This document shows, piece after piece, positions 1 through 64,000 of a stretch of DNA of 64,000 nucleotides. The position numbers were made by a program, and so were the translations under genes. Under the pieces are notes generated by a model. That model worked only from the letters and a program-made list of their open reading frames with translations, did no database searches and was not told the origin of the DNA. The stretch is taken from positions 124,001 through 188,000 of the forward strand of contig NZ_CP045490.1 of assembly GCF_009392895.1 (NCBI RefSeq), given 5' to 3'. Position 1 is the first letter of the stretch; each line of letters starts with the position of its first letter. Source of the stretch: Natronorubrum aibiense (GTDB taxonomy: Archaea; Halobacteriota; Halobacteria; Halobacteriales; Natrialbaceae).

Positions 1-624
1 GGTGCCGAAGCCGAACACGAACAGCTCGACGTCCCGTACAACCGACGCGGAGCGATGCTCGACGAGGGTCTCGAGATCCTGACCGGGCTCTGGGGCGATG
101 ACCCGGTCACGTTTGACGGCGAGTTCTTCGAGTTGACCGAGGCCGATATCGGTCTTCGCCCCTGTAGCCCGCCACCGATCTACGTCGCCTCCGCGACGTT
201 CGACCCGCGCGATGGCTTCCCGCGACCGATCCGCGAGCGAATCAAAGCTCACGGCGGTGGCTGGCTCCCGATCGGAATGACGACCGAGATGTACGCAGCC
301 GGCCTCGAGCGCGCCCGCGACCTCGTCGACAACGCCGGCCGAAACCCGGCCGCGTTCGAGGCCGCCTACTACCAGGACGTCGTCATCGCGGACACCGAAG
401 CGGCCGCCATCGAACAAGCGCGGGACTTCCTCGAGCGATACTATCCGTCGTGGGGGCCACTGAGCGACGACGATATTCGAAAGCGTGGCGCGTTCGGCCC
501 GCCGGACGTCGTCGAAGACCACCTCGAGCGATACGCGGATGCCGGCGTCGAACAGTTCGTCACGCGATTTACGGCTGCGGATCAGCGCGGCCAACTCCGC
601 CGGTTCGCGGATATCGTCGACTGA
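1..624 (+). CDS. LLM-class (luciferase-like) oxidoreductase, 5'-truncated by the window edge
   Basis: The frame is open from the first base, so the true start lies outside; 207 residues are visible. The text around RRGAMLDEGLEIL followed by a GLW turn, and the later CSPPPIYVAS segment, are typical of the C-terminal half of bacterial-luciferase-like TIM-barrel monooxygenases that use F420H2 or flavin. Substrate cannot be inferred. The gene ends about 100 bases before the convergent cyclodeaminase homologue, so it belongs to a transcription unit that begins upstream of the window. Family assignment is fairly sure; cofactor and reaction are not. Confidence 0.8.
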   Translation, partial: GAEAEHEQLDVPYNRRGAMLDEGLEILTGLWGDDPVTFDGEFFELTEADIGLRPCSPPPIYVASATFDPRDGFPRPIRERIKAHGGGWLPIGMTTEMYAAGLERARDLVDNAGRNPAAFEAAYYQDVVIADTEAAAIEQARDFLERYYPSWGPLSDDDIRKRGAFGPPDVVEDHLERYADAGVEQFVTRFTAADQRGQLRRFADIVD

Positions 625-722
625 CCGCTGGCGATAGGACCGTTTCGTAATCCGTGTTCACGCTGCCCTCGCTGCCCACTCCGGCGTTTCCGTGAAAAGT
701 TCTGGTATGGCTGTCAGGCTCG

Positions 723-1727
723 TTACGGGAGCCGACCCGTCAGCGCCTCGCTCGCCGGGGCGAACGCGATCGTCGAGCCGAGGTCGTCCTCGAGCGCCCG
801 CTCGTAGAGCATGTGCGCTGCGGCGGCCGTCTCGATTCCCGTCCCGCCGCTGTCGAACACCGTGATTTCGTCGTCACTCGTGCGTCCGGGGACGGTTCCG
901 GCGACGACCTCGCCCAGATCGCCGTGGATGTGGTCTTCCGTGACGACTCCCTCCTCGAGCGCCGCGAGGAACGCCCCGGCGTCGAACGTCGCACGCTCCC
1001 GCAAGTCTGGCACGTAAGTTGCCTGTTCGATCGTCGCCGTGTCGATCTCGCGGCTCCCCTCCTGATACTGACCCATTGCCGTCACGTGCGTTCCGGGTTC
1101 GAGGTCGTCGCCGTCGAAAACTGGCTCGCTCGACTTCGTCGCCGTAATAACGACGTCCGCACCCTCGAGTGCAGCCGCGCTCGCATCGACGGCGTGGACA
1201 TCGGCCTCGAGTTGCTCGTCGAACTCGCTCGCGAACGTCTCTCGGTTTTCGGGGGTCGGTGAGAAAACTCGAATCTCCTCGAAGTCGCGGACGGTCACGG
1301 TCGTGTTGACCTGCCCACGAGCCTGCGAGCCGCTGCCGATGACGGCGAGCGTCGTCGCACCGTCGCGTGCGAGTTCGTCGACGGCGACGGCTCCGGCGGC
1401 TCCGGTCTTGAACGGATTCATGCTCGCGCCGTCGAGGACGGCGAGCGGTTCGCCGCTCTCGGCGTCGAACAGCGGCGTGATGAACCAAGCGTTGCCCGCC
1501 CCGAAGCCGGAGGTGTACATGTACCCGCCAACTACGCCCGTTTCCGGAAGCAAGGCGGCGTAGCTCGTGAACATTCCGTCGGGATCGGCGCGGAAGAACT
1601 TCTGGCGTGGGTAGGCTGGCGCACCCTCGCCGACCTGTCGGTAGCCGTTCCTGACGGCGTCGACGTACTCGGCTGGCGTGGCAAGACCGTCGATTTCGTC
1701 GCTGGTGAGAAACAGTGTGTCTGTCAT
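723..1727 (-). CDS. Ornithine cyclodeaminase / mu-crystallin family protein
   Basis: The 334-residue protein has the family's Rossmann motif GSGSQARGQ at about residues 131-139 and the preceding NPFKTGAAGAVA segment near the substrate pocket. Members deaminate ornithine to proline, or act as alanine, lysine or ketimine reductases; the sequence does not decide which. An upstream in-frame extension exists, but the ATG at 1727 is preferred because the T-rich stretch near 1749-1761 sits about 27 bases upstream, as expected for a leaderless archaeal promoter. The gene follows the enolase-superfamily gene on the same strand after 77 bases. Confidence 0.85.
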   Translation of the reverse strand: MTDTLFLTSDEIDGLATPAEYVDAVRNGYRQVGEGAPAYPRQKFFRADPDGMFTSYAALLPETGVVGGYMYTSGFGAGNAWFITPLFDAESGEPLAVLDGASMNPFKTGAAGAVAVDELARDGATTLAVIGSGSQARGQVNTTVTVRDFEEIRVFSPTPENRETFASEFDEQLEADVHAVDASAAALEGADVVITATKSSEPVFDGDDLEPGTHVTAMGQYQEGSREIDTATIEQATYVPDLRERATFDAGAFLAALEEGVVTEDHIHGDLGEVVAGTVPGRTSDDEITVFDSGGTGIETAAAAHMLYERALEDDLGSTIAFAPASEALTGRLP

Positions 1728-1804
1728 ACTCAGACACTCACACTCGAGGTAGAAAAAGACCGCTGATACGAGTCGGTCGACGCGGCGACGGCGACCGGTT
1801 CCGA

Positions 1805-3037
1805 CTACGTTTTGCGGTGTTCCTCGACGACGTCCCAGTCCAGTTCGATCCCCAGTCCCGGTTTGTCCGGTACCGTAATCGTCCCGTCCTGAATCAGCGG
1901 TTCGTCCGCGTCGACGAGGTCGTCCCACCACGGCACGTCTCGTGCGTGGAACTCGAGGGCAAGGAAGTTCGGCACTGTCGCACCGACGTGGACGCCGGCC
2001 ATCGTTGCGACCGGACTCCCGATGTTGTGCGGCGCGAGCGTCATGTAGTACGTGTCGGCGAGTTCGCCGATCTTTTTCGTCTCCGCGATGCCGCCGGTTT
2101 TCGGGATATCCGGCGCGACGAACGACACTGCTTGCTGTTCGACGAGGTCACGGAAGCCGTGTCGCCCGTACCGGTTCTCGCCGGTGAGCAGCGCCTGATC
2201 GACGCTGTGGTTCAACTGGGCCATCGCGTCCGCGTTCTCCGGCGGCAGCGGGTCCTCGATCCACGCGAGGTCGTAGGGCTCGAGGGCCGCACACAGCTTC
2301 TCGGCTGCCTCGACGCTGAAGTTCCAATGGAGGTCGACCGCGACTTCGGCCTCGTCGCCGACTTCTTCCGTGACGGCCTCGACGAGCGCCCGCTTGTGAT
2401 CGATCTCCGGCCCGTCGAAGTGGCGGGCGAGCGTGTCGATCTCGCGTCCGGAGGGGACGTCGAGGTCGAATTTGATGATCTCGAAGCCGTCGTCGACCGC
2501 TGCCCGTGCAGCCTGTGCGTACGCTGCCGACTCGTACGCCTCCGTCGGCTGTTCGTGTAACGCCGCTTCGACCATTCCTTCGCCCGCGTGGCAGTCGGCA
2601 TACATCCGTACCTCGTCACGCATTTTGCCACCGAGAAGCTGGTAGACCGGTTGCTCGAGGATCTTGCCGGCGGCGTCCCACAGCGCGAGTTCGACGCCGC
2701 TGATCGCAATGGTGCCGATCCCTTGCTGTGAGCCGCGACCGGAGAGACTCTCACGCATGAGATGATAGAGGCGCTCGACGTCGAGCGGATTCTCGTCGCG
2801 CAAGACCGGCTGAAGGTAGTCGGTGATCACCTCGTGGACACCGGGCGAGGGATAAGCTTCGCCGATTCCCGTGACACCGACATCGGTTTCAATCGTGACG
2901 ATCGTCCACGGGAAGTTGCCGTCGACGACGATTGTCGATACGTCGGTGATGGCGGGTGTCTCCGTGGTCCGTTCGGGCGTGCGATCGAGGTCGGGCCACA
3001 TGGTCGTGGCCAACCGGGCTGCAAAATCTGCGTACAT
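1805..3037 (-). CDS. Enolase-superfamily (mandelate racemase type) sugar-acid dehydratase-like protein
   Basis: The 410-residue protein has the complete metal site of the superfamily: D235 (VDLHW), E261 (WIEDPLPPEN) and E287 (TGENRY), with a D310/H337 dyad (APDIPKTGG and APHNIGSPV) and K189 on the opposite side. The overall text, including VDGNFPWTIV and IKFDLDVPSG, resembles haloarchaeal xylonate/gluconate dehydratases of the XacD type, from memory rather than a search. It would dehydrate a sugar acid to a 2-keto-3-deoxy acid. Start at 3037 chosen because a TTAAT element lies near 3066-3077; 3052 and 3001 are alternatives. Confidence 0.82.
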   Translation of the reverse strand: MYADFAARLATTMWPDLDRTPERTTETPAITDVSTIVVDGNFPWTIVTIETDVGVTGIGEAYPSPGVHEVITDYLQPVLRDENPLDVERLYHLMRESLSGRGSQQGIGTIAISGVELALWDAAGKILEQPVYQLLGGKMRDEVRMYADCHAGEGMVEAALHEQPTEAYESAAYAQAARAAVDDGFEIIKFDLDVPSGREIDTLARHFDGPEIDHKRALVEAVTEEVGDEAEVAVDLHWNFSVEAAEKLCAALEPYDLAWIEDPLPPENADAMAQLNHSVDQALLTGENRYGRHGFRDLVEQQAVSFVAPDIPKTGGIAETKKIGELADTYYMTLAPHNIGSPVATMAGVHVGATVPNFLALEFHARDVPWWDDLVDADEPLIQDGTITVPDKPGLGIELDWDVVEEHRKT

Positions 3038-3100
3038 GTTACCGTGGCACATTTCTCGAGCGGGAGCATTAATCTGCCGGCGTCGACGACGCGGCGCAGC

Positions 3101-4504
3101 CTATCGGTCAGTTTGCTCCGGAAGCACCTTTCCGGGATTCAGAATACCGTTCGGATCGAGCGTTGCCTTGATCGAGCGCATCAACTCGAGTGCGACGCCG
3201 TGTTCGGCCGCCATGAACTTCCGTTTCCCCAGCCCGATGCCGTGTTCGCCGGTCGCGCTTCCGCCCAACTCGAGTGCTTTCGTGACGACGCGTTCGTTCA
3301 GGTCGTGCGCTCTGTCGACCATCTCCTCGTCGTCGGGATCGACCAGCGGGGTGAAATGGAGGTTGCCGTCGCCGGCGTGGCCGACACAGGAGACGACAAG
3401 ATCCAGGTCGTCGCCCGCGTCGGAGACCTCCTGGACGATCTCGGGGTAGCGCGAAATCGGGACGACCACGTCGCCGACGAGCGCGACCTCCCACTCCTCG
3501 CGGTAGGACTGTGTCGCCCAGTACTTGTCGCGACGGGCCTGCCAGATGTCGTCGATATCGTCCTCGCCCGCTGCCGTCCAGGACGTCATGCCGTGATCCT
3601 CGCAGATCAGCTTCGTGAACTCGAGGTCCTCCTCGATGCCGTCGTTGTTCGCGTGGAGTTCGATGAGCAGCGTCGGCCGTTCTTCGAACTCGAGGTCGTC
3701 GTGGTAGGCGTTGAACATCTTCATCGACATCGTGTCCATGAACTCGATCGCACCGGGGACGAGTGCCGAGCCGATGGCGTCAGAGACGGCGCTCGAGGCG
3801 GCGGTCCGCGACGGAAAGGTCACGAGCGCGGCTCGCCGGTGCTCCGGAATGCCAACCAGCCCGACGGTTACCTCGGTCACGACACCCAGCGTCCCCTCGC
3901 TGCCGATGATGAGATCTTTCAGGCTGTAGCCCGCCGACGTCTTCACCACGTCGCGACCACACTCGACGATCCGACCGTCGGCGGTGACGACCTCGAGTCT
4001 TCGAACGTGATTTCGCGTCTCGCCGTACCGAACGGCGTTGAACCCGCTCGCGTTCGTCGCGACCATGCCGCCGATCGTCGCGACGTCGCCGCTCGAGATC
4101 CCCGGGGCGAAACGCAGGCCGTACTGGGCGAGGTGCTCGTTCAGATCGTCGTAGACGACGCCCGCCCCGACTGTCGCGTGCAGGTCGTCCGGCGAGACGT
4201 CGATTCTTGTCATCTCGGCGGTCGTAAGGACGATGCCGCCCGCCGACGGGATGGCGTTGCCCTCGAGTCCGGAGCCGCCCGACCACGGCGTGATCGGGAT
4301 TCCTCGATCGTTCGCTTCCGAGAGGACCGCTGCGACCTCCTCGGCCGACGCCGGCCAGACGACCGCGTCGGGCGTTCGGCCGTCGTGCGGGCTCGCGTCG
4401 ACGGCGTACTGTTCGCGGACGCTTTCGGTGAACTCGACGCGCCCGTCATCGATCACGTCCTTGAGAAACGCACAGTCGTACTCGGCGTCTGCATGAGCTT
4501 CCAT
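3101..4504 (-). CDS. FAD-linked oxidase, GlcD / D-lactate dehydrogenase type
   Basis: The 467-residue flavoprotein has a PCMH-type FAD-binding half (roughly residues 45-225, with PWSGGSGLEGNAIP and the GDVATIGGMVATNASG loop) and a C-terminal FAD-oxidase half with HAGDGNLHF and GEHGIGLGKR, the metal and carboxylate-binding motifs of D-2-hydroxyacid dehydrogenases. It should oxidise a D-2-hydroxyacid such as glycolate, D-lactate or 2-hydroxyglutarate to the 2-oxoacid. No iron-sulfur subunit lies beside it. The start at 4504 has a TATA-like element (4528-4538) 27 bases upstream. It runs into the enolase-superfamily gene after about 60 bases and may share its catabolic role. Confidence 0.85.
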   Translation of the reverse strand: MEAHADAEYDCAFLKDVIDDGRVEFTESVREQYAVDASPHDGRTPDAVVWPASAEEVAAVLSEANDRGIPITPWSGGSGLEGNAIPSAGGIVLTTAEMTRIDVSPDDLHATVGAGVVYDDLNEHLAQYGLRFAPGISSGDVATIGGMVATNASGFNAVRYGETRNHVRRLEVVTADGRIVECGRDVVKTSAGYSLKDLIIGSEGTLGVVTEVTVGLVGIPEHRRAALVTFPSRTAASSAVSDAIGSALVPGAIEFMDTMSMKMFNAYHDDLEFEERPTLLIELHANNDGIEEDLEFTKLICEDHGMTSWTAAGEDDIDDIWQARRDKYWATQSYREEWEVALVGDVVVPISRYPEIVQEVSDAGDDLDLVVSCVGHAGDGNLHFTPLVDPDDEEMVDRAHDLNERVVTKALELGGSATGEHGIGLGKRKFMAAEHGVALELMRSIKATLDPNGILNPGKVLPEQTDR

Positions 4505-4619
4505 TGGATTGGTATGACACGGCAAGGGTCGTATACTCTCCGGTTGGAACGGGGTGGTCGACGGTTCCTCGAGCGGCCCGACCCAAACGTATTCATGGGT
4601 CTCGTTCGATATGTGTGAT

Positions 4620-4805
4620 ATGACGTGTCCACACCTCTCATACCGTCGGACAGACGGCGAGCTGGAGTTCGATACCGAGCGCGCGTACTGTACGGTCATC
4701 GACGAGTTCGTCTCGCCGATGCGCGCCGACGTCTGTAACGACCGCCACGAACTCGATCACGAACGGGACTGCGAGCACTACCGCGAGGCGGCCGGCCTCG
4801 AGTAA
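4620..4805 (+). CDS. Small cysteine-containing haloarchaeal protein, function unknown
   Basis: This 61-residue acidic protein starts MTCPHLSYRR and contains a second cysteine cluster, DVCNDRHELDHERDCEHY. The spacing CPH...C...C with histidines could bind a metal. I recognise the pattern as a widespread haloarchaeal hypothetical family, from memory. The ATG at 4620 is chosen over 4611 and 4554 because the AT-rich stretch at about 4587-4597 is 27 bases upstream. It is divergent from the FAD oxidase gene. Composition is typical of real haloarchaeal genes. Confidence 0.75.
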   Translation: MTCPHLSYRRTDGELEFDTERAYCTVIDEFVSPMRADVCNDRHELDHERDCEHYREAAGLE

Positions 4806-4890
4806 CGCCGATCTGCGTTCGTCCGATTATCCACGTTTACCGACCGTGACGCCGTTCAATCCCGCTACTGGCCAGTCCTGCTCGAGTGCA

Positions 4891-5727
4891 CTACAATCCG
4901 AGGAGGTCTCGCGCATCGTCCGGCGTCGCGAGGTCGCGCTCGAGTTCGTCGGCGATTCGGACCGCCCGTTCGACCAGTTGGGCGTTGCTCTCGACGGGTT
5001 CGCCGCGTCGGTAGTACAGGTTATCTTCCATGCCCACACGGATGTGTCCGCCCATGACGATCCCCATCGTCGTGAGTGGCAGCTGGTGTGGCCCGATCGC
5101 GAGCACGTTGAAAATCGAGTTCTCGGGGAGGTTGTTGACCATATTCACCATGTTCTCCGGCGTCGGCGGCGTGAGCGTCCCGGGGCCGAAAATGAGGTTG
5201 ATGTAATACGGCTCCTCGAGCAGGCCCTTGTCGATGAGCCGGTAGACCTCGTTCAGGTGGCCGTTGTTGAACACTTCCATCTCGGGTTTGATTCCCTTCT
5301 CTTGCATCTCCGCCGCGAGCGAATCGATCATGTGGCGCGTGTTCTCGGAGGTGATGTGCTGGTAGCGGTTCATCGGCCCCATGTCGAGCGATGCCATCTC
5401 TGGAAGCGGATCAGTTCGGATGCCTTTCACCCGTTCTTCGAGTGGCAGTCCAGTTCCCCCGGTCGTGTTCTGGATGATGATGTCGTCACAGCGCTCGCGA
5501 ACTCGGTCGTTGATCTCCTGTAGTTGGTCACCGTCTCGCTCGCCCCGTTCGTCGCGACCGTGGAGGTGGACGATCGCCGCGCCCAACTGTTCACACTCCC
5601 GCGCTGCGGTCGCGATCTCCTCGGGCGACTCCGGCAGATTCGGGTTGGCTTCTTTCCCCTGCACGCCGCCGGTGGTCGGCACCGTCAGCAGCAGCTTTCC
5701 GCCCTCGAGATAGTTCTGGTAACTCAT
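4891..5727 (-). CDS. Beta-keto acid cleavage enzyme (BKACE, DUF849 / Kce family)
   Basis: The 278-residue protein has the Zn-binding HLHGRD motif (H54, H56) and a downstream ligand E234 in GMEDN, as in 3-keto-5-aminohexanoate cleavage enzyme. These enzymes condense a beta-keto acid with acetyl-CoA and split it to acetoacetate or an acyl-CoA pair; substrates include 3-keto-5-aminohexanoate, 3-dehydrocarnitine and beta-ketoadipate. It lies head to head with a 3-hydroxyacyl-CoA dehydrogenase homologue that could make the keto substrate by oxidising a 3-hydroxy acid. The substrate is not determined by sequence alone. Confidence 0.88.
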   Translation of the reverse strand: MSYQNYLEGGKLLLTVPTTGGVQGKEANPNLPESPEEIATAARECEQLGAAIVHLHGRDERGERDGDQLQEINDRVRERCDDIIIQNTTGGTGLPLEERVKGIRTDPLPEMASLDMGPMNRYQHITSENTRHMIDSLAAEMQEKGIKPEMEVFNNGHLNEVYRLIDKGLLEEPYYINLIFGPGTLTPPTPENMVNMVNNLPENSIFNVLAIGPHQLPLTTMGIVMGGHIRVGMEDNLYYRRGEPVESNAQLVERAVRIADELERDLATPDDARDLLGL

Positions 5728-5789
5728 CTACACACAGCAAGACAGTCAATGACAAAAACGTTATTGGAACGGACGGCAACTGTTCACGA

Positions 5790-6809
5790 GTGACAGACAA
5801 CGAAGTCGAAGACACCGCTCGCTCGAACGGGGCGCGCTCGATGCCGTCGGCCACCAGCGTAGCCACGATCGGTGCCGGGACGATGGGCCACGGTATCGCC
5901 TTCGCGGCCGCTGCTGGCGGCTGTCCGGTATCACTGTTCGACGTCGATGACGCGTCGCTCGAGGAGGCTCGAGCGAAGATACGGGCCACCGCGGCGGCCG
6001 TCGCGGACAGTGGTGCGTACGAGTTCGAGACCGTCTCGGAACTCACCGACCGAATCGAGTACGTGACCGCGCTCGAGGACGCCGTCGACGGTGCCGACCT
6101 CGTCATCGAAGCCGTGCCCGAGGATAGAGAGATCAAGCTGGCCACGTTCGAACGGATCGACCGGCACGTCGACGACGACACCGTCGTAGCGACGAACACC
6201 TCGTCGCTCCCGCTTGATGACCTCGTCGAGCCGATCACCGCACCGGAGCGATTCTGTGGCATGCACTGGTTCCACCCTCCCCACATCGTCCCCGTCGTCG
6301 AGGTCGTCTACGGCGACGCGACGACAGCTGACACGATCGACACCGCGTCCCAGTTCCTTCGCGAGATCGGCAAAGATCCCGTCGTCGTCGAACGGGACGT
6401 TCCGGGCTTCATCGCGAACCGAATTCAGTCCGCGATGGCGCGGGAAGCGTGGGCGCTCCTCGAGGCGGGCGTCGCCAGTCCGGCGGATATCGACCGGGCG
6501 ATCAAGGGAACGTTTGGCTTCCGGCTCCCACTGCTCGGTGCGTTCGAGAAGGGCGACCACTCCGGGCTCGACATCCATCACACTGTCCTCGAGGAACTCC
6601 TGCCGGAGATCGACCGCAGCACGTCACCACCGCCGGTCCTCTCGGACCTTGTCGAAGAAGGCCGATACGGTGCGAAGACGGGCCGCGGCGTCTACGATTG
6701 GCGCGACGCCGACCTCGAGCGGATCTCCGAAGAGCGCGACCGACTGCTGCTCGAGCAACTCGAGGTGTATCGGGCGGCTCGAGGGCCACCGTCGACGGAT
6801 CGGGCGTAA
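5790..6809 (+). CDS. 3-hydroxyacyl-CoA dehydrogenase family protein
   Basis: The 339-residue protein has the NAD-binding GAGTMGHGIA motif near residue 28 and the catalytic-histidine segment GMHWFHPPHIVPVVE. It should oxidise a 3-hydroxyacyl-CoA or a free 3-hydroxy acid. A GTG start at 5790 is supported by a TTATTG element at 5761-5766, 26-27 bases upstream; ATG 5841 is the fallback. The divergent pairing with the BKACE gene across 62 bases suggests successive oxidation and cleavage of one substrate. The HWFHPPH variant differs from the usual HFFNP text of the same family at 34507-35397, so substrate use may differ. Confidence 0.85.
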   Translation: MTDNEVEDTARSNGARSMPSATSVATIGAGTMGHGIAFAAAAGGCPVSLFDVDDASLEEARAKIRATAAAVADSGAYEFETVSELTDRIEYVTALEDAVDGADLVIEAVPEDREIKLATFERIDRHVDDDTVVATNTSSLPLDDLVEPITAPERFCGMHWFHPPHIVPVVEVVYGDATTADTIDTASQFLREIGKDPVVVERDVPGFIANRIQSAMAREAWALLEAGVASPADIDRAIKGTFGFRLPLLGAFEKGDHSGLDIHHTVLEELLPEIDRSTSPPPVLSDLVEEGRYGAKTGRGVYDWRDADLERISEERDRLLLEQLEVYRAARGPPSTDRA

Positions 6810-6917
6810 TCGATTCGGGTCCGTGATGCCAGTCGGCTCGCCGAACGGAGACGACAGCAGACGAGCGTCCCTGTGAACGTGATTTATTATGCCTGCAGTG
6901 AGAGTAGCAAACGAGGC

Positions 6918-7352
6918 ATGTACCACATCGTCATTCCCATCGACACCAGCACCGAACGCGGCGTCAAAGCGACCCAGCACGTCGTCGATCTGCTCGAGGA
7001 CGGCCCGTTCGGTGACCCCGAGTCGATCACCGTTACGCTCCTGAACGTCTTCGAGAAGTTCAAAGCGATCGACGACGGCGGCAATGTCAAATCGGACGAT
7101 CTCTACGACGAGGACTCGTTCCCGGAGGCCGTCACCAGCGCCCGCGAACTGCTTGATGGAACTGGCGTCGAGTACGACCTCGAGCGCCGGCACGGCGACT
7201 CCGTCGACGAGATCGTCGATTTCGCCGACGAAGTCGATGCGGATCTCATCGTCATGGCGCCCCGAAAGCGCAGCTCTGTCGGCAAGGTCGTCTTCGGCAG
7301 CGTCGCACAGAACGTCCTGATCAACACGGAGCGACCGACGCTGATCGTGTAG
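6918..7352 (+). CDS. Universal stress protein, UspA family
   Basis: The 144-residue single-domain protein begins MYHIVIPIDTS and ends with the ATP-loop pattern APRKRSSVGKVVFGSVAQNVL, the G-2X-G-9X-G(S) type motif. An in-frame upstream extension to 6873 was discarded because a TTTATTAT element at about 6882-6890 places transcription start just before ATG 6918. It follows the 3-hydroxyacyl-CoA dehydrogenase gene and is convergent with the gamma-glutamyltransferase gene. One of three Usp genes in the window. Confidence 0.9.
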   Translation: MYHIVIPIDTSTERGVKATQHVVDLLEDGPFGDPESITVTLLNVFEKFKAIDDGGNVKSDDLYDEDSFPEAVTSARELLDGTGVEYDLERRHGDSVDEIVDFADEVDADLIVMAPRKRSSVGKVVFGSVAQNVLINTERPTLIV

Positions 7353-7356
7353 CCGT

Positions 7357-7378
7357 CGGGGACCCGATCACGTCCCCG
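7357..7378. terminator. Hairpin between convergent genes
   Basis: A 7-bp perfect stem (CGGGGAC and GTCCCCG) with an 8-base loop sits between the stops of the Usp and gamma-glutamyltransferase genes. There is no T-run, so a role in termination is only suggested by position. Confidence 0.35.
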
Positions 7379-7397
7379 CGTCGCGTTCGGCCGCAGG

Positions 7398-9023
7398 TTA
7401 GAACCCGATCGCGGAGCCGTCTTTTCGCGGATCGCTGCCGCCGGAGAGCACTCCATTCTCGTTGCGGGCGATCTGTCCGCCGCCGAAGTGTGCGGGCGGC
7501 ATGACGCGGACTTCGTGGCCGCGACGGGCGAGTTTCGTTTGCACACGTCCCTCGAGTCGGCCTTCGACGGCGAGTTGGCCATCGACCTGATATCGCCAGC
7601 GTGGGTAATCGATCGCCTCCTGGACCGACATCCCATCGTCGAGCAGGTTCATCAGCACCTGGAGATGGCCCTGTGGCTGGTTGTAGCCGGCCATCACGCC
7701 GAAGGCGGCCCAGTCGTCTTCTCCGAGCCGTGCGAGACCGGGAATCAGCGTGTGGAACGGCCGTTTCCCCGGTTCGATCCGGTTTGGATGGTCGGGATCG
7801 AGCGAGAACGAACTCCCCCGGTTCTGGAGTGCAATGCCGGTGTCGCCGGCGACGATGCCGCTGCCGAAGTCCTTGAACCGCGAGTTGATGAACGAGACGA
7901 CGTTGCCCGCGTCGTCCGCGACCGTCAACAGAACGGTGTCCGCGTCCTCTGCGCGGTCGTTTTCGAACCCGATCTGGACGTCGTCGGAGGCTTCGTCGCC
8001 GATTTCCGCCGCCCGCTCGGCCGCGTATGCCTTCGACGCGAGATCCGGTGCGTCCTCGAATTCCGGGTCCGTGATGTAGTGGTGGCCGTCGGCCATCGCG
8101 CGCTTCATCGCTTCGGCGGCGAGATGGATGCGCTCGGGTGAACCGGCCGGATATTCGTTCGCCCCGAGCGCTTCGACGATGTTGAGCGCCTCGAGGGCGA
8201 TCAGGCCCTGATTGTTCGGCGGCAGCTGGTAGATTTCCGCGCCGCCGTAGGTCGTACTGACCGGCTCGACGAACTCCGGTTCGAACGATGCCAGATCGTC
8301 GGCGGACAACAGTCCACCACGGGACTGGATCGTGTCGACGATCTCGTCGGCGATCGCGCCCTCGTAGACGATATCTGCGCCTTCCTCGGCGATTCGGCGC
8401 ATAGAGTCGCCCAGCTCAGGCAGCGTGACGTGGTCGCCCACTGCCGGCGGCTGGCCGTCGAAGAGGTACGCGGCTCGAGACTGCTCACCGTCGAGCACCG
8501 AGGCCGCCTCCGCCCACTGATCGGCGATGATCTCCGAGACCGGGAACCCCTCGAGTGCGTACTCGATCGCCGGCTCGAGCACCGTCGCCAGCTCCAACTT
8601 GCCGAGGTCCTCGACGGTTCGTTCCCAGCCACGAGCCGTTCCGGGAACGGTTACAGTATGTGGGCCATAGACGGGTATCTCGGCTTCCTCAGGAGCCACG
8701 CCGTCCTCCGCGGCGATCGTCTCGCGCATCCGCTCGAGCGTCGCCTCGCCCGGCGCACCGCCACAGCTGCGGAACGCGCCGACATCGCCATCGGCCGTCC
8801 GGTAGAGCGCGAAGAGGTCCCCGCCAAGGCCCGTGCTCGTCGGTTCGACGACGTTGAGAACCGCCGCCGTCGCGACGGCCGCGTCGAACGCGTTGCCGCC
8901 GTCTCGCAAGACGCTGATACCCGCTTCGGACGCCAGCGGCTGGCTGGTCGCGACGACACCTCGAGGCGCGTACACCGTCGAGCGACGCGACGTAAACTGG
9001 TCTAGGTCTGGACTGCGATCCAT
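7398..9023 (-). CDS. Gamma-glutamyltransferase family Ntn-hydrolase, cytoplasmic YwrD type
   Basis: The 541-residue proenzyme has no signal peptide. The autoprocessing threonine should be T363 in EDADTVLLTVADD, followed by the family motif NRGSSFSLDPDHPN and a C-terminal GGGQI segment. Members transfer or hydrolyse gamma-glutamyl groups, and intracellular YwrD-like forms may act on other N-acyl amides. The ATG at 9023 has a TTTTTAT element around 9044-9052 at the right distance for a leaderless promoter. An M20 peptidase gene lies upstream on the same strand after 149 bases, consistent with peptide or amide salvage. Confidence 0.88.
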   Translation of the reverse strand: MDRSPDLDQFTSRRSTVYAPRGVVATSQPLASEAGISVLRDGGNAFDAAVATAAVLNVVEPTSTGLGGDLFALYRTADGDVGAFRSCGGAPGEATLERMRETIAAEDGVAPEEAEIPVYGPHTVTVPGTARGWERTVEDLGKLELATVLEPAIEYALEGFPVSEIIADQWAEAASVLDGEQSRAAYLFDGQPPAVGDHVTLPELGDSMRRIAEEGADIVYEGAIADEIVDTIQSRGGLLSADDLASFEPEFVEPVSTTYGGAEIYQLPPNNQGLIALEALNIVEALGANEYPAGSPERIHLAAEAMKRAMADGHHYITDPEFEDAPDLASKAYAAERAAEIGDEASDDVQIGFENDRAEDADTVLLTVADDAGNVVSFINSRFKDFGSGIVAGDTGIALQNRGSSFSLDPDHPNRIEPGKRPFHTLIPGLARLGEDDWAAFGVMAGYNQPQGHLQVLMNLLDDGMSVQEAIDYPRWRYQVDGQLAVEGRLEGRVQTKLARRGHEVRVMPPAHFGGGQIARNENGVLSGGSDPRKDGSAIGF

Positions 9024-9172
9024 ACGCGGTCATCTGCGAGCACCGATAAAAACATTGGTATTGATAGTCATACACAGTGGCCTGTCCATCGGATCGTCAC
9101 GGGCCACACAGCGTATGGCATCCCGCTATGTCCGGCAGTTCCACTCGCATTCGTCACGTGCGTGTCGGGCAG

Positions 9173-10573
9173 TTACGCGTCGATGGTGGCGAGTTCCGTG
9201 AGTAGCGCTGCCGTCGTTCGACATCCTGCCCGGAAACACGAGAGCGCGATGTTCTCGTCCGGGGCGTGGTTGTTCTCGTCTTCGTTCGCGTAGGGGATCA
9301 CGAGACACGGCACGTCGAGTGCGTCTGCAAAGACGTAGGTCGGAACGGAGCCACCGAGCGATGGCTTCAGGATCGGTTCGGTTTCCCACCCGCTGCGAAC
9401 CGCGCGCATTGCCGGTTCGACAACGGGGCTGTCCGCGGACGTTCGCTGGGGGGCCATCGACGCCACGCGAGTGAGTTCAATGTCTATTCCCGCCGGGACC
9501 CGTTCTCGAGCGTGTGCTTGGAGGGCGTCGAAGACGGTTGAAGGATCTTGATCTGCAACCAGTCGAAAGTCGATTTTGGCGCTGGCACGCGACGGAAGAA
9601 CCGTTTTCATCCCCGCTCCCTGGTACCCAGCATCGAGCCCGGCGACGTTCAGATTCGGACGAGTGAGAAGGCGTTCGACGTACCCCTCGTCGGGGTCCAT
9701 CTCGAGCGCCGAGAGACCGAGGTCCGTTTCGATTTCCGACTCGTCGACCGCAATCGACGCCAGCACGTCACGGTCGGCATCGGACAGCGGCCGAACGTCG
9801 TCGTAGAACCCATCCAGCGTAATCTGCCCGTCGTCCCGGAGCGAGGCGATTACATCGACGATCGCGGTCGCAGGGTTTGGGACCGGTCCGCCGAAGTTGC
9901 CTGAGTGGAGGTCTCGGTTCGCGCCGCTCGCGTCGATATCGACGAACAACAGGCCGCGGGAGCCGAGCAACACGTGCGGTCGTCCTGACGAATCGATCGG
10001 ACCATCGGCGACGATCGCCACGTCGGCCTCAAGGTCGGCCTGCTGATTGCGGACGAGGTGCTCGAGGTGTTCGCTCCCGCTTTCTTCTTCGCCTTCGATC
10101 AACAGGACGACGTCGACTGGCAATCCGGTCGTTTCGCGCAGCGCCTCAACGGCACAGAGATGGGCGAACCACTGGCCTTTGTTGTCGCCCGCACCGCGAG
10201 CGTACAGCCGCGCCTGCCCGTCCGGTCCCGCTCGGATCGTCGGCTCGAACGGCGGCGACGCCCACGCAGATGGCGAGGCGGGTTGGACGTCGTAGTGGCC
10301 GTACAATAGCACCGTCGGCACGTCGCCATTGTCGCTTCTCTCGGCGGCCCTGTCGTCGGCTGACGCATGGGCGATCACCGCCGGCTGGCCCGGTGTCTCG
10401 ACGAGCTCCGCGTCATCGAAGCCGTACTCGAGACACAGCTGACGGACCAGTTGGGCACAGTCGTCGATCCCCTCGCCTGTCGCACTGATCGACGGCTGGG
10501 CAAGCAGGGTCTGTAGATCCTCGAGTGCACACTCTTCGCGTTCTGCGAGCACGTCTACGGGTGTTTTCGTCAT
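9173..10573 (-). CDS. M20 family metallopeptidase (dipeptidase/deacylase type)
   Basis: The 466-residue protein shows the M20 metal-ligand series: GHYDVQP (His and the following Asp), ARGAGDNKGQ (bridging Asp), GEEESGS (catalytic Glu plus ligand), and a final His in ENNHAPDENI. Residues from about 190 to 310 form the lid domain starting at SRGLLFVDI. It resembles cytosolic non-specific dipeptidases and carboxypeptidase-like deacylases. It is probably co-transcribed with or parallel to the gamma-glutamyltransferase gene. Substrate unknown. Confidence 0.88.
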   Translation of the reverse strand: MTKTPVDVLAEREECALEDLQTLLAQPSISATGEGIDDCAQLVRQLCLEYGFDDAELVETPGQPAVIAHASADDRAAERSDNGDVPTVLLYGHYDVQPASPSAWASPPFEPTIRAGPDGQARLYARGAGDNKGQWFAHLCAVEALRETTGLPVDVVLLIEGEEESGSEHLEHLVRNQQADLEADVAIVADGPIDSSGRPHVLLGSRGLLFVDIDASGANRDLHSGNFGGPVPNPATAIVDVIASLRDDGQITLDGFYDDVRPLSDADRDVLASIAVDESEIETDLGLSALEMDPDEGYVERLLTRPNLNVAGLDAGYQGAGMKTVLPSRASAKIDFRLVADQDPSTVFDALQAHARERVPAGIDIELTRVASMAPQRTSADSPVVEPAMRAVRSGWETEPILKPSLGGSVPTYVFADALDVPCLVIPYANEDENNHAPDENIALSCFRAGCRTTAALLTELATIDA

Positions 10574-10702
10574 CGAACGACCTCCGCGGTTCGTGGTACT
10601 GATTCACGCGACATTAGCTGGCGTTTCTCTCCCGTGGTAGAAAGGGTTGTGGTCGCATGCAGCTGGCACACGTGGCGAAATCTGCGCCGTTCGCTGGCAG
10701 CG

Positions 10703-11869
10703 TTACTGTTCGTAGGCTGGAATGCCGGTCAGATCATGGCCCAGCACGAGCGTGTGGATGTCGTGGGTCCCCTCGTACGTGTAGACCGTCTCGAGGTTGG
10801 CCATGTGGCGCATCGGCGAGTAGTCGGTCGTGATGCCGTTGCCGCCGAGCATCTCGCGGGCGACGCGGGACTGATCACGGGCCATGCGGACGTTGTTTCG
10901 CTTGGCCATCGAGATGTGTTGTGGGCGGAGGTCGCCGCGCTCTTTGAGGTCAGCGATACGGTAAGCGAGCAACTGGGCGAGGGTAATCTGGGTCGCCATC
11001 TCCGCGAGTTTCTCTTGTTGGAGCTGGAAGCGCCCGATCGGGCCGCCGAACTGCTCGCGGTCTTTCGCGTACTGGCGAGCCTCTTCGAAGCAGTCTCGAG
11101 CGGCACCGACGGCACCCCACGCGATGCCGTAGCGCGCCTGCGTGAGACACGACAGCGGGCCTTTCATGCCCGAGACGTTCGGAAGCACGTTTTCCTCGGG
11201 GACGGAGACGTCGTTGAGACCGATTTCGCCCGTGATCGACGCCCGGAGCGACAGTTTCTCCGTAATCTTGTTCGTCGAGACGCCGTCGCGATCGGTCTCG
11301 ACGAGGAAGCCCCGAACCGGGTCGTCCTCGCTCGAGCGGTCACGCGCCCAGACGATTGCAACGTCGGCGATGGGTGAGTTCGTGATCCACGTCTTCGAGC
11401 CGTTGAGGACGTAGCCGTCGCCGTCACGTTCGGCGTACGTTTCCATTCCCGACGGGTTCGAGCCGTGTTCGGGCTCCGTGAGGCCGAAACAGCCCACGGC
11501 CTCTCCCTGACCGAGCTTCGGCAGCCACTCCTCCTTCTGTGTTTCCGAGCCGTAGGCGTGGATCGGATACATGACGAGCGCCCCCTGCACTGAGGCCATC
11601 GACCGCAGCCCCGAGTCACACGCCTCGAGTTCCTGCATCAGCAGGCCGTAAGCCGTTTCGGAGACGTTCGGCGAGCCGTAGCCCTCGAGGTTCGGCGCGT
11701 AAAAGCCCAGTTCACCCATCTCCGAAATGAGTTCGGTCGGGAACGTCCCGTTCTCGAAGTGCTCGCCGATCTCGGGTCGAACCCGTTCGTCGACGAACTC
11801 GCGAGCTGTGTCCCGAATCAACTGTTCTTCTTGCGTCAGATCGTCCTCCAGGCTAACGAAGTCGAGCAT
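10703..11869 (-). CDS. gcdH: Glutaryl-CoA dehydrogenase-like acyl-CoA dehydrogenase
   Basis: The 388-residue protein closely follows glutaryl-CoA dehydrogenase text: LRSMASVQGALVM with the substrate-carboxylate arginine, GCFGLTEPEHGSNPSGMET, ARYGIAWG, LGGNGI and TYEGTHDIH with the catalytic glutamate. It should oxidise and decarboxylate glutaryl-CoA to crotonyl-CoA in lysine, tryptophan or glutarate breakdown; an enoyl-CoA hydratase gene is at 15001. The start at 11869 is favoured by TATAT (about 11891-11901) 27 bases upstream. The IclR gene upstream, 115 bases away on the same strand, is a plausible regulator. Confidence 0.88.
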   Translation of the reverse strand: MLDFVSLEDDLTQEEQLIRDTAREFVDERVRPEIGEHFENGTFPTELISEMGELGFYAPNLEGYGSPNVSETAYGLLMQELEACDSGLRSMASVQGALVMYPIHAYGSETQKEEWLPKLGQGEAVGCFGLTEPEHGSNPSGMETYAERDGDGYVLNGSKTWITNSPIADVAIVWARDRSSEDDPVRGFLVETDRDGVSTNKITEKLSLRASITGEIGLNDVSVPEENVLPNVSGMKGPLSCLTQARYGIAWGAVGAARDCFEEARQYAKDREQFGGPIGRFQLQQEKLAEMATQITLAQLLAYRIADLKERGDLRPQHISMAKRNNVRMARDQSRVAREMLGGNGITTDYSPMRHMANLETVYTYEGTHDIHTLVLGHDLTGIPAYEQ

Positions 11870-11984
11870 TACAAGAGCGTACTGAGGGGAGCGATATAGT
11901 CCTTTGTCTCGGACGATCGGTAGCAATGTGTCTACGGTGCGGGTTCAGGAATCGAACACTGTTCGAGGCCGTCGAACGGAGCAG

Positions 11985-12755
11985 TCACTGATATGTGAGC
12001 TTGAGTTCGATCTCGTTGACTGCGCCCAACAACAGATTCGGAATCTCCTCGCGGTAGTACGAGCCGGTGAACCGTTTGGCCGGTCCCGCGACCGAGACGG
12101 CGCCGTGGACGCCGTCTTCGAGGACGATTGCCGTTCCCACGGCACGGATCTGTTTGTGCGATTCGCGGTCGTTGAACGAGATGCCCTCCTCACGGATTGT
12201 CTCGAGTTCCTGTTTGAGGTCGTCTCGAGCGGTGATCGTGTGATCGGACGCGGCTGCGAGTTCTTGGCGGTCGAGGATGTCATCCAGTTCGTCCTCGGGT
12301 AACTGTGCGAGAATCGCCTTCCCTGCGGAGAGCATATGCAGCGGCCGTCGTTTGCCGACCCAAGAGTCGGTCGGGACGCCACGATTACCGAAGAGCCGGT
12401 CGACGTAGACGGCCATGTCGTTCTCTCGTGTGACGAGGTTAACCGTCTCTCCGGTATCGTTGACCAGCTGTTCTAACACCGGTTTCGATGCGGTGAGCAG
12501 CCCATCGTAGTATCGTTTCGCCTGCGTTCCCGTATCCATGAACCGCAATCCGAGCCGATAGCCGTTTTCTTCCTCAACGACGTATCCGTGATCCTGCAGC
12601 GTCGAGAGATGCTCAGAGGCGGTACTGTTCGCGATGCCGACTTCGTCGGCGATGTCGGATAACCGGGCGCACTCGTGTTCGGCGAGCGTTTCGACGATGG
12701 CGAAAGTCGTCTCAGTCGCCTTAATGCGTCGCCCGTTACCGCTTCTGTATGTCAT
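11985..12755 (-). CDS. IclR family transcriptional regulator 1
   Basis: The 256-residue protein has an N-terminal winged helix (about residues 10-70, with ARLSDIADEVGIANSTASEHLSTLQDHGYV) and a C-terminal GAF-like effector domain ending in a GAVSVAGPAKRFTG motif. Effector unknown; glutaryl-CoA or a related metabolite is a guess from the adjacent gcdH-like gene. The start at 12755 is set by a strong TATA (12777-12787) exactly 27 bases upstream. The 743-bp gap upstream contains two different pairs of palindromes that could be operators. Confidence 0.92.
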   Translation of the reverse strand: MTYRSGNGRRIKATETTFAIVETLAEHECARLSDIADEVGIANSTASEHLSTLQDHGYVVEEENGYRLGLRFMDTGTQAKRYYDGLLTASKPVLEQLVNDTGETVNLVTRENDMAVYVDRLFGNRGVPTDSWVGKRRPLHMLSAGKAILAQLPEDELDDILDRQELAAASDHTITARDDLKQELETIREEGISFNDRESHKQIRAVGTAIVLEDGVHGAVSVAGPAKRFTGSYYREEIPNLLLGAVNEIELKLTYQ

Positions 12756-12776
12756 AATCAATAATTCGAGCAGTGG

Positions 12777-12787
12777 TTATATATACT
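12777..12787 (-). promoter_or_regulatory. TATA box of IclR gene 1
   Basis: The reverse-strand sequence AGTATATATAA is centred 27 bases upstream of the ATG at 12755, indicating a leaderless transcript. Confidence 0.7.
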
Positions 12788-12883
12788 CTTTGGTAACCGA
12801 GCCAACGATAATCTGGTGATTTCTCGTCCCTCCACCACTGAAACGAGTAATAGCAATATTTGCCCCACTGAGCTCTGTTGTCG

Positions 12884-12902
12884 ATTTCGGTAATACCAAA
12901 AT
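12884..12902. promoter_or_regulatory. Palindrome A copy 1 (19 bp, one mismatch)
   Basis: ATTTCGGTA-A-TACCAAAAT is an inverted repeat with 9-bp arms and one mismatch. A perfect version occurs at 13289-13307. It lies about 130 bases upstream of the IclR gene 1 start, a plausible IclR operator; binding is inference. Confidence 0.5.
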
Positions 12903-13096
12903 GTCCTTCGTGATAATTCCGGATAGATACACATGGTCGACACGACCGATCGCACCGCTCGAGTGACTAACCACGGACTGACCACAGCGGAGTAGCCACG
13001 GGCGACCGTCTGTCGAATATTACGTCTCCCGCGGCTGTAGTACTGTTCCCCGCGCAGTATGTGAGATAATCCCGTGATTCTGAGTGCTTCCGAATC

Positions 13097-13116
13097 TTAC
13101 ACCCATACTGTTGTAA
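13097..13116. promoter_or_regulatory. Palindrome B copy 1 (TTACA-N10-TGTAA)
   Basis: A 20-bp site with inverted 5-bp arms. The second copy at 13201-13220 matches at 17 of 20 positions including the spacer text CCATAC, so these are direct repeats of a dyad. Confidence 0.45.
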
Positions 13117-13200
13117 AAACCACCCAACAGTAACTGCCAGCTGCATTATTTACATTCGGATGTTCGTCATCACCTCGTCCGCTAATCGTCTCGAGTATAG

Positions 13201-13220
13201 TTACAACCATACAGATGTAA
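13201..13220. promoter_or_regulatory. Palindrome B copy 2 (TTACA-N10-TGTAA)
   Basis: Second copy of the dyad, 104 bases from the first. Its arms are identical and most of the spacer is conserved, which favours a protein-binding site over chance. Confidence 0.45.
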
Positions 13221-13288
13221 AAATACGTGATACACCGCTCTCGTTTGCAGTCTCCGCTTCTGATCACTGCTGTAGCGGCAGAACCGAC

Positions 13289-13307
13289 ATTTCGGTATTA
13301 CCGAAAT
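13289..13307. promoter_or_regulatory. Palindrome A copy 2 (19 bp, perfect)
   Basis: ATTTCGGTA-T-TACCGAAAT has two perfect 9-bp arms around a single central base. It is the best-formed palindrome of the interval and matches copy 1 apart from the centre and one arm base. Confidence 0.55.
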
Positions 13308-13498
13308 CAAGCACAGGAATAATAATGTTGAACTACGATCTGTCGCGCCTCGCAGCGTCGTCACTGTCGTCGCCCCTTCAAAAAATCTATAATTCTTGGA
13401 ATCGGTCTACTGGATCCGTGTGCTCTCCGTGACGAACGCCACTGCGGGTTTCGTTGAAACGTCTCAGCCAGTACCGACCACTACCACATCGACCGGCA

Positions 13499-14290
13499 TC
13501 ACAGGTTCGATGACCCCACGCCGCCGTCGATCGGAACCGCGACACCGTTGATAAATCCCGAGCACGGTGACGAGAGGAACGCGACGGTGTTCCCCAACCC
13601 CATCGGATCGCCGATCCGGCCCACTGGAACGTTCGAGCCACGTGCCTCGAGTCCCGCCTCGTAGGAATCGTACTCGCCACGCTCGACCGACTGTTCGACG
13701 AGATCACGGATTCGGTCGGTCTCGTGAGGGCCGGGAAGCACGGCGTTGGCCCGGATTTCGGGCGCAAACTCCGTCGAGAGCGTTTTCTCGAGGCCGATGA
13801 CACCCATTCGGACCGAATTCGAGAGCACGAGGCTGTCGATCGCCTCTTTGACGCTTCTCGAAGTGATAGTGACGATTGTTCCACCGTCGCCGTCTCGAAG
13901 GTGCGGTTCAGCCTCCCGCGCGAGGCGAACGACGCTCATCACGAGCAGGTCGTACGCCTGATACCAGTCGTCGTCGTCGGTCTCGAGAAACGGGCCGGAT
14001 GGCGGCCCGCCTGCACTCGTTACCAGATGGTCGAGGCCGCCGAACTCGTCGACGGTCGTCTGGACGAGCTGGCGGATGTCGGCCTTGGCCGTCAGGTCGC
14101 CCGGCTGTGCCACGACCTCGCCGGAGCCGGCTGTCTCGATCTCTGCTTTGGCTGCCTCGAGTCGCGACTCGTCTCGGCCGTTGATGACGACGTTGACGCC
14201 CTCGCGGACGAGTGCCGTCGCCGATGCCTTGCCCAGCCCGCTGGAGGACGCTGTGACGAGTGCCGTGTTACCACGTAGCTGTAAATCCAT
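13499..14290 (-). CDS. Atypical SDR-family protein lacking the YxxxK active site
   Basis: The 263-residue Rossmann protein starts MDLQLRGNTALVTASSSGLG, a variant glycine motif. Where the catalytic Tyr and Lys should be it reads SLVLSNSVRMGVIG, so Tyr is Leu and Lys is Arg. This is the pattern of the APE0912-like SDR subgroup, which binds NAD but lacks the canonical tetrad, from general knowledge. Function is unknown. ATG 14290 has a TTTTTAT element near 14309-14320. Divergent from the CMD-family gene at 14407 and probably linked to it. Confidence 0.82.
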   Translation of the reverse strand: MDLQLRGNTALVTASSSGLGKASATALVREGVNVVINGRDESRLEAAKAEIETAGSGEVVAQPGDLTAKADIRQLVQTTVDEFGGLDHLVTSAGGPPSGPFLETDDDDWYQAYDLLVMSVVRLAREAEPHLRDGDGGTIVTITSRSVKEAIDSLVLSNSVRMGVIGLEKTLSTEFAPEIRANAVLPGPHETDRIRDLVEQSVERGEYDSYEAGLEARGSNVPVGRIGDPMGLGNTVAFLSSPCSGFINGVAVPIDGGVGSSNL

Positions 14291-14406
14291 CACGATATAC
14301 TCCAAGAGTAGCGATAAAAAGATTGCTGTCGCGACAGTCAGGCTATCGCTGGGTGAAACCGACACAAAGCAGTGGTATTCAATAGTACTGCCCCTGACAA
14401 CTCGCT

Positions 14407-14946
14407 ATGGCGCGCGTTCCACTGCAACGGCAGGCCGACCTCCCGGACGACTATCAACATCTGTTAAGCGAGGACGCAATGGGCGAACTGCACCTCCTCT
14501 GTGCGATGGCGAACAACCCGGACATCCTCCAGTCATACATGCGCTACGGCACGACGCTGTGGACGGAGGGTGGACTCGAGCCGGCTGATCTCGAGCGCTG
14601 TATTCTTACCGTTGCACGGGCGCTGGATGCGCCGTACGAGTGGCACCAGCACGTTCCGATTGCCCGTGACGCCGGCGTGTCGGACGACGAACTGCGTGCC
14701 ATCGCAGAGGGTGACTTCGAGCCGTTCGACGATCGCCAGCAGGCACTGCTCCGATACGTCGACGCGGTCGTGCGGGGCGACGTTGACGACGACCGATTCG
14801 AGCGGCTCTCCCAGTACCTCCCCCCGGAGACGATCGTCGGCGTCACCTTGCTGGCGACGCACTATCTCGCGACCGCCCGATTTCTGGATGCGCTCGATAT
14901 TGCGCCCGAGGAGCCGTTCATCGGCTGGGAACTCGAGGGCGAGTAA
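14407..14946 (+). CDS. Carboxymuconolactone decarboxylase (CMD) family protein
   Basis: The 179-residue all-helical protein has the family's AxxxxYEWHQHVPIA segment at about residues 74-86 and lacks the CxxC pair of AhpD-type peroxidases. It may decarboxylate a gamma-carboxy lactone or act as an uncharacterised hydrolase. It begins a run of co-oriented genes with an enoyl-CoA hydratase (54 bases later) and an acyl-CoA dehydrogenase. A paralogue is at 62698-63267. The family is clear, the reaction is not. Confidence 0.82.
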   Translation: MARVPLQRQADLPDDYQHLLSEDAMGELHLLCAMANNPDILQSYMRYGTTLWTEGGLEPADLERCILTVARALDAPYEWHQHVPIARDAGVSDDELRAIAEGDFEPFDDRQQALLRYVDAVVRGDVDDDRFERLSQYLPPETIVGVTLLATHYLATARFLDALDIAPEEPFIGWELEGE

Positions 14947-15000
14947 CCACACGAACGGCCCCAAGCGAAGTATTATGCGCCGGTAGTGTAAAGAACACAC

Positions 15001-15777
15001 ATGGCAGACCGTGTACTCCTCGAGTGTCGCGAGCGCATTGCGACGATCACCGTCAACCGACCGGCAAAGCGGAACGCGATGGACGTGCCGACTCGTGAGG
15101 ACCTGCGGGCGGCGTTCGAAGCCGCCGTCGACGACGCCGACGTGCGAGCAATCGTGCTCCGTGGTGCCGGCGACGGCTCGTTCATCGCGGGTGGTGACAT
15201 CGACTCTTTTACCGAGTTCGATCTCGTCGACGGCCTCGAGTACGGGGCCAAACACGGGCAGGGACTATACAATTTCGTTGCGAACGTTCCGAAGCCGACG
15301 ATCGCTGCCGTCGACGGCTACGCCCTCGGTGGCGGCACGGAAATCGCGCTCGCGTGTGATATCCGCCTCGCGACGCCGGATGCGGTCTTTGGCCTGCCCG
15401 AGATCGAGCTCGGGATCATTCCGGGTGGCGGTGGTACCCAGCGGCTGGTTCATGTCGTCGGCGCCGGCATCGCTCGAGAACTGGTCCTGACCGGTCGTCT
15501 CGTCGATGCATCCGAAGCAGCGGAGATCGGCCTCGTGAACCACGTCTATTCCGAGGGGACGTTCGACGACGAAGTCACGAAGCTGGCGACCCAACTCGCC
15601 GCGAAGGCACCGATCGCCACCCGACTGGCCAAGGACGCGATCGATCGGAGTCTGAACATCGAACAGGGACTGGATTTCGAACGCGTCGCCAGTGCGCTCC
15701 TGTTCGGGACGGACGACCAGAAAGAGGGAGCACGCGCCTTTCTCGAGGGTCGAGAGCCGGAGTACCGGGGCACGTAG
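15001..15777 (+). CDS. Enoyl-CoA hydratase/isomerase family protein
   Basis: The 258-residue crotonase-fold protein has the oxyanion-hole segment FIAGGDIDSF and both catalytic glutamates: GGGTEIALACD and PEIELGIIPGGGGTQRL. These support true hydratase activity, for example on crotonyl-CoA from the glutaryl-CoA dehydrogenase encoded nearby. A TATTAT element near 14969-14978 lies about 27 bases upstream of the ATG, suggesting its own leaderless promoter. It precedes an acyl-CoA dehydrogenase gene after 95 bases. Confidence 0.9.
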   Translation: MADRVLLECRERIATITVNRPAKRNAMDVPTREDLRAAFEAAVDDADVRAIVLRGAGDGSFIAGGDIDSFTEFDLVDGLEYGAKHGQGLYNFVANVPKPTIAAVDGYALGGGTEIALACDIRLATPDAVFGLPEIELGIIPGGGGTQRLVHVVGAGIARELVLTGRLVDASEAAEIGLVNHVYSEGTFDDEVTKLATQLAAKAPIATRLAKDAIDRSLNIEQGLDFERVASALLFGTDDQKEGARAFLEGREPEYRGT

Positions 15778-15872
15778 GATCGCTGGCCCGAACGGTCGAT
15801 ATGGCGTGCTACGCGCCGGCCCATCAAAACAGTTATGTGAATATGTACCAAACCACACGGCGAACGTAGGCA

Positions 15873-17144
15873 ATGGAGTTAGATTTCGAACCGGAAACGA
15901 CTATGCTTCGGCGGGAGATTCGTCGCTTCGTCGACGAGGAGTTCCGGCCGCTGTTGACCGATCTCGTCGACGATATCGACCGCTATCACGACCTCGAGCC
16001 GGCCAATCCGGAGCTCACGGACAACGTCCGCCCGCATCCGATCAAGATTCCGGAACGCGACCGAGAGCGACTTAGAGCCAAAGCGAAAGCCGCCGGTTTC
16101 TGGGCGATGGGCGTCCCAGAAGCATACGGTGGCGGCGGGCTCAGTCTGGTCGAGCGGTGTGTCGTCCTCGAGGAACTCTCGAAACATCGCCTCGGCCTGT
16201 ATCAGCCGGGACTCGGCGTGATCGAACTCGGCCCCGGTCTAACGGTCGGTGAACCGGCTGCGTATCTCGCAAGCGCCGACGAGTACCAGATCGAACAGTA
16301 CTTTCAGCCGTGTATCGACGGCGAGAAACAGAGCTGTTTCGCCCTGACGGAGCCGGCTGCGGGTTCGGATCCGCGGGGGATGGAGACGATGGCTACCAAA
16401 GACGGCGACGAGTGGGTCATACACGGCACCAAACACTACATCTCGTGGGCCGGCGACGCCGACTTCCTGATCCTCTTTGCGCGAACGGAACCCAACGGCG
16501 ACGGCATCGACGAGCACGGAATCACTGCGTTCCTCGTGCCGACGGCCGACGACGGCGTCTCGATGCGCTCGATTCCGGTGATCCGGCCGGAGTATCCGTT
16601 CGAAGTGACGCTGAACGACGTTCGCGTTCCCGAACGAAACGTCCTCGGCGACGTCGGTACTGGACTCGCTCTCGCGAAAGAATGTCTCGGCGAATCGCGA
16701 GTGCTCTACGCTGCGAACTCGCTCGGGCCGATCGACCAGTCGATTCGACTTGGCCTCGAGTGGGCCACCGACAGAGTCGTCGGTGGAAAGCCGCTGGCGG
16801 AGCGCCAAGCAGTTCAGTGGAAACTCGCCAAATCGGCGGTCGATTTCCAGGCGGCGAAGTACTCGGTGTACCACGCGGCAGCGCGGTTCGACGCCGGCGC
16901 AGATATCCGCCACGAGTCGTCGATCACCAAGTATCAGACCACGGAGACGCTCTGGGAGGTGCTCGACCGGATCGTGCAGCTCCACGGCGGGGCTGGGGTC
17001 GACGCTGACTTGCCACTCGAGCGCTGGCTTCGAGAGGCACGCGTTCGCCGAATTGGCGAAGGACCATCGGAAATCCACCTCAAAACGATCGCCCGAAACC
17101 TGCTCAACGGCTACGAAGATCCGGATCCGCTTCCGCTCGAGTAG
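15873..17144 (+). CDS. Acyl-CoA dehydrogenase family protein, ACAD10/11-like
   Basis: The 423-residue flavoenzyme has the FAD/substrate motif CFALTEPAAGSDPRGMET and ends with RRIGEGPSEIHLKTIAR; the glutamate in IGEG occupies the catalytic-base position. The extended N-terminus (residues 30-75 with HDLEPANPELTDNVRPHP) and the RIGEGPSEIH ending resemble the ACAD10/11 branch that handles long, branched or hydroxylated acyl-CoAs. Substrate unknown. Downstream is the convergent Lrp regulator, 22 bases away. Confidence 0.85.
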   Translation: MELDFEPETTMLRREIRRFVDEEFRPLLTDLVDDIDRYHDLEPANPELTDNVRPHPIKIPERDRERLRAKAKAAGFWAMGVPEAYGGGGLSLVERCVVLEELSKHRLGLYQPGLGVIELGPGLTVGEPAAYLASADEYQIEQYFQPCIDGEKQSCFALTEPAAGSDPRGMETMATKDGDEWVIHGTKHYISWAGDADFLILFARTEPNGDGIDEHGITAFLVPTADDGVSMRSIPVIRPEYPFEVTLNDVRVPERNVLGDVGTGLALAKECLGESRVLYAANSLGPIDQSIRLGLEWATDRVVGGKPLAERQAVQWKLAKSAVDFQAAKYSVYHAAARFDAGADIRHESSITKYQTTETLWEVLDRIVQLHGGAGVDADLPLERWLREARVRRIGEGPSEIHLKTIARNLLNGYEDPDPLPLE

Positions 17145-17166
17145 TGATCGCCGTCAAATACGGTGT

Positions 17167-17667
17167 TCACTCCGCCTGTAAGATGTTCTCTCTCATCTCA
17201 TCAGAGAGCATACTCATCAGTTCGGTGTTCGTCTGCACTTCCTGCATTACGAATCTGGAGGACGTTTCGTTGACGCCATCGATCGCAATGATTTCGTCGA
17301 TAAGCTGGTTCATCTGGTCGCGGTCTTGCACGCGGGAGCGGACGAGAAAGTCGATGTCGCCCATCGTGTAGTAGACATCTACGATCCCGTCGATGTCGAC
17401 CAGTTGACTGCCGATTTCGTCGGCGTATCCTTGTTCGTGTGTGACGGAAACCTCTGTGAGGACGGTCATGTCCATTCCGAGCGCGTGGGGATCGATCGTC
17501 ACGGACGGCTTCGTGATGACCCCATTCTCTTTTAGCTTCTTCATCCGGTAGTGGATCGTCGATTTCGAAATATCGAGTTCGGCCGAGAGCTCTTCGAGGC
17601 TCCGCTCGTAATCGCGCTCAACAGCTTCCAAAATTTTCAGGTCGGTTTCGTCGAGGTCCGTATTCAT
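17167..17667 (-). CDS. Lrp/AsnC family transcriptional regulator
   Basis: The 166-residue protein has an N-terminal helix-turn-helix (LEELSAELDISKSTIHYRMKKLKENGVI, about residues 20-50) and a RAM-type ligand domain with VYYTMGDIDFLVRSRVQD. Such regulators sense amino acids. It is encoded on the same strand as the omega-aminotransferase gene 168 bases upstream, so regulation of beta-alanine or gamma-amino acid breakdown is a reasonable inference. Confidence 0.92.
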   Translation of the reverse strand: MNTDLDETDLKILEAVERDYERSLEELSAELDISKSTIHYRMKKLKENGVITKPSVTIDPHALGMDMTVLTEVSVTHEQGYADEIGSQLVDIDGIVDVYYTMGDIDFLVRSRVQDRDQMNQLIDEIIAIDGVNETSSRFVMQEVQTNTELMSMLSDEMRENILQAE

Positions 17668-17835
17668 TGGTACATGTCAGTCGCGTTTCGATAGCTATGT
17701 GACTGTCGTTTCACGCGCTATTGAACGTGGAAACGGCGCCGGATCCACCCGAGACGGTACACAGGCCGGAAGAACGCGCCTGTGGCTGTCCTCGGCTGAA
17801 CGGAACGTCGTCCAACAACCCCTTCGGACGTTCGT

Positions 17836-19179
17836 TCAGCGGTTCATCGCCCCGTCAGACACTTCGAGCGCGTCGTCGAGGACCTCGATGGCCTCGTCGA
17901 TGTCGTCCTCAGTAATCGTCAGTGGTGGCGCAATGATTAGGGTGTTGATCATGTTCGCGATGTAGACGCCGCGGTCGGCGGCCGCCGCGGCGACGTCGTC
18001 GACGACGGTCGATCCTGTCGAGATCTTGTCCTCTCGCTCGCCGAAGGGGACGCGCTCGTCGGGGTCTTTCGTCAGTTCGATCCCGCGGAAGAGGCCGACA
18101 CCCCGCGTGTCACCGACGCTCGGATGCGCGTCGGCCAGTTCCTCGAGTCGCTGCCCGAGATAGTCGCCGACGTCACTGGCGTGTTCGATGAGATTCTCTT
18201 CCTGATAGGTCTCGATGGCGGCGAGACCGGCGGCACAGGCGACGGGATGGCCCGCGTAGGTGTGGCCATGACAGAACATCTCGTCTTCGAAGTGGTCGGC
18301 GATTTCCGGCGTGACGATCGTCGCGCCGAGGGGCACGTACGCACCCGAGAGGCCCTTGGCCATCGTCATAATATCAGGCTGGACGTCGAAGACATCAGAG
18401 CCGAACCACTCGCCGGTGCGGCCAAAGCCGGCCATGACTTCGTCACAGATCAACAGCGCACCGTGGTCGTGGGCGATCTCTTTGAGCCGTGGCAGGTACT
18501 CGTCAGGCGGAACGAGAATGCCGTTCGAACCGACGACGGGTTCGACGAGGATCGCCGCGACCGTGTCGCCCTCGAGCATCAGCATCTCGTCGATGTACTC
18601 GAGGCTCTCCATCGGCTCGAGCGTCGAGCCGTAGGCGTACGGATCGGGGGCTTTGATTGCACCGGGAACGCCGGGTTCGGCCATCAGCCGTCGGGGATCG
18701 CCCGTAACGCTGATCGAGCCGGCGGTGGCACCGTGGTAGGAGCGGTACCGCGAGATGATCTTTTGTTTCCCCGTGTACATGCGGGCGATCTTGATCGCAG
18801 CCTCGACGGCTTCCGTCCCACTCGTCGAGAAGAACGTCTTCGAAAGGTCACCCGGCGTCACTTCGGCGAGTTTCTCGCCGAGTTTCGCACGCGCTTCGGT
18901 CGCAAAGCCGGGCGCGAAGTACGCCCCTTCGTGGGCCTGTTCTGCGATCGCATCGGCGACGGCGTCGGCCGAGTGGCCGAGGTTCGAACACATGAGTTGG
19001 CCCGAAAAATCGATCCACTCGTTCTCGTGTGCGTCCCGAAATCGGACCCCATCGCCGCCGACGATCTCTGTCGGTTCGACTTCGCTCTGGTAGGACCACG
19101 TGCCGAAGACGTACTCCTTGTCGAGTTTCTCGACGTCGGTGCGGCCGTCCTCGTCCGTCGATTGTGTTTGTTCTGTCAT
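17836..19179 (-). CDS. Class III (omega-amino acid) aminotransferase
   Basis: The 447-residue PLP enzyme has STSGTEAVEAAIKIAR for phosphate binding, YHGATAGS, the aspartate motif ICDEVMAGFGRTGEWF and the Schiff-base lysine in MTMAKGLSGAYVPLGA. It belongs with beta-alanine/taurine/4-aminobutyrate:pyruvate or 2-oxoglutarate transaminases. The divergent neighbour is a CoA-acylating semialdehyde dehydrogenase, so amino group removal to a semialdehyde followed by acyl-CoA formation is likely. A TTATA element near 19204-19216 supports the ATG at 19179. Confidence 0.88.
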   Translation of the reverse strand: MTEQTQSTDEDGRTDVEKLDKEYVFGTWSYQSEVEPTEIVGGDGVRFRDAHENEWIDFSGQLMCSNLGHSADAVADAIAEQAHEGAYFAPGFATEARAKLGEKLAEVTPGDLSKTFFSTSGTEAVEAAIKIARMYTGKQKIISRYRSYHGATAGSISVTGDPRRLMAEPGVPGAIKAPDPYAYGSTLEPMESLEYIDEMLMLEGDTVAAILVEPVVGSNGILVPPDEYLPRLKEIAHDHGALLICDEVMAGFGRTGEWFGSDVFDVQPDIMTMAKGLSGAYVPLGATIVTPEIADHFEDEMFCHGHTYAGHPVACAAGLAAIETYQEENLIEHASDVGDYLGQRLEELADAHPSVGDTRGVGLFRGIELTKDPDERVPFGEREDKISTGSTVVDDVAAAAADRGVYIANMINTLIIAPPLTITEDDIDEAIEVLDDALEVSDGAMNR

Positions 19180-19325
19180 GCTCTACCATCCCAATAGGAC
19201 ACCAGTATAATAGTCTTTTCGAGAGGAAGCCGGTTTAGTAGTCTACTGTCTAGGATATCTTCGAGAGTTAGGAGTTTATTTATGAAAACTCGAATTTAGT
19301 GGGAAACCATCCGCTAACACCGAAG

Positions 19326-19333
19326 TATTTATT
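19326..19333 (+). promoter_or_regulatory. TATA box of the semialdehyde dehydrogenase gene
   Basis: TATTTATT is centred 27-28 bases upstream of ATG 19357, typical of a leaderless haloarchaeal promoter. Confidence 0.65.
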
Positions 19334-19356
19334 TCCTAGTCCACGAGAGACACTCT

Positions 19357-20838
19357 ATGGTCGAAGTAGCCCCACCAGATGGAGACACCGAGGTCAAAAA
19401 CTACGTCAACGGCACGTGGAAAACTGCTGATGGTTCTGAACACAACACACTCACGAACCCTGCAACGGGCGATGCGCTCGGATCAGTCACGTTTAGCTCG
19501 GAAGCCGACGTCGACGCCGCTGTGAGTGCCGGCGAAACCGCGTTCGAGGGGTGGTCGTCGCTCCCGGTCGAAGAACGGATTCAGCCGCTGTTCAGACTCA
19601 AAACACTCCTCGAGGACCATCAGGACGAACTCGCCGAACTGCTCGTTCAGGATCACGGGAAGACTCTCGCGGAGGCCCGCGGGGAACTTCGACGCGGGAT
19701 CGAGAACGTCGAGGTCGCGTGTGGTATCCCGTCGATGATGCAGTCGGGGTCGCTTTTGAACGCCGCGCCGGAGATCGACGAGAGCGCGGTTCGGAAACCG
19801 CTCGGCGTCTTCGCGGCGATCACGCCGTTTAACTTCCCGGGCATGATCCCACTGTGGTTCCTGCCGTACGCAGTCGCCACCGGGAACAGCTTCATCTTGA
19901 AACCGAGCGAACAGAACCCGCTGGTCGCCAACCGCCTGTTCGAACTCATCGACGAGGCGGGCTTTCCCGACGGCGTCGTCCAGTTAGTCCACGGTGGCGT
20001 CGACACGGTCAACGCGTTGATCGACCACGACGGCGTTGCAGGGATTTCCTTCGTCGGCTCGACGCCGGTCGCGAAACTCATCTACGAACGTGCCGCCGCG
20101 AATGGCAAGCGCGTGCAGGCTCAGGGCGGGGCGAAAAACCACATCATCGTCACCGAAACCGCAGACCTCGAGTTCGCTGCCGAAAAGACGATCTCGTCGG
20201 CGTGTGCCTGTGCCGGCGAGCGGTGTCTCGCGAACGACATCGTTCTCGTCGAGGAGTCCGTCTACGACGAGTTCGCCGACCTCGTCGTCGAGCGCGCCGA
20301 GAGTCAGGTCGTCGGTAACGGCCTCGAAGACGGAACCGATATCGGCGCGCTGATCAGTGCCGAACACGAACAGCGCGTCCGCGAGTACATCGACACCGGC
20401 ATCGAGGAGGGTGCGACAGTTCTCCTCGACGGTCGTGATGTCGCCGTCGAGGGACACGAGAACGGCAACTTCCTCGCGCCGACGGTGTTCGGTGACGTCA
20501 CACAGGAGATGACGATCTCCCAGGAGGAGATCTTCGGCCCCGTGCTGGGCCTCTCGCCGGTCGATTCGGTAGACGATGCGATCGAGCGCATGAATGCGAG
20601 TCGATTTGGGAACGCAGCGAGTCTGTTCACGGGGCGTGGTGCGGACGCCCGCAAGTTCCGCCACGAAGGCGAAATCGGGAACCTCGGCGTCAACGTCGGC
20701 ACGTCGGCTCCGATGGCGTTCTTCCACTTCGGTGGGTGGAAAGACTCGTTCTTCGGCGACCTCCACGCTCAGGGTGAAGACATGATCCACTTCTACACCG
20801 ACAAGGCCATCTACATCGAACGCTGGCCCGACGCCTGA
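19357..20838 (+). CDS. mmsA: CoA-acylating (methyl)malonate-semialdehyde dehydrogenase
   Basis: The 493-residue aldehyde dehydrogenase has the features that separate MmsA from ordinary ALDHs: QAQGGAKNHIIV in place of the general-base Glu motif, and the nucleophile in CAGERCLAND. It should convert malonate or methylmalonate semialdehyde with CoA and NAD to acetyl- or propionyl-CoA. Head to head with the omega-aminotransferase gene across 177 bases, it completes a beta-alanine or beta-aminoisobutyrate route. Confidence 0.87.
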   Translation: MVEVAPPDGDTEVKNYVNGTWKTADGSEHNTLTNPATGDALGSVTFSSEADVDAAVSAGETAFEGWSSLPVEERIQPLFRLKTLLEDHQDELAELLVQDHGKTLAEARGELRRGIENVEVACGIPSMMQSGSLLNAAPEIDESAVRKPLGVFAAITPFNFPGMIPLWFLPYAVATGNSFILKPSEQNPLVANRLFELIDEAGFPDGVVQLVHGGVDTVNALIDHDGVAGISFVGSTPVAKLIYERAAANGKRVQAQGGAKNHIIVTETADLEFAAEKTISSACACAGERCLANDIVLVEESVYDEFADLVVERAESQVVGNGLEDGTDIGALISAEHEQRVREYIDTGIEEGATVLLDGRDVAVEGHENGNFLAPTVFGDVTQEMTISQEEIFGPVLGLSPVDSVDDAIERMNASRFGNAASLFTGRGADARKFRHEGEIGNLGVNVGTSAPMAFFHFGGWKDSFFGDLHAQGEDMIHFYTDKAIYIERWPDA

Positions 20839-21570
20839 TACGGGCCGGCTATCGCATCATCAACACGTCTCCGAACGGCGATTGCGACTGACATTCGACC
20901 ACAACACTTATTAAATCATATTACTATGTGTGTTAGTAACGGCCACACAGCCGTAGCCGCTCGATCGGAGCGCAGACGAGAGCACCATCAGCAGACCGCG
21001 ATCGGATCGGGGTGTCACTGACCGATAGTGTACACCTGCTGCAGCCGATAGCCAGCACTCGAGTGCGAGTCTCGAGCGCGGTCGTCCGGGCGCGTGCGTC
21101 GGCTCGAGTGCGCGCCCTATACTGCCTGACAGACAGTATATTCGATCACGCGTGACGTCACGAAACGGCGTCCAGTAGCCTGAAAGCGGCTCGAGTTGGA
21201 CCCTGATCGAACGATTCAACCACTTCCGTTAGTCATGCTGGGAGCATCTCGCTCCCGAATGTCACTCAACGGTCAGCCGAACCCCACTTTGTGCGGGGTC
21301 GCCTGAACACTCCTGTGATACGATTGCTGTCGGTCAGTTCCGGCGCACTCGCGACATCCTGTGGGCGCGCCGGTAACTCGTGACAGCAACCCGTATAAAC
21401 GGTTATCGAGCCGGGTATCTGCCATCCCTTTTTGAACTGTGCCACTGACGAAGTCGTGTGGCCGGTACTCGTCAGTCGCCCCGGTCTCGAGAGCGAACTG
21501 ATCGGTTTGTACGTCGAGACAGGTGTCGGCCAGTTGCAGTTACGCCGGGAAATTGGTACAGCGGACCGTC
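20839..21570. other. Gene-free interval between convergent genes
   Basis: No convincing gene is seen; a 102-codon reverse frame at 20911-21219 has Arg/Ser-rich composition unlike the acidic neighbours. The interval holds a TTATTAAAT stretch near 20908-20917, a 23-bp palindrome at 21118-21140 and a small CCCC...GGGG hairpin near 21281-21301. Confidence 0.5.
21118..21140. repeat. 23-bp palindrome in gene-free interval
   Basis: TATACTG and CAGTATA form perfect 7-bp arms around a 9-base centre. It does not lie next to a recognised promoter, so its role (operator of an unrecognised transcript or terminator) is open. Confidence 0.4.
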
Positions 21571-21966
21571 TCAGTGGCTCTGATCCGTGTCGTCGGACAG
21601 GTCTTCGACGAGTTCGACGATGTATCCCGATGGATCGGTCGCGAACGCGATTCGAATGTTCGAGCGCTCGATTTCGGTTGGCTCACCCACGATTTCGCTT
21701 CCATGCTCGTCAACGAGCGTTTCGAGGGTATCATCGATGTCCTCAACGGCGATCGCGACGTGGGCGATCCCGGACGGCTCGAGATCGCGGTCGGTATCAT
21801 CGTACTTGAACTGGATCTCGGTCTCGCTTTCGCCACGCACGTAGTAGTTCGTCGCCCCGTCATCCCCGACGAAATCGCGGGTGTGCTCGAGGCCGAGGCC
21901 GTCACAGTAAAAGTCGGTCGTCGCGTCGATGTCGTCGATCCACACTGCGGTGTGCAAGACGTCCAT
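21571..21966 (-). CDS. VOC-family (glyoxalase/dioxygenase fold) protein 1
   Basis: The 131-residue protein has two beta-alpha-beta-beta-beta repeats with the metal-ligand pattern of lactoylglutathione-lyase relatives: LHTAVWIDDID with His near the start, AHVAIAVEDID with a second His, and IVELVED with a terminal Glu. It may be a glyoxalase-type isomerase or an epimerase. It is the last of three co-oriented genes with an SDR and a second VOC protein. TTTTAA at about 21988-22000 suggests its own promoter. Confidence 0.85.
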   Translation of the reverse strand: MDVLHTAVWIDDIDATTDFYCDGLGLEHTRDFVGDDGATNYYVRGESETEIQFKYDDTDRDLEPSGIAHVAIAVEDIDDTLETLVDEHGSEIVGEPTEIERSNIRIAFATDPSGYIVELVEDLSDDTDQSH

Positions 21967-22059
21967 GCGATACTCACTGAGGCAGCTGTTAAAAGTGTAG
22001 CGCCGCGGACTGTCAGTCGAACCACTCGTTCAGCGGGCTCGAGAAACAAATGCCGTCAG

Positions 22060-22821
22060 TCAGAGCATCTCGAGTTTATCCCGCCGGTAGAGGTCCAGTT
22101 CGGTTACCGCGTTTGGTGACTGTTGGCTGGCGGCGAAGACGATCGCGTCGGCGACGTCCTCGGGTGCGGTCACCTCGCCGGGCTCGAACCGATTTTCGGC
22201 GACGGTGTCCGCGTCCCGGAACTCGTCGGCGAACGTCGTTCTGACCTCCGACGGGTTCACGATCGAGACGCCGATATCGTCCGTTCCGACCTCGGCTGCG
22301 AGACTCATCGCAAACCCTCGTGTCCACCACTTCGATCCCGCATACACGGGGCTGCCAGAACGTGGGTACTTTCCGGCGAAGCTCCCGACGAAAACGATCA
22401 CGCCCGCCGTCTCCCGAAGGTGTGGCATCGCCGCTTGCGTCGTAAAGAACATCCCATCCATGTTGACGGCCATCACCGTTCGGTACTGCTCGAGATCGAC
22501 CTCGTCGATCGGGACGCCGACCTCGGTGCCGGTGCCGGCGTTGTTCACGACCACGTCGAGACCGCCGAACGTGTCGACGGTCGTCTCGACGGCGTCGGCG
22601 ACCGCCTCCTTGTCAGTCACGTCCGTTGGAATCGCCAGCGCCTCGACATCGTGCTCCGATTCGATCTCTGTGGCGAGCTCTCGAAGTCGATCCTCGCGCC
22701 GCGCGAGAAGTGCGACATCCGTGCCTTCGTGTGCGAGTGCGTGGGCTGTCTCGAGGCCGATTCCCGAACTGGCACCGGTTACCAGCGCTGTCTTGCCATG
22801 GAGTGTGGTTTCAGCATCCAT
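22060..22821 (-). CDS. Short-chain dehydrogenase/reductase
   Basis: The 253-residue protein is a canonical SDR with TGASSGIG cofactor binding, NNAGTG, catalytic Ser in VGSFAG and YAGSK as the active YxxxK. It should reduce a ketone or oxidise an alcohol with NAD(P)H; substrate unknown. The TTTTTGG element near 22841-22850 sits 27 bases upstream of ATG 22821. It lies between two VOC genes on the same strand. Confidence 0.9.
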   Translation of the reverse strand: MDAETTLHGKTALVTGASSGIGLETAHALAHEGTDVALLARREDRLRELATEIESEHDVEALAIPTDVTDKEAVADAVETTVDTFGGLDVVVNNAGTGTEVGVPIDEVDLEQYRTVMAVNMDGMFFTTQAAMPHLRETAGVIVFVGSFAGKYPRSGSPVYAGSKWWTRGFAMSLAAEVGTDDIGVSIVNPSEVRTTFADEFRDADTVAENRFEPGEVTAPEDVADAIVFAASQQSPNAVTELDLYRRDKLEML

Positions 22822-22905
22822 GAGTTAAACTCGCACGATGGACCCAAAAAGCTAGGCCTGACCGTCGGCGCTCGAGTCCGTTCATCTGCCTGCATCCACT
22901 ATCGG

Positions 22906-23412
22906 TCAGGGATTACTGATGCTGTCGTCGATCAACGATGAATCGAGAAAGAGCCGTGCCTCCGCTTGTGCCGCCGATTGCGGGTGGGCGTCGCTTCGAT
23001 CGATGACGTGCGTTTTGATGCGGTCCTCGAGGGTAGCGACGTCGGGCCAGTCGACTTCGACCAGATTGCCTGCAGGATCACGGAGATAGAGCTGGACGGC
23101 GTCGTCCGGCAGCTGGTAGAGCGGATACCCGTCCTCGGGGGCGAGCGCCTCGTCGAAGCAGTCCCGTTCTCTGGCGGCGTCGAACACCGCCTCGAAATCG
23201 TCGACGGCGAGCGCGAAGTGATGGTACGTCGGCGGCTCCGTCTCTCGGCTGACGAGGTGGAGCTGTCGGTCGCCACAGCGCAACCATACCACGGGATTGC
23301 CGAGGTTAGGTGCCTGAATCCGTTCTAACCCGAACACGTCAGTGTAGAACGCGGTCAGTTCGTCGATGTCGTCGCCGTAGACGGTTACGTGCGTAAATCC
23401 GGTCGCAGTCAT
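22906..23412 (-). CDS. VOC-family protein 2
   Basis: The 168-residue protein shows GFTHVTVYGDDIDELTAFY with the first His ligand, TYHHFALAVDDFEAVF with a second, and LYLRDPAGNLVEVDWPD with the Glu ligand, typical of extradiol-dioxygenase-like or fosfomycin-resistance-like VOC proteins. A 35-residue C-terminal extension (after about residue 130) has no recognised domain. Function unknown. It is the most upstream gene of the VOC-SDR-VOC set, next to the mobile-element scar. Confidence 0.82.
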   Translation of the reverse strand: MTATGFTHVTVYGDDIDELTAFYTDVFGLERIQAPNLGNPVVWLRCGDRQLHLVSRETEPPTYHHFALAVDDFEAVFDAARERDCFDEALAPEDGYPLYQLPDDAVQLYLRDPAGNLVEVDWPDVATLEDRIKTHVIDRSDAHPQSAAQAEARLFLDSSLIDDSISNP

Positions 23413-23459
23413 CGATACCGCTGTTTGGTGTCCACCGACGTATAGCTACGTGTCGACTG

Positions 23460-23531
23460 CCTCGGGGTCAAGTGGTTCGAAAATCTGAGATTCTCGTGAT
23501 CACGGAAATCTTCGATTTCCGGACGCCCCCG
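23460..23531. repeat. Two-hairpin module, copy 1
   Basis: About 70 bases match, in inverted orientation, the segment at roughly 45220-45292. A 21-base exact match (23460-23480) is followed by hairpin 1 (CGAAAATC/GATTCTCG, one A-C mismatch) and hairpin 2 (CGGAAATC at 23503-23510 and GATTTCCG at 23514-23521). The hairpin 1 stem differs between copies but pairs in both. It is probably an end of an IS200/IS605-type element. Confidence 0.6.
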
Positions 23532-23569
23532 TGACATCCGCCTCGATTATACGCTGAGCAGGCGCAATA

Positions 23570-23595
23570 CCACGGCCTGAACAGTTGTTACCGAA
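23570..23595 (+). repeat. Left terminal inverted repeat
   Basis: 26 bases beginning CCACGGCCTGAACAG are the exact reverse complement of 24950-24975. Confidence 0.9.
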
Positions 23596-23639
23596 GGCTC
23601 TGCACACTGACTTTTTACAGACTCACCAATAGTGTTTGT

Positions 23640-24758
23640 ATGGTCAGTACGCTGGAAGCAAAACAAACATCACGAGCAGCATTTTCCCTTCTTCGGTCAC
23701 ATGTTGGTTTTCAACTTGGATCAAGTGCGTCAGTTACGGACGAGGAGTTGATAGAACTCCTCGTCCAGAGTGGATTGGACAACGAGTTCGTGAATACGAC
23801 CGCCAAGCGTCGTCAACTCGACCAGCCGACAGTAACCGAGATTGATCCGGAACGACCGGCTCCACTTGCGAAGGCATTGTTGTATCACCTCCGGACGATT
23901 GAGCTGGACGCGGTCGACCAGCAGTTCGACCGCGTCCAGCAGGAACTCTTCGAGCAAGCAGCAGTCGCTCGCCTCTTTACAACTAAGGTCGACGTTGCCA
24001 TCGATATCCACGACTGGCTCTTCTATGGCGATGAGGATACTGACTACGTGCTCACGACCAAGCGTTCCAAAGGAACGAATCTCGCCTTTCGGTTTGCGAC
24101 GATTTGCGTCGTTGTACACGGGCTCCGGTTCTGTCTTGATTGGCGTGTGTTGCCCGCGAACGACTGGCGCAGCAAGCGCCAAGTCGTTCGCTCGCTTCTT
24201 GAGACCGTTCGTGATCAAGTCACGATCTCTCAGGTCTTTCTTGATCGTGGCTTCTACCAAGCCGGCGTCATCGACATACTCAACGCTCTTGATGTGACGT
24301 ATCTTGTCCGTGCGCCGAGTCACGCGGGCCCCGACGACCGCATCGAGGATGATGCGGTCGTCGATCCTACCTACGAAGTTCGCCAACGGTATTCGCCGTA
24401 TTTGACAGCGCCGACCACGTTTGTGGCTGTTCCGGCTGATGACGACGAGGACGACGTGTTCAGATTTGTCACAAACGCGGAGGTCAGTGCCGAAACGGCC
24501 AGCGCCTATGCGCTGGCGTTTCGGCGTCGGTGGGGCATCGAGACATCCTATCGGAAACTCACCGAGTTCCTCCCGAAAACGTCTTCACCGACGTTTTCCG
24601 TTCGGTTGTTCTATTTCTCGGTTGCATCGACCCTCTACAATCTGTGGGTGCTTGCGAATCTGTTCATCCACCCATCGGCTCCATTTCCGGAGCGACCACC
24701 GCTTCCAACAGCGATCTTTCGGAAGGTGATTGAGATCGATGTGTTTGATTACGGGTGA
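23640..24758 (+). CDS. ISH3-like DDE transposase
   Basis: The 372-residue protein carries the DDE triad: Asp in VAIDIHDW (about residue 121), Asp in VFLDRGFYQ (about 204) and Glu in RRRWGIETSYRKL, which forms the Y-R-E-K signature of IS4-related transposases. The frame is intact from its start to the stop inside the inverted repeats, so the element may be active. It is oriented toward the adjacent frameshifted tnpB. Confidence 0.88.
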   Translation: MVSTLEAKQTSRAAFSLLRSHVGFQLGSSASVTDEELIELLVQSGLDNEFVNTTAKRRQLDQPTVTEIDPERPAPLAKALLYHLRTIELDAVDQQFDRVQQELFEQAAVARLFTTKVDVAIDIHDWLFYGDEDTDYVLTTKRSKGTNLAFRFATICVVVHGLRFCLDWRVLPANDWRSKRQVVRSLLETVRDQVTISQVFLDRGFYQAGVIDILNALDVTYLVRAPSHAGPDDRIEDDAVVDPTYEVRQRYSPYLTAPTTFVAVPADDDEDDVFRFVTNAEVSAETASAYALAFRRRWGIETSYRKLTEFLPKTSSPTFSVRLFYFSVASTLYNLWVLANLFIHPSAPFPERPPLPTAIFRKVIEIDVFDYG

Positions 24759-24773
24759 ATTGACGGAGCGAAC

Positions 24774-24801
24774 CTGACCGGGATCGACCGATCCCGGTCA
24801 G
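24774..24801. terminator. 28-bp palindrome just after the transposase stop
   Basis: A 13-bp perfect stem starting CTGACCGGGATCG closes on a 2-base loop, 16 bases after the transposase stop and inside the element. It may terminate transposase transcription or block read-through. Confidence 0.55.
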
Positions 24802-24949
24802 AGTACCCCTTTCATGAGCGACAGGTACAGTCATCTGTTGTCGATTCCCCTCAGCAAACGAGTTAGTGCCAAGAGTTCGATCAGTAAGGGAGGAAATTAA
24901 TGTTAGCAGGCGCGAGTGGATCGTCTTCAGCCTGCGATTTGAGCTCTGA

Positions 24950-24975
24950 TTCGGTAACAACTGTTCAGGCCGTGG
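24950..24975 (-). repeat. Right terminal inverted repeat
   Basis: Exact reverse complement of 23570-23595. Confidence 0.9.
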
Positions 24976-25094
24976 ATACGCGCCGTCACTCAGTGACCCA
25001 TTCCACCGACTCCGACAGGACCGGATATTCCACCGTTCTCAAACCCAACCTTTACAAAGAAAACGAGTATAAGCGATTATACAGGCGTTTCACG

Positions 25095-26409
25095 ATGCTA
25101 GAGGTCCACCGCACTCACCGAGCGAAAATCCGCAACCACTCACAGGTGGCGGAGCCGCTCGACCGGCACGGGTGGTCGGCCAGCAAGCTCTGGAACGTCG
25201 CCAACTACCACTCCCGAGAAGTGTGGGAAGAAACCGGGGAGATTCCCGACCACGGGGAGTTGAAAAACGAGTTGAAGACCCATCCAAAATACAAGGGGAC
25301 TCCATTCACAGTCCAGTCAGCGGGTTCTGGAGGAACTCGCTGAAGCCTTCAACTCGTGGTACTCCTCAGACGACAAACGGGGCAATCCGCCCGGCTACCG
25401 CAAAACCAACTACTACGACCAACAGGGCCGCCGCGTCCACGAAGAACACCCGCGCTCCACCGTGACGTGGAAGCAAAACGGCATCCGTCACGACACCAAG
25501 AACAACCGCGTTCGCCTTTCGAAAGGCGCAAATCACAAGGAGCATCCCCGAGCGTGGGAATACATCCTTGTCGAGTACGAGACGCGGCCCAGTGTAGAGG
25601 TTGATAACCTGCAACAGGTTCGCGCTGTCTACGACCAGCAGAACGAGCGATGGGAGTTGCACCTCGTCTGCAAAGACGAAATCGAGACGCCCACCGCACC
25701 CGGCAACGAGACAGCGGGCATCGACCTCGGCATCAGCAACTTCGCCGCCGTCGCCTACAGTACCGAGGAAGCAGACCTCTACCCCGGAAACCGCCTGAAA
25801 CAAGACGGGTACTACTTCCCGAAAGAAATCGCCAAATGCGACGACAGCAGTGGCGACAGGGCCACTCGATTCCACAACAAGTGGTCAGAACGCCGCACCC
25901 ACTTCTTCCACTCCTTAGCGAGACACATCGTTGAACGGTGTGTTGAGAAGAGTGTTGGTCGCATCAACCTCGGGAAGCTCAACGGTATTCGAGAGGACGA
26001 GAACGGCGGGTCGAAGAACTGGGGCAAGCACGGCAACCTCGACTTGCACGGGTGGGCGTTCGACCGCTTCACCTCGATTCTCGAATACAAGGCGAAGGTT
26101 GAGGGCATCGAGGTCGTGGAAGTGTCCGAGCGAGACACGAGTAAAACGTGTTGCGTGTGCGGTAGAGAAGACGACAGTCAGCGTGTTGAGCGTGGCCTAT
26201 ACGTCTGCAAGTCGTGTGACGCAGCGTTCAACGCCGACGTGAACGGGGCGGAGAACATCCGCCTCAACATCAACGAAAGTAACTCCGAGTCTGCGGCCAG
26301 TTTGGACGGGGATAGGAGTACCGGCTGGTTGGCACAGCCAGCAGTCCACCTGTATGACCTCTCCTGCGGATTCCAACCGCAACGAGAGCTGGTGGACTGC
26401 AAACCGTAA
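25095..26409 (+). pseudogene. tnpB: tnpB (IS200/IS605 family RNA-guided nuclease) with a one-base frameshift
   Basis: The first part (25095-25298) reads MLEVHRTHRAKIRNHS... to HPKYKG. One G too many in the GGGG run at 25295-25298 shifts the frame to a premature stop near 25343; removing it gives YKGLHSQSSQRVLEELAEAF and an open frame to 26409. The rest is intact: first RuvC Asp in TAGIDLGISNF, a GIRED segment in the RuvC-II region, zinc ribbon CCVCG...CKSCD, and final Asp in NADVNGAENI. No tnpA accompanies it. It could be a recent mutation, a sequence error or a functional frameshift. Confidence 0.85.
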
Positions 26410-26736
26410 TATCCCAACTGCGGTCGGGATTCCTCCGCCTTCAGGCGGAGGAGGATGTCAATCTGTGAACTCGTGGCTGGATCGGCACTCGCCACGTGAC
26501 GACGGGATATCGGCCACGCGAACCACGTCGTGGCGTCGAACACCTCGACACCGTCGCCATCGACGAGCGTTGGCACGTCGTTGTCCGTCGAGTGTCTGTG
26601 TGGAATCGCGTTCGAATTATCCTGGTTTCGTCGTGAAATCGTCTGGTCATCGTCTGTCTGTGTCGTTTGCTCATGTTCGTATTTTGTCACCGGTGCGTAC
26701 GTTTTAGGCGGACCGATGCGAACGCACCGGTAGCAC
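26410..26736. other. Interval after tnpB, possible gene remnant
   Basis: After the terminal hairpin, about 270 bases hold no complete gene. On the reverse strand one frame reads VPTLVDGDGVEVFDATTWFAW near 26573-26510, slightly reminiscent of a thioredoxin-fold or GST N-domain tail, but too short to assign. It may be host sequence interrupted by the tnpB element. Confidence 0.3.
26432..26451 (+). other. Terminal hairpin of the tnpB element
   Basis: CCTCCGCC and GGCGGAGG form an 8-bp perfect stem with a TTCA loop, 22 bases after the tnpB stop. Stem-loops here mark the right end of IS200/IS605 elements and the 3' end of the tnpB-associated guide RNA (omega/reRNA); the element likely ends near 26454-26461. 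Confidence 0.65.
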
Positions 26737-27537
26737 ATGTCCACTGACAGCGGTGCTGGCGACGAGGACGCGGCGATAACACTGTATCGGCTTCACGGCT
26801 GTCCCTACTGCGAACGGATCGTTCGCCGACTCGAGCGATACGGAATTCCGTACCGCTCACGGTTCGTCGCGGGCGAACACAGCCGCCGAGACGCCGTCGC
26901 TCGTGAGGCGGGCACGCGGTCGGTTCCCGTCGTCGTCGATCACGAGCGTGGGGTGACGATGCCCGAAAGTAGCCGCATCCTCGAGTACCTCGAGCGAACG
27001 TACGGTGACGGCGGTCCGACTGAGCGGTCGGATTCGGACGGGATGGAACTGATCGAGTTTCCGCCCGCGGAGCATCCGACGGTGGGAGAGACGGCCCCGG
27101 AGTTTACCCGCCCGCTTGTGTCCGCGGCGTACTGGGAGGATACGTCGTTGTCTACGCTGGTCGAACGCGAGGGGCCAGTATTGCTCGTGTTTTACCCGCT
27201 GAACTGGGGCGGGAAATCGGTGTACTGGTGGGGAGAGATCCGCGACCGCAGCTGGCACGAGGACCTGACGGTCGTCGGCGTTGGCATCGGGCAGCCGTTC
27301 GATCACCAGCGATTCATCGAACGGCACGGCCTCGAGAACGCGCTGTATTCAGATCCGGGAAACGGCGTTGCCGAACGCTACGGTGTCGTTCACGATCTCG
27401 ATGGGATGACGGGTGTGTCGGAACCGCGTCCGGCGACGTTCCTGATCGGGCCCGAACGAACCATCGATCATGTCTGGATCGCAGACGAGTGGCCACCATC
27501 GCCGCCGTACGACGAAATCGAATCGAACTGGAAATAA
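26737..27537 (+). CDS. Glutaredoxin-peroxiredoxin-like fusion without peroxidatic cysteine
   Basis: Of 266 residues, the first 95 form a glutaredoxin/GST-N-like domain with redox pair CPYC (C22, C25), cis-Pro SVPVVVD and MPESSRILEYLE. Residues about 108-266 follow an AhpC/TSA peroxiredoxin fold (GETAPEFTRP, LLVFYPLNW, ATFLIGPERTI). At the peroxidatic site FYPxxxTxxC the text is FYPLNWGGKS, so Thr is Gly and Cys is Ser161; there is no other cysteine after C25. The Prx-like half is therefore unlikely to reduce peroxides by the usual chemistry. Convergent with an MFS gene 24 bases away. Confidence 0.85.
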   Translation: MSTDSGAGDEDAAITLYRLHGCPYCERIVRRLERYGIPYRSRFVAGEHSRRDAVAREAGTRSVPVVVDHERGVTMPESSRILEYLERTYGDGGPTERSDSDGMELIEFPPAEHPTVGETAPEFTRPLVSAAYWEDTSLSTLVEREGPVLLVFYPLNWGGKSVYWWGEIRDRSWHEDLTVVGVGIGQPFDHQRFIERHGLENALYSDPGNGVAERYGVVHDLDGMTGVSEPRPATFLIGPERTIDHVWIADEWPPSPPYDEIESNWK

Positions 27538-27561
27538 GACGGGTTCCAGAAACCAGCAGCT

Positions 27562-28830
27562 TCAGGCGCTTACGTCGTCAGCGGCCGTATAGCCGCCGTT
27601 GATTCGAACGTACAGTCCGAACGAGAGCGCCGCACCGATCAACGCGAACACGGAGAGCATCGCGAAGAAGGCCATCAGCTGGAACGAGCCGAGCACGAAG
27701 CCACCGAGGGCGATACTCGCCGAGCCGAAGCCGAACTCACCGAGGTACGTGTAGCCGTAGGAGAGTCCGCGGGTGTCGGCCGGCGTGTGGACGGCGACGG
27801 CCTCTTGATAGAACGGCTGGATGGCAAAGAGGAAAAAGCCGATCACGCCACAGAGTGCAAGCAGCGGAAGCAGTCCCAGCGATGTGATTGGAACGAACAC
27901 CAGCGCGAGCGCCGCGAGGATGACGAACATCGCCATCAGTCCTCGTTCGGCGGCGACGCGGTTGGTGAGCTTCCCGCCGGCGTACTGTCCGGCCATGCCG
28001 ACCACGAGCAAGCCGACGTAGATGTAGTCCGCCGGTTCGATCCCCTCGAGGCCGGCACCGATGGCGATATCACCCATGACGGGCAGCCCGTGGAGGATCT
28101 CGGGGAGGTACGTGAGCACGCCGCGGTAGAACAGCCCTTCGAAGGTGACGATGACGAAGACGACAGCGAACGCGCTCGCAAAGAGTGTTCGGGAGTTCGA
28201 GACGAGATCGGCGAGTGTCAGCTCGTCGTTCGGGCCCGCGTCGACGTCGTCGTCGACCGCTGCGGTCGGGTCGAAGTCAGCCTGCAAGCCGTACAGCGCG
28301 GCGAGTACGCCCGGAACGGCGAGTATCGCGGCGACGTACTGCCACTCGAGGAAGATCAACAGCGTGGCAGCGACGAACGGGCCGAGCGCGATGCCGACGT
28401 TGCCGGCGATGCCGTGCCAGGCGAAGACGGTTCCGCGTTCGTCGACGCCGGTGCTGATGAGCGCGAGTCCGGCGGGGTGGTAGATACTGGCAGCGACGCC
28501 CCAGAGGACGAGCCCGACTGCGATAGCATAAATGGAGTCCGCAATCGACGCAAACGCCAGGATAACGAACGAGGCGCTCATGCCGGACAAACAGAGCAGT
28601 ATCAGTCGTTTCGGCCCGTATCGATCGGCGAGGATACCGCCGGGGAGCGCACCGAGACCGAATGGGGCGTATCCGAGTGCGACGATGATTCCAAGCAGTG
28701 CAACGGAGACATCGAATTCCGCGAGCCAGACGACGAGAAAGATCGGAATCGAGGTCTCGAACCAGTGGACAAGCGAGTGTCCCGCCATAGTAAATCCAGC
28801 AATCGACCGGTCGTTCGTATTGAGTCCCAT
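27562..28830 (-). CDS. MFS transporter 1
   Basis: The 422-residue protein has about 12 hydrophobic segments and the MFS loop motif GGILADRYGPKRLI between helices 2 and 3. A charged loop at about residues 190-208 (DDDVDAGPNDELT) marks the middle of the protein. Substrate unknown. The start region faces a thiolase-like gene in a divergent arrangement; the ATAAATAAG stretch at 28874-28887 could serve as TATA for one or both directions. Membrane protein of the 12-TM type. Confidence 0.85.
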   Translation of the reverse strand: MGLNTNDRSIAGFTMAGHSLVHWFETSIPIFLVVWLAEFDVSVALLGIIVALGYAPFGLGALPGGILADRYGPKRLILLCLSGMSASFVILAFASIADSIYAIAVGLVLWGVAASIYHPAGLALISTGVDERGTVFAWHGIAGNVGIALGPFVAATLLIFLEWQYVAAILAVPGVLAALYGLQADFDPTAAVDDDVDAGPNDELTLADLVSNSRTLFASAFAVVFVIVTFEGLFYRGVLTYLPEILHGLPVMGDIAIGAGLEGIEPADYIYVGLLVVGMAGQYAGGKLTNRVAAERGLMAMFVILAALALVFVPITSLGLLPLLALCGVIGFFLFAIQPFYQEAVAVHTPADTRGLSYGYTYLGEFGFGSASIALGGFVLGSFQLMAFFAMLSVFALIGAALSFGLYVRINGGYTAADDVSA

Positions 28831-28974
28831 ATATCCTAGTTGCTACCGTGGTACGTACAGACGGACCGTGAAAGTACTTATTTATTCGGATGTCTGGCGG
28901 TAGCATTCGACGGACGTTCGTTCATCAGAGGACCTAAACGTATACGTTGGTCGAGAATGTTGGTAGCAGTTGCC

Positions 28975-30141
28975 ATGACGGATTCGACCACACCAGTAGT
29001 CGCGGGAGTCAGCCAACTCCCGAACGGGACGTACGACATCCCGGAACGTGATCTCGCACTCGAGGTGATTCTCGACGCGCTGGACGACGCCTCGCTGTCG
29101 CCGGCGGATCTCGACGGGCTGTACATGTCCGCTCCGAGAGCGTGGACGCCGCAGAAGTTCTTCTCAACGTATCTCAACCACCAGTTGGGACTCGACATCG
29201 ATCGGGCGATGGAGATCGCAACCGGGGGCACCAGTGGGGGACACGCGTTCCACTCAGCCGTATCGGCCGTCCGAAGCGGTACGATCGACACCGCCGTCGT
29301 GTTCGCGATCGAGCGTAACTCGCTGATCGAGACGACCGGCCCGTACTTCGAGTACGTGCTGCGGATCTTCGACGTGGAGTTTCAGTCCCCCATCGGGCTG
29401 TCGGTGCCCGGCGTCTACGCACAGAGCCTCCAGCGATACGCGCACGAACACGACGTCGCGTACGAAGACGTCGCCGAGATCGTCGTCAAGAACCGCGAGA
29501 ACGCCTACGAGGACCCGAACACGCTGTTCGACGAGCCCGTAACACGCGAGGACGTCCTCGAGTCGCGACCGATCGCCGACCCGATCACGCTGCTCGAGTG
29601 TCCAGCGCCGTGTGACGGGGGCGCGGCGGTGGTCGTGACCAGTGCCGACGTCGCAGCAGCTGCGAGCGAGCCGGTCGAAGTCGCCGGGATCGGCTCTCAT
29701 CACGCCCAGAGTCACCTGCTGATGAACCACGACGCGCCCGTGACCGAACTCCCAGCGGTCGGCAACGCGGCTCGAAAGGCAAGCGAGCAGGCGACACAGC
29801 CGATCGACGAGATCGACGTGTTCGAGCCGTACGCGCCGTTCCCGCACATCGAGGCGATCATCACCGAGGAACTCGGCCTCGCCGACCGCGGCGAGGGCGT
29901 CGACGCCTGCCTCGAGGGCAAAACCGCGCCGGACGGCGAGTTCCCGATCAGTCCGTCCGGCGGCTGTCTGGGTCGTGGCCATCCGCCGCTCGTGACGCCG
30001 CTGCTCAACCACGTCGAGGCGGTTCGCCAGCTTCGCGGGACCGCCTCGACACAGATCCCCGACGCGAACAGCGTCATGACGACATCCGAGCACGGCCACG
30101 TCAACGGCGCAACGGCGACGATCTTTCGCACGGAGGCCTAA
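28975..30141 (+). CDS. Thiolase-superfamily protein lacking the nucleophilic cysteine
   Basis: The 388-residue protein has the SCP2-thiolase fold, with DLDGLYM, a C-terminal PSGGCLGRGHP segment carrying the GHP histidine, and NGATATIF. At the position of the acyl-accepting Cys (NACASG in the family) it reads ATGGTSG, with Gly85 instead. It is followed after 3 bases by a DUF35 protein. Cys-less thiolase-fold proteins paired with DUF35 partners include retro-aldolases such as Ltp2-ChsH2 in steroid side-chain breakdown, so C-C cleavage without acyl-enzyme formation is a good hypothesis. ATG 28957 is an alternative start. Confidence 0.83.
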   Translation: MTDSTTPVVAGVSQLPNGTYDIPERDLALEVILDALDDASLSPADLDGLYMSAPRAWTPQKFFSTYLNHQLGLDIDRAMEIATGGTSGGHAFHSAVSAVRSGTIDTAVVFAIERNSLIETTGPYFEYVLRIFDVEFQSPIGLSVPGVYAQSLQRYAHEHDVAYEDVAEIVVKNRENAYEDPNTLFDEPVTREDVLESRPIADPITLLECPAPCDGGAAVVVTSADVAAAASEPVEVAGIGSHHAQSHLLMNHDAPVTELPAVGNAARKASEQATQPIDEIDVFEPYAPFPHIEAIITEELGLADRGEGVDACLEGKTAPDGEFPISPSGGCLGRGHPPLVTPLLNHVEAVRQLRGTASTQIPDANSVMTTSEHGHVNGATATIFRTEA

Positions 30142-30144
30142 CAG

Positions 30145-30540
30145 ATGCCGGAAACACCCTACACCGACCCGTTCTGGGCGGCACTGGCCGACGGCGACTT
30201 CCTCATCCACCGCTGTGAAGAGTGTCAGTCGACGTACTTCCCACCAGGGCCGGTCTGTCCACACTGTCAGTCGACGGCCGTCGAGTGGGAGGCGTCCACG
30301 GGAGCCGGAACGCTGTTCTCGTTCACTCGACAGCATGCTACAGCACCCGGATTCGACGACCAGCTCCTCGTCGGTGTGGTCGACCTCGACGACGGCCCGC
30401 GCGTGCTGGCCGCCATCGACGGCTCGTTCGACGACCTCGAGATCGGCGATCGAATGCAACTTGAGCCGACCGAGTACGACCAGAAATTCGATCGAGAGCG
30501 ACTCGAGGACGCGCCGTTTTTCGTCGCGGTCCCGCGCTAG
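30145..30540 (+). CDS. DUF35 (OB-fold, rubredoxin-like zinc ribbon) protein
   Basis: The 131-residue protein has an N-terminal helix (YTDPFWAALADGDFLIHR), a zinc ribbon CEEC...CPHC at about residues 24-40, and a C-terminal OB fold with GTLFSFT. DUF35 proteins bind acyl-CoA and bridge thiolase-superfamily partners. The 3-base gap from the Cys-less thiolase gene implies co-translation and a complex. Convergent with an MFS gene 32 bases away. Confidence 0.9.
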   Translation: MPETPYTDPFWAALADGDFLIHRCEECQSTYFPPGPVCPHCQSTAVEWEASTGAGTLFSFTRQHATAPGFDDQLLVGVVDLDDGPRVLAAIDGSFDDLEIGDRMQLEPTEYDQKFDRERLEDAPFFVAVPR

Positions 30541-30572
30541 GGGCCGTGTGACGAGCGCCGGCGGCAACCGGC

Positions 30573-31745
30573 TCAGTACTCGAGTGAGAGGACTCGGTTC
30601 AGTACGATCGCGGTCAGGGCGACGGCCATGATCGCGGACAGCACCGCGAACGCGACGGCCCAGCCGAAGCCGTCCGCGGTTGCGCCGACGACGACGCTTC
30701 CGAGAGCGCCGATCGTCATGTAGACGGTTCGGACCAACCCGAAGCCGATGCCCTGTTCGGATGGGGCCAGGATATCCATGAACCGCGACTGCAGCGGCGC
30801 ACCCCACGCCATCGCAACGCCGACACAAGCGACGCCCGCGACGGCAATCATCAGCCCGTCGCCGACGACGAGGAGGCCGAAGCCGACGATGCCGGCCGCC
30901 ATCGTGATCGAGGCGGCGGCGTCTCTCGAGATCCGATCGGAGAACCGGCCGATCAGCGGCTGGACGAGGCCGTTGGTCAGAAAGTACATCGAGAACAAGA
31001 GCCCGGCGACGGTTCTCGACAGTCCATAGCCTTGCTCGAGGTAGGCGGGGAGAAACGAGGCCGTCGCCTGCCATGTGAACGCACCCAATGCCGAGAGCAC
31101 CATCGTGTAGACGACTGGCGGGCGCGCCAGCAGCTGCGAGAGCAGTGTGATATCGATCCGATCGCGGACCCGTTCGTCGGGAACGCGTGGTTCGGTCGGT
31201 CGGACTCGAGCGTAGAAGACGATGACGACCGGGATCGCCGTGATCGTTCCGAGGAGGATCGCCGCCCGCCAGCTATAGCGTGACCCAACGAACGCGGCGA
31301 TGGGGGGTGCGAGAAAGCCAGCGATCGGCGCACCCGTGACGTGGACGCCGATGGCGTAGCCCGTTCGGTCGAACTGGCGGGTCAGCAGCGTCGTCGCGAC
31401 GCTGTAATGGAGGCCGGCGGTTAGCCCGAGGACGACGGTAAAGAGCAGGAAGAACGCGTACGTCGGCGAGAGCGCCAGCAGCGCGCTGGCAACGGCGGTG
31501 CCGCCGATCGCGACGAGAATAATCCGTCGCTCGCCGTACCGGTCCCCGAGGACGCCGCTTGGAAACTGCGAGAGGGCGTAGGCGGCCCACATGCCCGACA
31601 GCGCAAGTCCGACCGCGCCGGTGCTGACGGAAAACGAGGTCTCGATGTCGGGGACGACCGGGCTGATGACCAGTCGTGCAGTGACCGTCACGAAAAACGC
31701 CAACGTACACAGCACCAAGACCGTATTTCGATACGACCAGTTCAC
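30573..31745 (-). CDS. MFS transporter 2
   Basis: The 390-residue protein has about 12 transmembrane segments with MFS motif A as GVLGDRYGERRIIL. The repeat motif GRFSDRISRDAA occurs after helix 8. Substrate unknown; its position between two thiolase operons suggests carboxylate uptake or efflux, as inference. A TTTCTAA element near 31766-31776 is correctly placed for the ATG at 31745. Confidence 0.85.
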   Translation of the reverse strand: MNWSYRNTVLVLCTLAFFVTVTARLVISPVVPDIETSFSVSTGAVGLALSGMWAAYALSQFPSGVLGDRYGERRIILVAIGGTAVASALLALSPTYAFFLLFTVVLGLTAGLHYSVATTLLTRQFDRTGYAIGVHVTGAPIAGFLAPPIAAFVGSRYSWRAAILLGTITAIPVVIVFYARVRPTEPRVPDERVRDRIDITLLSQLLARPPVVYTMVLSALGAFTWQATASFLPAYLEQGYGLSRTVAGLLFSMYFLTNGLVQPLIGRFSDRISRDAAASITMAAGIVGFGLLVVGDGLMIAVAGVACVGVAMAWGAPLQSRFMDILAPSEQGIGFGLVRTVYMTIGALGSVVVGATADGFGWAVAFAVLSAIMAVALTAIVLNRVLSLEY

Positions 31746-31835
31746 TGCTGATCGTTCGTGGAGCGGTTAGAAACCTGTTTTGGTAGTGGTACGATAGGTT
31801 CCGAAACTGTGACTGTATGCTATCCGGTAACGATG

Positions 31836-31844
31836 TACTTATTT
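31836..31844 (+). promoter_or_regulatory. TATA box of the thiolase operon
   Basis: TACTTATTT is centred 29 bases upstream of ATG 31869 and should drive the four-gene operon to 36196. Confidence 0.6.
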
Positions 31845-31868
31845 CGATGGGCTGAGCACGTACCCGAT

Positions 31869-33047
31869 ATGCGAGATGCATATCTGATCGGAGCCGGGCA
31901 GTCACCGTACGGTGCCTTCCCGGACGAGAGCTACCGGTCGCTGTTCCGGACGGCGTTCGAGGCCGCCGTCGAGAGCGTCCCGAACGGCCTCGAGACCGAT
32001 GACGTCGACGAGGCGTTCGTCGGCACCCTTGGTGTCGGGGGCCGCCAGCTCGGGCTGCCGGGGCCGGCCGTCACCGAACACGTTGGACTCGACGGCGTCC
32101 CGTGTACGCGGGTCGAAAACGCCTGTGCGGCGAGCGGGTTCGCCGTGCGACAGGCCGTCCAAGCCGTCAAATCGGGAATGGCGGACGTCGTCCTCGCGGG
32201 CGGGTTCGAGATCATGACTGACACGAGTTCGGACGCGACGAAGTACTGGCTCGGCGTCTCCGGCGAGACCGAGTGGGAACGGCTCTCGGGCACGACGTTT
32301 TCTGGCGTCTACGCTCAGATGGCCAGCGCCCACATGGACGCCTACGGGACGACGCGAGAACAGCTCTCTCACGTCGCGGTCAAGAACCACGCGAACGGCG
32401 CGAAAAACCCCCACGCCCAGCTGGGGTTCGAGTGCTCGCTCGAGGACGCCCAGTCGGCCCCGGTCGTCGCGGACCCGCTGAATCTCTATCACTGCTGTCC
32501 GACCTCCGACGGCGCGGCCTGTGCATTGATCGTGAGCGAGGACGTCGTCGACGACTATACCGACGAGCCGATTCGGGTTGCCGGCGTCGGCGCGGGCAGC
32601 GACACCGTCGGGCTCTTTCAGCGCGACTCGTATACGGGTGTCCCCGCGAGCCAGCGGGCGGCCGAGGCGGCCTACGAGATGGCAGAAATCGAGCCGGGCG
32701 CAGTAGATTTCGCGGAGGTCCACGACTGCTTCGCCATCGCCGAGTTGCTCGCCTACGAGGATCTCGGCTTCTGCGAAAAGGGCGACGCTGGCGAGTTCGT
32801 CGAGTCGGGTGCGACGAGACTCGAGGGTGAACTCCCGGTCAACACCTCCGGCGGCCTCAAGTCCAAGGGCCACCCGATCGGCGCGACGGGTGCCGGTCAG
32901 GTCGTCGAGGCGTTCAAACAGCTCTCGGGGACCGCGGGCGACCGACAGCTCGAGAATCCGACGCGGGGACTGACACACAACGTCGGCGGCAGCGGCGGTG
33001 CGGCCGTCGTCCACGTCTTCGAGAAGGAGACGGAGGTGAACGCATGA
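31869..33047 (+). CDS. Acetoacetyl-CoA-type thiolase (SCP2 family), catalytically complete
   Basis: The 392-residue protein has the nucleophile C86 in RVENACAASGFAVRQAV, the VHDCFAIAELL segment and NTSGGLKSKGHPIGATG with the active-site His. It should catalyse Claisen condensation or thiolysis of beta-ketoacyl-CoA. The start at 31869 (MRDAYLIGAG) fits the TATA box; a longer frame upstream to 31758 is not needed. Its last four bases overlap the next gene (ATGA), so translation is coupled to the HMG-CoA-synthase-like/DUF35 fusion, as in archaeal thiolase/HMGCS/DUF35 complexes. Confidence 0.9.
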   Translation: MRDAYLIGAGQSPYGAFPDESYRSLFRTAFEAAVESVPNGLETDDVDEAFVGTLGVGGRQLGLPGPAVTEHVGLDGVPCTRVENACAASGFAVRQAVQAVKSGMADVVLAGGFEIMTDTSSDATKYWLGVSGETEWERLSGTTFSGVYAQMASAHMDAYGTTREQLSHVAVKNHANGAKNPHAQLGFECSLEDAQSAPVVADPLNLYHCCPTSDGAACALIVSEDVVDDYTDEPIRVAGVGAGSDTVGLFQRDSYTGVPASQRAAEAAYEMAEIEPGAVDFAEVHDCFAIAELLAYEDLGFCEKGDAGEFVESGATRLEGELPVNTSGGLKSKGHPIGATGAGQVVEAFKQLSGTAGDRQLENPTRGLTHNVGGSGGAAVVHVFEKETEVNA

Positions 33048-34465
33048 CCGCGATCACTGCCATCGGGGCGTACGCACCACGGTTCCGTATCACGTCGGAG
33101 GCGTTCACCGAGGCTTGGGGCCAGTTCCAGGCCGCCGGCATCTCTGAGAAGGCCGTTCCCGCCGCCGACGAGGACGCCCTGACGATGGCCTACGAGGCGG
33201 CCACTCGAGCGCTCGAGGCCGCCGACTGCACGGGCGAAGACATCTCCTGGCTCGGCTTTGCCACCTCGAACCCGCCGCTTGCCGAAGAAGACCTTACGGC
33301 GCGCCTCGGCGCACTGCTCGCACTGCCGGCGGATTCGACGCGACACGTCTTTGCGGGCAGCACGCGCGCCGGCACTCGCGCGCTCTGGGCAGGGATGGAC
33401 GCCGTCGACGCGGGCTCGAAACGGGGACTGATCGTTGCAGCCGACGCCCCACAGGGAGAGCCCGACGACGCGGTCGATCAGGCTGCCGGCGCGGGGGCAG
33501 CGGCGTTCGTCCTCGAGACGGACGGCGAGGCGACGATCGTCGACCGCGCGGAGTACGCGGCCGCCTACCCCGGCACGCGATTCCGGGAGGCCGACTCCGA
33601 GACGACCGACGGCCTCGGCATCACGCAGTACGATCGGCAGGCGTTCGCCGAGACGATCGGCGGAGCCGTCGACGGCCTCGAGGTCGATCCGGACCCCGAT
33701 GCGGCGGCGATTCAGGCCCCGGACGGCAAACTTCCCTACCGCGTTGCCGGGCCAGCAGGCGTCGGCACCGACGAGATTCAGACGGCTGCAACGGTTCACG
33801 AACTGGGCGATCTCGGGGCTGCAAGCGTCCCGGTTTCGATCGCGCGTTCACTCGCCGACGGTCACGAGTCAGTGCTGGCCATCTCCCACGGGAGCGGGGC
33901 CGGGGCAGACGCGTTCGTCCTCGAGTCCTCGAGCACTGTTCCCGCCGTCGTCGACCTCGAGGGCGGCGACACGCTGTCGTACGCTGAGTACCTTCGCCAG
34001 CGCGGCGTCGTGACGAGCGGCCAGCCTGCAGGCGGTGGCGCGTACGTCAGCGTCCCGACGTGGAAACGCTCGCTGCCACAGCGCTACCGCCTCGAGGCCG
34101 GCCGCTGTCCCGACTGCGGGGCGCTTTCGTTCCCGCCGGGCGGGGCGTGTGACGACTGTGGCTCGCTCGAGGAACCGACACCGGTCGAACTCTCGGGTAC
34201 CGGCACGATCGAGGCCGTGACGACGATTTCGCAAGGCGGCGCGCCGCCCGAGTTCGCCGAACAGCAGGCCCAGTCGGGCGATTACGCCGCGGCGATCGTC
34301 GCCCTCGAGAGCGAGAACGGCGACACCGTCAGCGCGCCGGCGATGGGAACTGACGCGGAGCCCTCGGCGTTCGCAGTCGGCGACCGCGTCGAAACGACGA
34401 TCCGCCGGATCTACACACAGGAAGGTGTCACCCGGTACGGGTTCAAGATCCGCCCCACAGCGTGA
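33044..34465 (+). CDS. HMG-CoA synthase-like/DUF35 fusion lacking the catalytic cysteine
   Basis: Residues about 1-340 form a ketosynthase-III/HMG-CoA-synthase fold (start MTAITAIGAYAPRFRI, late SHGSGAGADAF). Residues about 345-473 are a DUF35 module with zinc ribbon C355/C358 and C369/C372 and an OB fold. In HMG-CoA synthase the acyl-Cys lies in NACKAGT; here the text is FAGSTRAGT, with Thr107 in its place. The fusion fits a thiolase partner subunit, perhaps structural and channelling rather than condensing. Fused versions are known in archaea from general knowledge; loss of Cys is seen directly. Confidence 0.83.
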   Translation: MTAITAIGAYAPRFRITSEAFTEAWGQFQAAGISEKAVPAADEDALTMAYEAATRALEAADCTGEDISWLGFATSNPPLAEEDLTARLGALLALPADSTRHVFAGSTRAGTRALWAGMDAVDAGSKRGLIVAADAPQGEPDDAVDQAAGAGAAAFVLETDGEATIVDRAEYAAAYPGTRFREADSETTDGLGITQYDRQAFAETIGGAVDGLEVDPDPDAAAIQAPDGKLPYRVAGPAGVGTDEIQTAATVHELGDLGAASVPVSIARSLADGHESVLAISHGSGAGADAFVLESSSTVPAVVDLEGGDTLSYAEYLRQRGVVTSGQPAGGGAYVSVPTWKRSLPQRYRLEAGRCPDCGALSFPPGGACDDCGSLEEPTPVELSGTGTIEAVTTISQGGAPPEFAEQQAQSGDYAAAIVALESENGDTVSAPAMGTDAEPSAFAVGDRVETTIRRIYTQEGVTRYGFKIRPTA

Positions 34466-34506
34466 CGAAGGGGAACGTTTTTGCTCGTGACACGAGAGCA
34501 GTAACC

Positions 34507-35397
34507 ATGCAAATCGCAGTGCTCGGAGCCGGCAGTATGGGCCACGGAATCGCACAGGTGTCCGCGATGGCGGGCCACGACGTCGTAATGCGAGACATCG
34601 ACGAGACGGTTGTCGAGGACGGCCTCGAGGGCATTCGATCCAACCTTCAGGGTGGCGTCGACCGCGACAAACTCACCGCAACCGAGATGGACGCCACCCT
34701 CGAGCGCATCACGGGAACGACCGACCTCGAGGCGGCCGTCGCAGACGCCGACCTCGTCATCGAGGCCGTTCCGGAGGACATGGATCTCAAGCGGGACGTC
34801 TTCGCGGATGTCGAAGCGGCTACGGGCGGGGAGACGATCATCGCCTCGAACACGTCCTCACTGTCCGTCACGGAGATGGCCAGCGTGCTCGAGCGACCCG
34901 AACGCGCCGTCGGATTGCATTTTTTCAACCCGCCACATCTCATGGACCTCGTCGAGATAGTCATCGCCGAACAGACTGACGAGCGAACGGAGACGTTCGC
35001 CGTCGACTACGTCCGGGATCTCGAGAAGGAAGACGTCGTCGTCCGCGACACGGCCGGCTTCGCGTCTTCGCGACTCGGCATCGCGCTCGGCCTCGAGGCG
35101 ATCCGGATGGTCGATCAGGGCGTCGCCAGCCCGGCTGACATCGACGAGAGCATGTCGATCGGCTACGGCCACCCGATGGGGCCGCTCGAGTTGACCGATC
35201 ACGTCGGCCTTGACGTGCGTCTCCACATCGCCGAACACCTTCGGGAGGAACTCGGCGAACGATTCAGGCCACCCCAGTCGTTGCGCCGGAAGGTCAGAGC
35301 GGGGAAACTGGGGAAGAAGACCGGCGAGGGCTACTACGTCTGGGAGGACGGCGATCGCGTCGGCATGAGCGGCGAGTGGGGTGAGGACGATGAGTGA
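34507..35397 (+). CDS. 3-hydroxybutyryl-CoA / 3-hydroxyacyl-CoA dehydrogenase
   Basis: The 296-residue protein has GAGSMGHGIAQV at its N-terminus, the catalytic-His segment GLHFFNPPHLMDLVE and a C-terminal helical domain ending KTGEGYYVW. It oxidises L-3-hydroxyacyl-CoA with NAD. It is third in the thiolase operon, 41 bases after the fusion gene, and overlaps the following enoyl-CoA hydratase by 8 bases, which gives a complete hydration-oxidation-thiolysis set. Confidence 0.92.
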   Translation: MQIAVLGAGSMGHGIAQVSAMAGHDVVMRDIDETVVEDGLEGIRSNLQGGVDRDKLTATEMDATLERITGTTDLEAAVADADLVIEAVPEDMDLKRDVFADVEAATGGETIIASNTSSLSVTEMASVLERPERAVGLHFFNPPHLMDLVEIVIAEQTDERTETFAVDYVRDLEKEDVVVRDTAGFASSRLGIALGLEAIRMVDQGVASPADIDESMSIGYGHPMGPLELTDHVGLDVRLHIAEHLREELGERFRPPQSLRRKVRAGKLGKKTGEGYYVWEDGDRVGMSGEWGEDDE

Positions 35398-36196
35398 ACT
35401 GACGGACGACTACGAGCTGCTCTCGGTCGAAATCGGCGAGCACGCCGACCGTGTCGCGACGGTCGCCATCGAACGTCCGGACGCGCGTAACGCGCTCAAC
35501 GGCACGGTTCGGACGGAACTGAAAGACGCCGTCGCCGCAGCCGAGGCGGACGACGACGTCCGCGTTCTCGTGCTCACGGGCGGCGATGGAACCGGCGCGT
35601 TCGTCGCCGGAGCCGACGTCACCGAGTTCAAAGACCGCGGCGTGATCGAGCAACGCGATGCCAGCGCGCGTCCGCGGATCTACGAGACCGTCGACGACGC
35701 CTCGATTCCGGTCATCGCCCGCATCAACGGTCACGCACTCGGCGGCGGCTGTGAACTCGCCCAGGCCTGTGACGTCCGGATCGCCCAGTCGGGTGCGAAA
35801 CTCGGCCAACCCGAAATCAACCTCGGGATCATCCCCGGCGGTGGCGGCACGCAGCGGCTCGCACGTCTCGTCGGCGAGGGACAGGCGATGAAACTGATCC
35901 TCTCCGGCAAACTCATCGACGCCGACGAAGCCCACGAGATCGGTCTCGTCGACGACGTGTCCGACGAAGACGAGCTCGACGACCGCGTCTACGATCTCGC
36001 CGGATCGATGGCCGCCAAAAGTCCGATCGCTCTCGAGTTCGCCAAGAAAGCCGTGAAAGCGAGTTCCCGGATGGGACTCGAGGAAGGTCTCGAGTACGAG
36101 GCCGAACTGTTCGTCCAACTGTTCGCGACCGACGACAAAGACGAAGGGATCGATGCGTTCCTCGAGGGCCGCGAGCCCGAGTTCACGGGCGAGTAA
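35390..36196 (+). CDS. Enoyl-CoA hydratase
   Basis: The 268-residue crotonase-fold protein has FVAGADVTEF, GGGCELAQACD and PEINLGIIPGGGGTQRL with both catalytic glutamates. It hydrates 2-enoyl-CoA. ATG 35390 is preferred over the GTG at 35381. The 8-base overlap with the dehydrogenase gene shows translational coupling. Last gene of the beta-oxidation operon. Confidence 0.92.
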   Translation: MSELTDDYELLSVEIGEHADRVATVAIERPDARNALNGTVRTELKDAVAAAEADDDVRVLVLTGGDGTGAFVAGADVTEFKDRGVIEQRDASARPRIYETVDDASIPVIARINGHALGGGCELAQACDVRIAQSGAKLGQPEINLGIIPGGGGTQRLARLVGEGQAMKLILSGKLIDADEAHEIGLVDDVSDEDELDDRVYDLAGSMAAKSPIALEFAKKAVKASSRMGLEEGLEYEAELFVQLFATDDKDEGIDAFLEGREPEFTGE

Positions 36197-36706
36197 GACT
36201 CGATAGAATAGTATGTAAATTGATGTGTGGATCATATTTACTAGCAAAATGCATACCCAATACTGCCCTGGATTGCCTGTTTTTGACCTCGAGACTGGAC
36301 CCTGTTTTGAGTGGGTGTTGGCCGATGATTGGTTACGGTATCGACGAATCACACAGCAGCGTCGATATCGTTTGTCTCGACTCGCACCCGCGGAACGGAT
36401 CACTCTGAGTGCAGTGTTCCCGACGGAACAGCGTACCTAGGGGTATTCGTTTCAAAACCGTCCGTGATAGTCTTGGATTGTCTATGGATAGTACCACTGC
36501 TCTCAGCACGTGGAACGTGATACGGTGAATGCTCGTGAGAGGTTCTTGATCGTATTCATTTTCCCGATCATGGACTGTCTCTTGAGGACCTCGATATCAA
36601 CTATTTACCATATACTGAATATGTATATGAAATCGATGGGTATGGAGAGTTGATTACATACCGATGATTAGCCGAACAGCCGAATCAAAGATTGCCAACG
36701 GATCCG
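36197..36706. other. AT-rich interval with a possible gene fragment
   Basis: About 510 bases without a complete gene, AT-richer than the flanks. The only coding-like text is the short open frame at 36539-36667, listed separately. Confidence 0.5.
36539..36667 (+). pseudogene. Possible 3' fragment of a lost gene
   Basis: A 42-codon frame without a start codon reads HFPDHGLSLEDLDINYLPY and continues with acidic and aromatic residues to a TGA at 36665-36667. The acidic composition is like a real haloarchaeal protein, but it is too short to name. Confidence 0.3.
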
Positions 36707-39460
36707 TTAGTTGTTAATTCGTTGGTAGGTGATTGTGTTTCGCTCTCGGAACACGATCGCAACCATACCCGGGTCGCGACTTCCCTCGAGGTCAATCGTC
36801 GTGGTGTCGCCTTCGGTTACGGTTTCGTCGTCGTCCCACTCCATCGGTTCGGTGTGAATCGGTTCGACGACGACACCCAGTTCGTCGGCGTCAATTTCGT
36901 CACCACCCGCATGTTCGATGGTGAGTTCCTCCGCAGCTGCACGGTATTCGACCTCAAACTCGGCATCCGGAACGATGACGTGATTACGAATCTCTCGTGG
37001 CTCGTCGGGGACGACCCACTGAACCGAGAGTTCAGTGCCGGTATCGAACGCGCCGAGTTCGACTTCGTCGTCGGCTGTCAACGTGTCGTGTTGATCCGAC
37101 GGCTGGACGGCCGTCGGCTCTCCATCGGAGAGAACCTCGAAATGCGCTGCGTCGCGGTCGATCTGCCCGCGGTAGATGGCTACAATCCCGTCTTCCCGTT
37201 CGTCGAACGTGAAGGCGAATCGGGGCTCGGGCGTGAAGTTGAAAATCGACCGATGGCTAACATAATTTTCTCCCTCCTGAATCAGCATGACGGTAATGCG
37301 GTCATCGACGCCAACGTCGTCGATGACGATCCCGTCCCCGGTGTTCAGCGTGTCGTGCTCCTGTGCGAACAGGGCTTGTCTCCGATCACCGTCGAATTGA
37401 CCATCGTTCCGGTGCTCGACCGAGAGCGGCTCCGGATCAGCCGGCTGTTCGCCCGTATAAACGAGTTCGACCGCTCCCGAATCTGGATCGTACGTCGCAT
37501 CGAACGACTCCCGACCGGCAGTCGTGTGTCCGAGCCGGTGCTCAGTCTCGTCGTCCACTGTCCACACGAGTTCGACCCTCGAGAACGGTTCGACGTCGAT
37601 CGTCATCTCGTCACCCGGTTTGAAGGTATCGTACTCGTCGGCGGGCTGGCTGTCCGCTGGCTCATCATCGATCCGAAGCTCGAGGTCGTCCGTCTCGATT
37701 CGATCGCCGTCGACGTGGTCGACCGTAACTGTCCCATCGGCGTCGTCGTACGTGAGATCGATGCGTGTGGACGGTCGAATAACCGACTCTTCTATGACGA
37801 TGGGGTCGTCCGGCTCGAGCCACTCGATGACGACGCTGGCTCCATGTTCGACATCGCCGAGGTCGATCTCGTCGCCGTTCGTGAGCGTCTCGGTAACGTC
37901 GGCGAACTGCACGTCTCCCGGTTCGTCGTCGACCAGCACGCGGAACGTGTCTGCATCCCGTTCGTGATCGTCCCAGTAGCGTGCAACGACGCTGTCGGGA
38001 CGCTGAGAGAGGTGCACTCGCGGTGGTCGAACGCGGAAGCGAACGAGCGGCCGCTGGCCACGGTTCGGATTGGCTGGCGTCGACAACTCGAGTGTGATCC
38101 GGTCACCAAGGGAGACATCGTCGACTGTCATCGTCTCACCGGTCGTGAGCGATTCCGAATCGAGCTGGATCTCCTCCCGGGTCGGGGGAGACGCTTCGTT
38201 GTCGGCTTGGTGAATCAACTCGAGACGGTCCGAATCGGCCTCGAGTTCGCCGACGTAGGTGAACTCGACGGTGTCCGTGTCGACGTCATAGTCGAGTTCG
38301 AACGAATCTCGCCCGACGAGTACCGTCTCGTAGTAGTAGTACACGTCCTCGGCTTCGTCGAACCAGCGGAGGCCCACGTCGGCGATCGGGCCCGTTTCGA
38401 GTTCGAAGGTGTCCCCTTCGGAAAACGCCTCGTAGTCGTCGTCGAGTTGCTCGTCCGCCAGTTCGCCATCCATCCAGACCTCGAGGTTTGCCGTCTCGAT
38501 TGACTCGCCGTCGGTGTGTTCGATCGTCACGATCCCCTCGTCGGCGTCGGCATGCGCTCGAACCCGTGCGTCGGGTGCCGCAGCTCGATCACGTTCTGGC
38601 GGCTGATCGACGACTGCTTCGACGTGGACGATGTCGTTCGAGTGATCGCGGTCGACCGTCGTCTCGACGAACTCCCCTCGTTCGATCCGCTCGAGTCGCT
38701 CGAGCAGCCACTCGTCGTCGACGTCGGCGTCCGAGGCGAGTTCGAGAACGTACTCGCTTTCGGTCGTTCCCGAGCGCACTGTCGGCGACTGTGCGAACCC
38801 GACGCCGATCGATTGGACGGTCCCGTCGAAGTCGATGTGGAGGTCATCCTCGAGGTTCGGGAGGAAAACCACGTACGCCTGCGACTCGAGGCGGTCGAAG
38901 ACGTGCTCGGTTACTTCGGGGCTGACGAGAACCGAGTCAGCGTCATCCTGGGCCGACTCTGCAACCGTTTCGGCAATATCGGTCGACTCCGATCCGGAAA
39001 CGACGACCAACTGTTCGTCCGCAGCGGCGAACGCATCGCCGTCGTCGAGCGTCCCAATTCGCCAGTCTCCATCCTCGTCGGCATCACCTGCGTCCGGTTG
39101 ATCGAACGACCCGGTGACGGCGCTGAGTCGGACGCTGCCGTCTCCGGCGACCGCTGAGACGGCGCTGGATACCGACTCCGAGTCGACAGCCGAATCGACA
39201 GCTGAAACGTGGTCGAGGATCTGTCGTGTCTCGTACTCGAGTTCATCTTCGTCGATTTCCTCGACGTGTACGTAGTGGAGTCGTCGATATTTCGTATCGA
39301 GGGTCGATTCTGCGGGGACCAGTTCGAGGACGGTCTCGAGGTCGGACGACAGCGTCGTCTGACCATCGCCGTCAGCGTCATCCGCCGCTGCTGCGGTGTA
39401 ACCGGAGAGGGCAACAGCTGCGACGGTACCGCTTCCGACGATCATTTCACGTCTTCGCAT
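36707..39460 (-). CDS. Large Tat-exported protein with tandem pilin-like beta domains
   Basis: The 917-residue, very acidic protein starts MRRREMIVGSGTVAAVALSG, a Tat-like signal without a lipobox Cys. Residues about 40-290 form an N-terminal globular region. From about 298 to 917 roughly seven repeats of 80-95 residues follow (near 298, 386, 480, 566, 654, 748 and 833). Each has the outline VTIEHTDGESIETANLEV, a variable strand pair, a GD-x-hydrophobic turn and a closing RVELVW-like strand. This resembles the C-terminal beta domain of archaeal type IV pilins. No C-terminal anchor is visible. A surface or adhesive role is inferred. Confidence 0.8.
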   Translation of the reverse strand: MRRREMIVGSGTVAAVALSGYTAAAADDADGDGQTTLSSDLETVLELVPAESTLDTKYRRLHYVHVEEIDEDELEYETRQILDHVSAVDSAVDSESVSSAVSAVAGDGSVRLSAVTGSFDQPDAGDADEDGDWRIGTLDDGDAFAAADEQLVVVSGSESTDIAETVAESAQDDADSVLVSPEVTEHVFDRLESQAYVVFLPNLEDDLHIDFDGTVQSIGVGFAQSPTVRSGTTESEYVLELASDADVDDEWLLERLERIERGEFVETTVDRDHSNDIVHVEAVVDQPPERDRAAAPDARVRAHADADEGIVTIEHTDGESIETANLEVWMDGELADEQLDDDYEAFSEGDTFELETGPIADVGLRWFDEAEDVYYYYETVLVGRDSFELDYDVDTDTVEFTYVGELEADSDRLELIHQADNEASPPTREEIQLDSESLTTGETMTVDDVSLGDRITLELSTPANPNRGQRPLVRFRVRPPRVHLSQRPDSVVARYWDDHERDADTFRVLVDDEPGDVQFADVTETLTNGDEIDLGDVEHGASVVIEWLEPDDPIVIEESVIRPSTRIDLTYDDADGTVTVDHVDGDRIETDDLELRIDDEPADSQPADEYDTFKPGDEMTIDVEPFSRVELVWTVDDETEHRLGHTTAGRESFDATYDPDSGAVELVYTGEQPADPEPLSVEHRNDGQFDGDRRQALFAQEHDTLNTGDGIVIDDVGVDDRITVMLIQEGENYVSHRSIFNFTPEPRFAFTFDEREDGIVAIYRGQIDRDAAHFEVLSDGEPTAVQPSDQHDTLTADDEVELGAFDTGTELSVQWVVPDEPREIRNHVIVPDAEFEVEYRAAAEELTIEHAGGDEIDADELGVVVEPIHTEPMEWDDDETVTEGDTTTIDLEGSRDPGMVAIVFRERNTITYQRINN

Positions 39461-39756
39461 GGCTGACCGTTCTGTAGTATTACACTTTAACCTGTTGAAA
39501 ATATAAACAGTGGTCTGGAATGTCACCAATAGCTGTTGCAACACCAACAACCTGAAATCACGGACGCCGATTCGGTCGTCCAGGAACCGTTGCGTTGGCG
39601 ACCTACAGACACACGGCGCGTACGATCTCATGATCAGGCCGGCGGTTCGGTTCACTGCCGATCGAGCACGCGACGTTCCCTCGAGAGCGACTCGAGTCCG
39701 TCGAGGAACGATTTCACAGTGTGCTGGTTTGTAGTGTCAGCGACCACTGTGTCGCT

Positions 39757-40218
39757 CTAACTGCGCAGGACGGACTCGATCGCGAGCGACCTTCCAGCGC
39801 GAACGACCGTTACTGGAGCGGGTGCCTGCCGGACAACCGCTTCGGCAACGCTCCCGACGAACAGGCGGTCGAACCCCGTTCGACCGTGGCTACCGATCAC
39901 GATATGATCGACGTCGTGTGCCGTTGCGTAGTCAATGATCGTCTGGACGGGCGATCCGAGTTTGAGTTTCGTCGTGAGTTCACTGCCATGTTCAGTTGCG
40001 GTTTGCCGCGCGATCTCGAACACCGTCTGTTCTACTTGCTCGAGTCGGTCGAGAAGTTCCTTCGCGTGATACATACACGTCCCGCGACACTGATAGTTCG
40101 AGATATCGACGACGTGAAGTGCCGTGATTTCTGCCTCCGGGTACGCTTCGATGGCATATTCGAGTGCACGGCTAGAGTGGGGCGACTGATCGACCGGAAC
40201 GAGAATGTGCCCCTCCAT
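39757..40218 (-). CDS. Universal stress protein 2
   Basis: The 153-residue UspA domain begins MEGHILVPVDQS and carries VIGSHGRTGFDRLFVGSVAEAVVRQAPAPV, the ATP-binding glycine motif. An insert with NYQCRGTCMYHAKELL has two cysteines and a His, unusual for Usp and perhaps redox or metal responsive. The start at 40218 rather than 40245 is supported by TTTGTAT (about 40238-40246) 27 bases upstream. It is flanked by the pilin-repeat protein and an RHH regulator. Confidence 0.88.
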   Translation of the reverse strand: MEGHILVPVDQSPHSSRALEYAIEAYPEAEITALHVVDISNYQCRGTCMYHAKELLDRLEQVEQTVFEIARQTATEHGSELTTKLKLGSPVQTIIDYATAHDVDHIVIGSHGRTGFDRLFVGSVAEAVVRQAPAPVTVVRAGRSLAIESVLRS

Positions 40219-40428
40219 GACTGATAGTAGTGCACCCACATACAAATCGGCAGTGCTCGGTCGGCACTCGACTAGATCGCTCCGTTCGAATGTGCCATAC
40301 CGGGCGTGCTTGCGCTTCTGTGAGGGCGGGAGAACGGCAATCGGGGAGCAACTCGGAATACGGTCGGATGGACGTTGGTGACGGTGCCAGCAGTCCTCGG
40401 GGCAGACAGGCGAGAGTTCCGCCTCGTC

Positions 40429-40977
40429 TCAAATCTTTCCGATACTATCCTCGAGAAGGGACTCGAGCGTCCGAATGCGTTCTTTGAGGAACTCGACGTC
40501 GGTCTCCGCGGTCGTCTCCGTCTCTGTTTGTTCCGTTTGTGTGTCCGTCTCGTCCGGCGAACTCACTGCTCGAGACAGAATATCGTCGAACGCATCGTCT
40601 ATCTCTTGTAGCTCGATGGCCAGCTGTATACCGTCACGAACGAACTCGCTCCGTGTCTGTCCTTGTTGTTCGGCGACGGAATCTGCGCCTTCGACCAGCG
40701 CTCGTGGAACGCGAACGGTGATCTTCTGTGTCTCTTGGAGATCGTAATCCGGCGGCGTCTCCGGATCGGGATACCGAGAGCCACTGAGAATAGCGGCGAC
40801 CTTGTAATGGGTCGGACAGAGAACACTCGTCGGCCCGTCATCTGACTCGGGCTCGAACGAATACTTGAGGAGTGATTCCGTCGAGCCGCAAATCTCACAC
40901 TCACTCCCAGCGCTCGTGGTGTGGTCTTGATCTGGGTACTCGATGTATTTTTCAGCGGTCGGTTGTTCTGATGGCAT
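40429..40977 (-). CDS. Zinc-ribbon / ribbon-helix-helix regulator with coiled-coil tail
   Basis: The 182-residue protein has an N-terminal CEIC...CPTH metal site (about residues 27-55), a CopG-like ribbon-helix-helix DNA-binding segment KITVRVPRALVEGADSVAEQ (about 85-120), and a Thr/Glu-rich tail ending in a predicted coiled coil (DVEFLKERIRTLESLLEDSI). Such combinations suggest metal- or partner-controlled DNA binding. Targets unknown; the neighbours are a Usp and an anchored hydrolase. Confidence 0.8.
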   Translation of the reverse strand: MPSEQPTAEKYIEYPDQDHTTSAGSECEICGSTESLLKYSFEPESDDGPTSVLCPTHYKVAAILSGSRYPDPETPPDYDLQETQKITVRVPRALVEGADSVAEQQGQTRSEFVRDGIQLAIELQEIDDAFDDILSRAVSSPDETDTQTEQTETETTAETDVEFLKERIRTLESLLEDSIGKI

Positions 40978-41134
40978 ATCCGTTTACTCCACGCCCCGTT
41001 TTCTCAACCATCTCACCCGATATACATAATAGTAGTCTCTTCTCAGAACTGGTTGTGTGTTTTATATTACTACGGTGGTACTGAATAGATCCATCCATTG
41101 GGATCGCGCTGTTGTCTCAGAAGGTCAATCAGGG

Positions 41135-41143
41135 TAATTATTT
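41135..41143 (+). promoter_or_regulatory. TATA box of the anchored hydrolase gene
   Basis: TAATTATTT is centred 30 bases upstream of ATG 41169. Confidence 0.55.
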
Positions 41144-41168
41144 CATCCCTCAGCACTCGTCTCTGGTC

Positions 41169-41927
41169 ATGCGTCTGTGGAAGCAAACAGTCGTCATCGT
41201 GCTCGTGGTTTTCGTACTCGTCGTTGGCGGTGTCTCGATCTACTTTTCTATGCCGTACCACGGAACGCAAACATCGATACAGTCGGTTGAGAACAATCCA
41301 GACGTAACGATTTCGATCGAAGACGACGTAACCGTGCTTGCCCCGGAAGGCGAACCCTCGAGTGTCGGACTCGTCTTTTATCCAGGGGCACGCGTTGCGC
41401 CGGACGCCTACTACAGTTCGCTCGCCCCGCTCGTGACGGAAGCGAACGTCACGGTGTTCATCCCGGAGATGCCACTCAATATCGCGCTTCTCGACGCGGG
41501 AGCTGCCGGTGACATCCGAACACAACAGCCGACCATCCAGACGTGGTTCGTCGGCGGACACTCTCTCGGCGGTGTTGCTGCCTGTCAATACACCGAATCG
41601 AACGATGTCCACGGCCTCGTCCTGTTCGCTTCCTACTGTAATACGGATGTGAGCGACCGACCGATGACCGCCCTCAGCGTTACGGGGAGCGCCGACGGCG
41701 TTCTCGACCGTGATGCATACCGAGAGAATCAGGAGTATCTACCCCCAACCTCGGCGACCCACGAAATTCAGGGAATGAATCACACGCAGTTCGGGTCCTA
41801 CCATGGCCAACGTGGCGATTCACCCGCTTCCCTGTCATACGACGAGGCACACCGCCGTCTGGCCGAAATCGTCGTTCCGTGGATCGCGGACGTCTCGGAG
41901 CGAACTCGGTCATCCTCGAGCGGATAG
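41169..41927 (+). CDS. Membrane-anchored alpha/beta hydrolase
   Basis: The 252-residue protein has an N-terminal hydrophobic segment (residues 5-29, VVIVLVVFVLVVGGVSIYF) that anchors it outward, then an alpha/beta hydrolase with nucleophile elbow GGHSLGG, acidic residue in TGSADGVLD and His in IQGMNHTQFG. All three catalytic residues are present. Substrate unknown; it probably acts at the cell surface on an ester or related bond. ATG 41169 is used because the TATA box is 30 bases upstream; a TTG at 41112 is less likely. Confidence 0.85.
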   Translation: MRLWKQTVVIVLVVFVLVVGGVSIYFSMPYHGTQTSIQSVENNPDVTISIEDDVTVLAPEGEPSSVGLVFYPGARVAPDAYYSSLAPLVTEANVTVFIPEMPLNIALLDAGAAGDIRTQQPTIQTWFVGGHSLGGVAACQYTESNDVHGLVLFASYCNTDVSDRPMTALSVTGSADGVLDRDAYRENQEYLPPTSATHEIQGMNHTQFGSYHGQRGDSPASLSYDEAHRRLAEIVVPWIADVSERTRSSSSG

Positions 41928-42000
41928 GCTTGAGATGGGAAGTCGGTGAACAGACTGTCGAAAACAATTTTGACCGCGCATTCGAACAGCGTGTATTTCG

Positions 42001-42405
42001 TTATTCCTCGTGAGTTTCGACGGCTTTGCGAAACGCCATAAGTGCCAATTCCGCGCATTTGAGACGGGACGGTGTCAGGTCCATCCCGACGAGTTCTTCG
42101 AGCGTCTCACTGTCCCACTCGAGAATGTCGGCAACGGATTCGCCGATCATTCGCTCGGTGAGCAGCGACGCTGTCGCCTGCGAGAGCGTGCAGCCTCGCC
42201 CAGTGAAGCGGACTGTTTCGACGACTGGCGGAGTATCCTCGGAGAGTGTTGCTGTAAGCGTAACCTGGTCCCCTTCAGGGTGTGTTGGGCCAACGCACTG
42301 TGGGTTATCTGTCTGCCATTCGAGGTCTGGACTCGAGAGTTCACCGTAGTGTCGAGGGTTTCGCGAGTGATCAGCCAGTAACTCCCGCACGAACGAGTTA
42401 TTCAT
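42001..42405 (-). CDS. sufU: SufU/IscU-type iron-sulfur scaffold-like protein
   Basis: The 134-residue protein has three conserved cysteines in the NifU-N spacing: NPQCVGP, GRGCTLSQA and RLKCAELAL. It starts MNNSFVRELLADHSRNPRHYGEL, typical of SufU. It should act in Fe-S cluster assembly or zinc-dependent sulfur transfer with SufS. The conserved Asp of the first motif region appears altered, since the usual NPxCGD reads NPQCVGP, so scaffold function needs caution. Stands alone, without other suf genes. Confidence 0.82.
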   Translation of the reverse strand: MNNSFVRELLADHSRNPRHYGELSSPDLEWQTDNPQCVGPTHPEGDQVTLTATLSEDTPPVVETVRFTGRGCTLSQATASLLTERMIGESVADILEWDSETLEELVGMDLTPSRLKCAELALMAFRKAVETHEE

Positions 42406-42521
42406 ATCGTCTTCTAGCACCCGGTGGGTCAAGAAGAGACAGGATGTGGAACATCGACACGGACGATTTGATCTCGTGCCCAATACGATCTACCGAAGTT
42501 CGTTCCTTGACCTTCTCCCGC

Positions 42522-42559
42522 GCCTGAAGACACGGGAATCCCGCCATGGGATTTCAGGC
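42522..42559 (-). other. Right-end stem-loop of the IS200/IS605 element
   Basis: Outer arms GCCTGAA and TTCAGGC enclose an inner hairpin ATCCC-gccat-GGGAT. It starts about 20 bases past the tnpB stop and probably forms the end of the guide RNA scaffold. Confidence 0.6.
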
Positions 42560-42578
42560 CGAGCGCGGCCCTAAGGTT

Positions 42579-43817
42579 TCAAGACGCATACGTTCCACGC
42601 GTCAACTGCTGGATTTCAGCATCGGCTTGGCTGTCTTGTGGCGCGGTCAAACGCGCCCCATCCTCAGCCGAGTCATCGTCGTTCGTGTGTTCTCTAGAAC
42701 GACTCTCTCCACTGAGGTAGCGGTCTGCGATGTTTGTCGCCCCGTTCACGTCCGCTTGGTACTCACCCACCCAGCAGTCGTCGTTCGTGCATTTGAACGT
42801 CGCCTGCTTCGGACGATATCCGACCTCACCGCACTCATGGCACTCTTTTGACGTGTTACGCGGATTCACCGTCTCAACGGGAATCCCCTTCTCGACTGCC
42901 TTGTACCGGATCTGGGCGTGGAGTTTGGCGAATCCCCAGCCGTGAAGACGGCGGTTCATATACTCGCCGTAGTCCATCGACTCCCGTATGTATGTCAGGT
43001 CTTCCAGAACCAGTACGGGATTCTCGACGGACTCGGCGTACTCCACGACTTCGCGGGTGACACGGTGGAACACGTCGTCTATCTGGTCCCACAAATCGTC
43101 GCCGAACAACTCAGCGATACGGTCGCTCCCGCGTTCTTGAAGCCGTCGCGTGGCGGTGAAGTAGGTCTTGCGTAGCCGACGAACGGTCTTGCCCTCGTCG
43201 GTCCACAGTTCGGGGCGGGTCGGAGAGCCGTGGTCGTCGCGGTGACACACCGTGACGAGTGACGCTTCCCCAATGTCCGCTCCGATAGGCGTCTGTTCAT
43301 CGCTGGACACCTCGTGGCAATCCTCCACGTCGCGGGTCGCGGTGACGTGGAGATACCACGTTCTCTCCCGCTTGAACAGCCGACTCTCACCCATCTCGGC
43401 GTCACCAGCGTTCAACGCTTCAAGCCAATCCCGCTGTTCGGGGTTCGGCTGTGCTGGCATCCAGAGATGGTAATCCTCGTGGTGAGGGATTTTGACGTAC
43501 CACTCGATAGCGTTCTCGGGGTTGTGGTCAAGCCGTAACCCTTCGTTCGTGAAGCGGACAGGGTGGTCGTCGTGAAGGTCGCCCGCGTTGTACGTCGTCG
43601 TCAACTGCGGGACGTACTTCTTGAGGGCGTTCTTCGCGTATCCCGATAGGTCGTAGTTGACCACCACGTCGTTCGCTTCGGTCTGCGTGGTACATCCGGC
43701 GTCGAAGGCGTCTTGGAGGGCGTGCCGGTACGCTTCTCGTGTCTCTCGGAGTTTTCTCCGCTTGTGGACGTTCGGGTCCACAAGTTTGAGTTCCAACGTC
43801 TTCGTGAGCTCGGTCAT
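42579..43817 (-). CDS. tnpB: TnpB RNA-guided endonuclease
   Basis: The 412-residue protein has an intact RuvC triad: Asp in IGADIGEASLVTV, Glu in VLVLEDLTYIRE and Asp in YQADVNGATNIADR. The zinc ribbon CHECG...CTNDDC lies between the last two. It nicks or cuts DNA under guidance of an RNA from the element's right end and helps retain the element. It overlaps tnpA by 4 bases. It differs clearly from the tnpB at 25095, so two separate acquisitions are likely. Confidence 0.92.
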   Translation of the reverse strand: MTELTKTLELKLVDPNVHKRRKLRETREAYRHALQDAFDAGCTTQTEANDVVVNYDLSGYAKNALKKYVPQLTTTYNAGDLHDDHPVRFTNEGLRLDHNPENAIEWYVKIPHHEDYHLWMPAQPNPEQRDWLEALNAGDAEMGESRLFKRERTWYLHVTATRDVEDCHEVSSDEQTPIGADIGEASLVTVCHRDDHGSPTRPELWTDEGKTVRRLRKTYFTATRRLQERGSDRIAELFGDDLWDQIDDVFHRVTREVVEYAESVENPVLVLEDLTYIRESMDYGEYMNRRLHGWGFAKLHAQIRYKAVEKGIPVETVNPRNTSKECHECGEVGYRPKQATFKCTNDDCWVGEYQADVNGATNIADRYLSGESRSREHTNDDDSAEDGARLTAPQDSQADAEIQQLTRGTYAS

Positions 43818-44203
43818 GAATCGCCCTCCGTATGTTCTTGAACGTAGTTCTCGATAGTCTCACTCGAAACATGCCCGGCGGTTCCTGCGTAGCATCCTCG
43901 CGCCCATCCGATTTTCTCACCCTCGTGATCGGCGTATCGGTGATTGTACTTGCGCGAGGAGATACCGTTAAACCAGTTGGCGAGTAGCGCCGGTTCGTTC
44001 GTGGGCGGGCTATTGACGAACAGGTGTACGTGGTCGGGCTGTACTGTAAGGTCGAGAATTTCGACACCTTTGTCGTCGGCGATTTCGTGGAGGATGGACC
44101 GCACACGGTCTGCGACTTCGTTGACGAGTACCGGCTGGCGGTACTTCGGCAACCACACTATGTGGTAGTTGAGATTGTAGGTCGCGTGCCGTGTGGTTCT
44201 CAT
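43814..44203 (-). CDS. tnpA: TnpA Y1 (HUH) transposase
   Basis: The 129-residue protein has the HUH motif in QPDHVHLFV and a catalytic Tyr candidate in ETIENYVQEH. It starts RTTRHATYNLNYHIVWLPKYR, the canonical IS200 N-terminus. It excises and inserts single-stranded DNA at hairpin-marked ends. The ATGA overlap couples its translation to tnpB. Confidence 0.93.
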   Translation of the reverse strand: MRTTRHATYNLNYHIVWLPKYRQPVLVNEVADRVRSILHEIADDKGVEILDLTVQPDHVHLFVNSPPTNEPALLANWFNGISSRKYNHRYADHEGEKIGWARGCYAGTAGHVSSETIENYVQEHTEGDS

Positions 44204-44308
44204 CCGTATTACACACTATGGTTCGACAACTTTTTAACATATTCGGTAAAGCGTGGGAAATCCAGCAATGGCGGGACTCGTAGATTTACGCACTACTCCT
44301 ATCGCTTG

Positions 44309-44330
44309 ACCTCCGCCTGAAGACGGAGGT
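44309..44330 (-). other. Left-end stem-loop of the IS200/IS605 element
   Basis: ACCTCCG and CGGAGGT form a 7-bp stem with an 8-base loop, about 105 bases upstream of tnpA. It is the expected TnpA recognition hairpin. Confidence 0.6.
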
Positions 44331-44391
44331 ATGCGCTATCGGTCTTTATCAACCACGGTAGTTTATCTGGTATCTTGTGGGAAAATTGAGT

Positions 44392-45159
44392 ATGCAACCG
44401 ACAGTTGCAGTGTGTCAGTTGGCGCTCGAGGATCTCGCCGTCGACACGAATCTCGCCACTGTTCGAGAACGTGTCAACGACCTCGGCGACGACGTCGATC
44501 TCGCTGTGTTCCCCGAACATACACTAACCGGGTTCGTTGCCGATGAGCGTCTCGAAGCGGTTGCACTTCCTCGAGACGGTGCCCCGATCCGTGAACTGCA
44601 ATCTCTTGCCGGACAGCGTGAAATCGCACTCGTTGTCGGCTTCGTCGAAACAACAGCCAGCGACTGCTACAATGCGACTGCATACATTGGCCCTGCTGGT
44701 GACCTCACAGTGTACCGGAAGCGTCATCTCTGGGATCGTGAGAACGACGTCCTCACTGCCGGAAACGAGTTGGTTACGGTCGAAACCCCGATCGGAAACG
44801 CGGGACTGTTGACTTGCTACGATCTCAACTTCGTCGACGACAGCGCAGCACTTGCTCGAGCGGACGTGACAGCGTTGCTCGTAGCTGGGGCGTGGCCAGG
44901 TGCATATAGCGACAACTGGCGACTCTTGCTTCGTGCACGAGCACTCGACGGTGTTCGATGGGCAATCGGGGCAAACCGAACGGGGCAACGCGATATTCCG
45001 GACTCGAAACCGGTAACGTATGCTGGCCACTCGCTGGTGGCGCGGCCGGATGGTGGCATCCATCATGCACTCGGCAGACAGGACCGAACGCTGGTGACCG
45101 ATATCGATCCCAGCGTCCTTGATCATCAACGTGATCTCATTGGCGTGTTCTCCGAGTGA
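44392..45159 (+). CDS. Nitrilase-superfamily amidohydrolase
   Basis: The 255-residue protein has the Glu-Lys-Cys triad: Glu in VFPEHTLTGF, Lys in VYRKRHLWDREND and Cys in LLTCYDLNF. It hydrolyses a C-N bond, for example an omega-amide or N-carbamoyl compound. ATG 44392 has TTTATC (44362-44367) about 27 bases upstream. The gene sits between the IS200/IS605 element and an IS remnant, so its context has been broken up. Confidence 0.9.
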   Translation: MQPTVAVCQLALEDLAVDTNLATVRERVNDLGDDVDLAVFPEHTLTGFVADERLEAVALPRDGAPIRELQSLAGQREIALVVGFVETTASDCYNATAYIGPAGDLTVYRKRHLWDRENDVLTAGNELVTVETPIGNAGLLTCYDLNFVDDSAALARADVTALLVAGAWPGAYSDNWRLLLRARALDGVRWAIGANRTGQRDIPDSKPVTYAGHSLVARPDGGIHHALGRQDRTLVTDIDPSVLDHQRDLIGVFSE

Positions 45160-45219
45160 GGTGTCCAAGACTGAACACACAGTCGGAACTCATCTCTACA
45201 GAGATACAGCGAGAGTGCC

Positions 45220-45292
45220 TCGGAGTCGTACGGAAATCAAAGATTTCCGTGATGACGAGACGCCTCGCGTCTCGAACCACTTGACCCCGAGG
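45220..45292. repeat. Two-hairpin module, copy 2
   Basis: Inverted relative to copy 1 at 23460-23531. Hairpin 2 is ACGGAAATC (45230-45238) with GATTTCCGT (45242-45250), a 9-bp perfect stem. Hairpin 1 is CGAGACGC (45256-45263) with GCGTCTCG (45267-45274), 8 bp perfect. The 21-base identity runs from 45272 to 45292. Confidence 0.6.
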
Positions 45293-45587
45293 GTGAATCG
45301 CGTAAGCTATATGATTTACCTCATCGTATTGATAAGTACAGTTGCGACGTGGGTTAAAGACCGTAATCCGAAGTAACTGCGCGCAGTTGCGAGGAAATGC
45401 GACACTTCTCAAAACCCACATCTTTGGCGTGGTGAGACGGGTATTGTCGGGCGGGGTGGAGCCGCCGACCCTCACGGACGCACCGAGCGTTCGGGTGTTA
45501 ATGCCAGCCAACCCTACTCGGGAAGGTCGAGGGGAATTAAATTCGCCTGCGACGGCACGCCCCGCTTTGGGACGTGCGGTCAAAACG

Positions 45588-45622
45588 GTGAAGCCTCGGG
45601 GCTTGTCCCCGAGGTACTTCAC
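45588..45622 (+). other. Terminal stem-loop of a tnpB-type remnant
   Basis: GTGAAG plus CCTCGGGG pairs with CCCCGAGG plus CTTCAC, a 14-bp stem with a 2-base bulge and a 5-base loop. This form is typical of the right end of haloarchaeal tnpB elements; a small RNA could still be made from it. Confidence 0.55.
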
Positions 45623-45803
45623 GATATGTGGTGTCACTGCTCCGTCTCTCAATCCAAGCAAATCATTCCTCATCATCGCGGGACTTCGATTGATTCGAGA
45701 ACATCTGTTCGAGGCGATCATCGAAGGATGGATGGTCGGTGACTACACCGATGCGGATACGCCGGTGACCGCCACAACGAATGGAGGTAACGCCGGTAGT
45801 TCT

Positions 45804-46010
45804 ATGCGTGCCAATCTCGACACTGCTACTATGGCACATGCTCCGGAAACACCGAAACAGTACGTCTGCGAGAACTGCCAGATAACCTATGCTGGCACAC
45901 CGATCCACGAGTCCGGAGGCACACACACGTTCGAGCCTCCCGAGTCGTGTGGCGTGTGCGGTGAATCCGTATTCATCGACTTAACCGATTGGATACACCA
46001 CCACGAGTGA
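45804..46010 (+). CDS. Small zinc-ribbon protein
   Basis: The 68-residue protein from ATG 45804 has two metal-binding pairs, CENC and CGVC, with a His-rich end (DWIHHHE). It is acidic and typical of haloarchaeal mini zinc-finger proteins. ATG 45831 and 45732 are alternatives; the longer frame upstream runs through the IS remnant and should not be counted. Function unknown. Confidence 0.65.
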   Translation: MRANLDTATMAHAPETPKQYVCENCQITYAGTPIHESGGTHTFEPPESCGVCGESVFIDLTDWIHHHE

Positions 46011-46439
46011 ACTGATACTCGAGTTCGATACCGACCACGCACAACGGGGCCAGCGGATCGATCGAACTGAGACTGGCCCTCGTACTCGGTGTTTGTCGAG
46101 ATGCTGATCACACCCGGATTCGGAGCGAACTCACCACAGTCGCCACAGTCGGCGCGGTTGCGAGAGTGCGCTGGTCGATTAACGGGGCCGCATTTCTCGG
46201 CTCTTTTTCAACGGCACTCGAGAAACGATTGCGACAGCGGTTGCTCGTGGGAGCGTCGATTCACCGTCGGCTGAGAAATCGCTGGTTCCTACGCAACAGG
46301 CTCGACTTCTGTGTAGTCTCGGTTTGCAACTCCCGTTCGTGATCGCCTGTCGACACCGGTCCAGACTAACTCGAAAACTGATTAACAACCTGTGTTGTAA
46401 ATCAAAATTATTTATTCGTAATGGCCCCCACCTCGTGAT
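46011..46439. other. Interval without a gene
   Basis: I see nothing coding. The last 40 bases are AT-rich and contain the TATA box of the GH68 gene. Confidence 0.5.
46408..46415 (+). promoter_or_regulatory. TATA box of the GH68 gene
   Basis: TTATTTAT is centred 28 bases upstream of ATG 46440; a leaderless transcript is expected. Confidence 0.65.
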
Positions 46440-47771
46440 ATGCTCGATGAAAGATGGGCTGACCGAGACGCACGAGCGGTCCCACAGTGGACGCGCAGAC
46501 AGGCTGCAGGGATCAGGCGGACCGACGAGACGGTGGCACCGATCGTCTACCCACCAGACGAACAGACCGATCGCGACTTGCACATCTGGGATACTTGGCT
46601 ACTCCGGAACCGCGATGGCTCGATCGCCGAGATCGATGGCTATCGCGTCATCCTCTCACTGACCGCGCCGGCGGCGTTGCTGCCGGGGAAGCGCCACGAC
46701 GTGGCGACGCTTCGATACTTCTACTCTACCGATGGCCGTGACTGGACCTGCGGCGGGCCGGTCTTCGAGGACGGAGCAGCGTTCGGCTCTCGACAGTGGG
46801 CTGGCTCCGCGCTTTACGACGACGGTCAACTCTACTTCTTCTACACCGCAGCCGGCTCACGCGGCGAGGACGAACTGACCTATACGCAACGTATCGCGGT
46901 CGGTTCCGGGGGCACGATCACGACCGACGGGGATGGACTCTCGATCACGGGTCCGTTCGATCACGAGATCCTGCTCGAGCCAGACGGCGAGCACTATGAA
47001 CGCGAAGCACAGTCTCGGGGAATGATCTACACCTTCCGAGATCCGTGGTTCTTCGAGGACCCGCAAACTGGCGAGACCTGCCTGCTGTTCGAAGCCAACA
47101 CGCCGATTCCGGATCCCGACCGCGAGGCCCGGTTCGACGTCGATCGCGACGCCCTCGATTTCAACGGCAGCGTCGGTGTGGCCGTGTCGCCGTCCGGTGA
47201 TCCGACGGAGTGGGAACTAGACGCGCCGCTGCTCGAGGCCGTCGGAACGAACCAGGAACTCGAGCGACCGCACGTGATCGTCCAGGACGGCAGCTACTAC
47301 CTGTTTATCTCCAGTCACGAGCACACGTTCGAACCCGGTCTCGAGGGGTACGATGCACTCTACGGGTTCGTTGCCGACTCGCTTCGTGGCGAGTACACCC
47401 CGCTGAACGGCTCGGGGCTCGTCGTTACCAATCCGGCCGATGCTCCCTTCCAGACGTACTCGTGGCTCGCGTATCCGCACCGCGAGGAGATCCTCGTCAG
47501 CAGCTTTTTCAACTACTACGATCTGCAGGGCCTGTCGCTCGACGACGTCGCTCACCTGCCGCCAGCGGAGCAGCAGCGACGCTTCGGCGGGACGCTCGCC
47601 CCGACGCTTCGGTTGACTGCTAATAGCGACGAGACACGGCTTCTCGGAGCGCTCGAGCACGGTCATCTTCCACTCCCTGACGAAGACTTGCCACGACTGT
47701 TGGCGGAGTACGTAGCCGATACAAATGATCGCACGAAAACCACATACGGCGACGGGGACGCGCGTCGCTAA
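46440..47771 (+). CDS. GH68 fructosyltransferase (levansucrase/inulosucrase type)
   Basis: The 443-residue protein has the GH68 triad: nucleophile D51 in LHIWDTWLL, transition-state stabiliser D201 in TFRDPWFF and acid/base E275 in NQELERPHV. It transfers fructose from sucrose to a growing fructan or to water. No signal peptide or Tat motif is visible, so it is either cytoplasmic or exported by an unrecognised route. It is convergent with a GH32 gene, the two stops being 6 bases apart, and the pair would make and degrade fructan or use sucrose. Confidence 0.92.
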   Translation: MLDERWADRDARAVPQWTRRQAAGIRRTDETVAPIVYPPDEQTDRDLHIWDTWLLRNRDGSIAEIDGYRVILSLTAPAALLPGKRHDVATLRYFYSTDGRDWTCGGPVFEDGAAFGSRQWAGSALYDDGQLYFFYTAAGSRGEDELTYTQRIAVGSGGTITTDGDGLSITGPFDHEILLEPDGEHYEREAQSRGMIYTFRDPWFFEDPQTGETCLLFEANTPIPDPDREARFDVDRDALDFNGSVGVAVSPSGDPTEWELDAPLLEAVGTNQELERPHVIVQDGSYYLFISSHEHTFEPGLEGYDALYGFVADSLRGEYTPLNGSGLVVTNPADAPFQTYSWLAYPHREEILVSSFFNYYDLQGLSLDDVAHLPPAEQQRRFGGTLAPTLRLTANSDETRLLGALEHGHLPLPDEDLPRLLAEYVADTNDRTKTTYGDGDARR

Positions 47772-47777
47772 GTCGCG

Positions 47778-49937
47778 TTACTCCGGATTTGGCCAAGCGC
47801 TGCCGAGTTGCCAGATATCCAGCGCTTCGAGTGTGACTGTGCCGCCTGCTGCGTACAGTGACACACCGTTGCTGTCTTCACGAGTCGGGTAGATCCGGGT
47901 GGTGAGACAGTGCCGGTCGTTGGCAAAGAGTTCGAGGACGGAACCGTCGAGGAACAGCCGAAGTGAGAGCGAGTCGTCCACCGGCGTGACGGGCATCGAC
48001 ACCGGTTCGTCCGAGACTCGAGAGTCGACACTCGAGGCGGCTCGATCGACGACGACGTTGCTCTCGCGGGTGTATCTGATCAGGGTCTCTTCTTCCTCGT
48101 CGGGTGACTGTCGAACGACCAGCCCGAACTCGTCGGCGTCGTCGATCCGAACCTCTGCACGCATCTCGAGTGCGCGTCCGGTAACGGGGAGCGATCGGTG
48201 CTCGTCGGTGAGCGTCGCCGTCTCTTCGTGAACGTGTGCCTCTCGCAGCGCGGTCAGTTCGGGGGCAGGCCGCTGGCGGAGTCGACCGCCGGCGTCGAGA
48301 TCGACCAACCGGGGGAGCGACAGCGTCCCCGACCAGCCTGCATCCCACTGGGCACTCGCATCCCGCTCCGGTTTCACCCAGCCCCACATCAGCCACCGGC
48401 CGTCGTCGTCACGAAGCGACTGTGGCGCGTAGAACGATCCGTGGTCGAGCAGTCCGGTCCGATCGACGTCGAACGCACCATCGTCGGCGTCGTAGCCACC
48501 GAGGTAGTAGCGGACTGCCTCATAGTTCGAGATGTGCAAAAGCTGGCGCTCGCCGAAATCGAGGAGTTCCGGACACTCCCACATATGGCCGTCGCGTTCG
48601 GGGTTGCCGACGAGAATCGGTCCCTGATACTCCCAGTCAGTCAGTTCGTCGCCGTCGCTCGTATACAGCAGCGCCGTCCCGCCACCGTCTTCGATCCCGG
48701 AGCCGATCAGGTGGTGCCACGTTCCATCGTCGGCCTGCCAGACGCTGTGATCCCGGAACTCCGCACGCCAGTGCTCGGTCGATCGCAGTGGCGGCTCCTC
48801 GGGAAGCGTGTCGATGATCGGATTTTCATCCGACTTCTCCCAGACGGACAAGTCGTCGTCGGTCGCCGTCCCGAGACAGGGGAGTTGCAAGTCACCGCGA
48901 CCACCGGTGTAGAGGATCAGTGGCGTCCCATCGACGTCGACGGCACAGCCGGACCAGCAGCCGTCCCGATCGGGACCGTCCGGTGAGGGTGTCAGTGCAA
49001 CTGGTCGGTCTTCCCACGTCACGAGGTCGTCGCTGACGGCGTGGCCCCAGTGGATCGTTCCGTGGTAGGGTCCGCCCGGATTGTACTGGTAGAAGACGTG
49101 ATACTCGTCGTTCCACTGGATCACGCCGTTTGGGTCGTTGAGCCAGTTCGCCGGCGGCGAGAGGTGATACTGCGGCCGGTGGTGATCGTCGGCCAGTGCA
49201 GCTCGGCGGCGTGAGAGTGCGGTTGCGTCTTCCGGTCGCCCGTCTGTGAGTCGCTGGTCGTCGGCCGAAAGCACGCCAAGGAGGTTCTCGAGGAGTCGCC
49301 TTCGATTCGCTGCCGTTTCGTCGGTCGTCGGCCCCTCGAACTGCACTGCCGTGCCGAGGCCGGCGACGTCGCCAGCACCCATCTGCCACCCCACGAGCGC
49401 GACCTCGTGCGGGGCCTCACGGTCCTCGCGCAGCGTACTCGAAAGCGGCACGCCGCGTTCGGGTAGAATCGCCTCGTATCGCGCGGACGGTTGCGGACCG
49501 TCAGGCACCCGCGTCGGAACCCGAAGCCCGTTCAAATCGGCGAAAACAGGCTGTTCGTCGTACGCCGCCTGGACGAGCAGCCCTGTCGTCGTTGTCGGAT
49601 CTTCGACGGTGGATACGTCCGGGGCGACGGGATCGATTCCGAGCGTCGAGACGGCCTCGAGCGCCCGAAGCGAGAGCAAGAGGCCGTTTCCACCACGGAG
49701 ATAGGTATCGAACGCCTCTCGGCAGTCGGACAGCTTGGCAACGGACTCGAGCGACTCGGTCCGGTGCCACCAGCAGACGTCGTACGCCTCGAGCGCTTCA
49801 GCTCCTGCTGCGATGTCGGCGAGTGACACCGGCTCAGCGTCGATGCCCGTCGCTTCACACCACTCGAGTGCTGCTTGCTGTTCCGGCGACAACTCGTCGT
49901 CAAATAGAAATCCGACACGGTTCGCAGATGAAGTCAT
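47778..49937 (-). CDS. GH32 fructosidase with N-terminal amidotransferase-like domain
   Basis: The 719-residue protein has an extra N-terminal domain (about 1-225; [34 protein letters not shown]) with the look of a class I glutamine-amidotransferase/ThuA-like fold. The GH32 five-blade propeller follows (about 255-560): nucleophile D268 in WLNDPNG, D396 in FRDHS and acid/base E454 in MWECPEL. The stabiliser motif RDP reads RDH. A beta-sandwich (about 570-719) completes it. No signal peptide is seen. It should release fructose from fructan, sucrose or fructooligosaccharides. Confidence 0.9.
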
Positions 49938-50652
49938 CTATACGCAGTCCAACGCCCGACCGTTATAGAACTGCCGCCACTCTTTGGGCGGTGTTCAAAG
50001 TAGGTTAACGGAATGAGACGTGGAATTTTCAACCGGCCTCTTGTCGAATTCACGTACCTCCAACACTCACATCGTCAACCCAATCTCCTTTTACAGAGTG
50101 GTGGAAACTTTATAGAAGTTTATATATCGGCGCCAATTCTGATTATCAAAATACTATCTAGATGTCCAAAAACGAGGGTAAGCGACTGTCTGTCACGATC
50201 CAGAAAGCCGATTTACACTTCGATTCTAGTCAGCGTTCGGGGGACGTCACAGTTGGTGAAGCCTCAATCCGACTCGACGGCGAGCAGTGTTGTTGGCGGC
50301 CATAATCGATCTTCTGTCGAATAAATCTCTTTTATAACGGTCTAAGTGATCAGAATCAACGGTAAAGGCTGCTTTTTTGAAAAATACGTAATGGCTATCA
50401 CGACGCCAGATCTCACATTGGTGGCACCAAATTTGGAATAATAGTTGTGAACGGCACGATCCTAACTTCAGATACAAATATCATGAGAAATACACTATTG
50501 TTGTAATCAATGCTATATTTGGCTACATACCAACAACATTTAAATTGGAGTTGTAGTTAACAACTATTGTTAGGTTTATTAACCACTTGCAAAAGGTTAC
50601 GTTTGATCAATAGCGTGTGATAAGCGAAGCGAGATATACGGTAGGATCTTCG
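49938..50652. other. AT-rich interval
   Basis: Mostly non-coding and AT-rich from about 50310. It includes a possible 47-codon gene (50162-50305), and a dyad AGTTGT-AGTTA-ACAACT at 50549-50565 near the 3' end of IclR gene 2. No IS motif was found. Confidence 0.5.
50162..50305 (+). CDS. Possible 47-residue protein
   Basis: The frame reads MSKNEGKRLSVTIQKADLHF and ends in CCWRP. TATA-like TTTATATATC (50119-50128) lies about 35-40 bases upstream. Composition is not strongly acidic and no relative is recognised, so it may be a truncated gene or chance. Confidence 0.25.
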   Translation: MSKNEGKRLSVTIQKADLHFDSSQRSGDVTVGEASIRLDGEQCCWRP

Positions 50653-51414
50653 TCAGTAGTCATGAAGATTCACTTCAATTCTATTTTTCGTCGCTTGTAA
50701 CTGATCAGGAAGGGTTTCTCGGTACCAGGTTCCAGTCATGTCGGCTGCAGGGCCCGAGAGACTGACGGCGCCGACTACTGTCTCATCAGGACCAAATACT
50801 GGAACGCCAACACACCGAAGTCCACGACCGTACTCTTCTTCATCGAACGCGACACCGTGCTTGCGAACTTGGTTGAGCTCGTCAAGCAGTTCGTCTCTTT
50901 CGGTGATCGTTTGTTCCGTGTACTCGACGAGTTCAATCGAGTCGAAGAGTTCCTCAAATCGGTCCGACGAGACGTGAGCGAGAATTGACTTTCCAGTGGC
51001 GGTACAGTGCAAGTCGTGGATCTCTCCTGCTTGCGTCGAAAATCGGATGCTATCGCTCCCTCGAGATCGGTACAGATAGACGCCTTTTTGCTGTTCTTCG
51101 ACGGCGAGATTACCCACCAACTCCGTACCCCGGACGAGAGTTTCGATCTGTGGTCGTGCAGTTTCGAATAAGTCCGTTCGCATCCGAGTCGTTTCGCCGA
51201 TGCGAAGAAATCGAAGTCCAAGACGATATCGACCGTCCTCGTTTACGACGTACCCTCTTTCCCGGAGCGTCGTCAGATGATTGTGGGCAGTACTCTTCGA
51301 AACGTCGACAGCGTTGGCAATCTCGGTTACACCTGCCTCACCGTTCACTTCGAGATACTCTACCAGCGATAGAAGCGTTTCGACCGTTCCGATGGGGGCG
51401 TTCGTGCGATTCAT
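50653..51414 (-). CDS. IclR family transcriptional regulator 2
   Basis: The 253-residue protein has a winged helix (about residues 8-65, AGVTEIANAVDVSKSTAHNHLTTLRERGYVV) and an effector domain with LHCTATGKSILAHV and GAVSLSGPAADMTG. It lies downstream of the alpha-ketoglutarate-semialdehyde-dehydrogenase-like gene on the same strand, 323 bases away, and may regulate it. Two GTTCTG dyads upstream are candidate operators. Confidence 0.92.
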   Translation of the reverse strand: MNRTNAPIGTVETLLSLVEYLEVNGEAGVTEIANAVDVSKSTAHNHLTTLRERGYVVNEDGRYRLGLRFLRIGETTRMRTDLFETARPQIETLVRGTELVGNLAVEEQQKGVYLYRSRGSDSIRFSTQAGEIHDLHCTATGKSILAHVSSDRFEELFDSIELVEYTEQTITERDELLDELNQVRKHGVAFDEEEYGRGLRCVGVPVFGPDETVVGAVSLSGPAADMTGTWYRETLPDQLQATKNRIEVNLHDY

Positions 51415-51462
51415 ATTGGAGATAGTTTCGCTAGTAGTACTTGTAGTTGATCCCGAATACGT

Positions 51463-51479
51463 GTTCTGCCAGACAGAAC
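51463..51479. promoter_or_regulatory. Dyad C copy 1 (GTTCTG-CCAGA-CAGAAC)
   Basis: Perfect 6-bp arms; it lies about 50-65 bases upstream of the IclR gene 2 start, directly beyond the expected TATA position, a typical place for an operator. Confidence 0.5.
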
Positions 51480-51611
51480 GCTTAGCTCACTTTACCTCTC
51501 TTACAGGGAATTTGAGCGTATCGAGTTCTCCTCGAGTCTCGATCTACGATCGAATTTTACAGCGGTATGTGTGTAATTACATGCACTGATTCAGTGGTGC
51601 TGTCTCTATTC

Positions 51612-51628
51612 GTTCTGTCCCATAGAAC
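51612..51628. promoter_or_regulatory. Dyad C copy 2 (GTTCTGTCCCATAGAAC)
   Basis: Same outline as copy 1 with GTTCT/AGAAC arms and matching C and A positions in the centre, 149 bases away. Confidence 0.45.
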
Positions 51629-51737
51629 GATTGTTCTACAGACCGGTGCGCGGATAGCTGTCGATACTCCCTGTGAAAATCGCCTTCGAAGAAAAAACTG
51701 ATTCAACAGTCGCTCGAACGACGCCACTTCTCGTTCG

Positions 51738-53180
51738 TCAGTAGTTGAGGTACACCGTCTTCGTCGTCGTGTAGAAGTCGAGCCCGGCGTCTCCCTGCTC
51801 CCGCCACGTTTCGCTGGAGGAGCGTTTCGTGCCGCCAAACGGGACGTGCAGTTCCAGACCAGTGGTCTTCTCGTTGATCTTCACGACGCCGGCTTCGACT
51901 TTATCGATGAAACGGTTGGCCTCCGAGAGATTTTCCGTGATGACGCTCGCGGCGAGCCCGTACTGACTGTCGTTCGCGATGACGACTGCCTCCTTGAAAT
52001 CAGAGACAGGAATAACCGCAACGACCGGACCGAATATCTCCTCCCGGGCGATCCGCATCTCCGACTCGACGTCACTGAATACGGTCGGTTCGACGTAGTG
52101 GCCGTCACCGTCGACAGTAGGGACATCACCGCCCGCTTCAAGTGTTGCGCCCTCTTCTTTCCCGATCTCGATGTAGTCGAGCGTACTCTCGAGTTCAGAC
52201 GCCGAAACCTGTGGGCCCATCTCGGCCTCGAGGCCAGGGCCGATTTCGATATCGTTCGCGTAGTCAGCGAGTCGCTCAACGAACTCATCGTAGATCGATT
52301 CGTGGACGATGGCTCGAGAGGTCGCGGTACAGGCCTGACCGGTGACGCCGAACGCACCGGCGCCGACGATGTCGACGGCCTCGTCGATGTCTGCGCTTGG
52401 CATCACAACGGCTGGATTCTTCCCGCCCATCTCTAACTGGATTCGAGCCCCTGTTTCGGCAGCCGACTCCCGGACGAGCTCTCCGACTGCCGAACTTCCG
52501 GTGAACGAAATCGCGTCGACCGCCTCGTGAGACGTGATCGTCGATCCGACTTCGCTTCCGGAGCCGGTCACGACGTTGAGGACGCCGTCAGGAAGCCCAG
52601 CCTCGTCAAGACAGTCGGCGAGTTCGTGAGCGACGGTCGGGGCTTGGGACGCCGGCTTGAGTACGACGGTGTTGCCGGCTGCCAGTGCCGGTACCACCTT
52701 CCACGTCGGGATGGCGATCGGGTAGTTCCACGGTGTGATGAGTCCGACGACTCCGACGGGTTCCATCACGGTTCGGAGACGACTGTTCTGATCGCTCGAT
52801 GCCTTCGCATCGCCTGCGAGATCACTGGCTTTCTCGGCGTAGTAATAGAGAATGTCGACGGCACGCTGGACTTCGCCGGTCGCTTCTGCGAGTGTCTTTC
52901 CTTCTTCGAGCGTCAGTGTCTTCGCGACATCCTCGGCGCGATCTTCGAGCAATCCGGCAGCACGGCGAAGTACGGCACCGCGCTCTGGCCCGGGCGTTTC
53001 TGCCCACGCATCCTGCGCACCGACAGCCGCCTGAATTGCTCGCTCGGCGTCGGCTCCGGTTGCCTTCGGGAATTGCGCGACGACCGATCCGTCGGCCGGA
53101 TTGGTTACCGAAAACGTCTCTTCAGAGTCCGATTCGATCCACTCTCCATTACAGTAGTTCTTGCGCTGTTGGACTGCCAT
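51738..53180 (-). CDS. Aldehyde dehydrogenase, alpha-ketoglutarate-semialdehyde dehydrogenase-like
   Basis: The 480-residue NAD(P)-dependent ALDH has the general base in LEMGGKNPAVV and the nucleophile in GQACTATSRAI. Its ending PFGGTKRSSSETWREQGD plus DFYT is the one I associate with 2,5-dioxopentanoate (KGSA) dehydrogenase of pentose and hydroxyproline routes, such as haloarchaeal XacF, from memory. It would yield 2-oxoglutarate. Succinate-semialdehyde or betaine-aldehyde activity is possible. ATAAATA at 53207-53213 is 30 bases upstream of the ATG. It lies between two IclR genes on the same strand. Confidence 0.85.
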   Translation of the reverse strand: MAVQQRKNYCNGEWIESDSEETFSVTNPADGSVVAQFPKATGADAERAIQAAVGAQDAWAETPGPERGAVLRRAAGLLEDRAEDVAKTLTLEEGKTLAEATGEVQRAVDILYYYAEKASDLAGDAKASSDQNSRLRTVMEPVGVVGLITPWNYPIAIPTWKVVPALAAGNTVVLKPASQAPTVAHELADCLDEAGLPDGVLNVVTGSGSEVGSTITSHEAVDAISFTGSSAVGELVRESAAETGARIQLEMGGKNPAVVMPSADIDEAVDIVGAGAFGVTGQACTATSRAIVHESIYDEFVERLADYANDIEIGPGLEAEMGPQVSASELESTLDYIEIGKEEGATLEAGGDVPTVDGDGHYVEPTVFSDVESEMRIAREEIFGPVVAVIPVSDFKEAVVIANDSQYGLAASVITENLSEANRFIDKVEAGVVKINEKTTGLELHVPFGGTKRSSSETWREQGDAGLDFYTTTKTVYLNY

Positions 53181-53206
53181 CTATGTGTATAATCGCTAGT
53201 TCCATC

Positions 53207-53213
53207 ATAAATA
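53207..53213 (-). promoter_or_regulatory. TATA box of the aldehyde dehydrogenase gene
   Basis: Reverse-strand TATTTAT, centred about 30 bases upstream of ATG 53180. Confidence 0.6.
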
Positions 53214-53270
53214 GATTCCCCCTCTAACCGAAGTGATCGAGACCGTGTTACGAAACGATACACGCGTACG

Positions 53271-54041
53271 TCATCTGGCGCTGTAGTTCAGCTCGATTAT
53301 ATTGGTCGTGGACAGGAGTTTGTTCCGGAGTTCCTCCTCGACGTCGGATTCCTGAAGTCGCTGCACAGGACCGGTGACGCTGAGGCCGCCCAGCACAGTC
53401 CCGGTTGAGTCCTCGATAACGGTCGATATCGTCGTCATCCCTGTTCTGTACTCCTCGCGGTCGAACGAGACGCCGTTCTTTCGGATTTCCTCGAGTTCAT
53501 CTTTGAGTTCGTCTCGATCGGTGATCGTGTTTTCCGTGCGGGCAGGCATCCCATGTCTGTCGAGTATTTCAGTCACTCGTTCGGCCGGGTACTCCGCGAG
53601 GATCGCTTTGCCGACGGCCGAGGAGTGCATATGAAAGTGCGTCCCGTCGGTAAAATCGTACGAAATGCTTTGCTCGCCTTGGACGACGTCGAGTGCGACG
53701 CACAGGCCGTTTTGTTCGACCGACAGCGTAACGAGTTCGCTACTGGATTGCTCAGCGAGACGATTCACTTCCGGCTTCGCGACGTTGTACAGAGCCACAT
53801 TGTCGCGGACACGTCCACCGAGTTCCATGTACCGGAGACTCAGTTCGTACGCGCCACGGTCATTTTGGATCACGTATCCCAGCTGACGGAGCGTACTCAG
53901 GTAGTCGTGAACGACGCTCCGTGGTCTGTCGATCTCCTCAGCCAGCGTTGTCACGTTGCTCTCGCCGGCGCTCTCGAGCGCCGTCATGATATCGTCCATC
54001 GTCAACAGCGCCTTGATCGGCCGATTCGCTTCGTCATCCAT
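53271..54041 (-). CDS. IclR family transcriptional regulator 3
   Basis: The 256-residue protein has a winged helix (about residues 15-70, VTTLAEEIDRPRSVVHDYLSTLRQLGYV) and an effector domain with HSSAVGKAILAEY and GGLSVTGPVQRL. It is divergent from the amidohydrolase-Rieske-BCCT operon and is its likely regulator. ATG 54041 is preferred over 54074 because TATATA (54066-54071) is 27 bases upstream. A dyad directly beyond that TATA suggests autoregulation. Confidence 0.93.
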   Translation of the reverse strand: MDDEANRPIKALLTMDDIMTALESAGESNVTTLAEEIDRPRSVVHDYLSTLRQLGYVIQNDRGAYELSLRYMELGGRVRDNVALYNVAKPEVNRLAEQSSSELVTLSVEQNGLCVALDVVQGEQSISYDFTDGTHFHMHSSAVGKAILAEYPAERVTEILDRHGMPARTENTITDRDELKDELEEIRKNGVSFDREEYRTGMTTISTVIEDSTGTVLGGLSVTGPVQRLQESDVEEELRNKLLSTTNIIELNYSAR

Positions 54042-54065
54042 AGAATGGTAATCAGTGGCATCACA

Positions 54066-54071
54066 TATATA
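54066..54071 (-). promoter_or_regulatory. TATA box of IclR gene 3
   Basis: TATATA centred 27 bases upstream of ATG 54041. It abuts the candidate operator at 54074-54088. Confidence 0.7.
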
Positions 54072-54073
54072 CA

Positions 54074-54088
54074 TTCGGAATTGTCGAA
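54074..54088. promoter_or_regulatory. Dyad D copy 1 (TTCGGAATTGTCGAA)
   Basis: Covers the BRE position of the IclR gene 3 promoter. The reverse complement of 54168-54182 matches it in 14 of 15 positions. Confidence 0.6.
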
Positions 54089-54167
54089 TCTGTTGCTCCA
54101 GTAAATCACGTACGGCCCGAGATCCTCCACGCTGATCGTGAATACCAGAAGTAATATCGAATGTCGG

Positions 54168-54182
54168 TTCGACAATCCCGAA
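54168..54182. promoter_or_regulatory. Dyad D copy 2 (TTCGACAATCCCGAA)
   Basis: Inverted copy of dyad D, 94 bases from the first, on the operon side of the divergent promoter region. Two sites in one 279-bp gap suggest cooperative binding by the IclR protein. Confidence 0.6.
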
Positions 54183-54273
54183 CGAATTACCCCTCGTTTA
54201 AATTGCGCTCGAGATCGGATTCAGCCGAATACGGGCTATTGAAGCGTTCTACGAACGATTCAGTTAGCTCGAG

Positions 54274-54305
54274 TACAATAACCTTTATATGGGGTTGTTA
54301 TTGTA
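54274..54305. promoter_or_regulatory. Operon promoter flanked by inverted repeats
   Basis: TTTATAT (54284-54290) is about 34 bases upstream of ATG 54321 and lies between perfect 8-bp arms TACAATAA (54274-54281) and TTATTGTA (54298-54305). A repressor there would cover the TATA box and the start site. Confidence 0.5.
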
Positions 54306-54320
54306 TATCTATGTGGATCT

Positions 54321-55433
54321 ATGGCACAAGATACGCAGGGGACGAGAACGGACCGTCGCTCCGAGTCGGAGCTGACGTTGGTTGACGCGGACATACACCA
54401 GCGATGGGCGGATGACGAAGCAATCGCTCAGTACCTACCTGAGCGATACAAGGATGACGGCCTAGTGCTTCCGGAACTTCTGTACCGGAATCCTGGCGAG
54501 TTCCTCCGGCAGGACGAACAGACGGACGACGGTAACAAACCGGGATCTGATCTCCAGAAAATCGTCGATGACCACCTGGAAAAACACGACATCGACTACG
54601 CGGTATTAACCGGAAACTCGTGGTTCAACCTCGCAGCGCTTCCACACCGCGATTACGCCAACGAATTGGCGCGGGCGTACAACGAGTGGCTGGTCAACGA
54701 CGTTCTCCCGGTCGACGATCGGTTTCTCGGATCGCTGTACGTTGCGCCGAAAGCGCCAGAGAAAGCCGCAGACCTCATCCGTGAGTACGGCGATCATCCG
54801 CAAATCCGTCAGGTGTTGCTCCCCGGTGGTGCTGAAGTTCCTTACGGTCGACCTCAGTACTGGCCGATGTACGAGGCTGCCGAAGAAAAGAACCTCGCGA
54901 TGGCGATCCATCCGTTCTCGGAGGGGCACGGAACGAGCAATCCGCCGACCGGTGCCGGCCATCCGAACAGTTACATCGAGTGGCATACGCTTCTCGGTGC
55001 GTACTACATGGGGCAGCTCGCATCGATCGTCACCGAAGGAGTCCTCGTCGAGTATCCCGATCTCCGCTGGGCGTTCATCGAAGGCGGCTACGGGTGGCTC
55101 CCCCACTTCATGTGGCGGCTCGATAAAAACTGGAAAGGGCTGCGGTCGCAGGTGCCGTGGCTCGAAGAGAAACCGAGCCACTACATTCGAAACAACGTCT
55201 GGTTCGCGAGTCAACCCGTCGAGGAACCCGAACGACCGGAGTTCCACGACCAAATCCTGAAGATGATGCACGCGGATGAGATGCTCGTCTACGCGTCGGA
55301 TTATCCACACTGGGATGGCGACGATCCGACGTGGGGGCTGCCGCCGATGGATGACGACATGGAGCGAGCAATCAAACACGAGAATGCAGCCGAGCTGTGG
55401 GATCTGCCCACGGACGGCAGTAAACTGGAGTAA
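54321..55433 (+). CDS. Amidohydrolase (PF04909-type TIM barrel)
   Basis: The 370-residue protein has the metal-site pattern of the ACMSD/amidohydrolase-2 group with a change: D24-I-H26 replaces the first HxH, followed by H197 in AIHPFSEGHG and D327 in YASDYPHWDGD. These enzymes hydrolyse or non-oxidatively decarboxylate cyclic and aromatic acids. It heads an operon with a Rieske protein 5 bases later and a BCCT carrier. Substrate unknown. Confidence 0.87.
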   Translation: MAQDTQGTRTDRRSESELTLVDADIHQRWADDEAIAQYLPERYKDDGLVLPELLYRNPGEFLRQDEQTDDGNKPGSDLQKIVDDHLEKHDIDYAVLTGNSWFNLAALPHRDYANELARAYNEWLVNDVLPVDDRFLGSLYVAPKAPEKAADLIREYGDHPQIRQVLLPGGAEVPYGRPQYWPMYEAAEEKNLAMAIHPFSEGHGTSNPPTGAGHPNSYIEWHTLLGAYYMGQLASIVTEGVLVEYPDLRWAFIEGGYGWLPHFMWRLDKNWKGLRSQVPWLEEKPSHYIRNNVWFASQPVEEPERPEFHDQILKMMHADEMLVYASDYPHWDGDDPTWGLPPMDDDMERAIKHENAAELWDLPTDGSKLE

Positions 55434-55438
55434 CTCCG

Positions 55439-55903
55439 ATGACCAAAAAACGATTCGAGATCTGTCCGGCCGACGAATTCGACGCTGGTGAGCGACGTAT
55501 CGTCACCTTGGACGGATTCTCGGTTGGAATCTTTAACGTCGACGGGGAGTACTACGCGATGAAAAACGACTGTCCACACCAGCGCGCACCGCTCAGTGAG
55601 GGCAAACTCGGTGGCACCACGGAATCTGACAGCCCCGGTGAGTACGATTGGGTTCGGCCGGGACAGGTCGTTCGCTGTCCGTGGCACGGGTGGGAGTTCG
55701 ACGTCACGACGGGAGAGTCGGTTTTCAATCCTCACGAGGTGAAAGCCAAGACCTTCGAGGCTCGAGTCGAGCCGGCCAAAGACGGTGAAACAGCTTCTGA
55801 TGGCGGCTGTGAGGGTTGTGAGGCCACTCTCGAGGGAGACGAGCCGCCCGTGGAGACGTACGACGTGGAGGTCGAACAGGGGATAGTGGTGGTGTACCTA
55901 TGA
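55439..55903 (+). CDS. Rieske [2Fe-2S] ferredoxin-like protein
   Basis: The 154-residue protein has the Rieske ligands C45-P-H47 and C80-P-W-H83 in DCPHQRAPL and CPWHGWEFD. A second cysteine pair C124/C127 occurs in a Gly-Ala-rich insert. It is longer than a minimal Rieske ferredoxin (about 105 residues), with an insert between the two ligand pairs. It could shuttle electrons or regulate an oxygenase encoded elsewhere. Its stop overlaps the BCCT start (ATGA). Confidence 0.9.
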   Translation: MTKKRFEICPADEFDAGERRIVTLDGFSVGIFNVDGEYYAMKNDCPHQRAPLSEGKLGGTTESDSPGEYDWVRPGQVVRCPWHGWEFDVTTGESVFNPHEVKAKTFEARVEPAKDGETASDGGCEGCEATLEGDEPPVETYDVEVEQGIVVVYL

Positions 55904-57543
55904 GTACTGATCCCAAGAGCGGTATCGCTGCTTTCCGCGACGAGATCGATCCGTTCGTTTTCCTCGGCGGAGCGATCGTCACCATTCTCGCGATCGGATA
56001 CATCGCTGCCCGTCCAGATGTCGCAGGAGAGTTCCTCACGAGCGCGAATAATTTCCTCTGGAGTGAGCTCGGTTGGGTGTTCCTCTGGGCGATGTTTCTC
56101 GCCGTCGCGTTCTGCCTGTGGCTGTTGGTCGGGCCGTGGGGCAAGATCAAGTTAGGCGGTCCCGACGAGGAACCGGAATTTTCGTACTTTTCGTTCCTCG
56201 CGATGTTGTTCTCTGCGGGGCTCTCGACTGGGTTGGTCTTCTACGGCCCGGCGGAAGCGCTGTTTCATTACTCTTCGGGCCTGCCGTTTTTCGGTTCCGA
56301 GGCTGAGAGTGCTGCCATCGTTCCCGACGCAATTCAGTATACGATGCTCCACTGGGGTATCTCCCCGTGGTCGGCATACCTGATCGTCGGCGTGACGATT
56401 TCCTACTACGTCCACCGCAAGGGGGCTCCGATCAAACCGTCGACCGTATTCGCGCCCTTCATCGGCGTTGAGAACCTGGATAAGAACTGGGTGAAACCGC
56501 TTGACCTCCTGATGGTCGTCGTCTCAGTGGGCGGCGTCGCTGTCTCACTCGGGTTCGTCGTCACCCAGTTTCTCGGCGGGGTCGCCTACAACTACGGCGC
56601 CGAGGTCGGCGATCTCGGGACGATACTTGTGACCGTCGGCCTCACAGTTGGATTCACCGCTTCCGCAGCCCTGGGTGTCAAACGCGGCATTCGTCGTATT
56701 TCGACGTTCAATATGTATCTTTTCTTGTTCCTTCTCCTGGTCGCGTTCGTGTTCGGCCCGACGGCGTTCTTGCTCAATGCGGGTACGGAGGCACTCGGCG
56801 GATACGTTAACAATTTCATCGGTATGAGCCTCTACGCGAACGCAGCGAACGGTGTTGAGTGGGTCGGTGGCTGGACGATCTTCTACTGGGCTTGGTGGTT
56901 CTCGTTCGCGCCTATGATCGGCATCTTCATTGCCCGCATCTGCCGCGGTCGAACCATTCGTCAGGTCGTCTTCGCGGGAATCATCGGAACCACCGCAGCC
57001 TCGTTCCCCTGGTTCATTGTCATGGGTGGATCATCGCTGTGGGTTCAGACGAGCGGCTCCGCTGATTTGCTTACCATCGTGTTCGAACAAGGTCGCGAAG
57101 TCGTTGCCTTCCCGCTGTTCGAGACGCTCATGCCCTTCGGTGGCGTGTTCGCCGTCGCCTATCTGGTGCTTGTGCTCACGTTCCTCATCACGACCGTCGA
57201 CTCGACGACACTGAGCCTCGCGATGTTCACTACCGACGGGAGTGAGCATCCCTCGACGATCAACCGTGTCACTTGGGGCGGGCTCGTGGGACTACTCTCC
57301 TCCCTGTTGCTCATCACCGGTGGTCTCGCCACGCTCCAGAACTTTGTCGTCCTCCTCGGGTTCCCCATCGCGTTCGTCATCGGGCTGTGTGTCGTTGGAC
57401 TTACCATCGAATTCGAGCAGACGAACCCGGTCTTGTTGACCGAACGCTACAGCAAAGACGACCGTGAGGATACGGATCAGCAGACGGTTGCAGGTTACCT
57501 CTCAAAGCGACGTCCCAGTTGGATGGGAGGGGCCGACGACTAA
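55900..57543 (+). CDS. BCCT-family transporter
   Basis: The 547-residue membrane protein has about 12 TM helices and the BCCT signature in TM8, GWTIFYWAWWFSFAPMIGIF followed by IARICRGRTIR. The family imports betaine, choline, carnitine, ectoine or DMSP. The aromatic box residues of TM8 are largely kept, with Trp replaced by Phe in FSF. Translational coupling to the Rieske gene shows that transport is tied to the catabolic enzymes rather than to osmoprotection. Confidence 0.92.
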   Translation: MSTDPKSGIAAFRDEIDPFVFLGGAIVTILAIGYIAARPDVAGEFLTSANNFLWSELGWVFLWAMFLAVAFCLWLLVGPWGKIKLGGPDEEPEFSYFSFLAMLFSAGLSTGLVFYGPAEALFHYSSGLPFFGSEAESAAIVPDAIQYTMLHWGISPWSAYLIVGVTISYYVHRKGAPIKPSTVFAPFIGVENLDKNWVKPLDLLMVVVSVGGVAVSLGFVVTQFLGGVAYNYGAEVGDLGTILVTVGLTVGFTASAALGVKRGIRRISTFNMYLFLFLLLVAFVFGPTAFLLNAGTEALGGYVNNFIGMSLYANAANGVEWVGGWTIFYWAWWFSFAPMIGIFIARICRGRTIRQVVFAGIIGTTAASFPWFIVMGGSSLWVQTSGSADLLTIVFEQGREVVAFPLFETLMPFGGVFAVAYLVLVLTFLITTVDSTTLSLAMFTTDGSEHPSTINRVTWGGLVGLLSSLLLITGGLATLQNFVVLLGFPIAFVIGLCVVGLTIEFEQTNPVLLTERYSKDDREDTDQQTVAGYLSKRRPSWMGGADD

Positions 57544-57648
57544 GCTACGTTTCCGCTCGCTCAGCAGTTCTCTGATCTATTTCGTCGACACTCTGTGGGA
57601 GGGGAACTGTTTTAAAAGGCGTCTGCCGAAAGATGCGTTATCAGTCGC

Positions 57649-58077
57649 TCACTCGAGCCCGACGCTAACGATTGGCGCAGGCGAGTCGAAGATCACTTTT
57701 TGCGTTACGCTTCCGAACAGCGCTTTTCCGGTCGGCGACCGTTGCCGTCCACCGATGACGACGTAGCGTGCATCCTGCTTCTCAGCGTACGCCGTGATCT
57801 CGGTTGCGGGATCTCCGACACGCACTGATACCGTCGGGTCCGGTAACGTCGACTCTCCTAACGCTCGGGACACGATGGACTCTCCGATCTGTTGAGCCTC
57901 ATAGTTCTCGATCGGGTCCTGTCCCTTGACGTCTTTCTCGAGGACGTCGACGAGTTCCGAACGCTTGAGGACGTGAACTGCATGCAGTTCCTCCTCGAGG
58001 TCGGCTGCGAGCGTCTGCGCTTCTTCGAGAACGGTCGCTGCTCCCTCCGAATCGTCGATTGCGGCTACAATCGCCAT
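57649..58077 (-). CDS. Universal stress protein 3
   Basis: The 142-residue UspA domain starts MAIVAAIDDSEGAATVL and ends with VIGGRQRSPTGKALFGSVTQKVIFDSPAPIV, the ATP-binding motif. Similar Usp genes next to transporters are common in haloarchaea. Convergent with the BCCT gene. The start at 58077 is preferred over the longer frame to 58176. Confidence 0.9.
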   Translation of the reverse strand: MAIVAAIDDSEGAATVLEEAQTLAADLEEELHAVHVLKRSELVDVLEKDVKGQDPIENYEAQQIGESIVSRALGESTLPDPTVSVRVGDPATEITAYAEKQDARYVVIGGRQRSPTGKALFGSVTQKVIFDSPAPIVSVGLE

Positions 58078-58205
58078 ACTGTAATAATGTAATCGGGCTA
58101 CAAAGCTATTCCGAGAGTAGCAAATCATCGAGAAGTGATCAGTCGCCTCTCCAAACGGAGATGGTACACCCGCCATGGAGCACAGCCGTTTAATCGCGAT
58201 TCCGG

Positions 58206-59369
58206 TCAGTGGCGTGCGATCCAGAGCAACGCCAGCGCGGTGAGAATAAAAAAGAGCAACAGACTAGCAAACGAGTCCGTGTACCCGAATCGCGTGGCGA
58301 CAGTGCCAACGTATGCTGGACCGAGACTACCGATGGCGAAGTAGACTGCACGGAGTGCTCCGAGGTCGGTACCCATCGTCTGCTTGGCCAGTGTCTCGAC
58401 CAAGTAGACGTACATGATCGGCCAAATCGTTGTCAATCCCACAGCGAAGATGAACAACCCGACGCCGAGTCCAATGAGAGACTCTGCGCCAATCAGCACG
58501 ACGAGACCGACGATTCCGAACCCCGTTGCACCGAGTCCGAGGTTGACGGGTTTTCGCCGCTCGCAAAGCACACCGGCTACCGGCGTGACGAGCATTCCGA
58601 TGACAAACATACTGGCGAACGCAACCGTCGCCTCGAACGTTGTAAACGACTTTTCAACACGAAGAAACGTCGGCAGAAAACTCGCACTGCCTTGCCAGAT
58701 GAAGTTGAAAACGGCCAGTACGAACAGGTTCGCATACGTCTTTCGGGATCGGAACAATCGAGCACAGACTGACGGGATGTTGAGCGCCACTCTCGAGACA
58801 GCATACGACTCACGGTTGAGTCGATGGCTGCTGACAGCTACAGCCCCGAGTAACACGACGACTGGCAAGAACGCGTTACGCCACGCGGCAGCACCAACGA
58901 CAGTGATTGCTAGTACCGCCGAGAGTGCACTCCCCAAGTTGGCAGCCGCATCTCTAATGCCAAATGCGTGACCACGGTTCTCCTCGAAGAGGTCCCGAAT
59001 GAGTACGATTCCTGCTGGTTCGAACATTCCGTAGCCAAACCCGATGAAGCCGAGACCAGCAATGAAGATCCAAAACGCACTCGAGAACATCAGCAAGAGG
59101 AATCCAACGATCATCAATCCTTGACTGGCGAGCAATACCACACTTGATGTAAGTCGCTCGGAGTAGCGACCTCCTGGATACTGCGCGAGAGCGTTACACG
59201 CCCACATGAAGGAGATCGATCCCCCGGCTACGGCCGGAGTGATGTCGAACTCATCGATAATCTCTGGTAACATCGGAGCGATAACGAGGACGCCGGCGAG
59301 AGAAACGGTGATTCCGAGCGCATGTACGTTCAGCTGTCTGTCACGATAGTCGTGAAACGCTTTCAGCAT
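58206..59369 (-). CDS. MFS transporter 3
   Basis: The 387-residue protein has about 12 hydrophobic helices, PGGRYSERLTSSVVLL as a degenerate motif A and many Gly-rich turns. Substrate unknown. It is divergent from the saccharopine-dehydrogenase-like gene. TTATAG (59393-59398) is centred 27 bases upstream of the ATG, showing a leaderless promoter. Confidence 0.85.
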   Translation of the reverse strand: MLKAFHDYRDRQLNVHALGITVSLAGVLVIAPMLPEIIDEFDITPAVAGGSISFMWACNALAQYPGGRYSERLTSSVVLLASQGLMIVGFLLLMFSSAFWIFIAGLGFIGFGYGMFEPAGIVLIRDLFEENRGHAFGIRDAAANLGSALSAVLAITVVGAAAWRNAFLPVVVLLGAVAVSSHRLNRESYAVSRVALNIPSVCARLFRSRKTYANLFVLAVFNFIWQGSASFLPTFLRVEKSFTTFEATVAFASMFVIGMLVTPVAGVLCERRKPVNLGLGATGFGIVGLVVLIGAESLIGLGVGLFIFAVGLTTIWPIMYVYLVETLAKQTMGTDLGALRAVYFAIGSLGPAYVGTVATRFGYTDSFASLLLFFILTALALLWIARH

Positions 59370-59687
59370 CTATATCCTACTTAGATCTGGAATTATAGTG
59401 CTTCGTTGCAGCACGCTGCACGTATCGGCTGGGATTTCGGGCAGTGTTCGTGTCAACGACTGCTCGTTCCGCCGGAAAACTATCCGTCGTGACGGAGGCG
59501 AGAAAGATCCCTCGAGTGGTGGACGTAGAGCTCTCACTCCACGTGAAACTGGTCTGTCCATTGGTATTTTGTCAGACTCGGCTTCGATAAATAGCTCTTT
59601 CGCTGATAATGATCCGGAGTTGCCGCCGTCTCCTCCAAGAACGACCCCTGGTTTTAAGTTATTGCAGATTGGTCTTCTAGTCGGTAT
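59370..59687. other. Divergent promoter region
   Basis: Contains the TATA box of MFS gene 3 (59393-59398, reverse) and a TTTTAAGTTATT stretch at about 59650-59661 that suits the start at 59688. No coding sequence was found. Confidence 0.5.
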
Positions 59688-60941
59688 ATGAGTAGCAAGA
59701 CTGTCGTACTAGGTGGATCTGGTGCGATGACATCGGGATGTGTCTACGACCTCCATCAGACAAGTGACTTCGACGAGATCGTAGTGGCAGACGCTGATGA
59801 AGACAACGCGCGTCGTCTCGTCGAGCTCGTTGATGATGACCGATTTCGATTCGAGCCCGTCGATGCGACTGACACGGATGATCTCGTAAGAGTTCTCGAA
59901 GGAGCAGAGTACGTAGTTAATGGCTTGCCGTATCCATTCGAGGAGAACGTTCTCGATGCGATGCAGGAAGTCGGTGACCTCACGGGTGTCGATCTGAACG
60001 CGTTTGACTTCGACGAGGTACTCGATCGATCCGAGGAGTTCGCCGAGGCAGGGAACGCGCTCTGGTTTGCCAACGGTGGCCTCGTGAGCACCATCGCACT
60101 TGGGATGGTTGCCTGTGAGCAGTTCGATGACGTTGAAGACGTCAATTTCTACTGGGGAATGTGGCGTCTCCTCACACAGACGACGCCTGGCCTTACGGAT
60201 ACAGTCACCTACGAACACAATCCGGACGTTGACGAGCGGGCGAAGTGGGAAGACGGCGAGGTCATCAATGATCTCCCGGCGTTCAGCGAACAGCGGACGT
60301 TCGAGTTCCCGGACCCGATTGGGGAAGAAGAGACGTACGTCATCTCCCATCCTGAACCGATCACGTTCCCGAAGTCTCCGGTCGCGCAAGAGAAAAACGC
60401 CGATCGTATTATTACGCGGGGAGCATGGCATGACGAGTGGAAGCGCTACGAGCGGACACTTCACGCAGCAAATGCTTTCGAGACCGACTCTCTCGAGGTT
60501 GATGGAACAGAAGTCGATCCAGTTGAAGTGATGCAAGAGCAAGTAAAAAGCCAGGGTCTGGAGCTCGAAACGCAGTGGAAGCCGCCCGCGGAGCTATCAT
60601 CGGAGACAGAGTGGACGCCCCAGACGATCCTCTCGGCTGAAGTAACTGGTACAGCCGACGGACAAAACGGCCGTGCCGTCTTCCACTTCGAGCAACCGTT
60701 CCCGTTTTTCGACGGCAACGATATCACGCTGATGCGTGAGTACGGCTGTTACGTCGGTGTTCCACTGTCCGTAACGCTCCAACTCATGGCTGACGGCGAT
60801 ATCGACGAGGACGGAATCTTCATTACCGAAACGAGCGGGCTCGATGCGGACCGATACTTCGAGGAGATGGAAGCTCGAGGATTCGAGCTTACCGCCGAGC
60901 AGACGCCGAACAGAACGATTCCGGCGCAAAATCAGGATTAG
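59688..60941 (+). CDS. Saccharopine dehydrogenase-like (NAD(P)-binding) protein
   Basis: The 417-residue protein starts with a Rossmann motif VVLGGSGAMTSGCVYDL and has VVNGLPYPFEENVLDA and GVDLNAFDF, as in saccharopine dehydrogenase / carboxynorspermidine dehydrogenase relatives. The C-terminal half (from about 130) is the substrate domain. A reductive or oxidative amination linking an amino acid to a keto acid is likely, but partner substrates are unknown. Confidence 0.82.
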   Translation: MSSKTVVLGGSGAMTSGCVYDLHQTSDFDEIVVADADEDNARRLVELVDDDRFRFEPVDATDTDDLVRVLEGAEYVVNGLPYPFEENVLDAMQEVGDLTGVDLNAFDFDEVLDRSEEFAEAGNALWFANGGLVSTIALGMVACEQFDDVEDVNFYWGMWRLLTQTTPGLTDTVTYEHNPDVDERAKWEDGEVINDLPAFSEQRTFEFPDPIGEEETYVISHPEPITFPKSPVAQEKNADRIITRGAWHDEWKRYERTLHAANAFETDSLEVDGTEVDPVEVMQEQVKSQGLELETQWKPPAELSSETEWTPQTILSAEVTGTADGQNGRAVFHFEQPFPFFDGNDITLMREYGCYVGVPLSVTLQLMADGDIDEDGIFITETSGLDADRYFEEMEARGFELTAEQTPNRTIPAQNQD

Positions 60942-61692
60942 TCGCTGCGAAAAGCGGTCGCTACGGCTGGATACGCTCCCGTCGTGCCAGCGGTGGTTAG
61001 CGACGCATCGAGACAGTCCGATTTCAGCCGCTGGCCGCATTCGGCGTCTCGAGACAGCAGACGAACGTGGCCGGGGCTTATAACTGGTTACGTGTTTCAA
61101 AGCGACTGTGGTCGAGAACAGAGCGCCAATACTCGAACTTGAAACGACTGGTTTTACTGACAACTGAACCATTGTAGAACGAGAATAATAATAATGTCGT
61201 CAGTTTTAGCAAAGATGAGTATTGTGTATTCTACACATAATTGCTGGCAAAGTATCTATTTTCGATGCCACGCTCCATGAACAACGAACCCAATTTAGCC
61301 ACCACCGTACCGCACCGAAAAATGCGATCCGTCCGAGATCGAATCCTCCACTAGTAGCTACCGTATTTGACCGCTGACTCTCGATAGGTCCGAATCACCA
61401 ACTTGACTTTGGCGAGCGGATTGCGATCAAATGGTACGTTCACCTGTTCAAAATCCGCTCGACTCGTTTACGGTCGGCGGCAGAATAATCAGTTATGACT
61501 CGAGTATATATTTGCAGCATATGTACAACTCTATAACGAACTTATTCCATATTGGTAATATATATTGTAATTCAATAGATATACAATCTTAAACCGTAGT
61601 AAATCATTTCTGCGGTCGTCCGTTGTCGATGCACGACCGGCGAACATTCATACGAGTGTAAAACACGGATGTGTAATCGAAGTTATTAAATA
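60942..61692. other. AT-rich gene-poor interval
   Basis: No credible gene is seen. From about 61180 the sequence is markedly AT-rich, with TATATATTG stretches at about 61556-61570, unlike the surrounding GC-rich coding DNA. It may be a regulatory or foreign segment. Confidence 0.5.
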
Positions 61693-62160
61693 ATGGATTA
61701 CTCCGCCCCGAATGTTGAATGTCAGCATTTGACTTGTCGACATATCGATTTTCCATCTCTTTTTTCTCGGTATTGGAATGTACCCTGGCAAACTCGTAAA
61801 CCGGTCAGAGGTGACACGAATTCCACTCTTTCTCGAGGTCCTTGGTCCCCGATCGAATCACAATATCCTCTGTCCTGTTTCGGTATCGAAACTCGCAGGA
61901 GCAGTCCACTGACGATTTTATGGGAGATTCGAAACGTCCAGATCGTCCCATCATCGACCGAACGCCGACGTGCTGGTACTCGAGAGCAGCTTCGTGAACG
62001 AGATTGCGCACCAGATGAGAGGTGCTGGCCGTCGCGTCGGTGGGTACGAGGGATCGCTGCTGAGACACGAGGTGTCGAGGTGATGTACCGAGACGCCTCG
62101 AATGGATACCAACTGCTACCCGAGAGTGTTTCTGTCAGCGACCTTGATGAGGAGGTATGA
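61693..62160 (+). CDS. Doubtful ORF overlapping the lipoprotein gene
   Basis: A 155-codon frame ends in TGA overlapping the ATG of the lipoprotein gene, an arrangement typical of coupled genes. Its composition is Arg- and Cys-rich with few acidic residues except at the end (SVSDLDEEV). It may be real only in its 3' part, frameshifted, or spurious. Confidence 0.25.
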   Translation: MDYSAPNVECQHLTCRHIDFPSLFSRYWNVPWQTRKPVRGDTNSTLSRGPWSPIESQYPLSCFGIETRRSSPLTILWEIRNVQIVPSSTERRRAGTREQLRERDCAPDERCWPSRRWVRGIAAETRGVEVMYRDASNGYQLLPESVSVSDLDEEV

Positions 62161-62675
62161 GATCCAATTCACTCCCCTCAAGACGACAGCTAGTCGGAAC
62201 AGTCGGGACGCTCGTACTCGGAACGCTGGCCGGATGTGGCAATCGATCGGATTCGACCGATGAAGGGGATTCGGCGGCTGGATCGCCGGACGATTCGAAC
62301 GTGGAACTCGACCTTCGGGAGGCGAACGTTGTTGACGTGTCGTTCGAACGAGACAATAGCCAGTATATGTTCGACGTTACGCTGCGTCACGACGACGAGG
62401 GAGAAGATGGATTTGCGAATTGGTGGCAGATCGAACGACTCGACGGGACGCAACTCGGTCGCCGTGAGCTAGCTCACGCACACACGCAGCAACCGTTCAC
62501 GCGCTCCGAGACGATCGACGTTCCGGACGACGTGACCTGTGTGGTCATCCGAGGGCACGACCAGACACACGAGTACGGCGGGCAACTGATGATCGTGAAT
62601 CTCGCCTCAAGCGAGATACGAACCGTCGATCAAGGGTCTGATCGGGAGGCCGTCGACGAGAGTGAGTGTCCCTGA
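62157..62675 (+). CDS. Tat lipoprotein, function unknown
   Basis: The 172-residue protein starts with SRRQLVGTVGTLVLGTLAGCGN, a Tat motif with a lipobox cysteine near residue 26. An Asp/Ser-rich linker leads to a beta-rich domain of about 110 residues (VVDVSFERDNSQYMFDVTLRH). It is anchored on the outer face of the membrane. No enzymatic motif is visible. Confidence 0.8.
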   Translation: MRSNSLPSRRQLVGTVGTLVLGTLAGCGNRSDSTDEGDSAAGSPDDSNVELDLREANVVDVSFERDNSQYMFDVTLRHDDEGEDGFANWWQIERLDGTQLGRRELAHAHTQQPFTRSETIDVPDDVTCVVIRGHDQTHEYGGQLMIVNLASSEIRTVDQGSDREAVDESECP

Positions 62676-62697
62676 CACCGAGGCTCGAGGTAGTCGT

Positions 62698-63267
62698 CTA
62701 CGACGAGTCGCCGTCGAAGAGTCGTTCGACCATCTCGTCGTCAGGCGTCCAGCCGACGAACTCGCCGCCTTCGAACGGCAGCTCGACGGACGCGATGTAG
62801 TTACACAGCCCCACGTAGAAGTCGATGAGCAGGCCGGCCGCGACGATTTCGGCCGGCGAATACGCTCGCGCGAGGGCATCATGGATCGCGTCCGTTACGC
62901 CACCGGATTCGACGGCTCGAGCGTACTGGAGCAGAACGAACTCGCTCTCGTCGAACGGCGAGAAATCGTCGCCACCGATGGCCCGCATCTCCTCGAGCGT
63001 GACGCCCTTCTCGCGAGCGATGTCGACGTGTTGGTGCCATTCGTAGCGGGCACCGCGAGCTCGAGCGACGGTGAGGATGACCAACTCCTTTTGGCGGTCG
63101 CCGAGTTGGTCGTACAGCGTGTTCAGATACTTGAGGGTCGCCTCGAGCACCTCGGGATTGTGCGCCCAGGCACGGAAGATGTGGCGGTCGCCGAGGTATT
63201 CATCGGTGAACAGGTGGTGATACTCCTCGGGAATGTCGTCGAGTTCGAGTAATGGCAGTCGTGACAT
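62698..63267 (-). CDS. CMD-family protein, paralogue of 14407-14946
   Basis: The 189-residue protein has RARGARYEWHQHVDIARE, the same YEWHQHV segment as its paralogue, and likewise no CxxC. It lies 21 bases after the patatin-like gene on the same strand, so the two may be co-transcribed. Function unknown. Confidence 0.82.
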   Translation of the reverse strand: MSRLPLLELDDIPEEYHHLFTDEYLGDRHIFRAWAHNPEVLEATLKYLNTLYDQLGDRQKELVILTVARARGARYEWHQHVDIAREKGVTLEEMRAIGGDDFSPFDESEFVLLQYARAVESGGVTDAIHDALARAYSPAEIVAAGLLIDFYVGLCNYIASVELPFEGGEFVGWTPDDEMVERLFDGDSS

Positions 63268-63288
63268 GTGTTTCTGGTTCGTGATCGG

Positions 63289-64000
63289 TTAGTTGGTCTG
63301 ATGACTGTGGCGTGGCTCCGAGACAGTGTACGCGCTCTCGTCGGGCGGGCCGGCCTCGAGAAACGCAGCTGCGCGTAGTTCGCCGAGGTCGATCAGCTCG
63401 CGGATGAACGACGGGCTCCGATCGACCTTCGTCGAACAGTGGTAGTTCTCTTCCATCGGGATCCGTCGAACGGCGGTCCTCGAAAATTCGTCCTCGGGGA
63501 GGTGTCCCGCGTCGATCCACTCGTTGACGCGCTTGATGACGTGGAGCTCCTGGTTCAGCGAAATATTTCCTGCGAGTTCGTTTCGCCGGTCGGCAATCTC
63601 CTCGAGCGAGGTGGGTTCGCCCTCGATCTCTTGGGGATTGATCTGGATGACCCACAGTTCGTCGGGCTTGCGATCGGAATCGATGGCCATGAGATCGTCG
63701 ATCGGTGGGTTCTGCGAGAAGAGGCCATCCCAGTGGAGGTGGCCGTCGATCTCGACGGCTTCGAAAAGGGTCGGGACGGCAGCCGACGCAAGCACCGCTT
63801 GCGGCGTCACCTGCTCGTCAACGAACGTCTCGAACACGCCCGCGTTGACGTCGACCGTCCCGACGACGAGTTCCGGGGCGTCTCGCGTACAGAGGTCGGG
63901 GATCTCCTCGAATTCGATGTGCCGTTCGAGCAGTTCTCTGATCCGGTCTTTCCCAAGCTCCGAGCTAGGGGTCTGGTACGGGCTGAGCTGTGGAATTGGA
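63289..64000 (-). CDS. Patatin-like phospholipase, N-terminus beyond the window
   Basis: The reverse frame is open to the last base, giving 236 visible residues. The catalytic Asp motif HWDGLFSQNPP and the preceding SAAVPTLFEAVEIDG are typical of patatin lipid acyl hydrolases; the GxSxG nucleophile lies upstream of the window. It should release fatty acids from a lipid. It precedes the CMD-family gene. Confidence 0.85.
   Translation of the reverse strand, partial: PIPQLSPYQTPSSELGKDRIRELLERHIEFEEIPDLCTRDAPELVVGTVDVNAGVFETFVDEQVTPQAVLASAAVPTLFEAVEIDGHLHWDGLFSQNPPIDDLMAIDSDRKPDELWVIQINPQEIEGEPTSLEEIADRRNELAGNISLNQELHVIKRVNEWIDAGHLPEDEFSRTAVRRIPMEENYHCSTKVDRSPSFIRELIDLGELRAAAFLEAGPPDESAYTVSEPRHSHQTN

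Follow-up and report, generated by a model that had tools for sequence, protein, structure and literature searches.

The window analysed here is a stretch of 64,000 nucleotides with a GC content of 60%. It covers positions 124001-188000 of the 356,702-base contig NZ_CP045490.1, which belongs to a genome of 4.35 Mb in 4 contigs; its relatives mark it as haloarchaeal, the nearest named ones being Natronolimnohabitans, Natrialba and Halomarina. The forward strand carries a pair of genes in which a thiolase homologue is followed, after a gap of 3 bases, by a gene for a DUF35 protein. The pair has the following features:

28975..30141, forward strand: Cys-less SCP2-type thiolase homologue of the "YAP" type, 388 amino acids, a candidate retro-aldolase subunit (open reading frame, Pfam, orthologues)
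30145..30540, forward strand: DUF35 partner with a zinc ribbon and an OB fold, 131 amino acids (Pfam, PDB match, adjoining in 22/22 orthologues)
29227..29229, forward strand: Gly85 codon; the residue shares a column with the nucleophile Cys of thiolases and is aligned to CtSal Gly89 (invariant in 22/22; alignments)
29824..29847, forward strand: E284-P-Y286-A-P288-F-P-H291 motif, with Tyr286 aligned to TcLtp2 Tyr294 and CtSal Tyr302 (alignments)
29974..29985, forward strand: R334-G-H336-P, whose His336 is the His of thiolases and is aligned to TcLtp2 Tyr344 and CtSal Gln352 (alignments)
30088..30099, forward strand: E372-H373-G374-H375, the C-terminal catalytic loop, with Gly374 aligned to CtSal Gly391 (alignments)
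30214..30267, forward strand: zinc-ribbon cysteines C24, C27, C38 and C41 of the DUF35 protein (invariant in 22/22 DUF35 proteins)

The reading frame of the thiolase homologue begins with the ATG at 28975, and its stop codon ends at 30141. The open frame upstream contains other possible starts (TTG at 28840, ATG at 28957). The ATG at 28975 fits the N-termini of the orthologues and is the likely start, its exact position being provisional. Both thiolase domains are recognised by Pfam (Thiolase_C_1, E=3.9e-26; Thiolase_N, 9.4e-7). The solved structure closest in sequence is a Cys-bearing thiolase, 7yvy, which scores 162 bits versus 103 for 6ok1. An AlphaFold prediction (window protein, L007, the window's own paralogue) had a pLDDT of 32.7 and was too poor to use. 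The DUF35 protein contains the zf-ChsH2 (1.1e-11) and OB_ChsH2_C (2.5e-11) domains, stands alone at 131 residues without a Pfam MaoC domain, and has its best PDB match in 6ok1_B, the DUF35 domain of ChsH2 in the Ltp2 complex.

Both the nucleophilic Cys and the HDCF His of SCP2-type thiolases are absent from the window protein, which has Gly85, in the loop T83-G84-G85-T86-S87, and Tyr286 instead. The His of the GHP motif is present as His336. Residue equivalences were obtained by counting along the alignment rows of TcLtp2 (6ok1) and CtSal (9myr, offset 24). Gly85 and Gly374 correspond to CtSal Gly89 and Gly391, Tyr286 to TcLtp2 Tyr294 and CtSal Tyr302, Pro288 to TcLtp2 His296 and CtSal Cys304, and His336 to TcLtp2 Tyr344 and CtSal Gln352. 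TcLtp2 carries Tyr294 in YDHF and Tyr344 in GEAY, and CtSal has Tyr302 and Cys304 in YDCY. In each of the three proteins, the column of His336, Tyr344 and Gln352 follows the Tyr at a distance of 50 residues. The residues that act as acids in Ltp2 (Tyr344) and Sal (Cys304) are both absent, their columns being occupied by His336 and Pro288. In the CtSal study (PMC12329534), Tyr302 is proposed to accept the proton of the β-hydroxyl, which is touched by the NH of Gly89; Gly391 belongs to the oxyanion hole, and a Gly at the nucleophile site is held to exclude thiolysis.

The haloarchaeal orthologue set has 22 members, the window protein included: 15 from 125 genomes of the same family and seven from other families in a draw of 391 genomes of the class. 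Within the family, a protein with at least 58% identity is found in 15 of the 125 genomes, and the next matches listed have at most 37%. The other 21 orthologues are 55-76% identical to the window protein. T83-G84-G85-x-S87, E284-x-Y286-x-P288-F-P-H291, G333-R-G-H336-P and E372-H373-G374-H375 are invariant in all 22, position 86 being Thr or Ser. The Asp of the Y-D-x-F motif, which Sal and Ltp2 have in common with thiolases (H-D-x-F), is replaced by Ala (Thr or Val in a few), and the x is Pro. No Cys occurs at the nucleophile column or within the C-terminal E-H-G-H loop in any of the 22, so that thiolase chemistry looks impossible; judged from the sequences, the case for its absence in the window protein is strong. 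Invariant positions number 21/28 within the four catalytic loops, whose limits were set post hoc, versus 81/360 elsewhere, which argues against a decayed subunit. A DUF35 reading frame adjoins the thiolase homologue in 22/22 orthologues; the offset between the end of the thiolase stop and the nearest DUF35 start codon ranges from -4 to +4 bases. The recurrence of Gly85 and of this adjacency in every orthologue shows that the pairing is not due to chance and that the lack of Cys is no sequencing error. The first-pass annotation is thus borne out in its observation that a Gly replaces the acyl-accepting Cys and that a DUF35 gene follows after 3 bases, and the lack of conserved active-site residues that it named as refuting evidence is not seen. 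Its suggestion of Ltp2-like catalytic tyrosines agrees with the alignments for one of the two: Tyr286 is at the base position of Ltp2 and Sal, and the second, Tyr344, is His336 here.

The gene has a patchy distribution. It is plasmid-borne in N. magadii and two Halomarina, whereas in seven others it belongs to contigs 1.5-4.2 Mb long. A scan of viral contigs with the family alignment found no relative. In bacteria, plasmid homologues with 32-34% identity and the same residue combination occur in Cupriavidus, Achromobacter, Roseomonas and Pacificitalea; they have Gly in place of the nucleophile Cys and the motifs E-(P/L)-Y-A-P-C, R-G-H-P and E-L-G-N. With the C. necator protein as the query, searches of whole genomes (E of 1e-70 or better) found a YAP protein in 1/398 genomes drawn from one proteobacterial phylum, in 6/349 genomes of one family (seven loci), and in 1/346 genomes of a draw centred on an Ilumatobacteraceae genome, where there are two copies with the same motif and a zinc-ribbon reading frame near both. 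Tyr286, Pro288, Arg334, His336, E372 and Gly374 are retained in all bacterial copies found. E284 is Gln in one of them (L114), and H373 and H375 are seen in haloarchaeal copies only.

A tree computed without the active-site columns unites all 22 haloarchaeal YAP proteins with five from bacteria in a single clade (100/100); a second clade (100/99) contains Ltp2, Sal and 4u4e along with five Y-D-x-F relatives. Nesting of the window protein within the Ltp2/Sal clade is not supported by the tree. Since the YAP clade lies outside the Ltp2/Sal clade, the mechanism of its members cannot be read by descent. A grouping of all Gly/Tyr types was not rejected by the AU test (p-AU 0.50); as far as the sequences tell, the Gly/Tyr exchange may have had one origin or two.

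The nucleophile and base residues change together. In a set of 51 rows, the pairs are 35 Gly/Tyr, 14 Cys/His and two Ser/His, with no exceptions to the occurrence of Gly with Tyr. The same holds in six bacterial genomes, for which every SCP2-type reading frame was taken from 43 regions chosen for their likeness to a YAP query and a Cys-type one. Once two frame fragments are removed, this set has 47 loci, comprising 18 His-type, 22 other Gly/Tyr (mostly Y-D-x-F) and seven YAP. All 29 Tyr-type proteins have Gly, and all 18 His-type proteins have Cys (16) or Ser (2). With 29 Gly/Tyr versus 18 Cys(Ser)/His loci (L108-L114, L145-L180), retro-aldolase-like proteins may outnumber SCP2-type thiolases in these six genomes, the regions having been picked by two queries. 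Two of the Gly/Tyr proteins (L109, 265-2523; L110, 486-2762) have G-G-G-G-G-C and Q-S-Y-E-N-F motifs and, with a second Tyr aligned to Tyr344, a pair of tyrosines like that of Ltp2; a YAP gene lies some 5 kb away on the opposite strand. Another Cys-less thiolase-like type is present in the window's own genome, where two paralogues (C1:3119484-3120602 and C1:1354793-1355917; L003, L005) have Ser at the nucleophile column, in T-S-S-S-G-G, and keep HD-x-F.

The significance of the DUF35 neighbour depends on the organism. The search for DUF35 used five proteins as queries with a threshold of E 1e-5 and may overlook divergent members. In the six bacterial genomes it adjoins 28/29 Gly/Tyr loci versus 1/18 His-type loci. 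However, among 20 hand-picked haloarchaeal control regions it adjoins 14/14 Cys/His-type loci as well as 6/6 Y-D-x-F loci. DUF35 pairing was therefore dropped as a sign of an aldolase in haloarchaea, where by itself it is no evidence for one. The haloarchaeal Sal/4u4e-like Y-D-x-F proteins, which lack the nucleophile Cys and each lie beside DUF35 (L061, 12283-13997; L089, 5001-6552; L195-L200), are a second class of candidate archaeal aldolases, so that the YAP pair is not the sole archaeal candidate. In Natrinema caseinilyticum such a gene clusters with an acyl-CoA dehydrogenase gene, two MaoC genes and CoA transferase genes.

The window pair can be compared with several known systems. Ltp2-ChsH2(DUF35) of Thermomonospora curvata (6ok1) is the aldolase of the steroid C3 side chain. 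Like the window pair, it has a thiolase fold without a nucleophile Cys, a base, Tyr294, that aligns with Tyr286, and a zinc-ribbon/OB partner. It differs in that Tyr344 is replaced by His336 and YDHF by YAPF in the window protein, which belongs to a separate clade, and in that the window DUF35 protein stands alone; the DUF35 domain of ChsH2 is presumably borne on a MaoC-type polypeptide. Sal-Shy(DUF35) of Comamonas testosteroni (9myr), the aldolase of the bile-acid C5 side chain, shares the equivalents of Gly89, Tyr302 and Gly391 and a DUF35 partner, but Cys304 is replaced by Pro288, Gln352 by His336 and YDCY by YAPF, and the clade is again a different one. The DUF35 of Shy is fused to a MaoC domain, whereas that of the window has none. 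The "thiolase" 4u4e, whose host we take to be Sphaerobacter, and its Y-D-x-F homologues in bacteria and haloarchaea also show the exchange of Cys for Gly and a Tyr in the base column, and many of the homologues share the His of H-P and a DUF35 neighbour. They keep the Asp and lack E-H-G-H, and 4u4e and the five such tree members fall into the Ltp2/Sal clade. The archaeal thiolase/HMG-CoA synthase/DUF35 complex likewise combines a thiolase fold with DUF35 in an archaeon, but keeps the Cys and HDCF, and its HMG-CoA synthase partner is missing from the window gene pair; an HMG-CoA-synthase-like reading frame at 33044 is part of the next cluster, past an MFS gene on the opposite strand. The gene pair ipfD/ipfE of Rhizorhabdus wittichii, described as thiolase-type, resembles the window pair by its description: it acts in ibuprofen degradation, where a retro-aldol step frees propionyl-CoA from a non-steroid CoA ester (PMC9195938). 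It is bacterial, its substrate is an aromatic dihydrodiol, and DUF35 is unnamed in the text of that paper.

In the light of these comparisons, the parallel with Ltp2-ChsH2 drawn in the first-pass annotation stands for the Gly in place of Cys, the base Tyr and the match of DUF35 to ChsH2, and fails for the Asp of Y-D-x-F, which is lost, and for the position in the tree. The weight it gave to the DUF35 partner is not upheld, given the pairing of the Cys-type haloarchaeal thiolases. Its view that an archaeal equivalent would be new has to be softened, as Y-D-x-F proteins with DUF35 make up 6/20 hand-picked haloarchaeal controls and occur also at L089; a literature search, which mostly did not extend to subscription journals, found no archaeal thiolase-fold aldolase. 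Action on another acyl-CoA would in itself have the ibuprofen pathway as a precedent.

From the sequences we infer an activity, a substrate type and a direction for the window pair. The products of the two genes probably, though far from certainly, make up a C-C lyase of CoA thioesters that performs retro-aldol cleavage of a β-hydroxyacyl-CoA. The enzyme would consist of a thiolase-fold dimer capped by DUF35, both the dimer and the physical complex being assumed, and DUF35 would form the substrate cleft, as it does in Sal. Gly85 would vacate the space of the acyl-enzyme Cys, and its backbone NH would hold the β-hydroxyl, whose proton would be accepted by Tyr286. The Cα-Cβ bond would then split to give a ketone or aldehyde and an acyl-CoA enolate. 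The latter would be held by the NH of Gly374 and protonated by His336, aided by the E372/H373/H375 or the E284 group. The alignments make the assignment of Tyr286 as the base well supported, and His336 is most likely the acid. Such an enzyme would probably stand in for the dehydrogenase and thiolase steps of β-oxidation where the β-carbinol is non-oxidisable (e.g. tertiary), or where the desired product is a ketone or aldehyde. The substrate is probably not a steroid. No archaeal steroid degraders were reported among 8,277 genomes in PMC4810484, which speaks against a steroid substrate.

The neighbourhoods were compared for 12 proteobacterial YAP loci, five on plasmids (the whole stretch of 13-17 kb) and seven in genomes (5 kb on each side). 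In this set, which includes close relatives and is not one of independent loci, CaiB is found at 10 loci, acyl-CoA dehydrogenase at nine, and MaoC or enoyl hydratase at six; 3-hydroxyacyl-CoA dehydrogenase (3HCDH) and SDR are found at none. The Roseomonas, Pacificitalea and Achromobacter neighbours include an "acetate--CoA ligase family" protein, MaoC, acyl-CoA dehydrogenase and TTT or TRAP transport genes, with a CaiB transferase also beside the Roseomonas and Pacificitalea genes. The acyl-CoA dehydrogenases indicate an enoyl- or hydroxyacyl-CoA substrate. The missing dehydrogenases were considered as aldolase evidence and set aside as weak. In the six bacterial genomes an SDR lies within 5 kb of 14/18 His-type, 15/22 other Gly/Tyr and 0/7 YAP loci, so that its absence marks YAP loci and not aldolase-like loci generally, and 3HCDH is near only 1/18 His-type loci.

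The haloarchaeal neighbourhoods are more varied. The fetched flanks of the 22 loci contain MFS (12), CaiB (12), SDR (10), M20 hydrolase (10), TAXI and TRAP (8), gamma-glutamyltransferase-like (8), acyl-CoA dehydrogenase (7), enoyl hydratase (6), 3HCDH (6) and MaoC (4) genes. Within 5 kb, acyl-CoA dehydrogenase is found at 7/22, 3HCDH at 4/22 (the window included) and SDR at 6/22. With so few acyl-CoA dehydrogenases and some 3HCDH and SDR genes nearby, the logic of the bacterial clusters is not clearly transferable to haloarchaea. Both genes flanking the window pair are MFS transporters, and there is no acyl-CoA dehydrogenase within 10 kb of it. Farther upstream, at 12-20 kb, the window has M20 and gamma-glutamyltransferase-like genes as well as two for acyl-CoA dehydrogenases, and the gene set shared with other haloarchaeal YAP loci may have become separated from the pair.

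The varied haloarchaeal neighbours would also suit another Cys-independent CoA-ester enzyme on the thiolase fold, which would use Tyr/His acid-base chemistry for decarboxylation of a malonyl- or β-keto-type CoA or for lysis of a β-diketone. His336 and the extra E-H-G-H group could fit a decarboxylase, and the Trypanosoma Sal-like protein TbSLP slowly decarboxylates malonyl-CoA, with a kcat of 0.005 per s. However, CtSal, which has the same Gly/Tyr pair, yields no acetyl-CoA from malonyl-CoA (both in PMC12329534), and acyl-CoA dehydrogenases are near 9/12 proteobacterial loci. Such an activity is unlikely, though it deserves some weight. The same residues might instead work in the synthetic direction, joining an acyl-CoA enolate to a carbonyl compound by aldol or aldol-like C-C bond formation. 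Such chemistry can run either way, with an active site that would presumably look alike for both directions, but the surroundings appear catabolic (transporters, CoA transferases, acyl-CoA dehydrogenases, IclR regulators), making synthesis improbable.

It is less probable still that the protein is a non-catalytic or scaffold subunit whose partner is either a second thiolase or just DUF35. Other systems do include inactive subunits with a thiolase fold, the thiolase nucleophile is absent here, and a Cys-bearing thiolase gene starts about 1.7 kb past the end of the window homologue. That gene, however, lies past an MFS gene on the opposite strand, the fetched flanks of the other 21 loci contain no Cys-type thiolase (at L061 there is a Y-D-x-F homologue instead), and the unusual residues are invariant in all four catalytic loops. 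An ordinary thiolase with a different nucleophile is very improbable, for despite the overall likeness to Cys thiolases and the retained GHP His, Gly occupies position 85 in 22/22 and the invariant Ser87 aligns with the Ser of the normal C-A-S-G motif.

Returning to retro-aldol cleavage, a broader proposal can be made more tentatively, and we regard it as possible but rather doubtful. The YAP clade of haloarchaea, Pseudomonadota and Actinomycetota might be a third, separately built class of thiolase-fold, DUF35-coupled CoA aldolases, using Tyr286-His336 and glutamates instead of the Tyr-Tyr of Ltp2 or the Tyr-Cys of Sal, and acting on a non-steroid substrate to end a β-oxidation spiral with neither hydroxyacyl-CoA dehydrogenase nor thiolase involved. 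The annotation as a thiolase, carried by the N. magadii and Halomarina BCD28 copies ("thiolase family protein"), would be wrong for the clade. If its members are aldolases, C-C lyase chemistry would be added to archaeal acyl-CoA catabolism, the thiolase fold would have reached aldolase activity by a third solution, and a salt-tolerant aldolase would be on offer. The Gly/Tyr versus Cys/His signature is a simple sorting rule for proteins lumped together as "thiolase family". The 29 Gly/Tyr loci in six bacterial genomes suggest that retro-aldol endings of β-oxidation may be commoner than the steroid literature implies.

The rest of the window contains several other features. A catabolic island at 4891-22821 carries BKACE, 3-hydroxyacyl-CoA dehydrogenase, gamma-glutamyltransferase-like, M20 hydrolase, two acyl-CoA dehydrogenase, enoyl-CoA hydratase, class-III aminotransferase, aldehyde dehydrogenase and SDR genes. 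Between this island and the thiolase-like gene is the reading frame 25462-26409, which, like that at 42579-44203, we take from its motifs, judged by eye, to encode a look-alike of IS200/IS605-type transposon proteins. The next cluster, at 31758-36196 on the forward strand, has overlapping reading frames for the Cys-bearing SCP2-type thiolase, an HMG-CoA-synthase-like/DUF35 fusion, 3-hydroxyacyl-CoA dehydrogenase and enoyl-CoA hydratase. The fusion has Thr in the column of the Cys of 6esq_I A-C-K-A-G-T, which is presumably the nucleophile; a Cys-less fusion is odd in itself. A 982-residue reading frame on the reverse strand (36707-39655) has an internal match to the N-terminus of archaeal type IV pilins, and its start or gene model is doubtful. 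Convergent genes for a GH68 levansucrase/invertase and a GH32 protein occupy 46440-49937.

Follow-up and report, generated by a model that had tools for sequence, protein, structure and literature searches.

The protein described here, encoded in a 64,000-nucleotide stretch of Natronorubrum aibiense DNA (the window), carries a predicted Tat signal and seven tandem domains that resemble the heads of haloarchaeal type IV pilins, in the order A-B-C-A-B-C-A'. The homology of all seven repeats to the beta-sandwich head of these pilins is well supported. The domain itself is already known, while its tandem, Tat-exported architecture is new. With a probability of roughly one half, we read the product as an envelope-bound surface protein in which a fixed-length array of non-polymerizing heads constitutes the working part and makes position-specific contacts.

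The gene is complete and lies on the minus strand, with its ATG at 39460 and its stop codon at 36707–36709 (Table 1). The ATG at 39460 is the right start, since the same first residue is used by several orthologues. A TATA-like box upstream suggests that the gene possibly has its own promoter. An overlapping plus-strand ORF of 603 aa (36692–38503) is taken as a probable mirror frame of the GC-rich coding strand. The N terminus, MRRREMIVGSGTVAAVALSG, is a Tat-type signal in which R3 and R4 are invariant across the seven-head family; hydrophobic positions and a mild h-region come after the twin arginine, an arrangement that predicts export. The motif reads RREMIV in the window protein versus RRRFLGGS in relatives, and divergent orthologues carry textbook Tat signals, e.g., RPSRRRFLGGSALTLAAL. 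The earlier note had placed a Tat-exported protein of 917 residues at these positions; its coordinates were right. The window protein has no lipobox cysteine, and no cysteine occurs anywhere in its 917 residues; a lipobox is found in L017, L023, and the paralogues L094, L113, L093, and L112. Outside the signal, no hydrophobic helix is present in the protein, and no C-terminal anchor or hydrophobic segment follows R7, which ends the chain. Another Tat-signal ORF in the window (62157–62675, plus strand; 172 aa) has a lipobox (SRRQLVGTVGTLVLGTLAGCG).

Table 1. Features of the seven-head gene in the window.
Feature	Position	Strand	Basis
Complete gene, 917 aa	36707..39460	-	ORF; orthologues share start residue
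TATA-like TTTATATT, 40-47 bases upstream of ATG	39500..39507	-	sequence only
Tat signal peptide (predicted), ~residues 1-26 (RRREMIVGSG...; twin Arg invariant; without lipobox)	39383..39460	-	
N-domain, residues 29-292; without Pfam or PDB family; least conserved part of mature protein	38585..39376	-	
Repeat R1 (type A), residues 293-385	38306..38584	-	profile comparison
Repeat R2 (type B), residues 386-478	38027..38305	-	profile comparison
Repeat R3 (type C), residues 479-562	37775..38026	-	profile comparison
Repeat R4 (type A), residues 563-651	37508..37774	-	profile; AlphaFold2 pLDDT 91.5; PDB match to H. volcanii pilus
Repeat R5 (type B), residues 652-742	37235..37507	-	profile comparison
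Repeat R6 (type C), residues 743-829	36974..37234	-	profile comparison
Repeat R7 (type A', most pilin-like), residues 830-917; ends protein	36710..36973	-	profile

The relationship to pilins emerges from profile and structure comparisons. Searched against the whole protein, the Pfam model Pilin_N (PF07790) gives E=5.9e-13; its best stretch covers profile positions 33–76 of 78, corresponding to the start of the head, and leaves the N-terminal helix half unmatched. A profile of 29 haloarchaeal pilin heads, used with 20 shuffles per repeat, matches all seven repeats with scores of 24.6–80.5 versus at most 17.8 for the shuffled controls. Moreover, a profile of 14 repeats (from the window protein and its Natrialba asiatica counterpart) matched a single chain in the whole PDB, 8fj5 (E=1.6e-5). 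The same entry, the Haloferax volcanii type IV pilus, is the sole match below 1e-3 when the AlphaFold2 model of R4 is compared with the PDB by Foldseek (E=5.2e-5; TM 0.74 by query). The confident fold applies to R4 alone, and the pilin likeness of R1–R3 and R5–R7 rests on sequence. The R4 model also gives a weak fold match (E=0.14) to 4p94, the archaellum stator FlaF, which has a single domain versus seven in the window protein. No viral relatives were detected among viral contigs, and no viral structure matched significantly.

What the window protein lacks relative to the haloarchaeal type IV pilins is the apparatus for polymerization. The class III signal motif, R-[AG]-x-S-[PT], is not found in the ORF, and the N-terminal hydrophobic polymerization helix is absent (Pilin_N is matched at positions 33–76 only and no hydrophobic segment occurs past the signal). 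The two share the head, in sequence for all repeats and in fold for R4, but in the window protein seven heads are joined in one chain and export is predicted to proceed by Tat. It had been suggested from the DNA alone that the repeats resemble the C-terminal beta domain of archaeal pilins and that the pilin signal is missing. Both statements hold, and structure prediction, named there as a check and run with confidence on R4, returned the archaeal pilin fold.

The seven repeats, which span residues 293–917 and are 84–93 residues long, are also related to each other. Repeat profiles were built from 30 orthologues and compared pairwise, with column shuffles as the control. All 21 pairs score between 24 and 172, versus at most 19 for the shuffles; neither half of the N-terminal region (residues 30–292), which served as the negative control, is clearly similar to any repeat (at most 18.5). 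The top scores belong to R1–R4 (145), R2–R5 (138), and R3–R6 (172), while the other pairs reach 24–84. These best-scoring pairs indicate that the array consists of two A-B-C blocks and a final A-like domain. The earlier expectation of about seven repeats of 80–95 residues with a shared outline is thereby made exact, and the profile alignment proposed for judging their similarity found them alike. The A-B-C-A-B-C-A' order, the constancy of the copy number at seven, and the relatives with one, four, or six copies go beyond what had been noted.

The gene for the seven-head protein is present in about 45 of the 391 genomes of the class, and when 393 genomes of the phylum were searched, the matches were confined to the same order. 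Exactly seven repeats were found in 33 of 33 orthologues examined, the most divergent being about 36% identical, and the window protein conforms to the definition of this seven-head Tat family, an N-domain joined to exactly seven heads ordered A-B-C-A-B-C-A'. The positions keep their identity as well: among the 30 aligned orthologues, the closest match of a repeat in other species is the repeat at the same position in 210 of 210 cases, and for R1–R6 the next closest position is the super-period partner in 180 of 180 cases.

Among the relatives with other copy numbers are Tat lipoproteins that have one, four, or six heads. Domain typing gives A-B-C-A' for the four-copy families (L092, L095, L109, L111; L094, L113) and roughly A-B-C-C-C-A' for the six-copy family (L093, L112). 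These families have the same order of domain types as the window protein and, by profile, the same N-domain family. A single C-terminal head is found in L035 of the same genome and in L096, L097, L098, L099, L101, L103, L104, and L105. Like the window protein, these single-head Tat lipoproteins combine a Tat signal, an N-terminal globular region, and a C-terminal pilin-like head, but they have one head instead of seven and a predicted membrane lipid anchor. Their N-terminal regions differ: those of L096, L104, and L105 are weakly like that of the window protein, whereas those of L035 and L097 are different. R7 is the best-scoring repeat for 25 of the 29 pilin heads and for 11 of the 14 single-copy heads. 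The A-B-C-A' order of the four-copy paralogues suggests that duplication of a block of three domains enlarged the array to seven copies. In the simplest history consistent with the sequences, the array would descend from one single-copy pilin-like head by tandem growth to A-B-C-A', followed by duplication of the A-B-C block.

Several other occurrences of the head were observed. L035 (853–1812; region G000:C1:284789-285076) encodes a Tat lipoprotein of ~300 aa, and L034 (604–1755), likewise in the genome of the window, has a single pilin head behind a pilin-type signal and, toward the C terminus, additional sequence of no recognized kind. In L102 and L110, a pilin-like head lies behind an internal membrane helix, while in L100 the head follows a pilin-type signal and precedes what by eye appear to be PKD-like repeats.

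The N-domain (~260 aa) is common to the four- and six-copy paralogues, against which its profile scores 56–76 versus at most 18.4 for shuffles. Comparison with the PDB and Pfam gave nothing convincing and no recognized binding module. A thiolase match (E=0.018) is taken as spurious, and a likeness to bacterial DUF3352 finds no support in Pfam scans of the relatives. Mean pairwise identity is 37% in the N-domain versus 46–56% in the array. The better conservation of the array, together with its invariant number of repeats, suggests that the protein probably works through the array and not through the N-domain, with the array being more than a spacer.

These data lead to the following model. Tat export would deliver the product as a surface protein of the haloarchaeal envelope. 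The N-domain would be the membrane-proximal part, given that in several relatives a lipobox cysteine immediately precedes it; among predicted lipoproteins of haloarchaea, the majority are Tat substrates (PMC2945643). The seven heads may extend as a fixed-length, non-polymerizing array through or along the S-layer, and each head position would show its own conserved face to a surface partner, be it the S-layer, a pilus, or another cell. Several points speak against this model. The sole full-length AlphaFold2 model, built from two sequences, is poor (pLDDT 46) and supports no arrangement, extended or other; neither the domain arrangement nor the N-domain fold was taken from it. In addition, the neighborhood, in which no gene is conserved across genera, yielded no partner. 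The window protein, having neither a lipobox nor a C-terminal anchor, may also simply be released. A bolder version is that linked pilin-head arrays form a dedicated class whose members act in trans on the S-layer or on pili, which they might cap, surround as a collar of fixed length, or bundle as a ruler, with seven position-specific faces evolved from pilins by block duplication; we consider this version speculative and unlikely.

A different possibility is a factor that caps, collars, or bundles type IV pili, its linked heads imitating pilin heads or binding to them. The head homology is indeed specific to haloarchaeal pilins and not to Ig folds in general, and the same genome has pilin genes, with three Pilin_N matches over the cut-off, and two matches to the T2SSE family of secretion-type ATPases. 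However, no pilus genes lie near the gene in the window or beside its relatives, and many lipoproteins carry this head as a single copy. Pilins polymerize via the N-terminal helix, so that a shared head does not imply pilus binding. The archaellin family PF01917 is absent in 9 of the 45 genomes with the seven-head gene versus 88 of 391 overall; the genome of the window is itself without an archaellin, which the same search finds in 303 of the 391 class genomes. These rates suggest that the seven-head protein is not tied to archaella, and a link to the archaellum was rejected on these grounds. Neither gene neighborhood nor archaellin co-occurrence points to a filament; we regard a pilus-associated factor as unlikely.

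Should the array only display or anchor the N-domain, it would be a passive stalk. A chain of Ig-like domains is an architecture typical of stalks, and the four- and six-copy relatives retain the N-domain although copy number differs between the families. Yet the array is the better conserved part, copy number is constant within the seven-copy family, and the positions keep their identity, all of which makes a mere spacer rather improbable. Less credible is a secreted adhesin or cell-recognition protein directed at surfaces, other cells, or polysaccharide. Such a protein would fit with export by Tat, with the beta-sandwich domains in tandem, and with the putative lipoproteins among the relatives, but the N-domain contains no binding module recognizable by Pfam or PDB comparison. 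Moreover, the repeats of adhesins usually vary in copy number, and no such variation is seen among the orthologues.

An S-layer-type protein can be considered very improbable. In haloarchaea, S-layer proteins consist of arrayed Ig-like domains, and the H. volcanii S-layer glycoprotein (csg) resembles the window protein as a surface protein with a row of such domains (PMC8640222). However, csg has a C-terminal membrane anchor, a feature missing from the window protein, and there is no detectable sequence similarity: the repeat profile matched no PDB chain, csg included, except the pilin 8fj5. The restriction of the gene to a minority of the class genomes likewise argues against an S-layer role. 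Finally, the view that the similarity merely reflects acidic, low-complexity halophile composition (Asp and Glu make up 26% of the protein) is refuted by the column-shuffled and reversed profiles of equal composition, which fail to match, and by the independent fold match.

The architecture shows a second use of the pilin head. In pili it coats a polymer whose cohesion comes from a different part of the molecule; here it serves as the unit from which single-chain arrays in exported proteins of haloarchaea are built. That the count stays at seven and that conservation is specific to each position make for a clear, testable claim, namely a defined partner or geometry of the array. Haloarchaea carry the family widely, and its N-domain is unnamed; family libraries give a partial match to a model built around the pilin N terminus, and neither Pfam nor NCBIfam holds a named family for the architecture. 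A tandem array of such domains in a secreted protein had been noted as not known to be described. In keeping with this, no description of a tandem pilin-head array in a Tat-exported, non-polymerizing protein was found in the open-access papers searched, which does not prove its absence elsewhere.

In the window, the gene is surrounded by beta-oxidation genes, a gene for a universal stress protein, and an IS200/IS605-type element; across genera no neighbor is conserved, and synteny is local, among close relatives only. Just downstream of the gene, at 31758–36196 (plus strand), genes for a thiolase/ChsH2-like OB-fold protein, a 3-hydroxyacyl-CoA dehydrogenase, and an enoyl-CoA hydratase stand in a row. 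The IS200/IS605-type element occupies 42579–44203 (minus strand), where the Y1 transposase TnpA (43814–44203) adjoins a TnpB-like protein (42579–43817) whose TNB domain is Cas12f1-like.
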